Of a stretch of DNA of 33,279 nt, positions 1 to 33,279 are shown piece by piece (position 1 is the stretch's first letter; each line of letters opens with the position of its first letter). Under the pieces are notes generated by a model that saw only the letters and a list, made by a program, of their open reading frames with translations, did not search any database and was not told the origin of the DNA. The position numbers and the translations under genes were made by a program. Source of the DNA: an uncultured Verrucomicrobiales bacterium (GTDB taxonomy: Bacteria; Verrucomicrobiota; Verrucomicrobiia; Verrucomicrobiales; DEV007); assembly GCA_913058215.1 (NCBI GenBank), contig CAJXQE010000036.1, positions 1 to 33,279 of the forward strand. Reading direction: 5' to 3'.

Positions 1-63
1 CGTCCTGCTCGTCCTGCTCGTCCTGCTCGTCCTGCTCGTCCTGCTCGTCCTGCTCGTCCTGCT
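1..63. repeat. 9-bp tandem repeat, seven perfect copies at contig edge
   Basis: The unit CGTCCTGCT is repeated seven times without any mismatch. On the minus strand it is in frame with the glycosyltransferase and encodes repeated Glu-Gln-Asp. Perfect copies at the very edge of the contig suggest the assembly stopped because the array is longer than the reads, so the real copy number is unknown. Confidence 0.95.
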
Positions 64-1777
64 CAATGGCAGAAGTATCTTCCGTTTTTGTTTCGGCGGC
101 GGATGTATCGGTCGGAGGTAAAGGAATCGCTTCCGTGATGACTTTTGCCGGGGGATCTGTTGAACCTAAAGGAATCGGCACTTCCTCCTCAGCCAATTCC
201 TCTGTCTCTTCTTTGCCGGGTGTCCAGTATTTCGCTGCCAGTGCTTCGTAGGAATCAGGCTCCGCTGATTCGCTCGCGACTTCGCTTGGTGCTTCTTCCG
301 CCTCCGTGGTCTCCTCAATTGACTCACTGATTGCCTCTGTCTCAATTTCGCTGGATTCGAGAGGCTCATCGGAGTTTGAGACCTTTTCCGATTTCTGACC
401 TTTGGAAATTTCTTCGGCTACAGACTCTGTCTCTTCCGGAGCAAATTCTTTAAGCGGTTGAATCGGCCGTGTTCCGCCATGGGGAGTCCGATTATAGATT
501 TCCAGATTAGGAATTCCGCTAGGCATAAGCATTGACTCTTCGGCCCGGTCCAGGACTCTGGTCTGGGAAGGGGAAATGATTCGGTATTTGATCCCGGCCC
601 ACTTGATCCTGTCTTTATACCAGGTGCTCACAACGATAAGCCAATGCAACAACATCCAGACGGGTGTCAGCATGTGTTCGAGCCACGCAGTTCCTCCCAG
701 TTTCCGTCGAATGCCTTCGTTTTGGAAAAGGGTTGTATAGACCCGTTGACGGGCGATGGCCCGGAACTGATCGATCACATAGGCTCCTGCAATTGGAATC
801 CAGGCCCAGAACACTTCATAGACAACTCCGACGATAGCGAGAGCCAGACCAAGAATGTAAAACAGCAGGATGGAATTCCAAGTCCGATAGAGGATAGGGG
901 AAAAAATTCTGACCTGAGTATATTGGCGTCGGGCAAATTCGAGAAAGCCAGGCCAGGTAAAATCGACCATTGTTGGAAGAACAAGATCACGAACAAAGGT
1001 GATTTTGTAATTCTTACTTCGTGCGGCTTTCGCCAAGCGGAGATCGTCATTCAATGATCCGGCAAAGAGAGTCGGGACATCGATATCGTTGAACGCACCT
1101 TGCGAGATTGCCATTGAGCCGCCCCAGAGCACGTTGGTTTTGTCCGAACCTCCTTGGGTGGTGATGGATGCATTGATGACACTCGCAAACTGATTGGCCA
1201 GAGTAGGGCGCTTCGGAACCAGCCAGCGATAGGTTGATGCAATTTCGTAGTCGCCCTGGTTGATCGGAGCCGTCAGCGAAGCCAGCCAGTGGTTTTCGCA
1301 GAGAATATCTGCATCAGCAAAAACAATCACCTTATCGTCCGGAGTGAGTTGCTGAAAAGCGGCTATCTGATTGTGGACTTTCTGGCCCTCGTGGATTGTG
1401 GGGCCGGCTGCTACGAGTGTCACAGTCTGGAGTCCATCGTTCGGCAGGGGATTCGTCCAAACCGGTTGCTTCTCGCTGAGGTCCATTTGCTCACAAAGCC
1501 AGCGGGCAATGGGATCATTCCAGTCTTCGAAACAAATAATCGTCCGATAGGAGGAATAGTTCTGGGTAAATATGGAATCGAAGAATCTAGCCGTTGATTT
1601 GGCGTCGATTCCCTTTACGGCAACGATGAGTGCTACCTGCTTCTGGTTTGCAGAACCGTCGCCCCAGCGTTTCAGCTGACGTCTTCTGGCTCCGAGAAAT
1701 CCGAACACCCGACAGGCGGCGAAGAATATCATCAGAAGCCAAATTCCCCAAATTATCTTGAAAAACCACTCGATCAT
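1..1777 (-). CDS. GT2/GT21 glycosyltransferase, 3'-truncated by contig end
   Basis: An uninterrupted minus-strand frame runs from an ATG at 1777 to the window edge (592 codons, no stop), so the C-terminus is missing. The fold is a membrane-anchored inverting glycosyltransferase resembling ceramide glucosyltransferase/HpnI-type enzymes. There is an N-terminal membrane helix (about residues 4-24), a donor-binding region with FADADIL (Asp155/Asp157) and the probable catalytic acidic pair in NDDLRL (Asp244/Asp245). After it comes RRQYTQVR (about 283-290), where the canonical (Q/R)xxRW motif lies; the Trp is absent. Two or three further membrane segments lie at about 301-340 and 362-385. From about residue 415 onward the protein becomes a long Glu/Ser/Pro-rich, low-complexity tail ending in Glu-Gln-Asp repeats, which is unusual for this family. 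It is divergent from the ABC ATPase gene. The probable role is transfer of a sugar to a membrane lipid; the acceptor is unknown. Confidence 0.82.
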   Translation of the reverse strand, partial: MIEWFFKIIWGIWLLMIFFAACRVFGFLGARRRQLKRWGDGSANQKQVALIVAVKGIDAKSTARFFDSIFTQNYSSYRTIICFEDWNDPIARWLCEQMDLSEKQPVWTNPLPNDGLQTVTLVAAGPTIHEGQKVHNQIAAFQQLTPDDKVIVFADADILCENHWLASLTAPINQGDYEIASTYRWLVPKRPTLANQFASVINASITTQGGSDKTNVLWGGSMAISQGAFNDIDVPTLFAGSLNDDLRLAKAARSKNYKITFVRDLVLPTMVDFTWPGFLEFARRQYTQVRIFSPILYRTWNSILLFYILGLALAIVGVVYEVFWAWIPIAGAYVIDQFRAIARQRVYTTLFQNEGIRRKLGGTAWLEHMLTPVWMLLHWLIVVSTWYKDRIKWAGIKYRIISPSQTRVLDRAEESMLMPSGIPNLEIYNRTPHGGTRPIQPLKEFAPEETESVAEEISKGQKSEKVSNSDEPLESSEIETEAISESIEETTEAEEAPSEVASESAEPDSYEALAAKYWTPGKEETEELAEEEVPIPLGSTDPPAKVITEAIPLPPTDTSAAETKTEDTSAIEQDEQDEQDEQDEQDEQDEQD

Positions 1778-1807
1778 TGAACGTCTGCAAGATAGTGTTC
1801 CCGTCCG

Positions 1808-1836
1808 TTGATACTTCAAGTTTTAAAATAGTTAAT
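1808..1836 (+). promoter_or_regulatory. Possible sigma70 promoter for the ABC ATPase gene
   Basis: TTGATA (1808-1813), a 17-bp spacer and GTTAAT (1831-1836) lie 17 bp upstream of the ATG at 1854. The -35 is good and the -10 matches only 4 of 6. If real, the leader would be only about 10 nt, which fits the absence of a visible Shine-Dalgarno sequence. Confidence 0.3.
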
Positions 1837-1853
1837 TCTTCCGTCTCTTTTAA

Positions 1854-2537
1854 ATGAAAATTGTTGAAACTCGCAAATTGAGAAAGACTTACCACTTCGG
1901 AGACGTCGAAGTGAACGCGCTTCAAGATGTGGATATCGTTATCGAAGCCTCGGAGTTCATCGCAGTGTGGGGACCTTCCGGCTCAGGGAAATCAACTCTT
2001 TGCAATCTGGTTGGCCTGCTGGACTCTCCCACTTCGGGGCAAGTGATCGTCAAGGAAACTCCTGCGGAAACGCTTTCAGACGCTCAGCTAAGCGAACTGC
2101 GAAACGAGTCGATAGGTTTTGTTTTCCAGAATTTTAATCTGGTTCCAGTTCTCAGTGCGCTCGAGAACGTGATGCTTCCTCTTCAGGTGCAGGGAGTCAG
2201 TAAGAAGGAGGCTGCGGATCGAGCGGGAATACTGCTCGAAGAGGTGGAATTGAGTGACAGAAGAGATCATCGTCCTTCAAAAATGAGCGGTGGGCAACAA
2301 CAGCGGGTGGCAATTGCGAGGGCTCTCGTCACCGATCCTCATCTCGTTATTGCGGATGAGCCAACGGCGAATCTCGACACGCGAAATGCTAATCTGATTA
2401 TCGATTTGATGAGGAAAATTAACTCGGAGCGCGATGCTGCCTTCGTATTTTCCACTCACGATGATCGTCTCCTTGATCGAGTCGACCGCCGGATTCATTT
2501 GCAGGACGGAAAGATCATTGGAGACGACCGGAGTTGA
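1854..2537 (+). CDS. ABC transporter ATP-binding protein, LolD/MacB type
   Basis: A 227-residue stand-alone nucleotide-binding domain. It shows Walker A GPSGSGKST (40-48), Q-loop Gln92 in VFQNFNLVP, signature MSGGQQQRV (144-152), Walker B LVIADE (164-169) followed by the D-loop ANLD, and the H-loop His202 in STHD. Length and the sequence between Q-loop and signature fit the LolD/MacB/FtsE-like group, whose ATPases power permeases that extract lipoproteins or act on envelope substrates (family knowledge). No FtsX/LolC-type permease is encoded on either side, so its partner must be elsewhere. It stands alone between a divergent glycosyltransferase and a gene with its own promoter. No clear ribosome-binding site precedes the ATG. 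Confidence 0.9.
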   Translation: MKIVETRKLRKTYHFGDVEVNALQDVDIVIEASEFIAVWGPSGSGKSTLCNLVGLLDSPTSGQVIVKETPAETLSDAQLSELRNESIGFVFQNFNLVPVLSALENVMLPLQVQGVSKKEAADRAGILLEEVELSDRRDHRPSKMSGGQQQRVAIARALVTDPHLVIADEPTANLDTRNANLIIDLMRKINSERDAAFVFSTHDDRLLDRVDRRIHLQDGKIIGDDRS

Positions 2538-2625
2538 GGTGCGTCATCTATTGCGTTCGCAACTCACTGGAATTCAACAGGGTAAAATCGATCACCTAAG
2601 AGGGTTCGATCGCTAAAATTTCCTT

Positions 2626-2651
2626 ATCAAGAAGAGAATTCTCTTCTTGAT
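2626..2651. repeat. 26-bp perfect palindrome in intergenic region
   Basis: The half-site ATCAAGAAGAGAA is followed immediately by its exact reverse complement. It lies 89 bp downstream of the ABC ATPase stop codon and 54 bp upstream of a promoter -35 box. As RNA it could form an 11-bp stem with an AATT loop, but no T-run follows on either strand, so a classical intrinsic terminator is unlikely. A dimeric regulator binding site or a Rho-type/processing hairpin are alternatives. A second, AT-rich inverted repeat (ATACTTTT/AAAAGTAT, 2678-2694) lies just downstream. Confidence 0.8.
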
Positions 2652-2704
2652 GGCCGTATTTCGTCAAAAATCGGCAGATACTTTTAAAAAGTATTTCAAA
2701 TTAC

Positions 2705-2733
2705 TTGACGTAATCAACATTTGTTAATAATAT
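2705..2733 (+). promoter_or_regulatory. Strong sigma70-type promoter for the zinc-ribbon gene
   Basis: TTGACG (2705-2710), a 17-bp AT-rich spacer and TAATAT (2728-2733) are close to consensus. The start of transcription would fall near 2740, about 44 nt upstream of the ATG at 2784. The imperfect palindromes at 2626-2651 and 2678-2694 lie immediately upstream and could be operators. Confidence 0.6.
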
Positions 2734-2783
2734 TGTAATACTTAGAATTTTAGGCAGGAACCACATTTAACACCTTTTTACTC

Positions 2784-3461
2784 ATGAAATGCCCGAGTTG
2801 CATGCGCCCCGTGGACCACGAAGCAGAGAGCTGCTACTCATGTGGTTACTCCGCGATTGCAGCAATGGCGAAATACGGCGAGAACCAGGTTCAAATGTCC
2901 CGGGTTCACGACGCAGCCCATTGTCTGAGAAAGCAGGACCGGGATAAATTGAACGAAGTGCTCGACAGTCTTGAGCTTCGGTTCCCTCAAATGCTCTTCT
3001 GTGTTTACCTGGGAACTTTGCCTGAAGGGCTGACAATTAGTGAGCTGGGTTTTTGGCTTCTCAATCACGGCCAGGTGAAGGGTGCTGAATATGCCCGTCC
3101 CAATGACAATGCAGTCATGGTCATCATGGATGTAAATACCAAGCAGGTTGGACTCTCTCTTGGTTATTTTGCGGAAATGCTGATGAACGAAGAGGAAGCC
3201 TATCGCGTCCTTATGACTGCGCGTCCTTACCTCGTGAATGGCGAATACGGTTCGGCCATGAGTCAGTTGTTCAAGCGCGTAGGGCGGGTTCTCAGTCGCA
3301 AAGCAAGAAAGATGAAGAAATTTTCCCTGAGTCAATTGCAGATGCGATACCGGGATAAAGAAAAAAATGTTTTGGATCTTCCACGGCACGTCTCGCCACG
3401 GATTTTCGATTCCTCGCAAATTGAGAGGCACGTAGTTGAAGAGAGTGTGGTGGCGGAATAG
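2784..3461 (+). CDS. Zinc-ribbon protein with TPM-like domain
   Basis: A 225-residue protein without signal peptide or membrane helix. The N-terminus is a small zinc ribbon with four ligands, Cys3-x2-Cys6 and Cys17-x2-Cys20. Residues about 38-150 resemble the TPM (YgcG/TLP18.3/MOLO1) fold: a D-x3-L...R..L...L motif, a strand FCVYLG, then the strand pair AVMVIMDVNTKQVGLSLGY. The C-terminal 70 residues are basic. TPM proteins are linked to membrane quality control and, in plants, photosystem repair; the function here is not known. The next gene, 29 bp away, encodes a secreted TPM-domain protein, so the two probably act together. The assignment is by fold-like pattern only. Confidence 0.68.
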   Translation: MKCPSCMRPVDHEAESCYSCGYSAIAAMAKYGENQVQMSRVHDAAHCLRKQDRDKLNEVLDSLELRFPQMLFCVYLGTLPEGLTISELGFWLLNHGQVKGAEYARPNDNAVMVIMDVNTKQVGLSLGYFAEMLMNEEEAYRVLMTARPYLVNGEYGSAMSQLFKRVGRVLSRKARKMKKFSLSQLQMRYRDKEKNVLDLPRHVSPRIFDSSQIERHVVEESVVAE

Positions 3462-3490
3462 GATTTTTGCCTGACGCCCGAGGAAAGAGA

Positions 3491-4660
3491 ATGAGATTGT
3501 TTCGAGCCATAGCGGTCCTGATGTTGGCGCCAGGGGTCTGCCTCGGAGTCAATGTGGAGCTGCCGGAATGGAATGCGCCCAAGGAAGCTTCGGAATATTC
3601 CCTCGGGGGTGGTCTGTGGCCTTCCGGACTGATTCCGAACGCTGATGAGCAATCGAAAGAGGAGGAGACTCCTGCGAACGGAGAGAAAAAAGCAGGTGGA
3701 AAGTTGGCGAACGGAACACCGGTGACTGGTGAGATTGGCCGGGAGGGCAATAGCGAGAATAAAGACGGCGAGGAAATTGCTGCCGATGCGACAAAGGAAG
3801 AGGAATTACCGACGGAGGCAGCGATGCCGGAAGAGGAGATTGTTGAAGTTTTACCCCCGATCGAAGGACGTCTTCGGGAACAGTATTTCTCCCTGGCCCC
3901 TGTAGACTTTCTCCTTGATCCTCAGGGACTCCTGACGGAGCAGAAGTCGAATGATTTGCGTCGGTTTCTTGAATTTCATTCCGACGAATCGAACTTTCAT
4001 ATTTTCGTTATGGTGATGGGCGACACTCAGAAAGTGCCGGCTGATATTTCCCTGGAGAAGCTTCACGGGAATTGGTTTGGAGAGAATCCTTCTGTGTTGA
4101 TGATCTATCATCGGGAGAGACCTGAGTTGACCCAATTGGTTTACAACACCTCCGTAACCGCAGCATTTGAGAAGACGGTTTTCGATCGGATCATGCAGAA
4201 TTGTTTGAGGGAGGGTGCTGCTACAGAAAATGCACCTGATCAGGTAGAAAAGATGGCGGTCGAACTGAGTATTCAGCTCTATTGGCTCACTCGTCTTCTG
4301 GAACGCCAGCTTACGGATAAGAATACTGCGTCGGATGGAACTGCTGTGGCCGAAGCTGGAAAATCTGTCTCCGGTGCTCCCACTGTTTTGCGTGAAGATG
4401 CTCCGGGGCTTTTTCCCGAGGGTGGCTCGACCAAGTGGGTGCAAATGGCAGCAAAGTCGATTGTGCTTCTCGCAATCGTCCTGATTGCAGGGTTGATCGG
4501 TTGGGCCGTGATGTGGTTCTGGCGTCGAGACAGTGCAGGTGGCAAACCTCTTCTTTTTCCCGATTGCGAAACCGTTCCACGTCTGGGTGGCGAGTTTTCG
4601 GGCGGAGGCTTTGTCGGAATGTCATTTGAGATCGGCGACAGTGACGGTCGGTTTGACTGA
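3491..4660 (+). CDS. Exported, membrane-anchored TPM-domain protein (YgcG-like)
   Basis: I chose the ATG at 3491 because it follows a good Shine-Dalgarno-like AGGAAAGAG and starts a signal peptide (MRLFRAIAVLMLAPG, cleavage near residue 19); this gives 389 residues. Residues about 40-118 are an acidic low-complexity linker rich in Glu, Gly and Asn. A TPM-like domain follows (about 122-275; LLDPQGLLTEQKSNDLRRFL resembles the usual D...G.L.......L...L start). A single transmembrane helix lies at about 321-344, and the protein ends in a short Gly-rich cytoplasmic tail containing GGEFSGGG, reminiscent of the glycine-rich ends of YgcG proteins. The arrangement places the TPM domain in the periplasm. 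It forms a unit with the preceding zinc-ribbon gene. Confidence 0.72.
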   Translation: MRLFRAIAVLMLAPGVCLGVNVELPEWNAPKEASEYSLGGGLWPSGLIPNADEQSKEEETPANGEKKAGGKLANGTPVTGEIGREGNSENKDGEEIAADATKEEELPTEAAMPEEEIVEVLPPIEGRLREQYFSLAPVDFLLDPQGLLTEQKSNDLRRFLEFHSDESNFHIFVMVMGDTQKVPADISLEKLHGNWFGENPSVLMIYHRERPELTQLVYNTSVTAAFEKTVFDRIMQNCLREGAATENAPDQVEKMAVELSIQLYWLTRLLERQLTDKNTASDGTAVAEAGKSVSGAPTVLREDAPGLFPEGGSTKWVQMAAKSIVLLAIVLIAGLIGWAVMWFWRRDSAGGKPLLFPDCETVPRLGGEFSGGGFVGMSFEIGDSDGRFD

Positions 4661-4724
4661 ACTGAGCACGCCCCGGACGGGCTGAGACATCTCCGGAATT
4701 TCGGGATATCGTGGTGAAAATCCC

Positions 4725-5537
4725 ATGAGCACTTCTTCGTCAACAAAAGAGAGCGCCGGAATGGCCGACAAGTATCGACTCCTGGTTCAGTCAGAAATCG
4801 AGTATGCCCATTTCAATGCGTCCCGAACGGGGCAGTTGATCGATGGAATTGAGTTGTCCACGATTGAGGATTCCCCCTGTCTACTCGATCCTCACAGGCC
4901 GGGTATTCCGTATTTTAATCGTGCCGTTCTTTCCCCGGAGCTGGAATCTGTGGGCGAGACGGTGGAGCAATTGCCAGATGCGGTTCAGGCAGTTGAAGTC
5001 TTGATCCCGCAACAGACAGGGATCAACGCGATGACTCTGTTGAATGCCGGGTTCATTCCCGGGGACAGTCTTTGTTATCTGGCGCAAGAGCCGAAAGAAT
5101 CAAGGGAGGTAAAGGAGTACGTCAGATTGCTGGAACCGGATGATGCGGATCATTTTTTCGATTTGCTGGGCTTGAGCGGCGTGGAATTCTCTGACGAGAA
5201 ACGCAATTTGAAGCGGTCCTTCTACTGCAACGATACTTTTCGGTGTTACGCCTCCTATGAGGATGACGGGAAACCCACGGGATGGGCGACCATGTATGTG
5301 TCGGAGCATGCTGCCTTTTTTGCGAACATGTATACTATTCCTGAGTATCGCCGTCAGGGAGTTCACGCCTCTCTGCTGGCAACGAGATTGAATGATGTCA
5401 TTGATCTAGGACTCCAGTTTGCGTTCACCGATGTCGTTCCCGCATCATCCAGTCATCGAAACTGTGAGCGCTGCGGATTCCGCATTCTCACGAACAATGT
5501 GATCTGGGTGCGGAAGAATGCCCGGGGAGTCACTTGA
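4725..5537 (+). CDS. GNAT-family N-acetyltransferase
   Basis: The C-terminal half (about residues 130-265 of 270) has the GNAT fold: GWATMYV (strand 4), AAFFANMYTIPEYRRQGVHA with the acetyl-CoA pyrophosphate loop R210-Q-G-V-H, a following helix, and the terminal ERCGFR segment typical of the last strand-helix. The N-terminal half has a weaker, GNAT-like pattern (a GF motif at 109-110), so a tandem arrangement with a degenerate first copy is possible. The substrate cannot be told. The start is uncertain: ATG 4725 is used here, but ATG 4761 (MADKYRLL) is equally plausible. It follows the TPM gene by 64 bp on the same strand. Confidence 0.8.
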   Translation: MSTSSSTKESAGMADKYRLLVQSEIEYAHFNASRTGQLIDGIELSTIEDSPCLLDPHRPGIPYFNRAVLSPELESVGETVEQLPDAVQAVEVLIPQQTGINAMTLLNAGFIPGDSLCYLAQEPKESREVKEYVRLLEPDDADHFFDLLGLSGVEFSDEKRNLKRSFYCNDTFRCYASYEDDGKPTGWATMYVSEHAAFFANMYTIPEYRRQGVHASLLATRLNDVIDLGLQFAFTDVVPASSSHRNCERCGFRILTNNVIWVRKNARGVT

Positions 5538-5661
5538 GTGATTGAGATGGCAGTTGGATTGAAGATTCCTGCAGGGGAAACGACTGAAAATCGATTCTAC
5601 GATTAGGAGCCCGTTTTTTGAAGGCCCGGCAGAATCGCCATTCTTCGCTGACCAGCGTAGA

Positions 5662-5698
5662 CAAAAAAACGGCTCCGATGCTTTCACATTCGGAGCCG
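5662..5698 (-). terminator. Intrinsic terminator of the VWA/TPR gene
   Basis: A 9-bp GC-rich stem CGGCTCCGA (5670-5678) / TCGGAGCCG (5690-5698) with an 11-nt loop. Read on the minus strand it is followed by seven T residues (complement of 5663-5669), 28 bp beyond the stop codon of the minus-strand gene. On the plus strand only a weak T stretch follows, so it could act less efficiently for the GNAT gene. Confidence 0.85.
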
Positions 5699-5725
5699 CC
5701 TTATTAAGTTTTTCTACAAGAAGCC

Positions 5726-8305
5726 TTACTTAATCTCAATCGAGATCGCTTCGGTCTTGGTGAATTTCTCGCGGGTGTCGCCGGGGCGGACCAGAGAAGC
5801 TGCAAAGCTTTCCCAGGGTTCGATATCCCGTCGTCCTGCCCAACCGGTAAGAAGGATCTTACTGCTGGTAGTGCGAGCGTGAAATTCACGAGGTCCGAAG
5901 GACGGGCCGGTGACCACGACATCACGGATACCGCGAGGCATCACACGGATCAATTGATCGAAAGTCCGGGTGTTGTAGCCGGGCTCAAAACCGTCCAATG
6001 CCCAGGAGGCTTTGTAACGATCACGGTCCTTACGTGGGAGGTTGAAGACAACCTTGTTCAACTTGGCACCCATCCGGACTTCATCCAGGGTAAGTCCTTC
6101 TGCCGGAAGATCCTGGCCGAAGAATCGGTCACTCTTTTCATAGGCGAGTCGTGGAATCCGGAAAGAAATGTGAGCACTGTCGGGAGTACCATCTTTGGGC
6201 GGCTCAGCGACATAGGTGGCATTCATTCCTTTACGACCGATGTATAGATGGACCCGGAATTTGATCTCGTCTTCGAGGACCATTTTCCAGATGATTTCTT
6301 TTCCATCGAAAGTCGGCTCCTCTTCCAATCGAAGGAATTTCCGGGAACGTCCACGGTACGCTTTGTCCGCTTTCATTTTCTCCGGATCGCGCTTCCAACT
6401 GTGGTAGCTGAAGGTGATCGGGTTTTGGATAAAGCCTCCGTTTTCGTCTTTCAGAAAGATTTCAGCTCTGGCACGGGGACCGTAAAAGACGGCTTCAAAC
6501 TCCGGTTCGGAAAGGCGGGTGATTTCCGTCATCGAAGCGGAAGGCTTGAAATGATAGAACTCTTTGCCGACCATTTCGTCACGAACTGATGCGTACTTAA
6601 ACGGAGAATTCTTCATTGGATCCTCCGGCTTGGTCAGCAATATCGGTTTTGGAACATCTTCATCATCACTGAACAGAGAGACCAGAGTAGGCATCTGACG
6701 ACCGCGCGTTTTATTCGCGATCTTGTTGGTCATGATCTTGAGATTGTCGGTCGATTTCTCAGCCGGCTGAACATAGGTCCGAATTTTGCGTCGTCCGAGG
6801 TTCTGTCCGATTTCCGCAGCAAGCTCTTCGTCCACGAAATCCTCAAAGTCAGAGAAAATGTAGAGTGAGTCGATTTTTTGCTCCACAAGGAAATCAATGG
6901 CTGAGGTGATCAAATCTCCGCCTTGACCGCGGGCGGAAAGAAACTGATTGGGACGCTCTTTGAAGGTCTCAATAAGGCGATCGACGTAGCGTTGAGGTGC
7001 TTTCCGGGGGAGATCTCCCCAGAGGAACCAGTATGGGGAGACTACGTTGTCTTCCCAGCGGGGTTTGACTTCCTCGCCGATAATCAGCCTGACGTCCGGA
7101 TCTTTCGTCCGCTTCCGCATCACGACGTCCCGAACATAAACGATGGGAGCGTCTTTGAAGTTTTTGTCCACCTCACGAACAACGTGGGGCAGGTATTCCG
7201 CCATGGAACCGGAGACATCGAGAATCACACCGAGGACGTCACCTTCCATTTTTTGACCAAACATCATTTTAGAATCGCTGGAAGAAGGAACTCCCATGTC
7301 CATTGATGGAGTGAAGTCGAGACCAGTGGCAGCAAAACCAATGTCAGATGTCGTTTCAAATTCGGTATCGGAAACGGCAAAAGCAGACATTGCGTTTGAA
7401 GTCACGATGTTCGACATCGCGGCCGCCGATGAAGAAGCCGTTTGAGTCGGGCGTTTCATCGTTTCCGTCTGAATGTCTTCCGACTGTTCCTCATTCATCG
7501 TCGAGGCGACAATTTGGGGTGGGACATTTGGCGGAATCTTGGTCACGACCAGCATCATGGATGCGATAATCGAGGCATTGATCAGCACTGCGATGGCAAC
7601 CGCATTGAACTTATCGCGTTTGATTCGAGCCAGGTTGATCCGTTTGGACTCTTCCTCCGCCGCGTGAATCCGATCCAGCTCGGCTGCTGCTTCTTCGTCA
7701 AATTCTGCCGCATCGATTTGCTTCACCACTTCCGGCGCAGGGGCCGCCTGGGGAGTGGGATCAGGCCGGGCCTGAAGAAGGTTTGCTGTGGGAACGGCAG
7801 TCACCTTGGACGGATCTGTCGCTTCAACCAAATCCGGTTTCAAGGGAGCAATAGAAGCAACGGGAGCGGATTCAGGATCCGACATTGCCACTGGCATCAC
7901 CGCTTGAGAAGCGGTTGTTGGAGCCGGTGCTGGCGCTGGAGTCTTAGATGCTTCGACGGCTTTTGCGATCGGAATATCTTCCTCCTCCTCTTCTTCAGCG
8001 ACCTCGTCGGCATGGCTGGCGAGTGCTGCGATATACGCTTTGGCATCAACGTTTTCCGGATTGATTTCCAGAACTGAATGACAAATGTCGCGCGCCTGAT
8101 CGGTCGCACCTACCAGAGCATAAGCCCGGGCAGCCTGAACCAGTCCGACATCATCGCCCGGCAGTGACGTTGCACCACTGAGGACTTCGACAGCTTTCTC
8201 ATGATTTTCTTCTTGAAGCCACGTCTCGATGAGAGCCAGACGGGTTTCCCAGTTTTCCGCATCGCTTTCGAGCGATGTCTCTAAGGCTTTGATTATAGCT
8301 GACAC
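5726..8305 (-). CDS. TPR / transmembrane / von Willebrand factor A protein
   Basis: An 859-residue protein starting with GTG at 8305; no in-frame ATG lies nearby upstream. Residues about 1-98 are helical TPR-like repeats. Residues about 100-215 are an acidic and Pro/Ala-rich linker containing six consecutive Glu. A membrane helix lies at about 234-254 (FNAVAIAVLINASIIASMML). A VWA domain starts at about 355 with the metal-site motif DVSGSM (363-368), a conserved Thr region (GGDLITSAIDFL, 462-473) and SDFEDF (485-490). The last 300 residues carry no recognised domain and are rich in charged beta-type sequence. The topology puts the TPR in the cytoplasm and the VWA domain outside. VWA domains bind partner proteins through a divalent metal; the partner is unknown. 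It is monocistronic, with its own terminator. Confidence 0.85.
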   Translation of the reverse strand: MSAIIKALETSLESDAENWETRLALIETWLQEENHEKAVEVLSGATSLPGDDVGLVQAARAYALVGATDQARDICHSVLEINPENVDAKAYIAALASHADEVAEEEEEEDIPIAKAVEASKTPAPAPAPTTASQAVMPVAMSDPESAPVASIAPLKPDLVEATDPSKVTAVPTANLLQARPDPTPQAAPAPEVVKQIDAAEFDEEAAAELDRIHAAEEESKRINLARIKRDKFNAVAIAVLINASIIASMMLVVTKIPPNVPPQIVASTMNEEQSEDIQTETMKRPTQTASSSAAAMSNIVTSNAMSAFAVSDTEFETTSDIGFAATGLDFTPSMDMGVPSSSDSKMMFGQKMEGDVLGVILDVSGSMAEYLPHVVREVDKNFKDAPIVYVRDVVMRKRTKDPDVRLIIGEEVKPRWEDNVVSPYWFLWGDLPRKAPQRYVDRLIETFKERPNQFLSARGQGGDLITSAIDFLVEQKIDSLYIFSDFEDFVDEELAAEIGQNLGRRKIRTYVQPAEKSTDNLKIMTNKIANKTRGRQMPTLVSLFSDDEDVPKPILLTKPEDPMKNSPFKYASVRDEMVGKEFYHFKPSASMTEITRLSEPEFEAVFYGPRARAEIFLKDENGGFIQNPITFSYHSWKRDPEKMKADKAYRGRSRKFLRLEEEPTFDGKEIIWKMVLEDEIKFRVHLYIGRKGMNATYVAEPPKDGTPDSAHISFRIPRLAYEKSDRFFGQDLPAEGLTLDEVRMGAKLNKVVFNLPRKDRDRYKASWALDGFEPGYNTRTFDQLIRVMPRGIRDVVVTGPSFGPREFHARTTSSKILLTGWAGRRDIEPWESFAASLVRPGDTREKFTKTEAISIEIK

Positions 8306-8478
8306 GTTATCTATCGGGATTAATGCATCGAAATGTGACGGGAAAATGAAAAAAATGCCAGATCTTTATGACACGTATTTAACGTTTGAATGCAAAGTGA
8401 CGGGATTACTCCCAATTTTCATTGATCGCGGAGAATTTTTCCATTGCCCCGGACGGCGGAAGATCCTTGAATCAGAGC

Positions 8479-9510
8479 ATGGCATACAAAGTTGGCATTA
8501 TCGGATATGGCTGGGCTGCGACAGCTCACGCGGACGCAATTAACGGCACTGAGCAGGGGACGGTCACAGCGGTCTTTTCTTCGCGCAGCCTGGACGATGC
8601 TGAGGTTTCGGAGGCTCATGGCAGTGAGATCAGGTGCTACACGGATGTGAACGACATGATTAACAATGCCGACATTGATGTTGTTTCGATCACCAGTTAT
8701 CCCAATCAGCACCGGGAGCAGGCGGTCGCTGCGGCAAATGCCGGCAAGCATATCATTCTCGAAAAGCCGATGGCTCTGAGCTGGGAAGACTGCAAGGCGA
8801 TTAAAGAAGCGGTTGATGCCAACGGGGTGAAGGCCTGTGTCTGTTTCGAGATCCGTCATATCAGCCAGTTTCTCACTACGACGGCATTGATCGAAGAAGG
8901 CTTAATTGGCGATATCCACTACGGGGAAGTTGATTACTATCACGGCATCGGCCCCTGGTATGGTCAGTATCGCTGGAACACGACCCGGGAAAACGGAGGC
9001 AGCAGTCTCCTCTCGGCGGGGTGTCATGCTCTCGATGCTTTGCTACTTTGCATGGGATCGGACGTGGAGGAAGTGACCAGCTACAGCACGACTTCGAAAC
9101 ACGAGATTTTTCAGAAATACGAATATGCTACGACCACGGTTTCGATTTTGAAATTTGCCAATGGCTCGGTGGGAAAAGTGGCTTCGGTGATCGATTGCTT
9201 TCAGCCTTATTACTTCCACACCCAGCTTACCGGGAGCGAGGGGAGCCTGCTCGACAATAAAATTTACTCCAACAAGTTCAGTCTTCGCGACAAGAAATGG
9301 ACCGACTTGCCCATGGCGATGGCGGATTCAGGCGATGTTTCAGACCATCCGTATCAGGCGCAGTTCCAATCCTTTTTTGATTCAACGGATAAAGGCGAAG
9401 ACATGCCCCGGACCAGTATTAATACGGCTTACGAAACTTTTCGCGTCCTTTTTGCCTGCGATAAATCGGTTGAAGAAGGGCGTCCGGTGAAGTTGAGCGA
9501 GATTGCTTAA
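8479..9510 (+). CDS. Gfo/Idh/MocA-family oxidoreductase
   Basis: A 343-residue NAD(P)-dependent dehydrogenase. The start is ATG 8479 because the Rossmann fold begins at once: VGIIGYGWAATAHADA with GxxGxG at 6-11. A frame extension to a TTG at 8422 adds unconserved sequence. Family hallmarks are EKPMAL (Glu95-Lys96-Pro97, catalytic Lys) and GCHALD (181-186, catalytic His). The C-terminal GFO-type domain has GSEGSLL. Substrates of this family are usually sugars, cyclitols or their derivatives; which one is not readable. It is the first of three co-directional genes (63-bp gap to the next), so it may share a pathway with the E1-beta and methyltransferase genes. Confidence 0.9.
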   Translation: MAYKVGIIGYGWAATAHADAINGTEQGTVTAVFSSRSLDDAEVSEAHGSEIRCYTDVNDMINNADIDVVSITSYPNQHREQAVAAANAGKHIILEKPMALSWEDCKAIKEAVDANGVKACVCFEIRHISQFLTTTALIEEGLIGDIHYGEVDYYHGIGPWYGQYRWNTTRENGGSSLLSAGCHALDALLLCMGSDVEEVTSYSTTSKHEIFQKYEYATTTVSILKFANGSVGKVASVIDCFQPYYFHTQLTGSEGSLLDNKIYSNKFSLRDKKWTDLPMAMADSGDVSDHPYQAQFQSFFDSTDKGEDMPRTSINTAYETFRVLFACDKSVEEGRPVKLSEIA

Positions 9511-9573
9511 GGCTACTTAGGCTTGCGAAATGGTGATCGTGCGGCAAAATGGCCACGCGACAAGCTTGAGCCA

Positions 9574-10539
9574 ATGGCAATCACTTATCTGGAAGCAATC
9601 CGAGAAGCGCAATCAAAGGCGCTGGCAAGTGACGACTCCGTCTACATCTACGGACAGGATGTAGCGGGGTTTGGTGGTGCTTTTAAAGCGACCAGAGGTT
9701 TGGCAGAAAAGTATCCCGGCCGGGTTCTGGATTCTCCGATCTCAGAGGATGCGATGATCGGCTCTGCCATCGGAGCTGCGATCAGCGGGATGCGGCCGAT
9801 TATTGAAATGCAGTTTGCTGACTTTTCTTCAGTCGCTTTCAATCAGATCGTCAATCAGGCGGCGACTCACTATTGGCGGACGGGAGTTCCCTGTCCCATT
9901 ACGGTGCGTCTACCCTCCGGTGGGACAGAAGGGAGCGGGCCTTTCCACAGTCAGAATCTGGAGTCAATCTACTCCCACTATCCCGGCCTGATCGTCATGA
10001 CTCCGGCGACGGTGGAAGATGCGTATTCCATGCTCCTGGAAGCGGTGGCGATTGATGACCCCGTTATTTTCTGTGAGCACAAATTTCTATATTATCATCT
10101 GAAGGCGGACAAACTTCCTGAAGATAATTTACCATTGGGAAAAGCCCGCATCGCCCGGGAGGGAAGGCATGCCACAGTGGTTGCCTACAGCGCAATGGTG
10201 CATGAGGCACTCAAAGCGGCCCGAAAACTTTCTGAAGAGGGGTGGGAACTGGAGGTTGTGGATCTCCGTTCAGCCAAGCCAATCGATACGGATACCATTT
10301 TGGGATCGGTTGCCCGAACCGGCCGGCTTCTTTGTGTCGGTGAAAGTTTCCCCTGGGGTGGACTTTGTGCCGAGGTGGTTTCCCGGGTGGTTTCCGAGGG
10401 GTTTCATTTGCTGGACGCTCCTCCTAAACGTCACAATTCCAGGGACACGCCGATTCCTTATCATCCGAATTTGTGGAAAACTCACCGCCCGACTTGGCAG
10501 AGCATTGCAGATGCTGCGAAAAACCTTCTGCAAATGTAA
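9574..10539 (+). CDS. 2-oxoacid dehydrogenase E1 component, beta subunit (no alpha partner)
   Basis: A 321-residue protein from ATG 9574 (MAITYLEAIREAQ, the usual E1-beta opening); the frame extends to a TTG at 9523 without conservation. Motifs include YGQDVAGFGG, DSPISEDAMIGSAIGAA with Glu58 in the position of the thiamine-diphosphate-activating glutamate, ADFSSVAFNQIVNQAA, the cation-site region GPFHSQ and the transketolase C-terminal domain (ELEVVDLRSAKPID...CVGESFPWGG). Beta subunits of pyruvate, acetoin or branched-chain 2-oxoacid dehydrogenases normally sit next to alpha and E2 genes; neither is here. The length fits a normal beta subunit. It either pairs with an alpha subunit encoded elsewhere or has a specialised role with its neighbours. 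Confidence 0.9.
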   Translation: MAITYLEAIREAQSKALASDDSVYIYGQDVAGFGGAFKATRGLAEKYPGRVLDSPISEDAMIGSAIGAAISGMRPIIEMQFADFSSVAFNQIVNQAATHYWRTGVPCPITVRLPSGGTEGSGPFHSQNLESIYSHYPGLIVMTPATVEDAYSMLLEAVAIDDPVIFCEHKFLYYHLKADKLPEDNLPLGKARIAREGRHATVVAYSAMVHEALKAARKLSEEGWELEVVDLRSAKPIDTDTILGSVARTGRLLCVGESFPWGGLCAEVVSRVVSEGFHLLDAPPKRHNSRDTPIPYHPNLWKTHRPTWQSIADAAKNLLQM

Positions 10540-10615
10540 TCACTCGAAGCCGGTTTTGATGAAAGGCTTGCCACTTCCAATCTCATCGCGTTTGATGAAT
10601 TCAGGCTAATCCGTG

Positions 10616-11662
10616 ATGAAAACAGGTCTCGATATTCTTCCACAAACCGATCCCACTAATATTCTTCGCTACCGCGACGGAATTTACGCGGTGGATCTTC
10701 TCACGGCAGCTATTGCCGAGTTTGATTTTTTTACCTGGCTGCAGGGGAATCCTTCGACCCTGGAGGAAGTGTGCGCACATTTCGGCTGGGCAGAGCGACC
10801 GGCCGATGTGCTGCTGACCCTGATGCGTTGCAATGGTTTTGTAGAGGAGCGAGCTGACGGGAATACGGTCGCAACGCAGTCTGCCCTTGAACATTTGTGC
10901 AGCGATTCTCCCTGGAATCTATCCGGATATTACGAATCGCTCAAAGACCGGCCGGTGGTGAAAGACTTTGTGCGGGTTCTAGCTTCAGGCAAACCAGCCC
11001 ATTGGAGCGGGCACGAAAGCGCTGAAGACGACTGGCATGGCGCAATGTTGCAGGAGGATTTTGCGATTCCATTTACGGAGGCAATGGATTGCCGCGGGGT
11101 TTACCTGGGTAAAAAACTGGCGGACAAGGTGAGTCCCTGGCTTTCAGATACGGAACGGCTTCTTGATGTGGGAGGTGGATCCGGTGTTTACGCCTGTGCG
11201 TTGGCTGCGAATTTTCCCCATCTGAATGCGACGGTTCTGGAGCAGGCACCCGTCGACGGGATTGCCCGGCGCAAGATTGAAGAACGGGGCCTCAGTGCCC
11301 GGGTGAATGTCACAACAGGGGATATGTTTGCCGATTCCTGGCCGTCCGACTGCCCGGTCCATCTTTTTTCCAATGTGATGCATGACTGGGATGTGCCGGT
11401 GGTTCTGAATCTACTCCGTCGTTCTCGTGAGTCGATCGAAAACGGGGGGATTATTTTGATTCATGAGACATTCTTGAATGACGAAAAATCCGGTCCACTG
11501 CCAGTTGCGGAATATTCCTGTATCCTTGCTCATTCGACTCAGGGGCGTTGCTATTCAGTTAAAGAAATGGGCGAATTCATGCAAGGTTCTGGTTTTCAGA
11601 TGGTCAAGCACCTGAAAACAGGCGGAGATCGCTCAGTTATTGTTGGAAAAGCGGTTAATTGA
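10616..11662 (+). CDS. SAM-dependent O-methyltransferase-like protein (Methyltransf_2 type)
   Basis: A 348-residue protein. GTG 10613 and ATG 10616 are adjacent possible starts; I use the ATG. The N-terminal 100 residues form the winged-helix/dimerisation-type domain of hydroxyneurosporene/acetylserotonin O-methyltransferases (NILRYRDGIYAVDLLTAA...TLEEVCAHFGW). The catalytic domain has the SAM motif LLDVGGGSGVYA (182-193), the acidic Glu209 at the end of strand 2, GDMF (235-238), and FSNVMHDWDV (251-260), whose His256 aligns with the general-base His of this family. It is 76 bp downstream of the E1-beta gene on the same strand. The acceptor is unknown. Related proteins act on phenolic, carotenoid or polyketide hydroxyls, so a small-molecule pathway is a reasonable inference. 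Confidence 0.85.
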   Translation: MKTGLDILPQTDPTNILRYRDGIYAVDLLTAAIAEFDFFTWLQGNPSTLEEVCAHFGWAERPADVLLTLMRCNGFVEERADGNTVATQSALEHLCSDSPWNLSGYYESLKDRPVVKDFVRVLASGKPAHWSGHESAEDDWHGAMLQEDFAIPFTEAMDCRGVYLGKKLADKVSPWLSDTERLLDVGGGSGVYACALAANFPHLNATVLEQAPVDGIARRKIEERGLSARVNVTTGDMFADSWPSDCPVHLFSNVMHDWDVPVVLNLLRRSRESIENGGIILIHETFLNDEKSGPLPVAEYSCILAHSTQGRCYSVKEMGEFMQGSGFQMVKHLKTGGDRSVIVGKAVN

Positions 11663-11664
11663 TC

Positions 11665-11692
11665 TTGATAATTTGTGAGCGGGAGAAATAAT
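11665..11692 (+). promoter_or_regulatory. Candidate sigma70 promoter for the pel-like operon
   Basis: TTGATA (11665-11670), a 16-bp spacer and AATAAT (11687-11692) match consensus at 5 of 6 positions each. The predicted start near 11699 leaves a leader of about 40 nt before ATG 11740. The motif lies just after the methyltransferase stop codon, so the pel-like genes need not depend on readthrough. Confidence 0.45.
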
Positions 11693-11739
11693 CTCATGTG
11701 GTGTAATGTTTATTTTCATTTCGCCCCTCATAATTCAGG

Positions 11740-13155
11740 ATGACAGAAGAAGAACCGACATTGCTGGTGGAGGACAAAGGTCCCCGCGCCCTAAGCAATC
11801 GGAAGATTGGCTTTATGCAATTCTTCGTAATTGCGGCGGTACTTCTTGGTGTCAATATTCTTGTTTCTCCTTCGGACCTTGGTTGGGGCGAAATCAATCC
11901 GAGTCCCTGGGTGCTCGTTCCCTGCTATTTCGGGTTTCGGTTCGGTTATCGTGGGGGAGTCTTCACAGCGCTGTTTGTGATCACGGTGATTCTGGTGGGC
12001 CATTTTCTCGCCACAGGTTTTGGTCCTCTGGAATACATGGTTGCAGAAGGGGCCTATTTTCTCTGGAGTTTCCTCATGGCCGGGGTAGTCACCGGATTTA
12101 TCAGGAACTTGTATTCGAGAAGAGTAAAGGGCATTCGGAGTAATTTAATCGTAGCCAAAGCGGGCTTGAAAGATTTTGTCGATACCCTGGCGATATATCA
12201 GCAGAACGAGCGTGAACTGAAAGCGGCACTCGTAGGACACGGAATTGAACTGGCGGGAATTGTTGACGGTTTGCAACATTTGTTCAACGCGACTTCTCCG
12301 GAACGGCTTAACGAACGTTTTCTCAATCTGATCGCAACTCATTGCGGAGTGATATCAGCGGGAATATTCGAATTGGAAAAAAAGGGGGCGTTCAAAAAGG
12401 AAGCGGCGGTGAAAGATTCCGAGTCTTTGCCCTCTTTATTGGATCCAAATCAATCGCCCATGTGCCAGGCTGCGGTGGAGTCGAAAAAGATGGTGACTCA
12501 AGCGGGTTTATGGGATCCTCTGGCGATTGGCGTTCCTGATCTTCAGGACGAAGGAATCCTCGCGATCATTCCCAACCGGGATCTGGATGGAAAAGTGACG
12601 CGATTGCTGGTGATTCACCGGATGGAGTTTGATTCGATTTCGTGGGAAGGTTTTTGGCGGATTGAGTCTGCCTTCGGGTGGTTTGAAAATCGATGCCGGG
12701 ATTCTCTGGAACCGGATTTTACCGACATCGGCGTCGAGGACATTCACGGGGCTCGAGTTTTTGCTACCTACCTGACCCAGGCGGCAAAAATGGCGAGGCA
12801 TTTGAAAATGGAATCCAGAGTGATTCTCTTTTCCCCGGATCCGGAGGCTACCGAAGACGAATTGCGTGAATTTGCCGAGGTCCTCGTTCGCTCCAAAGGC
12901 CGCTACGATGCTGCCGGAATCGTGACCGTTGAGGATAATTATATTTTCAGTCTTCTCGTTCCTCTCGGATCGGATGAAACAGCGGAGGACTATGCGTCCA
13001 TGATTCTGCAGAAATTACCTCTTTTGGAGCTGGACTATGGAATCATGGAGATCAGTGAGGAACTCTTCCGGGCACTCGGTTTTTATGATGAGCTGTTTGC
13101 CAACGTCGATATATTCCCTCAAAAAGAGAGGGAGAGCGGGGAAGAAGTGGCATGA
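11740..13155 (+). CDS. pelD: PelD-like membrane protein with GAF and degenerate GGDEF domains
   Basis: A 471-residue protein with four predicted membrane helices (about 24-42, 54-70, 73-92 and 101-121). A short helical linker and a GAF-like domain (about 165-318) follow. The C-terminal domain (about 336-456) follows the GGDEF pattern: the helix ELREFAEVLVRSKGRYD and then strand IVTVEDNYIFSLLVPL, where GGDEF is replaced by VEDNY, so it cannot be a cyclase. This is the architecture of PelD, the c-di-GMP receptor that switches on Pel polymer synthesis (455 residues in Pseudomonas aeruginosa). The following three genes fit pelE-F-G. The I-site is not a clean RxxD: around Asp390 there are Arg384 and Arg388 but Gly387 at the expected Arg position. 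Ligand binding is therefore unproven. Its stop overlaps the next start (ATGA). Confidence 0.72.
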   Translation: MTEEEPTLLVEDKGPRALSNRKIGFMQFFVIAAVLLGVNILVSPSDLGWGEINPSPWVLVPCYFGFRFGYRGGVFTALFVITVILVGHFLATGFGPLEYMVAEGAYFLWSFLMAGVVTGFIRNLYSRRVKGIRSNLIVAKAGLKDFVDTLAIYQQNERELKAALVGHGIELAGIVDGLQHLFNATSPERLNERFLNLIATHCGVISAGIFELEKKGAFKKEAAVKDSESLPSLLDPNQSPMCQAAVESKKMVTQAGLWDPLAIGVPDLQDEGILAIIPNRDLDGKVTRLLVIHRMEFDSISWEGFWRIESAFGWFENRCRDSLEPDFTDIGVEDIHGARVFATYLTQAAKMARHLKMESRVILFSPDPEATEDELREFAEVLVRSKGRYDAAGIVTVEDNYIFSLLVPLGSDETAEDYASMILQKLPLLELDYGIMEISEELFRALGFYDELFANVDIFPQKERESGEEVA

Positions 13156-14150
13156 ATGGAGTGGTGAACAGCATCTTTGTGATCGTCCTCGTTTGCATCG
13201 ATTCAGCGGCTGCGGGGAAACTGATGATCGATGGCTCGGATCACCTGTCGACGTCTCTCATGTTACATATTCTCGTATGTATTGGAGCAGGGCTGAGGGG
13301 GGCTTTGCATCCGGTGAAAGACTCACCGAAATCGTCTCGATCAATGATGGCAGTCAGTTGCGCGTTGACGTGTTGGTTCGCCCCGGTTGTGGGTGTTCTG
13401 GTGACGCTGTTCTATGATCACGCCGAACCCGTTGAAGCGGGTAAGAAGAAAGTAAGGACGCGTGGTAAATACAGGATAGGCAATCCGATTAGCGGAGGTG
13501 GGCAGGCAGTTCCGCTGACAAATTTGTCTGATGCAGGATTGAAACCGGCAAGCAATACTGTTTTCAACGGTGAGCGGATGAGAGGTGAAGAAGGCGTTCG
13601 CGCTGTCATTCGACTCAGAAAGAAAAACAGTCTGCTTATTCTGAGACGGTTTGCAGAACGGTTGCGCGGTCGGACCGGGATGATTGCCCAGGCGGCCTTG
13701 CAGACTCAACTCGAAACAGACAGGCGCCGGATCAGAGACACGGAAAATGTCCTGCAAGGTTTGGAGGGGGAAGTCGATCCGGAATATTATTTGTTGGTAG
13801 CGGAAGGGCAGCGATCTCTCATCGAAAGGGGAATCAGTTCAGCCGCACCGGAACAACACCGGCTGGAAGAAATGGCCAATCATCTCGAAGCAGCGATTCA
13901 ACTCGGACATGGGGATTCTTATGTGGTGAATCGCTACATTGAAGCGCTCATTCGCCTTGAGAATTTTGAAGAGGCCTACCGCGTTGTCATGGAGTGCAGC
14001 GTAATCGACGGCGTACCCGTGAGGCTTCATCTTGCTCGAATCCGGGCCGCGCAGGGGCAATGGTCAGGAATCAACAGTCTGACATCTGACCTTAACAATC
14101 GCGACTGGGGGGAACTCAGCTCCGAGTCCAAAGCTTTTTGGGGATTTTGA
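13152..14150 (+). CDS. pelE: PelE-like membrane/TPR protein
   Basis: A 332-residue protein translationally coupled to pelD by a 4-bp ATGA overlap. Hydrophobic segments at about 4-20, 35-52 and 66-87 are followed by a soluble helical part. Residues about 195-315 read as TPR-like helical pairs (ERGISSAAPEQHRLEEMANHL, YVVNRYIEALIRLENFEEAYRVVMECS, VRLHLARIRAAQGQW). PelE is a membrane-tethered TPR protein of about 329 residues that holds PelD/PelF together at the inner membrane, so length, topology and order all agree. Primary sequence is weakly conserved and I would not name it without the neighbours. It ends 2 bp before the pelF start. Confidence 0.62.
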   Translation: MNGVVNSIFVIVLVCIDSAAAGKLMIDGSDHLSTSLMLHILVCIGAGLRGALHPVKDSPKSSRSMMAVSCALTCWFAPVVGVLVTLFYDHAEPVEAGKKKVRTRGKYRIGNPISGGGQAVPLTNLSDAGLKPASNTVFNGERMRGEEGVRAVIRLRKKNSLLILRRFAERLRGRTGMIAQAALQTQLETDRRRIRDTENVLQGLEGEVDPEYYLLVAEGQRSLIERGISSAAPEQHRLEEMANHLEAAIQLGHGDSYVVNRYIEALIRLENFEEAYRVVMECSVIDGVPVRLHLARIRAAQGQWSGINSLTSDLNNRDWGELSSESKAFWGF

Positions 14151-14152
14151 CG

Positions 14153-15628
14153 ATGGCAGATAAGGAAACCATTGAGAAAATTTGCCTGATCGTGGAACCA
14201 CCGCACTGGACGAGGCGTTCACTGGGGGAGCCGTGGCTGTTCGATGTTATCCAGCGATTTCCGGAAATCCGATTCTCACTGGTGGTGGTTGGCGCAGGAG
14301 ATATTGATGAGGTTTTGCAGTCTGGATATCCTGCAAACGTCGAGTCGGTTCAAGTTGCAAATCTTGATACCGGAACCCACAAGGGGAAAAAGAGCAAAAG
14401 GGTGACCCAAAAGAAATTTGCACGCCTCGTTCAGACCGTTGCGGTCATGGTAGAGAATTCCTCCCTTGGATTGAAGGCGATGCGCGAGACCTTTCTTGAA
14501 ATTTCAAAAGTGGCACCGGACATGCCATTTGAAGAGGCCTGGCGTGATCCTGTCGTCTGGGAATTAATCACCACCGCCTGTGAATTGCACAAGGTCGAGT
14601 TGCCGTTCACCGACTTCTACGAAATCGTTGAGTCTGTAATCAGTCCGATCTGGAATCTGCTGTCCATTGCGGAGGAGGTTTCCGAAGCCGACGTTTACCA
14701 TGGAGTAGGAGGCTCTTATGCTGGATTGCTGAGCGTTATTCTCGCTGAAAAAAACGACAGCCGTTCGGTTTTTACTGACAACCGCAGGGCGCCTGCCAGG
14801 CAGATGTTTCGCTACTTTTCTGAGTACTGGAAAGTTAACGCAGAACTGCAACCAAGGGTATCGCGCCTGATGGATCACGAGCAGCTCTGGATGGAAAAAA
14901 CGTATGCCTTTGTCTGTCATTGTGCAGACCAGGTAGTCTCCGGAAGCAGCCCCGCCGCAAGGTTGATTGCCGAGCGTGCCAAGTTGCGAAAACCGGTGTT
15001 GAGAATCGGAATCGGATCGGACGATGAAAACGCCAGAAGAACCCGGATGATAAGGAGGCATCAAAATGGCAACGAATTTCTCATCGGTGGTGTCTTTGAA
15101 CGGCAAAGTCGTTCTGACGTTGAAATGTTTCTCGCTGCGGCACATTCTGTGGATCAGCAGTTTGAAGGTTGCCGCTTTCATCTCTGGGGAAACTGGAACG
15201 AGGAGGAGAAGGCTCATTTTCTCCAGTTGGCGGAGGAAAGGTCGCCCATCGCCGATGTGAGCTTTTCAAGTATTGAGTCCATTGAAGATAAAATCGGGCA
15301 GATCGATATTGCGGTGATTCCCGGCCAGTGTGAAGTGGGCGATCAATTGCTGGGAATGATGTTCAATGCCCAGATTCCCGTGGTGGCAACTGACGTCGAC
15401 AAATTCAGCGGGATTTTGGAATCGCTGAACTGGGAGGGAAGTCACGACTTTCTCATTCAGACCGGGGCGGGGGATGGAAGTGAAATGGAGGAGGCTCTAT
15501 TGAATCTCCTTTCGAATCACCGCCTCTACGAAGCCGCCGGCCATTCAGCTCGCCGTCATTTGAATCGAAATTTTTATCACGATGATATGATTGCTGATTA
15601 CGGTCGTGTTTATCAGCTTATTCATTAA
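14153..15628 (+). CDS. pelF: Divergent PelF-like glycosyltransferase, probably catalytically impaired
   Basis: A 491-residue protein from ATG 14153 (an extension to TTG 14138 would overlap pelE). The whole-length outline follows PelF: an N-terminal KICLIVE strand, an RFPEIRFSLVVVG segment, then ADVYHGVGGSYAGLLSVILAEK, which matches the PelF ADVYH...YAGLL region, and the GT4 C-terminal domain with IPVVATDV (408-415). Several functional positions are changed. The TEHG segment reads TDNR (208-211) and the IPNGID loop reads RIGIGSD (284-290). The GR...K phosphate-binding site reads GGVFERQ (312-318). In the EX7E motif Glu394 may remain but the second Glu is missing (Gly401/Met402). Canonical PelF polymerises UDP-GlcNAc/GalNAc; this version may be inactive or use another chemistry. 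Length is close to normal (about 507). Confidence 0.7.
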   Translation: MADKETIEKICLIVEPPHWTRRSLGEPWLFDVIQRFPEIRFSLVVVGAGDIDEVLQSGYPANVESVQVANLDTGTHKGKKSKRVTQKKFARLVQTVAVMVENSSLGLKAMRETFLEISKVAPDMPFEEAWRDPVVWELITTACELHKVELPFTDFYEIVESVISPIWNLLSIAEEVSEADVYHGVGGSYAGLLSVILAEKNDSRSVFTDNRRAPARQMFRYFSEYWKVNAELQPRVSRLMDHEQLWMEKTYAFVCHCADQVVSGSSPAARLIAERAKLRKPVLRIGIGSDDENARRTRMIRRHQNGNEFLIGGVFERQSRSDVEMFLAAAHSVDQQFEGCRFHLWGNWNEEEKAHFLQLAEERSPIADVSFSSIESIEDKIGQIDIAVIPGQCEVGDQLLGMMFNAQIPVVATDVDKFSGILESLNWEGSHDFLIQTGAGDGSEMEEALLNLLSNHRLYEAAGHSARRHLNRNFYHDDMIADYGRVYQLIH

Positions 15629-15639
15629 AAGGTGTCGTT

Positions 15640-16989
15640 GTGAATTCCAGGGAAAGAACAGAAATCCTCTATATTGATCCGCGGATAATCCATCGCGGGA
15701 TCTGGCCCGAATTGGGTATTCTGTTAACGTCAGGATGGGTTCTCGCGCTTTGGTTCGGCTATGGGGTTCGACTGGAAAACGAAGTGAACAATGAGTTTTT
15801 CACAGGGACGGTTCTATCACTGGGACTCGCCAATATTATGGTCAGTCTCACGTTCTGGGGGATCATTCATTCTAAAATGGCCACAGTCCGGACCCAGGTG
15901 AGAATCTCGTTGATGCCGATCCTCACCGTAGTGCTTTCTGCGACCTTTCTGTTTGGGAGCATCATTCCGATCATTCGTTACGGAAACGATTTCATGATGT
16001 GGTTCAGCGCCTCGACTTTGACCGCGTCCCATGCTGCGCTGCTGGTGGTTCTTCAGTATTCCGTAGTCGCTTTCGGGGTATTCAGGGGATTCTGGATGAC
16101 CTTTTTCGCAATGGCGCTATCGGTTTCATCCTTGGTCTATTTTGGGCCGGACCTTTCAGTGCCGAGCCACTTTATTATTACTGCAGCTGCTAATTTGTTG
16201 GGAGCCGCTTCCATCGTCTTCGCGATCTGGAGACGCGGAGTATCGGTGAATTCTGGCGTTGCCCGCTTGAAGCAAATTTTCTCAAAGCCCTCCTTTTTCC
16301 TCACGGGATTCCTCACTGTTAGTTCCCTCTGGTATGTGGCACTGATTCACTGGCAGTTCACCGATCACGAGGCCGTATCCGGTGGGATTATTCGTTTTTC
16401 GACCCGGGATGGATCCGTCCTTTTCGGATTTCTAGCCCTTGTTCCCGGTGGATGGCTCACCCACTTATTTCTTCGGAAGCGGTTTCTTTCGAACATGCGG
16501 AAATTCCGCCGGAAAATCGAAGGAGGAAGTTCCCTTTCGGAAATCAGGGAGAAAAAGAGGGATATCTGGAGATCAGTAAAAAGAGGAATCGGCAACCTTA
16601 TTGCGATTCAGGGAATCATCGGGCTTGGGTTAATTTCGGTGATGGGGATGGAAGTGAGAGAAGTTCATGGAGTCATCATTAACGGAGCGCTTTTTGCGGG
16701 AGTGGCAGGAGGCATGGTTTTCGTAGGGCTCCTGCTCTTTGTCGTAAAAGTCCTCATGTCCATGGGCGAAAGCCGAAGTGCACTGACCGCTGTGGTGATC
16801 TTTTTCCTGGGTAATTTGCTTTTCAGCTCCGTGGCGATGCTCATCAAAGAAGAAGCAATCGGACTTGGGACCGGTTTTGCGGCGGCGACTGCCTTTGGTG
16901 TTGGTTTGATTCAGCTCAAGCAGATCATCGGAGATCTGGAGTTCGAAGTCTTTTCCCATCTGCGGGGGCAGACCCTGAAAACGAATTAA
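15640..16989 (+). CDS. pelG: PelG-like polytopic membrane protein
   Basis: A 449-residue, very hydrophobic protein starting with GTG 15640, preceded by AAGGTG as a fair ribosome-binding site. About 11-12 membrane helices are visible, with one larger basic cytoplasmic loop (about 285-315, RKRFLSNMRKFRRKIEGG...EKKRDIWRSVKRG). PelG is a 12-helix MATE/Wzx-like protein of about 456 residues thought to move the nascent Pel polymer across the inner membrane. The N-terminal amphipathic stretch followed by a helix (ELGILLTSGWVLALWFGYG) and the C-terminal LKQIIGDLEFEVFSHL are compatible with the family, but sequence identity must be low. Position as the last gene after D-E-F is the main support. It is separated from pelF by 11 bp. 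Confidence 0.6.
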   Translation: MNSRERTEILYIDPRIIHRGIWPELGILLTSGWVLALWFGYGVRLENEVNNEFFTGTVLSLGLANIMVSLTFWGIIHSKMATVRTQVRISLMPILTVVLSATFLFGSIIPIIRYGNDFMMWFSASTLTASHAALLVVLQYSVVAFGVFRGFWMTFFAMALSVSSLVYFGPDLSVPSHFIITAAANLLGAASIVFAIWRRGVSVNSGVARLKQIFSKPSFFLTGFLTVSSLWYVALIHWQFTDHEAVSGGIIRFSTRDGSVLFGFLALVPGGWLTHLFLRKRFLSNMRKFRRKIEGGSSLSEIREKKRDIWRSVKRGIGNLIAIQGIIGLGLISVMGMEVREVHGVIINGALFAGVAGGMVFVGLLLFVVKVLMSMGESRSALTAVVIFFLGNLLFSSVAMLIKEEAIGLGTGFAAATAFGVGLIQLKQIIGDLEFEVFSHLRGQTLKTN

Positions 16990-17038
16990 ATGCCCGAAAA
17001 GCGGTTGCAGAGCCGGAATTTTGAGGCAAAGTCCAACT

Positions 17039-17053
17039 CTCCTCATTGAGGAG
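17039..17053 (+). other. Short hairpin after the pel-like operon, weak terminator candidate
   Basis: CTCCTCA (17039-17045) pairs with TGAGGAG (17047-17053), with a run AAAATTTTT ten bases later. It is the only structure between pelG (ends 16989) and the tRNA (17074). The loop is very tight and the T-run is displaced, so termination would be inefficient. Confidence 0.3.
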
Positions 17054-17073
17054 CGCACAGAAAATTTTTAAAA

Positions 17074-17150
<77 letters not shown>

Positions 17151-17156
17151 ACTTGA

Positions 17157-17188
17157 AAAGCCGCTAAGTCGAAAGACTTAGCGGCTTT
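17157..17188 (+). terminator. Intrinsic terminator of the initiator tRNA gene
   Basis: A perfect 14-bp stem AAAGCCGCTAAGTC (17157-17170) / GACTTAGCGGCTTT (17175-17188) with a GAAA tetraloop. It starts 7 nt after the tRNA CCA and is followed by the T-rich CTTGTTTGTTT. Confidence 0.92.
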
Positions 17189-17207
17189 CTTGTTTGTTTC
17201 CCCGCTG

Positions 17208-17435
17208 GTGGTATGGCCGGTGGTGGGTGGAGTTTTTATTTGGTACGCTCATTTGCTGGCAAGTGCGGATCTGACCTGGAAACATTGGCGGATGGGGTGG
17301 TTTCTGATCCCGATGGGGGTCGTTACCGGCTACGGCATCATCGTCCTGTTCATGCTCTTGATCTGGAATGATGGAGACGTGAGAGCTCACTTTTCGCGGA
17401 AGCCGAAGGATGAGCCTTCTCCCCCGGAGAACTGA
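17208..17435 (+). CDS. Small two-helix membrane protein, hypothetical
   Basis: An open frame reaching from within the tRNA terminator tail to a TGA at 17433-17435. No ATG is present; GTG 17208 gives 75 residues, and GTG 17220/17223 are also possible. The protein would have helix 1 (VVWPVVGGVFIWYAHLLA) and helix 2 (GWFLIPMGVVTGYGIIVLFM) and a short charged tail (RKPKDEPSPPEN), a composition typical of real small membrane proteins. It lies between two terminators, so it would need its own promoter or readthrough from the tRNA. No ribosome-binding site is evident. Function unknown. Confidence 0.42.
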   Translation: MVWPVVGGVFIWYAHLLASADLTWKHWRMGWFLIPMGVVTGYGIIVLFMLLIWNDGDVRAHFSRKPKDEPSPPEN

Positions 17436-17453
17436 CACGATACGCCGGGACAC

Positions 17454-17485
17454 AAAAAAACCGGGATCGTGAGATCCCGGTTTTT
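17454..17485. terminator. Bidirectional terminator between convergent units
   Basis: An 8-bp GC-rich stem CCGGGATC (17461-17468) / GATCCCGG (17473-17480), extended by A:T pairs, with a GTGA loop. It has seven A (17454-17460) on the left and five T (17481-17485) on the right. It can stop plus-strand transcription from the small ORF and minus-strand transcription from the pilus cluster about 180 bp after its last stop codon. A second small hairpin, CCCGG/CCGGG, lies near 17531-17545. Confidence 0.88.
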
Positions 17486-17661
17486 GAAATTCAAAATGGA
17501 CGATGAACTATTGATGTATCTGTCAGCAGCCCGGAATTACCGGGACACGACTCAAGCCCCGGGGGCAATTTCTCCTGGAAACACCGGTCGAACGAAAGAG
17601 GAAGGACCGATGGGTTCGTGGAAATATTGAAGGCTGACTGACGGATTATTCAGCGGGGGGT

Positions 17662-18111
17662 TTATTCCGCTTTCTTTTCCTCTGCTTTTTTGAGGACCCA
17701 GCGAAGCTCGGATGAAAGACGCTCGGCGGTGTATGGCTTGGGAAGAATTCCTGCAAATCCGTGTTCAAGGGCGGCGCCGCGTGCATTCTGCTCGAGGTAT
17801 CCGCTACTCACGATGATTTTGGCGCGTCCATCGATCTGCTTGATTGCGATGGTGGCTTCCAATCCGGAGATGCCGCCGGGAAGGGCAAGATCCATCACGA
17901 CTGCAGAGAAAGGCTCGTTGTTTTCGTAGGCTTCTCTGTAGGCTTCGATGGCGTCTTCGCCGCTGCCAACGGTGAATGGTGCGTGTCCCAGGCGGTCGAG
18001 AATCGTATAAGCAAGGGCCTGCATGGCCTGCTCATCGTCTACGACCAGAACGCGATGGTTACTGATACCGCTTTCCTGGGAGTTTTGTGATGTCGTTTCG
18101 GTGGATGTCAT
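17662..18111 (-). CDS. Stand-alone response-regulator receiver domain (CheY-like)
   Basis: A 149-residue protein that is just a receiver domain. It shows the acidic pair in VLVVDDE (Asp25/Asp26), phosphoacceptor Asp74 in VVMDLALPGG, the Ser102/Ser103 switch region in IIVSSGY, and Lys125 in LPKPY. There is no output domain; the C-terminal tail is Lys/Glu-rich. Sequence style (VVMDLALPGGISGLEA...LPKPYTAERLSSELRWVL) resembles receivers from hybrid histidine kinases. It lies 13 bp after the PilB-like ATPase gene and is the last gene of the pilus cluster. A role in phosphorylation-controlled pilus activity, as with PilG/PilH-type regulators, is an inference. No kinase is encoded in the window. Confidence 0.9.
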   Translation of the reverse strand: MTSTETTSQNSQESGISNHRVLVVDDEQAMQALAYTILDRLGHAPFTVGSGEDAIEAYREAYENNEPFSAVVMDLALPGGISGLEATIAIKQIDGRAKIIVSSGYLEQNARGAALEHGFAGILPKPYTAERLSSELRWVLKKAEEKKAE

Positions 18112-18124
18112 TGTTCAACTTTGG

Positions 18125-20296
18125 TTAGAAAGCAGTATAACTAACTTTCTTGATTTCGTCCATTGTGGTATTTCCAGAAAGCACATGGGTTAGTCCTTCC
18201 TGATAAAGAGTCTGGAAACCGCCTTTTAATGCGGCTTTTCTTAATTCTGTCTGAGTTGCCTGGCGTTCAACCATGTCGGACATTTCTGCGCTGATTTCGC
18301 ACATTTCCATGAGCGCAACTCGACCGGTGTATCCGGTTCCCTGGCATTCGAGGCATCCGGTGGCTTTATAAATTGGATCGGTCTCGTTCTGACGCTTGAT
18401 TCCCTGTCTGTAAAAGACTTCAAGAATTTCGTTCGATGGAGCGGCCGGTTTCTTACAGTAGTTACAGAGTCGGCGGACAAGACGCTGAGCCTGCGACATG
18501 GCAAGTGAATCGCCGACAAGATGGGGTTCGACGCCCATTGAAAGGAGCCGCGAAATGGCGCGAAGTGAGTCATTTGCGTGCAAAGTCGTCAAGACAAGGT
18601 GGCCGGTCAGAGCGGCGTTGATGGCCGAATTTGCGGTTTCCTCGTCACGACACTCACCGATCAGAATTACATCGGGGTCAGATCGAAGCAGGGCTCTCAA
18701 TCCATTCCCGAAAGAGAGATCATGAGTCGGGTCTGTCTGAGTCTGGTTGATTCCTTCGATCTCGTATTCGATCGGATCCTCAATCGTGTGAATGTTGATT
18801 CCTTCATCGTTCACGCTGTTGATGAGTGCATAGAGGGTGGTCGTCTTACCGGAACCGGTTGGACCGGTAATCAAGACGAGCCCCTGATCTCGCGACATGA
18901 CCCTTTTGGTGATCATGCTCTGGCGCTTGGAAAAGTTCAGGTCGGCGAGTTTCTTCAAGCCGTCCTGCTTATCCAGAAAACGCATAATGACTTTTTGAAG
19001 ATCGCGGCGGCAGGGGACCGCGGCGACACGAACGTCGACACGGCGTTGGCCGATTGCCATTGCGAAACGTCCATCGAGCGCTTCCTGACGGCTTTGCCCC
19101 ATGTTGGAGTAATTTTTAATGAGCGCGATGAAACGCGGCATCATGTCTTCCGGTGCGGTGTAAACCGTCCGCATTTTACCGTCAATACGAGCGCGGAATC
19201 GGGTCACATTGTAAAATTTCTCGAGGTGCAAATCGGAAGCCCTCGCATTGATGGCTGTGTAGATCACCCAGTGGAGCAATTCCTCTGCGGAGTGATTCAC
19301 ATTTCGAGGGTTCACCTCGGCCATGTCTTCCGGAACAATTTCGACGATGCTGTCGGAGTCAGAAAGACTCAAGGTCGACTCTTCAACATCAATCCCGGTA
19401 TTACCGACTGAGCCCGAACCCGACCTGCTGATAGCGGTCTTGATCGTTTTTTCGTCCGCGAGGACATGAATGAATTCTACAGGCTCATTTCCCTGGGAAA
19501 GCCATTCATCTTCAAAGCTGTAGTTATTGTCTTCGGCCGAAGCGAGATAGATTTTTCTCTCCCCGAGGTAAATGGGGTAGACGACATGCTTTTCAAGAAG
19601 CGGAGTAGGAAAGGTGTCTTGTCGGGCTGCTTCATCGGGATTGAAACACAGCAGGGAAGGGCCTTCCACGATGTATTGCAGGGCCACTCCCAGTCCGGGC
19701 ATGATTTCGTTGAACCCTCTGGTGTCGATATACCCGTTCTTCTCGGTTACTTCGGCTTGAAGCATGCCGATCCGCTCTTTGTCTTTGGGATCGTAGGGGT
19801 AGTTGTCGAGAAGCCAGGTGAAAGCACTTTCGATATTTTTGGATTCCAGCTGTGGTGCAGGAAGGTTTTCCAGAACGTTCTCTTTCGGAAGAGGAGAATG
19901 CGATAGACGCATTACCAGATCCTTCATGATCGCTTCATACTGCGTTTCTGAAATCGCGACGCGGATAGCAAGGCAGGAAGGAACGCCCCACATATCTGAA
20001 CTCTTCGGGGCGTGGTGGCCAAATATGATCGCCGGGCCCAGAGTCGCGACGGGAAGCCACGGGCTTTCGGACTTCGGGAATCGTCCCAGTTTTCTCAGGG
20101 CATTCTCCGCCTCCACCGTGCAATTCTCACGGGGAAGAGTAATGGGAAGAATACCGAACTGGACGGCAACTCCTTCCAGAGACATGAGCCCCATTCCTGC
20201 GGCGTTCGAGCCGAAGGTGGATGCTTCAGGATCTGACGGAGTTCTAGCTCCGCTGGCGGATCCTGTTTGTAATGTGGGGTCTGCAATAGCGCTCAT
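18125..20296 (-). CDS. pilB: Type IV pilus assembly / type II secretion ATPase (PilB/GspE)
   Basis: A 723-residue hexameric ATPase that powers pilin polymerisation at the cytoplasmic base. The long N-terminal region (about 1-330) is divergent, including an unusual acidic/Ser stretch at 305-330. The N2-type domain has ARASDLHLEK (351-360). The ATPase core has Walker A GPTGSGKTT (478-486), the Asp box THTIEDPIEY-type segment HTIEDPIEY, and Walker B VILIGECRDEET (543-554), where the usual GE[ILM]RD has Cys549. The His box is TLHAND. The zinc site of PilB/GspE proteins is intact: Cys611-x2-Cys614 and Cys648-x2-Cys651. In a cluster with pilT it is best named PilB rather than GspE. It is longer than usual (about 560-570), owing to the N-terminal part. 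Confidence 0.93.
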   Translation of the reverse strand: MSAIADPTLQTGSASGARTPSDPEASTFGSNAAGMGLMSLEGVAVQFGILPITLPRENCTVEAENALRKLGRFPKSESPWLPVATLGPAIIFGHHAPKSSDMWGVPSCLAIRVAISETQYEAIMKDLVMRLSHSPLPKENVLENLPAPQLESKNIESAFTWLLDNYPYDPKDKERIGMLQAEVTEKNGYIDTRGFNEIMPGLGVALQYIVEGPSLLCFNPDEAARQDTFPTPLLEKHVVYPIYLGERKIYLASAEDNNYSFEDEWLSQGNEPVEFIHVLADEKTIKTAISRSGSGSVGNTGIDVEESTLSLSDSDSIVEIVPEDMAEVNPRNVNHSAEELLHWVIYTAINARASDLHLEKFYNVTRFRARIDGKMRTVYTAPEDMMPRFIALIKNYSNMGQSRQEALDGRFAMAIGQRRVDVRVAAVPCRRDLQKVIMRFLDKQDGLKKLADLNFSKRQSMITKRVMSRDQGLVLITGPTGSGKTTTLYALINSVNDEGINIHTIEDPIEYEIEGINQTQTDPTHDLSFGNGLRALLRSDPDVILIGECRDEETANSAINAALTGHLVLTTLHANDSLRAISRLLSMGVEPHLVGDSLAMSQAQRLVRRLCNYCKKPAAPSNEILEVFYRQGIKRQNETDPIYKATGCLECQGTGYTGRVALMEMCEISAEMSDMVERQATQTELRKAALKGGFQTLYQEGLTHVLSGNTTMDEIKKVSYTAF

Positions 20297-20347
20297 TCAA
20301 CTGTGTCGGGGGTATCGACGCAGGCTGATGATTTTTAGTTCATCTGC

Positions 20348-20857
20348 CTACCTTGATCCGATGGGGGTAAAATCATCGTCATGGATGTACGGGGATCCAA
20401 GATCTGTTCCTTCAAAATCTACTTTGAGTCCTGCGCCGGCTGTACCGGGAGACAAGACTTTCCAGGCTGATCCGGTCCATTCGATCCGATGTTCTTTCGG
20501 GTCTGAAGAAAGGCTGGGATTCCAGTCGATTCTCATGAAAGGGCCTTTCGGGTTGAGTTCCGACCCGGCATGGGTGGGTTCTCTCCATTGCAATGTTCTT
20601 AACAAGGCCAGTTCATCGGCTGCGTTGTTGGGAATTGCTGTCAGCTTGAGATCCCATTGGGAATGACTAAACTTACGGGTCGCTTTGTTGAGGCCTTGAT
20701 TCACATTGCTGGCCACAACATCTTTGGATTTCCCGAAAACGTCTCCAACAGAAGGAATAGCGATCGCTGAAATGACTCCGATTACGGCAATCGTAATTAT
20801 CATTTCCACGAGCGAAATACCGCGTTCTCTGGAGTTTGACGTAAGGGAGTGCTTCAT
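20348..20857 (-). CDS. Type IV pilin-like / pseudopilin protein
   Basis: A 169-residue pre-pilin from ATG 20857 (a TTG extension to 20881 is less likely). The class III signal is RERG followed by ISLVEMIITIAVIGVISAIA: Gly at -1, Glu at +5, then the hydrophobic stalk helix. The C-terminal domain is soluble and lacks recognised adhesin features. It lies between a similar pseudopilin gene and pilB, 51 bp upstream of the latter. It is probably a minor subunit of the pilus fibre or its initiation complex. Confidence 0.88.
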   Translation of the reverse strand: MKHSLTSNSRERGISLVEMIITIAVIGVISAIAIPSVGDVFGKSKDVVASNVNQGLNKATRKFSHSQWDLKLTAIPNNAADELALLRTLQWREPTHAGSELNPKGPFMRIDWNPSLSSDPKEHRIEWTGSAWKVLSPGTAGAGLKVDFEGTDLGSPYIHDDDFTPIGSR

Positions 20858-20884
20858 GATCTTAAAGTCCGCTGGTTTCAAAAA

Positions 20885-21280
20885 TCAGTAGTCGATTGTT
20901 GTTGCCGGATCGGTCGAAGTATCCTGGAGAATACTTTTCTGAAGGGCATTCAAATTTGTTGGCAAAGTGATTCCATACCCAGCCGGGGAAAACTCGGTGA
21001 GAGTATTGGGAGCGAAGGAAAGGTACGGGATGAGTTCGGTGTAACGTTGATCGTTTGATTTCGAACCCCAGGCTGTTGCTACAGCATCTTTGCCATTTGA
21101 TTGAATGTAGGAGGCCACTGACATGTTCAGTGCTTCGGCCCTGGAAACGGCCAGGTTCCTTTCGGAGTCACGCTTGATCGCAACGATATTAGGAATGGCG
21201 AGGAAGGCGATGATTCCGATGATTCCGACTGCCGCGAGAACTTCGACGAGCGAGAACGCTTTGTTGTTTTTAGTTTTCAT
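20885..21280 (-). CDS. Type IV pilin-like / pseudopilin protein, Ala at -1
   Basis: A 131-residue pre-pilin. The leader MKTKNNKA is very short and precedes FSLVEVLAAVGIIGIIAFLA; the cleavage site has Ala at -1 instead of the usual Gly, with Glu at +5 kept. The rest is a small domain of about 95 residues ending in a polar tail. ATG 21280 is a clear start. It is 27 bp upstream of the next pseudopilin. Confidence 0.87.
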   Translation of the reverse strand: MKTKNNKAFSLVEVLAAVGIIGIIAFLAIPNIVAIKRDSERNLAVSRAEALNMSVASYIQSNGKDAVATAWGSKSNDQRYTELIPYLSFAPNTLTEFSPAGYGITLPTNLNALQKSILQDTSTDPATTIDY

Positions 21281-21321
21281 CAGAGATTACTTTTGGAGGG
21301 CGTTAGGGGGGTAAAAGGGGG

Positions 21322-21756
21322 CTATTTTAATTCCACTTTTGGATAGGAGGTGGAGGCCCATTGACCCATGAGTAAGAATTGTCCTGTTTTATCAAGGGCA
21401 GCGCTCAAAACTGTGTCAGGAACTGCAGCATCCGTATTGGCAACAAAGTGTTCGAGAGTGGAATCGTCGAGATATCCTCCTACAAGTTGGAGGCGGGCGA
21501 GACTGTTACCGGCTGCATTGTAAGCGGTCCTGGAGCCGGAGAGACCGTTGTTCGTGGAATATGAAGTAACCCATGCATTGACGGCGTTCTGAACTGCAGC
21601 TTGTTGCTGCCGGGAAATGACGCGTCGTGTATCCTGAGCGGCATTGGAAAATGCGGCGATAATCAGGGCGGACATAATACCGATGACTGAAATCACGATG
21701 AGAAGTTCGATCATCGTAAAGCCTCGTCGGCTATTGGAGTGAGAGAGGGCGTTCAT
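21322..21756 (-). CDS. Type IV pilin-like / pseudopilin protein
   Basis: A 144-residue pre-pilin from ATG 21756; a TTG at 21771 would add five residues. The leader ends in RRG and is followed by FTMIELLIVISVIGIMSALI: Gly at -1, Glu at +5. The soluble part is rich in Ala, Asn and Ser (QQQAAVQNAVNAWVTSYS...), typical of small pilin subunits. It is the first gene after the hairpin at 21845-21874. Confidence 0.88.
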   Translation of the reverse strand: MNALSHSNSRRGFTMIELLIVISVIGIMSALIIAAFSNAAQDTRRVISRQQQAAVQNAVNAWVTSYSTNNGLSGSRTAYNAAGNSLARLQLVGGYLDDSTLEHFVANTDAAVPDTVLSAALDKTGQFLLMGQWASTSYPKVELK

Positions 21757-21844
21757 ATTCTGTCCAGTCAAAATGGGTAAGAGGGGGAGGACGGAAAAAA
21801 GGGGATTGTCTAAAAGCGGAGTTGAGGGAGAGGGATCCTTGGAG

Positions 21845-21874
21845 TCGGGGCCACCCGGTTAGGAGTGACCCCGA
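21845..21874 (-). other. Hairpin downstream of the probable major pilin gene
   Basis: On the minus strand TCGGGGTCACTC pairs over 12 positions (some G-U) with the complementary GGGTGGCCCCGA, leaving a small loop. It lies 81 bp after the stop codon of the pilin at 21955-22425. No T-run follows, so full termination is unlikely. An mRNA 3'-stabilising or partial-termination element, giving more pilin mRNA than downstream mRNA, is a reasonable inference. Confidence 0.5.
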
Positions 21875-21954
21875 TCACAAAGGTAATTGCGAGTTGGCAG
21901 AGAATCGAACGGCATAGCCGGAGGGTAATCTGCTCTCACAGTTAGGGCTGTTGA

Positions 21955-22425
21955 TTAAGGAGCAACAGCAGCTGGAGCGGCAATGCCTTCCTGACCACCT
22001 GTATAAAGGAGCATCTTGGAAGTAGTGTCGTAGCTAAGGTACTTAGCTGCACCAGTAGCGGTGTCTTTCGCTTCAGTAGCGTCGATTCCGGGAACACCGA
22101 AGTAAGTTCCGTTGAATGGACCGGTTGATTCGATTGTTTTACCAGCTTTGATGGCGTCAATGATGGTATCAACATCTGAATCTGCGTCACCGGCGTCGTT
22201 GCTTCCGTCTGCGAAACCGAAATCCCATCCAGCTGCTTGAGCAGAAGAGTAGATGGAAGCCAGGTTTTGAGCATTACGGCGTTGTTTTGCGTCTTTAGCA
22301 GAGTCGTTGATACGACCGATGTTTGGGACGGCGATTGCTGCAATAATTCCGATAACGGCGATTACGACGAGCATTTCAACAAGACTGAAACCAGCTTGGA
22401 CTGCGTTGTTTTTACTTACTTTCAT
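21955..22425 (-). CDS. Probable major type IV pilin / pseudopilin
   Basis: A 156-residue pre-pilin: leader MKVSKNNAVQAG then FSLVEMLVVIAVIGIIAAIA (Gly -1, Glu +5). It is followed by VPNIGRINDSAKDAKQRRNAQNLASIYSSAQAAGWDF, a helix extension shared with its paralogue at 22981-23406. The C-terminus is a small Gly/Asp/Thr/Ala-rich domain ending in AAPAAVAP. It has its own promoter, a structured leader and a hairpin behind the gene, as expected for the most abundant subunit. That ranking is inference from the regulatory signals, not from the protein itself. Confidence 0.88.
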   Translation of the reverse strand: MKVSKNNAVQAGFSLVEMLVVIAVIGIIAAIAVPNIGRINDSAKDAKQRRNAQNLASIYSSAQAAGWDFGFADGSNDAGDADSDVDTIIDAIKAGKTIESTGPFNGTYFGVPGIDATEAKDTATGAAKYLSYDTTSKMLLYTGGQEGIAAPAAVAP

Positions 22426-22463
22426 ATTAGTCAGTTAGTGTGTTTTTTTTATTTGCTTAGTTG

Positions 22464-22500
22464 TGAGAGGCCGATCCTCATTCACGAGGACCAACTCTCA
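22464..22500 (-). promoter_or_regulatory. 5'-terminal stem-loop in the major pilin mRNA leader
   Basis: On the minus strand TGAGAG (22500-22495) pairs with CTCTCA (22469-22464), and inside it TCCTC pairs with GAGGA around a GTGAAT loop. The predicted transcription start (about 22499-22500) falls exactly at the base of the outer stem. The mRNA would therefore begin with a stem, like the stabilising 5' hairpin of E. coli ompA (established example; application here is inference). Confidence 0.5.
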
Positions 22501-22505
22501 TTGGT

Positions 22506-22534
22506 AGCATAAACAATAATTACCATAATTACAA
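22506..22534 (-). promoter_or_regulatory. Candidate sigma70 promoter of the major pilin unit
   Basis: On the minus strand: TTGTAA (22534-22529), 17-bp AT-rich spacer, TATGCT (22511-22506). It lies 80 bp upstream of the pilin ATG in the only large gap of the pilus cluster. Confidence 0.5.
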
Positions 22535-22834
22535 GTAGATTGTATAAATATTTAATATTTAGATGGGTGTCTCATTCCTGTTGTAGGCGGGCGAAGACCC
22601 CGCGCATTGAGGTTTTTGGTGAGCGAAGTGAGATGCTGACAATACGTCGATCCCTGATTGTCCATGGCTATTGACTGCTACAACTCCCTTTTTATAAGGG
22701 TTTTGATACTATCAAGTGCGATTCATCCTCCATGGCAGATTCTCCATTCAAATGCTGGATGAAGAGTGTCCATCTAAAGAAAAGAACCGCCGATTTGGTC
22801 CTATTCCGTCTTTTTAAGTATCAAAGTAATTATT
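22535..22834. other. Non-coding gap inside the pilus cluster
   Basis: No convincing gene in about 300 bp. The longest minus-strand reading frame with an ATG here is 37 codons (ending near 22553) and has no recognisable features. The left part, up to about 22560, is AT-rich promoter DNA; positions 22580-22640 are GC-rich; a 5-bp hairpin CCCTT/AAGGG followed by TTTT lies near 22687-22705 on the plus strand. The region separates two transcription units. Confidence 0.6.
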
Positions 22835-22853
22835 AAAAAACCGATCTAATCGG
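22835..22853 (-). terminator. Probable terminator of the upstream pilus transcription unit
   Basis: On the minus strand CCGAT (22853-22849) pairs with ATCGG (22845-22841) around a 3-nt loop and is followed by six T (22840-22835) and AATAATT. The stem is short, so strength is moderate. It lies 128 bp after the stop codon of the pilin at 22981-23406. Confidence 0.5.
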
Positions 22854-22980
22854 AAATTACGGAAAATGACATCAATCGGAAGGAGTTGTGTTCGAAGGAT
22901 TGGAACGTGCAGAGACGGTTCGCCTCGGGTTTTCCTCTCTCTATTCGACTTGGCTGGAGCTTTCCAAACAGGCAGGAACT

Positions 22981-23406
22981 CTATTCGTCGAAAATCAGAC
23001 CGCCCAGATCAGCGTCCCAGGCGATGTACTTTGCGGCTCCGACTTTTTCGTCGACCGCCACGGAATTGTTGAGACCGTTGACACCGAAGAAGGTGTCAGC
23101 CATCGGGCCACCGCTTTCAATCGTCGTGCCGGTAATTACGGCCTCAATTATTTCCGGTTCAGAAAGAACTGCGCTTGCGGTGTCTCCATCTTCGTAGGCG
23201 AAGTCATAGCCTGCAGCTTGAGCTGCACTATAGACGGAAAGCAGGTTTTGAGCGTTCCGGCGCTGATTCGCATCCTGAGCGGTTTCCTTAATTCGACTGA
23301 CGGTCGGAATGGCAACGGCTGTGATGACGCCAATTACCGCGATCACCACCAGCATTTCCACGAGACTGAACGCCAACATTCTTTTTTTCAGGGGACGATT
23401 AGTCAT
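22981..23406 (-). CDS. Type IV pilin-like protein, paralogue of the major pilin, Ala at -1
   Basis: A 141-residue pre-pilin from ATG 23406 (a TTG extension to 23436 overlaps the preceding gene's end region). The leader MTNRPLKKRMLA has Ala at -1 before FSLVEMLVVIAVIGVITAVA. The following region (QRRNAQNLLSVYSAAQAAGYDFAYEDGD) is clearly homologous to the pilin at 21955-22425, so the pair arose by duplication. It lies 37 bp after the platform gene pilC, in the same unit, ahead of a terminator-like hairpin. Confidence 0.88.
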   Translation of the reverse strand: MTNRPLKKRMLAFSLVEMLVVIAVIGVITAVAIPTVSRIKETAQDANQRRNAQNLLSVYSAAQAAGYDFAYEDGDTASAVLSEPEIIEAVITGTTIESGGPMADTFFGVNGLNNSVAVDEKVGAAKYIAWDADLGGLIFDE

Positions 23407-23443
23407 AAGGGGGAGATTGAAGTCAAAGGGAATCAAATTGATT

Positions 23444-24667
23444 CTACTTCTTCAGCAGAGCATCACCGAGGCTGAAGACTGGTGCGTAAATCGCATAGAC
23501 CAGCATGCCTACCATGGAGCCCAGTAGAACAATCGTTACAGGTTCGATGATCTTATCGATTTGATTCGCCGCGGTGTCGAGTTCATCCTCGTAGTCCTCT
23601 GCAATTTCATTCAGCAATTCTGTCCCGGAACCTGTTTCCGCAGCCACTTCCATAAGGCCGCAGATAAGGCGCCCATCATTGCCGAGCCAATGCGATTCGA
23701 TGAGAAAGGCATCGGGTAGGGTCAATCCTGCAAGGATGTGGTTTTTGATATTGGTGAAAAAGATTTTGTAGTGGTGATGCCAGGTTGTATCCGAGGTAAT
23801 TTCCAAGGCTACGGTTAGGCGCACATTCGCTTCAATAAGAAGAGACAGGGTTCGAAAGCTGACTGCAGCAGCTGACTTCCTGACAATTCCGGAGACCACC
23901 GGCAATTTCAGGAATAAGGTTTGAACAGCCGGTATCATCGAAATTTTCCCCCAATTCTTAAAGAACAGGTAGATTAAAACAGCTGGAATAGCGGCGACCC
24001 AGGGCTGCTTCATCATCAAATCGGAAATATTCATCATTGCCGTCGTGGCAAAAGGAAGTTCCGATCCCAATTGGGTATACAGTTTCGACATCGCTGGAAC
24101 CAGCGTGAAACTCATCGTTATGATCACGCCAATACCCAGACAAACGACAATACAGGGGTAGATCATTCCCGCCTTCAGCTTTTTCAGGATTCGAGACGTT
24201 TTCTTCTGGCTGTTTCCCACCCGGCGGAAAATTTCAGGAAGTCGCCCGGATTCCTCACCCGCACGAATCAGAGCAATCACATCAGAAGGAAAGAGGTCGA
24301 CTTTTTTTGCCATGGCATCGCTCATCTTCTCGCCCTTGGCGAGGTCATCAGCGATATCGGCAATCATTCCGCGAAATTTCGGACTTTTCACCCGGTTCGC
24401 CTGAAGTTGAAAACTCTTGATGATAGGAATGTTTCGTTCAAAACATTTGGCGAGGCCGTTAAAAAAGGCGACGCGATCATCCATGTTTTGCCCCTTTGAT
24501 GTCAGGCGTTGAATCGTTTCATCCAGTCCGGTAACATCCGAAATCTCGGCTGTTTCCACAGGAGTTTTCCCTGCACCGACGAGTGCTTTGTCATTCGTTC
24601 CAGTGTCGACGATCTGGACTGACTTCTGGCCGGTGTGAATATTTGTAAGTGATACTTTTTTAAGCAT
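23444..24667 (-). CDS. pilC: Type IV pilus inner-membrane platform protein (PilC/GspF)
   Basis: A 407-residue protein with the duplicated T2SSF domain. The first copy (about 63-185) has AFFNGLAKCFERNIPIIKSF...LAKGEKMSDAM...ALIRAGEESGRLPEIF. The second (about 265-390) has FRTLSLLIEANVRLTVALEI...ILAGLTLPDAF...LMEVAAETGSGTELLNEIAEDYEDEL. Membrane helices lie at about 165-190, 225-240 and 375-398. PilC/GspF couples the ATPases to the growing pilus. The first 60 residues are a Thr-rich extension without a match. ATG 24667 is a clear start. Confidence 0.95.
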   Translation of the reverse strand: MLKKVSLTNIHTGQKSVQIVDTGTNDKALVGAGKTPVETAEISDVTGLDETIQRLTSKGQNMDDRVAFFNGLAKCFERNIPIIKSFQLQANRVKSPKFRGMIADIADDLAKGEKMSDAMAKKVDLFPSDVIALIRAGEESGRLPEIFRRVGNSQKKTSRILKKLKAGMIYPCIVVCLGIGVIITMSFTLVPAMSKLYTQLGSELPFATTAMMNISDLMMKQPWVAAIPAVLIYLFFKNWGKISMIPAVQTLFLKLPVVSGIVRKSAAAVSFRTLSLLIEANVRLTVALEITSDTTWHHHYKIFFTNIKNHILAGLTLPDAFLIESHWLGNDGRLICGLMEVAAETGSGTELLNEIAEDYEDELDTAANQIDKIIEPVTIVLLGSMVGMLVYAIYAPVFSLGDALLKK

Positions 24668-24708
24668 GGCTTCTGGGTGTGTAAAATAAGTTGGGGGAAT
24701 GAAAGTGT

Positions 24709-25158
24709 CTACGGGGCGACACTGAAAGTGCTGGGACCGCGGATCATTCGGATGGTGTGACGGCGTCTGGCGGATTTGACTCCGCCGGTATATTCGTCGC
24801 GGGTGTCAAGATTGTTCGTGACTGCATCGTTGGGAGCATAGACGATACGGGCCTGGGTCATGGCCACTCCTGATGGCGTTCTTTCAGAGAAAATCATCCT
24901 CTTCACAACGCGGTCTTCGGGTAGAATGCCTTCGATGTCTGCGGTATCAAATCCGAGGTAGAAGAGTGCGGCGGTGTTTTCGAGGTAGTTGCCGGCACGT
25001 GATGATCTCTCGTTTATTTCCTCCTGCGTAACCAGGGACAGTGAGAGTGAAGCCGCCGCACCGATTCCCACCATGAGAATCGCGCTGGCAACCAGTGCTT
25101 CAATCAGTGTGTATCCTGCGGATGAATTCCGGCGCTTTCTGTTTCTTACTGAGATCAT
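24709..25158 (-). CDS. Minor pseudopilin, GspI/PilV type
   Basis: A 149-residue pre-pilin. The leader is basic (MISVRNRKRRNSSAG, Gly at -1), followed by YTLIEALVASAILMVGIGAA with Glu at +5. The EALVA.AIL signature is typical of GspI/PilV minor pilins, which help form the priming tip complex. It sits between the PilX-like and pilC genes; the stop of the PilX-like gene is 6 bp away on the other side. Confidence 0.88.
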   Translation of the reverse strand: MISVRNRKRRNSSAGYTLIEALVASAILMVGIGAAASLSLSLVTQEEINERSSRAGNYLENTAALFYLGFDTADIEGILPEDRVVKRMIFSERTPSGVAMTQARIVYAPNDAVTNNLDTRDEYTGGVKSARRRHTIRMIRGPSTFSVAP

Positions 25159-25164
25159 AGGAGC

Positions 25165-26865
25165 TTACTGTTTGAAAGATTCAATCCAGGCGTTTCGACT
25201 GAGGAGTTTTTCAATGTTTTCGAAATCGTCGTCTTCCTCCAGGTTCAGACTTCCGCTGGCTACGCGCACGCTATGGTTGGATCTAATGCCACCAACGATC
25301 GTGCTACTTGAAATGAACGAAGTGTCGAAATCAGCTGAGATGCCTTCAAACTCGCCGACCATTCGCCAGTCAGTGAAAGGCGAATCACCTGTCATTCGGA
25401 AAAGTGTATGGTTTGTGGAAGGGGAGATGGCGTTGCCTGCTTCATCTGTTAGACCCGAGTTGTCTAATACTCCCTTATTGGAAATCGCCAGCACAGTTTG
25501 CCGGCGATTAAAGTTGGTCATGACTACTTCACGGAGCAAAACATTGTCGGAATTTGATATAGCAAAAACCCTGGGAGCCAAATCTTCAAAGGCATCAGCG
25601 GTAAGCTCATCCGGTTGCCCCCGGAGTTCCAGTGAGGTAACCTCATTCAGGAGCACATGTGAAAGACCGGGAGCACTCAAGTCGATGACGGTCCGCCCGG
25701 AACCGTCGGAGATCAGGACGGTATTACAATTCTCGTGGATGATTGCTTTACCATCCGGGGATATCGAATTGTAATCTGCATCTACGATTGTTGATAAAAC
25801 ATCGTCCGGAAGCGGGTAATTGTAGCTCAGGACCTCCAGCATGTGTTCCTCGAGCAGGGGGGTGGCGCGTTCGAGTGCCGCAGTCATTACCCGCGAAGAA
25901 AGGGGAGAGTTAGCAACAAGTTGAGCTCTAATTACCGCGCTGGTGATTGTATCATCCAGAATGGCAAGGACTAAAAGGTCGTCGCTCCCCCCGTCCGAAA
26001 TTGTATCAATTCCGTCTCCGTCGGCAAAATTAATAACTCCACTCAGACTGACATATCCTCCCGTAGCAACAACCTTCTGGAAGTAGGCATTGTGTGCATT
26101 CTGAGTCGAATCAACCACATCGGATTTTCCTTCATATGTCTGGTTTGCCGCCGTCTGTTTACGAAAAGGAAAATTCGAAGGAAGAATGGTGACATCTGAA
26201 TTGTTAGTGTACGCCAGAGCCGGTTCGGAGATACTACCGACCACGTAATTATCGGCTTTAATGAGTGAGGTGGTGTCCTGATAGTCAGCGTTCCAGAAAA
26301 CGGCCTTGCCCCTGATGCTCAAGTTTCCCTCTACAACTGGATTCTCGGCCATAGGTTCACCGTTGCTGTGAACGGTAAGTAATTCACCTCCAAGGACGGG
26401 GCTGTAGCTCTTCAGCTGAAATTGCCAGGGATGATTAAATTTACCATCATTGAGGGACACGCTTACATCGCTTGTAAAGGACCGGAACGGGCTTGAGCCC
26501 GTTTTGTTGTAGCGAACGCTTGAGCTGTCGATAAAGGGAATCGAAGCGTAGGATTCAATGGTTATCGTTCCCCAGGAGCCCGGAAGGTTGTAGGTTTTTG
26601 TGGTATCTTCGGCGTGGTTTTCCGAAAGGTAGTTTTTGTAGAGAATGTTGTGAGCGTATTCCTTGGCATTCTGGTATCGGACTCTTCGGTTGACGGCTTC
26701 GAATTCCTGCTCGGCCAGATGGCCCCGTGCGTCAAGCAGAGACAGCCATGCGGCAACCCCGAGAGTGCCCAGTCCGGCCAGGACCATACAGATTACGAGA
26801 ATCGATCCTTTCTCTGTGGAGAATGGGGACTTCTTCGCTGGGTAAGAGTTGAGGTTCATTTGCAT
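25165..26865 (-). CDS. Large PilX/GspK-position pilus protein with single N-terminal helix
   Basis: About 566 residues from ATG 26865 (ATG 26859 also possible); the frame extends upstream to 27057 but this overlaps the GspJ-like gene. The N-terminus MQMNLNSYPAKKSPFSTEKG precedes a hydrophobic helix SILVICMVLAGLGTLGVAAW, as in PilX/GspK proteins, which lack the strict FTLIE signal. The rest is about 500 residues rich in Ser, Thr, Asn and Asp with short beta-like segments (ISGVINFADGDGID, TVLISDGSGRTVIDLSAPGLS, SLELRG), possibly a beta-solenoid, but no domain is recognised. It follows GspJ and precedes GspI-like genes, the place of a tip-complex subunit. It is unusually large for this position. 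Confidence 0.75.
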   Translation of the reverse strand: MQMNLNSYPAKKSPFSTEKGSILVICMVLAGLGTLGVAAWLSLLDARGHLAEQEFEAVNRRVRYQNAKEYAHNILYKNYLSENHAEDTTKTYNLPGSWGTITIESYASIPFIDSSSVRYNKTGSSPFRSFTSDVSVSLNDGKFNHPWQFQLKSYSPVLGGELLTVHSNGEPMAENPVVEGNLSIRGKAVFWNADYQDTTSLIKADNYVVGSISEPALAYTNNSDVTILPSNFPFRKQTAANQTYEGKSDVVDSTQNAHNAYFQKVVATGGYVSLSGVINFADGDGIDTISDGGSDDLLVLAILDDTITSAVIRAQLVANSPLSSRVMTAALERATPLLEEHMLEVLSYNYPLPDDVLSTIVDADYNSISPDGKAIIHENCNTVLISDGSGRTVIDLSAPGLSHVLLNEVTSLELRGQPDELTADAFEDLAPRVFAISNSDNVLLREVVMTNFNRRQTVLAISNKGVLDNSGLTDEAGNAISPSTNHTLFRMTGDSPFTDWRMVGEFEGISADFDTSFISSSTIVGGIRSNHSVRVASGSLNLEEDDDFENIEKLLSRNAWIESFKQ

Positions 26866-26912
26866 GTGGATTTCGTTGCCCGGTGGGAGAATCAGAGTCG
26901 AGTGGTCAAAGG

Positions 26913-27857
26913 TCAAATTGACGGAAACATGGGAATCACGGTGAGCATGGATGTATTCTCGGACAGGTGCCCGTAAGCATTCCGGGCAGTATCGGATGGA
27001 TAGGTCGTTCCCCAGGCTGGATTGCGTTGCGGGTTGATTGACGGGTCCGGAAGCCATAGAAAGTAGAATGGACTTTCGGGGGCGATTTTGAAGCGGTCGA
27101 TGCTTTCCCCTTCCGTAGTGGCAAGTCGAGATTCGCTCTCAAATGCGACAAAGCTGGGAAGCAGTGATGGGCCGTCACCGGAATGATGAAAAATATCGTA
27201 GTAGTTGGTAAGTGTCCCGTTTTTGTATCTACGCACCGAAATGTAGTCACCTGCAATATTTGTAGGGGTAACGAAATCAATCTCGTAGACCGCATGGACA
27301 CGAATAAAAGAGGGGGACGATTCCGGGGCCAACAGGAAGATGGTCGTATTGGGCTTGTTGGGATCCGGAACATTTCGAATCGAAGTGTCGAAGATTGCTG
27401 CTGAGGTGGGCTCCACGTCTGCAAGGAATCTACGGAATGCTTCCGGCGAGTCGAGTTGTGGGTGGCTGAGCGTGCTTCCGTCGTCTCCGGGCAGGTAGCG
27501 AAGGAACTCAGGGCGAATTGAATTGTCGATACTGCGTGGCAGGCAGAAGACTGCGGAGGAACGGTCAACGTCGTCGAGAAGAGTGGTTCTCAAGTCCTTT
27601 GCGAAGAGAAGCCTGCCATAATTCGGTGCCGAATAAACTCTGAGCGAGTCTCCCGACTGCCCGTAGAAATTCAGCTTTTTCGATTCACCGATCGTTACTT
27701 CAATCAGCGAGGTGAGTCGCTTCGAGTTGACGGTGATTGCCTGAAGAACCAGGGCGGCCGCCCCAAGGAAGATGGCGGAAAGTGAAATCGCCACAAGCAT
27801 CTCGACAAATGTCCAGGCCTGAGGTTTTCTCTTCTCGATGGGGAAAGCGTTGTTCAT
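26913..27857 (-). CDS. Minor pseudopilin, GspJ/PilW type
   Basis: A 314-residue pre-pilin from ATG 27857. The leader MNNAFPIEKRKPQA is followed by WTFVEMLVAISLSAIFLGAAALV; Ala is at -1, Trp at +1 and Glu at +5. It is larger than usual GspJ proteins (about 200) but shows the PilW-like pattern of a helix stalk followed by a long mixed domain (VYSAPNYGRLLFAKDLRTT). It shares the unit with PilX- and GspI-like genes, together forming the likely minor-pilin priming set. Confidence 0.85.
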   Translation of the reverse strand: MNNAFPIEKRKPQAWTFVEMLVAISLSAIFLGAAALVLQAITVNSKRLTSLIEVTIGESKKLNFYGQSGDSLRVYSAPNYGRLLFAKDLRTTLLDDVDRSSAVFCLPRSIDNSIRPEFLRYLPGDDGSTLSHPQLDSPEAFRRFLADVEPTSAAIFDTSIRNVPDPNKPNTTIFLLAPESSPSFIRVHAVYEIDFVTPTNIAGDYISVRRYKNGTLTNYYDIFHHSGDGPSLLPSFVAFESESRLATTEGESIDRFKIAPESPFYFLWLPDPSINPQRNPAWGTTYPSDTARNAYGHLSENTSMLTVIPMFPSI

Positions 27858-27892
27858 TGCAAAGTGAATGTAGGGGGGGCTGGGAAACGTCT

Positions 27893-28567
27893 CTATTGAC
27901 CTGCTTCAATCGCTTCGCGGGGAATGTCTCTAAGAGTGTTGTTTGCCCGGAGAGTGGCCGCTTCTTTTTTGCGCTCCTGACCGAGTCTCATCACTCCCAT
28001 TACTGTCGACGGACTCGGATTCCCTGATGTATCAAGGATGACGGGTTGGCCCGGAAGACCGTATTGAATCGTTGGGGTGAGATCGAATGTGAGCTGCAAG
28101 GTCTTTCCCGTAAGAACACCCGACTCCGTATCGACCCAGGAGAGAGTCAATGCTTCCTCAGTGATCTCCGTGACTTTCAGAGCATCATTCTGGACCGGGA
28201 TGAGTTTGGGAAGGAACATTCCTTCTTCAAGGTTCATGTCCCCCAGAAGAATCCGAAGCCCATTGGTGCCTCTGCTGGAACCTCCGACACGCAATTGTGT
28301 TAGAATTTCCCGAAGCTTGGACTCCTCAGAATCAGTATCTGTTTCCGTGAACTCTTCATCTTTTGCTGAACGTTTCTCGAAGGGGTTTCGCTCGTTTTCT
28401 TTGAGCCTTAATGGACGTTTATCGGCTGGCTTCATCTCGATGTCGATGTTGTAACTCGGCTGAGATGAGCCGTTAGTTGCCGGATTGGCCGGAGTTTGGG
28501 CTGATCCGGATGTGTGAATTCCTACGAGAATGAGAATGACAGAAAGGGTATAGATCTTTATATTCAT
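27893..28567 (-). CDS. Exported protein in PilP position of the pilus operon
   Basis: A 224-residue protein with a signal peptide (MNIKIYTLSVILILVG..., cleavage near residue 24, SAQ/TPA). There is no lipobox. The mature part starts with a polar linker, then RLKENERNPFEKR, where NPF resembles the (R/N)(D/N)PF motif before the globular part of PilP/GspC-type proteins. A helix ESKLREILTQLRVGGSS and a beta domain follow (GLRILLGDMNLEEGMFL...LTLSWVDTESGVL). It directly follows PilO-like in the order M-N-O-P. In that case it would bridge the inner-membrane complex to a secretin encoded elsewhere. Sequence alone would not identify it. Confidence 0.55.
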   Translation of the reverse strand: MNIKIYTLSVILILVGIHTSGSAQTPANPATNGSSQPSYNIDIEMKPADKRPLRLKENERNPFEKRSAKDEEFTETDTDSEESKLREILTQLRVGGSSRGTNGLRILLGDMNLEEGMFLPKLIPVQNDALKVTEITEEALTLSWVDTESGVLTGKTLQLTFDLTPTIQYGLPGQPVILDTSGNPSPSTVMGVMRLGQERKKEAATLRANNTLRDIPREAIEAGQ

Positions 28568-28589
28568 GGCGATAACAAGGTGATGTAGA

Positions 28590-29144
28590 TCAGTTAGCAG
28601 CTACTTTTTCGGGATCAAAAATGGGAACCTGGATTGAGACTTCCAAGTGGATGTCATTGCCGCGATCTCCACGAGTCAGAAGGCATTTGGAGATCCGGCA
28701 GCTGGGAAGCGATTCCTCGACTTGCCCGAGCCAGTTCATTGTTTTCGAGTAGTCGTCTTCAACGACCAGGTCTGCCACGAGTGCCCTTGTGATCACAGAA
28801 TCCTTACTCACGCTTTGTGTCTCGAGCTTCTGGGAAAGGAGAAATACGTTTCCGTCCCGAATCACTTCAGTGATTCGGCGTTCCCCTTCCTGAGGGTTTT
28901 TGAATGCTTCGAAGTGGGGAAGCCATTCCTGATAGATACCGCGAAGTTCAGCAGTTTTGGCATCCACGGACTTCAGTTTGATCTCTGCAACTTGTGCTTG
29001 TTGTTCTGCTGCTTCTGCTTGAGTGCGGGTTGCATCAGCAGTCTGGCGGGCTTTGGCAGATTTTTCCCTGAGGACATTAACACCGTAGCCCATGGCGGCG
29101 ATGATAACGACCAGCATAAAGCAGGCGATTTTGTGATTGTTCAT
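28590..29144 (-). CDS. pilO: PilO-like inner-membrane alignment protein
   Basis: A 184-residue protein: short cytoplasmic tail, one membrane helix (IACFMLVVIIAAMGYGVNVL), a heptad-rich coiled coil (about 25-70, AEAAEQQAQVAEIKLKSV), then a small alpha/beta domain (DYSKTMNWLGQVEESLPSCRIS...LEVSIQVPIF) as in PilO/GspM. PilN and PilO form a dimer around the pilus base. The neighbouring PilN-like gene ends 55 bp upstream. Confidence 0.78.
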   Translation of the reverse strand: MNNHKIACFMLVVIIAAMGYGVNVLREKSAKARQTADATRTQAEAAEQQAQVAEIKLKSVDAKTAELRGIYQEWLPHFEAFKNPQEGERRITEVIRDGNVFLLSQKLETQSVSKDSVITRALVADLVVEDDYSKTMNWLGQVEESLPSCRISKCLLTRGDRGNDIHLEVSIQVPIFDPEKVAAN

Positions 29145-29151
29145 ACGTTGG

Positions 29152-29225
29152 ATAGATAAGGGTTGATAGAAATCATCCGGGGCATCGGAGCCCTGAATTC
29201 TATCTGTTGCTATAGATAAGGGTTG
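29152..29225. repeat. Pair of 14-bp direct repeats, 60 bp apart
   Basis: ATAGATAAGGGTTG occurs at 29152-29165 and again at 29212-29225. On the minus strand one copy is inside the last codons of the pilN-like gene (encoding TLIY) and the other lies just upstream of the pilO-like start. It looks like a small local duplication. Confidence 0.75.
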
Positions 29226-29742
29226 CCTGGAAATCTGTTAGGTTTCGGCCTTTGACCTGTTGTGCAGAATAGGTTTGGTAGTTCAGAGCAAAGATTGAAT
29301 TGAGGGTGGTTTCAATTTGCTGGCTTCCCCCGCCGTTGATCTTCAGTTGCATGAAAGTATGAGCGGGTATTTCCGGGTTTCGTTTTAACTGCAGCTCCGA
29401 AATGGTGGAGTCCTTCGCCATGCTTCTTCCAATCGCCGCAGTGACGGGTTGGAGGGGGCGTGCTCCTTCGAGCCACTGAGCGAGACCCTCAGCATTCTTG
29501 ACGACATTGATGATGTCCCCCTCTTTCTGGGTATGTTTGGCTTTTTCGGCTTCTGCCTGTGAAAGCCTTTGTTTCAGCTGTCTGTTCGAGGACTCATAGC
29601 TTTTGAAGCTTAGGTAGAAGAACAGAGTCAGGAGTACAGCGAGTATAGATCCTGCATAAAATGCGAACGGAACCAGTTTTAACGCAATGGGCAAGCCACT
29701 GGACACGTTCTGGCGATCTTCTTTAAGGTCGTGAATAATCAT
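29200..29742 (-). CDS. pilN: PilN-like inner-membrane assembly protein
   Basis: A 180-residue protein with about 22 cytoplasmic residues (MIIHDLKEDRQNVSSG), a membrane helix (FAFYAGSILAVLLTLFFYL), a coiled coil (QLKQRLSQAEAEKAKHTQ) and a ferredoxin-like domain (PVTAAIGRSMAKDSTISELQL). This is the PilN/GspL-C layout. The PilN N-terminus normally binds PilM, whose candidate gene ends 38 bp upstream. Confidence 0.78.
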   Translation of the reverse strand: MIIHDLKEDRQNVSSGLPIALKLVPFAFYAGSILAVLLTLFFYLSFKSYESSNRQLKQRLSQAEAEKAKHTQKEGDIINVVKNAEGLAQWLEGARPLQPVTAAIGRSMAKDSTISELQLKRNPEIPAHTFMQLKINGGGSQQIETTLNSIFALNYQTYSAQQVKGRNLTDFQATLIYSNR

Positions 29743-29779
29743 GATGTAGATTGGGGTAAAATGTCTTTAGTTCACTTTT

Positions 29780-30646
29780 TCAGTGCTTTGCGAGGATGGT
29801 CCAGAGATTGTGGGTCTCGGTCATATCGGTGAGATGCAGGTTCCCAAAAAGTGACAAGTAGTTGTTGGCAAAGTGACTGTTAGTTTCGTCGGCCATAAAC
29901 ATCACCTGGGTCGCTGGATCCGCCGAATCCACAAAAGGTTTGATCATTTGAGCGATTGCTGCGTCATCCTGTGGGGGGAGACCGCTTCGGCAACGGAGTT
30001 CCTGCCACTGGCCGGCTTTCTGCCGAAGGAGACAGAGCGAGCCGTTGCACCATGTAACGACGATCAAGTCCTGTGTTCGCAAGGCATTGTCGCTTGCGAT
30101 TTTATTCAGGAGGACTGATGTCATTGCAAACAATCCAGTACAGATCCTTGCCGGTTTCAGGTTTTGAGAACGAAGATTGTCTTCAAGGCCTTTGATCATC
30201 GAATCGTCACAAGCCATGAGAAGGCTCGCACTGGTTTCCGGGTTGTGATTCAACGCGTATTTTTTCGTCCGATCGTGTTTGGTTCCGAGGATAGCTTTTG
30301 GATTCTGACGAACCTCGTCTTCCCAACCTTTCTTCCTTGAGAGGTTATGCTCGAGGCTGATAATAAAACGGTTGTTGACGGATAATCCGATCCATCCGTC
30401 TTCAGTATTGGAGCGCCAGATTTCGCCCATATCAGTGGCGACTTCAACGAATTCGCCGGAAGCTTCTCCGACTTCATCGACTCCTCCTTTTCGGTTGATA
30501 TATGCCCATGAGCATTGTCCCCGTGAAACATTCACGAGAACCGATTTCTTCTTCGGGAATCTCTGCGGCCAGGCAAATCGGGCATTGTCCGGTTCCGGGC
30601 GGAAGGCGGCAAATGTCAGCACATCTTTTATGTCTTTAAGTTCCAT
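29780..30646 (-). CDS. pilM: PilM-like cytoplasmic actin-fold protein, divergent
   Basis: A 288-residue soluble protein in the PilM place, between pilT and pilN. The C-terminal half has strands and helices of an ASKHA-type fold (SLLMACDDSMIKGLEDNLRSQNLKPARICTGLFAMTSVL, then DLIVVTWCNGSLCLLRQKAG), close to the second lobe of PilM/GspL-N. The N-terminal lobe is short, and clear nucleotide-binding loops are not visible, so it may be non-ATP-binding, as in GspL. It contacts PilN in known systems. There is a 4-bp gap to pilT. Identification depends largely on context. Confidence 0.65.
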   Translation of the reverse strand: MELKDIKDVLTFAAFRPEPDNARFAWPQRFPKKKSVLVNVSRGQCSWAYINRKGGVDEVGEASGEFVEVATDMGEIWRSNTEDGWIGLSVNNRFIISLEHNLSRKKGWEDEVRQNPKAILGTKHDRTKKYALNHNPETSASLLMACDDSMIKGLEDNLRSQNLKPARICTGLFAMTSVLLNKIASDNALRTQDLIVVTWCNGSLCLLRQKAGQWQELRCRSGLPPQDDAAIAQMIKPFVDSADPATQVMFMADETNSHFANNYLSLFGNLHLTDMTETHNLWTILAKH

Positions 30647-30650
30647 GGGG

Positions 30651-31730
30651 TTATTGGCTTACTGCTGCTTGTTGTTGTTCGGGTTCGATAACTTTTTCTC
30701 CGTGAAGAAACTCGGCGACTTCGTATTCGTTGTAGCCGGTCTTTTTCTTCGCGTTGGACTTCCATCCTTCCAGCTCACGCTGTTGAAGGCTCTGTTCAAA
30801 GTTGAGCATTCCTTTGGATTGCCCTGTTTCGAGTTCATGATCGAGACGCTTGAAGTCCCCCCGACGGATCATTCCTGTTACGGAGTCGTAAGGGAACATG
30901 ATCTCGTGGACAGCAAATCGGCGTTGTTGATCTTCATCGAAAAGAAGTTGCTGACAGAGAATCATCCTCATTGAGTCAGCGAAAGAGAGCATGGCGTTTT
31001 CGAGGCGTTCGCTCGGAACGAGTTTCAAAAATCGTTGTACAGTCTGAGCAGCAGAAGAGGTGTGCATTGTGGCGATCACCACATGACCGGTTTCTGATGC
31101 TTGAAGAGCAATTTCTGCGGTTTCACCATCCCGAATTTCACCAATCATGATGACATCCGGTGCCTGACGAAGCGAGGCTCGTAGTGACTGACCAAAGTCG
31201 AATTCATCCGATCCCATTTCCCGTTGAGTAACCAGGGTAGGGAGGTCAGTTGGGAGGATATACTCGATTGGATCCTCAAAGGTAATGACGTGCTCACGGC
31301 GACGGGCCGCTCTGGCTTTGATCATCGACGCAATGGTTGTCGATTTACCGGAACCAGTTGCGCCGCAGACGAGGAAAAGGCCGTTTTTTGCCTCCAGATA
31401 TGCCTTCATGGCCTGGAGAGGAAGAGAAATTTGCTCTGGATCGGGGATCTGAGTGGGGAGCAATCGAAGGACCCAGCGGAGGCGTCCCCGGGTAACCAGT
31501 TTGTTTACACGAAAACGAAGCGGCCCGATTTGCATCGCGTAATCTTCACAACCCGGTTTGATCTCCAGTGCTCTTTCGGGTTGATAGATGAAAGAGTCGG
31601 CAACCATTTCGCCGTTCTTTCTATAGATCATCTGTTCATAGGGAGTGATGTACAAATCACTGATATTATGAGTTTGTGCCAGATGAGTAATCCGGTTTCC
31701 AAGTGGGCTTCTTTCGTCGATTCCTTCCAT
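30651..31730 (-). CDS. pilT: Pilus retraction ATPase PilT/PilU
   Basis: 359 residues from ATG 31730; the frame continues upstream but a start there would overlap the pilin-adhesin gene. N-terminal PAS-like domain includes NISDLYITP. ATPase core: Walker A GATGSGKST (123-131), Asp box HVITFEDPIEY, Walker B VIMIGEIRDGET, His box TMHTSSAAQTVQRFL. There is no zinc site, as expected for PilT as opposed to PilB. Disassembling pili gives twitching motility or DNA uptake, which argues for a dynamic type IV pilus rather than a type II secretion system. The AIRNLIRE motif needed in PilT is not found in that exact form; the C-terminus ends in a polar Gln/Glu-rich tail. Confidence 0.93.
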   Translation of the reverse strand: MEGIDERSPLGNRITHLAQTHNISDLYITPYEQMIYRKNGEMVADSFIYQPERALEIKPGCEDYAMQIGPLRFRVNKLVTRGRLRWVLRLLPTQIPDPEQISLPLQAMKAYLEAKNGLFLVCGATGSGKSTTIASMIKARAARRREHVITFEDPIEYILPTDLPTLVTQREMGSDEFDFGQSLRASLRQAPDVIMIGEIRDGETAEIALQASETGHVVIATMHTSSAAQTVQRFLKLVPSERLENAMLSFADSMRMILCQQLLFDEDQQRRFAVHEIMFPYDSVTGMIRRGDFKRLDHELETGQSKGMLNFEQSLQQRELEGWKSNAKKKTGYNEYEVAEFLHGEKVIEPEQQQAAVSQ

Positions 31731-31776
31731 GTGATTAGATTGAGAGAGGTTAAAGGGGGAGGGGCTTGAAATTGAG

Positions 31777-33231
31777 TCAGGGTGAGGCAATGAAGGTACC
31801 GAGGATTTCTCCCTGTCCGGTTGCTCCTTCGTAAACATGAAACTGGCTGTCTGATGAAAATCCAAAGCTATCAGTGGCTCCGAATTCCAATTGAATCTGG
31901 TAAGCCACCCCGTTGATATTGAGAGAAAGGTTCTGGGTGAGGTTGAGAATTTTTACGTAGTCGGCACTGGCAGCCAGGTCGTCCGGATCATTCGAGGTGT
32001 TGACCATGTCCATCTGAAGCGTGATATCCACTGTCTCGCCGAGGTCTGGAATCGAGATCTCAATGGCGAGTTCACCATGCGTGGCGTGTGAATCATAGTA
32101 GCTACTCCCGTTATGATAGAAGAGGCTACCAAGGGCGAATTTCTCGCCCGGAGCAATATCGGTGAAAGAACCGGGCGTAAAGGTGAGGACGTTCGGGTCG
32201 CCGGTATTCACAGGGATGTCGTCGAGAAGATAGACTGGATCGCCGTGGCTGAAATTTTTCCCGTCGCTCGTAATATCGTAAACCAGATTCGCGCCACCGG
32301 AGATATTTTGGAATCCTCCATCCACAGTGCCGCTCAAACTGGTTGGAACTGGGTAGTAGTTGGCATAGCGGGTGTAGCTGTCCCGGAACAGTTCGGTGTC
32401 AGCAGTCAAAAACTGAGCCTGCAGCGTCGTATTCATCAGGGTCTCAATCTCATTTGAGTAAACTTCCCAGGCGCCGCCGTTTTTTCTGAATACCACGGTT
32501 CCCTCTGATGGATCAGGAACATTGGTAATTAAGACTGAAAGTGGAAACTCTATGTCCGGGTGCCCTCCGGCAGGAACACTGAGTATTGGTGTTGGTAAAC
32601 GGGGAGGAGTAGGGGGCGGCGGCGGATTTCCACCTCCGTCATCATCATCGTCACCCGGATCGGGATCGTCTGGAACTTCTTCACCGGGGACTCCATCAGC
32701 CGGTGCTGTTCCGACGTCGATTTGGTCGGGACCGGAGGCGGAATCAGGGTTCCTGAGAGCAGCATGATCCCAAACCCAGGAAGCATTCTTCGCGTAGGTT
32801 ACGGCACTGTGCTCCCTTGCTTCAGTCCCTCCGGAGAATTCGTTAAGGTTTTCGTCGAGGATAAATTCAAAACGCACCCCGTCTTCAGCGATTTCAAAAC
32901 GTCTTGATACGGTATTGTATGTCGCTCCCTTTTTCCAGCTGTCTGCTTCAATAGAACGCGTCGAAACACGGGGATCGATCATTTTCCCCGAGGGCGCTCC
33001 GACGTGAATCCTTTTGTCTGCTTTTGTCCGGCTGCTTTTGAGTTTGGTAAGAACTTGATCCGCTGTTGCAAGCGAATCCAGGGATCCACCGTTTGCCTGA
33101 TACATCTTAATTGTAGCATTCAAAGTCACGACATCTGTTTCAGCTTTTTGGAATTGGGCGTTCTTCGTGACATTTCCGACCGCCATGATGCTGATGGTCG
33201 CGACAAATCCGATTACCACGATGGTGAGGAC
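31777..33231 (-). CDS. Pilin-anchored adhesin with choice-of-anchor-K-like domain, 5'-truncated
   Basis: 484 visible residues; the start and the prepilin cleavage site lie beyond the contig end. Genomic codons start at Val (33231-33229). The visible N-terminus (VLTIVVIGFVATISIMAVGN, then QFQKAETDVVTLNATIKMYQANGG) is the second half of a type IV pilin stalk helix and its extension. After about 150 residues comes an acidic and Pro-rich hinge (six Asp after DPDPG, then five Pro). Next is a chitobiase-C/Fn3-like module (about 210-270; PILSVPAGGHPDIEFPLSV...VVFRKNGGAWEVYSN). The last 170 residues match the choice-of-anchor-K pattern (LTFTPGSFTDIAPGEKFALG, SLFYHNG, TLQMDMVNTSNDPDD). A fibre-tip adhesin is the likely role. 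It is the first visible gene of the pilus operon, 47 bp before pilT. Confidence 0.75.
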   Translation of the reverse strand, partial: VLTIVVIGFVATISIMAVGNVTKNAQFQKAETDVVTLNATIKMYQANGGSLDSLATADQVLTKLKSSRTKADKRIHVGAPSGKMIDPRVSTRSIEADSWKKGATYNTVSRRFEIAEDGVRFEFILDENLNEFSGGTEAREHSAVTYAKNASWVWDHAALRNPDSASGPDQIDVGTAPADGVPGEEVPDDPDPGDDDDDGGGNPPPPPTPPRLPTPILSVPAGGHPDIEFPLSVLITNVPDPSEGTVVFRKNGGAWEVYSNEIETLMNTTLQAQFLTADTELFRDSYTRYANYYPVPTSLSGTVDGGFQNISGGANLVYDITSDGKNFSHGDPVYLLDDIPVNTGDPNVLTFTPGSFTDIAPGEKFALGSLFYHNGSSYYDSHATHGELAIEISIPDLGETVDITLQMDMVNTSNDPDDLAASADYVKILNLTQNLSLNINGVAYQIQLEFGATDSFGFSSDSQFHVYEGATGQGEILGTFIASP

Positions 33232-33279
33232 CTGTCTCTTATACACATCTGACGCTGCCGACGAAGAGGATAGTGTAGA
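33232..33279. other. Illumina Nextera adapter, index and P5 remnant (not genomic)
   Basis: CTGTCTCTTATACACATCT (33232-33250) is the Tn5 mosaic end. GACGCTGCCGACGA (33251-33264) completes the Nextera read-1 adapter in reverse complement. AGAGGATA (33265-33272) reads as an 8-base i5 index, the complement of TATCCTCT, which I recall as index 503. GTGTAGA (33273-33279) is the start of the P5 sequence. Translation into the adapter gives the well-known spurious residues YKRQ before the true pilin sequence. Confidence 0.97.

Follow-up and report, generated by a model that had tools for sequence, protein, structure and literature searches.

A divergent PelDEFG-like module with a degenerate PelF in Verrucomicrobiales, probably a leftover Pel complex put to another use

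Introduction

Pel is known as a system for making a matrix polysaccharide, and none of its genes is dispensable for this. In Pseudomonas aeruginosa, whose operon is pelABCDEFG, the homologues of the four proteins described here, PelD, PelE, PelF and PelG, form an inner-membrane complex, and the c-di-GMP residues of PelD are R367, D370 and R402 (PMC8461298). Within PelF of the same organism, R325, K330 and E405 are the proposed UDP-sugar-binding residues (PMC10185581). Smaller versions of the system occur in Gram-positive bacteria as pelDEA_DAFG operons and partial pelFG loci (PMC7112194, PMC7112168, PMC12345266). Where such loci have been described in detail, a PelA deacetylase is retained and the product is a Pel-like polymer. 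Others are on record in which pelF and pelG alone were found, and divergent loci, it has been noted, may not produce polysaccharide (PMC7112194).

Here we describe a four-gene module on a 33,279-nucleotide stretch of DNA from an uncultured Verrucomicrobiales bacterium. This stretch, which we call the window, corresponds to contig C36 in an assembly of 595 contigs and 7.67 Mb. The module resembles the P. aeruginosa operon in having the same four homologues in the same order, in its coupled genes, and in encoding a GT4-type cytoplasmic protein and a polytopic PelG; it differs in that its genome lacks PelA, PelB and PelC, and in the loss of the PelF donor motifs, the PelD c-di-GMP arginines and the PelG N-terminal motif. 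With the Gram-positive loci it shares a reduced gene set, a divergent PelD and the lack of outer-membrane parts, but unlike those described in detail it has a degenerate PelF and stands in a genome without PelA. Its nearest relatives in the PelD tree are the pel operons of its own Verrucomicrobiota family (G081–G084, G090 and others), which in one sister genus even have the same O-methyltransferase neighbour. Those operons, however, keep PelB, PelA and intact PelF motifs, and their PelF and PelG proteins are 40–81% identical to one another, whereas those of the module are only about 20% identical to them. In the literature covered, which is incomplete, no earlier description turned up of a pelDEFG block that was retained while its PelF degenerated.

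Results

Gene layout and protein identity

A sequence-only reading of the window had proposed four coupled genes at 11740–16989, resembling PelD, PelE, PelF and PelG and in that order. The open reading frame list reproduces the lengths and spacings exactly, with four intact frames (Table 1), and both homology and order were confirmed using Pfam, NCBIfam and canonical-only profiles. The latter were each built from 21–23 ordinary Verrucomicrobiota proteins, excluding the three divergent carriers described below, with E-values scaled to 100,000 sequences. They find the PelF-like protein at 8.3e-46 and the other three at the values listed in Table 1. Of the conserved columns in these profiles, the window proteins keep 16/19 in PelD, 7/7 in PelE and 31/84 in PelG.

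Table 1. Positions of the module genes and of their landmarks in the window
Feature	Position	Strand	Length and spacing	Description
E1-beta/transketolase-like core gene	9523..10539	+		Positional landmark outside the module; in 24/24 good genomes of the genus
O-methyltransferase	10613..11662	+		PF00891; landmark; in a sister genus the orthologue adjoins complete pel operons
PelD-like	11740..13155	+	471 aa	N-terminal membrane part, then a GAF-like region and a degenerate GGDEF-like one; canonical-only profile E 1.6e-84
PelE-like	13152..14150	+	332 aa; 4-bp overlap with PelD-like	Two hydrophobic segments, then TPR-like region; profile E 1.5e-15
PelF-like	14153..15628	+	491 aa, ATG at 14153; 2-bp gap after PelE-like	GT-B/GT4-type, degenerate donor site; DUF3492, NF038011
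PelG-like	15640..16989	+	449 aa; 11-bp gap after PelF-like	Polytopic membrane protein; PF16933; profile E 3.2e-26
tRNA-Met(CAT)	17074..17150	+		Marks the right edge of the site; core gene in the genus

The family models gave a graded picture. The window PelG passes PF16933 with 94 bits against a cut-off of 29, the match lying in its C-terminal half. The window PelF scores 80 bits with DUF3492, the PelF N-terminal domain, and 88.1 bits with NF038011, which is below the equivalog cut-off of 100; its GT4-type domain matches persist in Pfam and NCBIfam. PelD scores 17 bits with PelD_GGDEF (cut-off 27), and PelE has a weak TPR_19 match. A crude hydropathy scan identified 2, 2, 0 and 10 strong hydrophobic segments in PelD, PelE, PelF and PelG respectively, and the four transmembrane helices that the sequence-only reading gave to PelD are plausible by homology. 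Four coupled intact frames with homology to one family are far beyond chance.

Carriers and descent of the module

A survey of Verrucomicrobiota for the four-gene block, as that reading had suggested, gave two further carriers, G030 and G024, both Verrucomicrobia metagenome-assembled genomes from a named public collection. Together with the window genome they form one clade in the PelD, PelE, PelF and PelG trees (support 100/99, 98/97, 100/99 and 95/96 respectively), and in the PelD tree the three are nested among the ordinary operons of the family (97/92). Long branches may attract each other in the PelF and PelG trees; the PelD tree is independent of them. The end branches of the window proteins are 1.16 for PelD (median 0.84), 6.6 for PelF (median 0.73) and 7.1 for PelG (median 0.47), so that PelF exceeds the median about ninefold and PelG about fifteenfold, while PelD and PelE lie near it and have evolved at ordinary rates. 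The distance from the usual Pel family noticed at the outset is thus real, the block being a divergent PelDEFG-like one with about 20% identity to ordinary family operons. As read from these sequences, the module descends from an ordinary pel operon of the family that lost pelA and pelB and then changed, and is not a separate exporter family or an old separate branch.

Within the genus the module is present in 3 of 34 genomes, and is therefore dispensable, being absent from the other 31. No fourth carrier was found in 75 genomes of the family, in 384 of the class (searched with PelD) or in 388 of the phylum (searched with PelF), and narrow pattern searches of the named genome collection gave G030 and G024 as the only further carriers; these samples are incomplete, and the true number may be higher. 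Plasmid records contained ordinary PelF only. That only three carriers are known, of which two are closely related, counts against the explanation that we favour in the Discussion, as does the dispensability of the module within the genus.

The genomic site

Most block-free members of the genus that were examined have, in this order, a Gfo/Idh dehydrogenase, E1-beta, the O-methyltransferase and tRNA-Met at this site, with 76–129 bases between the last two, and the window block occupies exactly this gap. In G030 and G024 the module comes directly after E1-beta. The tRNA gene had been seen as closing the operon. It does come after the block, but it is the edge of the site rather than part of the module, as the same tRNA lies directly after the O-methyltransferase in block-free relatives; it is a core neighbour across the genus, and we rejected it both as an integration target and as an operon part. 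A functional tie to E1-beta or to the O-methyltransferase is likewise not supported, both being widespread in the genus without the module.

In a sister genus (G081–G083), PelB-D-E-F-G operons lie near an orthologue of the window O-methyltransferase; the window gene has 62–65% identity to the gene beside pel in L099, L100 and L104. The G+C content of the module is like that of its neighbours. Synteny and G+C suggest that the locus has long been resident and was not imported recently, with transfer within the genus as a possibility. A rival account of this history, in which the module was placed independently in the window lineage and in G030/G024 by transfer into the spot downstream of E1-beta rather than by descent, seems to us rather unlikely. 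It would explain the patchy distribution, the different positions relative to the O-methyltransferase, and the identity of only 20–28% between the window module proteins and those of G030/G024 despite 82% for E1-beta; it sits poorly with the single clade in all four trees, with the matching G+C, and with the association of the O-methyltransferase and pel in the sister genus.

Missing Pel components

The sequence-only reading had noted that PelA, PelB and PelC are missing, and a profile search of the whole window genome extends this genome-wide. Using Verrucomicrobiota models that recovered their targets in control genomes, we found nothing convincing for any of the three in the window genome or in G030, the sole PelB match in the window genome being an 82-position TPR match at 2e-5. 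The window genome has a single PelG, and with no second PelG and no PelA, PelB or PelC we reject a complete pel operon elsewhere in it, of which this could have been a decayed copy. The absence of PelC means little, because it is undetected in ordinary operons of the family too. In G024, PelB is undetected, and an ordinary PelDEFG with PelA is present elsewhere in the genome, beside the divergent module.

PelA was found in all 14 of the genomes examined that have a PelF with intact motifs, and is absent from the window genome, G030 and G078 (a member of a sister genus), which have a degenerate PelF and no ordinary copy; these genomes are related, and hence the counts do not represent independent events.

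The PelF donor site

At the positions of P. aeruginosa R325, K330, E405 and E413, the window PelF has E, S, E and M, keeping one of the four, and G030 and G024 have E, a gap, E and N. Among the ordinary copies examined, each one that is intact has all four residues (R/K/E/E), and so do two PelF proteins from betaproteobacteria; the Azonexus equivalents are R324, K329, E404 and E412. The glycine-rich loop and the EHGIY motif have also gone from the carrier PelF proteins. In the window PelF the loss is concentrated in the motifs, where 7/40 columns are kept against 34/71 elsewhere (p 0.002). The same trend in G030 and G024 falls short of significance (p 0.18 and 0.19), as the remainder of their PelF has changed as well. 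We infer that the window PelF-like protein is probably a pseudo-glycosyltransferase that does not transfer sugar. Its inactivity is a prediction, because the window loop, whose alignment is uncertain, has an arginine one residue away from the lost arginine and from the lost lysine. The first glutamate, E405, is kept, which counts against our favoured explanation. The importance of the second glutamate differs among GT4 enzymes.

Several of the changes are common to the carriers. V395 G396 D397 replaces GLP in all of them, giving EVGD instead of SEGLP..LE; R to E and E to D changes are also common to them, and 11 of 52 changed conserved columns have moved to the same residue. These shared changes, together with the retained first glutamate, the persisting glycosyltransferase domain matches and the strong constraint on PelF and PelG described below, would fit a module that still made a glycan, with PelF using a new donor or chemistry and PelG passing a product that is short or stays attached to the cell, so that PelA and PelB are not required. 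We regard this as unlikely, given that the donor-phosphate Arg/Lys pair, the EHGIY motif, the glycine loop and the second glutamate are all altered, and that the module has no sugar-modifying or export partner.

Structure models made from three sequences were poor (pLDDT 51.5 for PelF and 43.3 for PelG). Foldseek with the PelF model matched many GT-B enzymes, and also receptor entries (possibly fusion constructs) at a TM of about 0.2; these matches give weak support to a GT-B identity. VldE was among them. VldE-type pseudo-glycosyltransferases are comparable as GT-B proteins with altered chemistry, but the match comes from a low-confidence model and speaks neither for a sequence relationship nor for the same reaction. 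When the PelF profile was run against the sequences of solved structures, only protein A fusion constructs came back.

In G078, which is also without PelB, the first glutamate of PelF is Asp and the second is Gly, and the loss is again concentrated in the motifs (p 0.002). To judge by this pattern, G078 is an intermediate state with partial loss of the PelF motifs. In its neighbour G079, likewise from a sister genus, a deleted remnant is all that is left.

PelD and PelG motifs

In the window PelD, R367 is replaced by Gly and R402 by Met, with D370 kept, so the protein has neither the RxxD motif nor R402. Several ordinary family members with an intact PelF are also without the c-di-GMP arginines. 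Because they share it, the loss must have been earlier or repeated, and we rejected it as a mark of new function. The window PelG has lost its N-terminal MAGIGF motif.

Selection on the module

PelF and PelG of G030 and G024 are 69–70% identical between the two genomes, with no stops and intact frames. The differences at codon positions 1/2/3 are 0.25/0.14/0.65 for PelF and 0.28/0.15/0.62 for PelG, a pattern that indicates strong purifying selection on these copies. PelD and PelE are less constrained in this pair, and on these codon-position differences no genes of the module are better protected than PelF and PelG, though these two are the furthest from Pel. The evidence of selection comes from this pair; for the window copy it consists of the intact frames, and the probability that a 491-codon frame of this composition is open by chance is about 1e-11. 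The possibility of a decayed copy with frameshifts in relatives had been raised at the outset, and the relatives' copies contain none.

These results also bear on whether the module could be no more than the functionless remains of a lost pel operon in slow decay, as the loss of PelA and PelB, the presence in 3/34 genomes of the genus, the deleted remnant in G079 and the motif-concentrated PelF losses in G078 would suggest. We reject decay as the main reading, and hold it to be improbable even as a rival: all four frames are intact in 3/3 genomes, far from chance expectation, third positions are saturated between G030 and G024 under strong purifying selection, PelD and PelE retain nearly all conserved columns, and an ordinary operon coexists with the module in G024. 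The protection of PelF and PelG and the presence of this ordinary operon speak for a role other than ordinary Pel synthesis.

Discussion

The module is probably a leftover complex put to another use, and on balance we favour, by a little, its being a retained, non-polymerising membrane complex derived from Pel. On this view an ordinary pel operon lost pelA and pelB, its genes for processing and export, and its inner-membrane half was then kept for a non-Pel role. PelD and PelE, the least changed relative to ordinary relatives, may hold a membrane platform for the PelF-like and PelG-like proteins, by analogy with P. aeruginosa, where PelD, PelE and PelG recruit PelF; this presumes that the four proteins still assemble. 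The PelF-like protein would then be a subunit in the cytoplasm that is non-catalytic or has a different activity, the PelG-like protein would serve some other substrate as a channel or carrier, and the whole complex would be a sensing or transport unit independent of c-di-GMP. No partner gene hinting at the new function was found.

The fuller proposal is more tentative, and we would put it at somewhat less than even: PelD, PelE and PelG with a pseudo-glycosyltransferase would form a c-di-GMP-independent sensing or transport unit bearing new EVGD motifs, which has lost polymer synthesis and exists alongside ordinary Pel in at least one species. The sequence-only reading had left the choice between a different polymer and a signalling or export complex. 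With the PelF donor motifs mostly lost in all carriers, the polymer has become the less likely of the two, and signalling or export is favoured.

If this explanation is right, the Pel inner-membrane complex can have an independent life, with G078 representing an intermediate stage in a sister genus. The module would then be a natural test of the roles of PelD, PelE and PelG apart from polymer synthesis, and Pel production annotated from pelDEFG matches in metagenomes can be wrong.

Pel components in related genomes

In the sister genus without PelA and PelB, the PelF motifs are partly lost in one genome (G078), and a pel remnant with a deletion is found in another (G079). It is possible that these are stages of one process, loss of pelA and pelB followed by change in PelF, as with the window's module.

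The c-di-GMP arginines of PelD are absent in several family pel operons that have an intact PelF (loci L100, L104 and L097), which suggests c-di-GMP-independent control of Pel. The PelD-like protein of G030, which also carries the divergent module, has a long Glu/Pro-rich insert N-terminal to its C-terminal domain; the insert is shorter in G024, the other carrier, and absent in the window. G024 has a large glycoside hydrolase ahead of its ordinary pel operon, where PelA/PelB would otherwise lie; its PelA is on a different contig. The PelD-like frame of G037, with no pelE, pelF or pelG adjoining it, is a further orphan Pel part.

Coordinates of the features described
Feature	Position	Strand
PelF, G078	L105:4353-5906	
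pel remnant, G079	L106:2893-3647	
PelD-like protein, G030	L009:1956-3701	
Glycoside hydrolase (MGH1-like/GH63), G024	L011:10603-13866	
Open frame, 902 aa, PelD-like N-terminus at start, G037	L117:6581-9289	
GNAT acetyltransferase	window 4725-5537	+
TPR protein, 859 aa	window 5726-8305	-
ATPase/pilin-like cluster	window 17662-27857	

Other genes in the window

The TPR protein and the GNAT acetyltransferase separate genes which adjoin each other in other genomes of the genus. The conserved cluster comprises a GspE/PilB-like ATPase, a response-regulator-like protein and pilin-like proteins, and its synteny is kept in several genomes of the genus.
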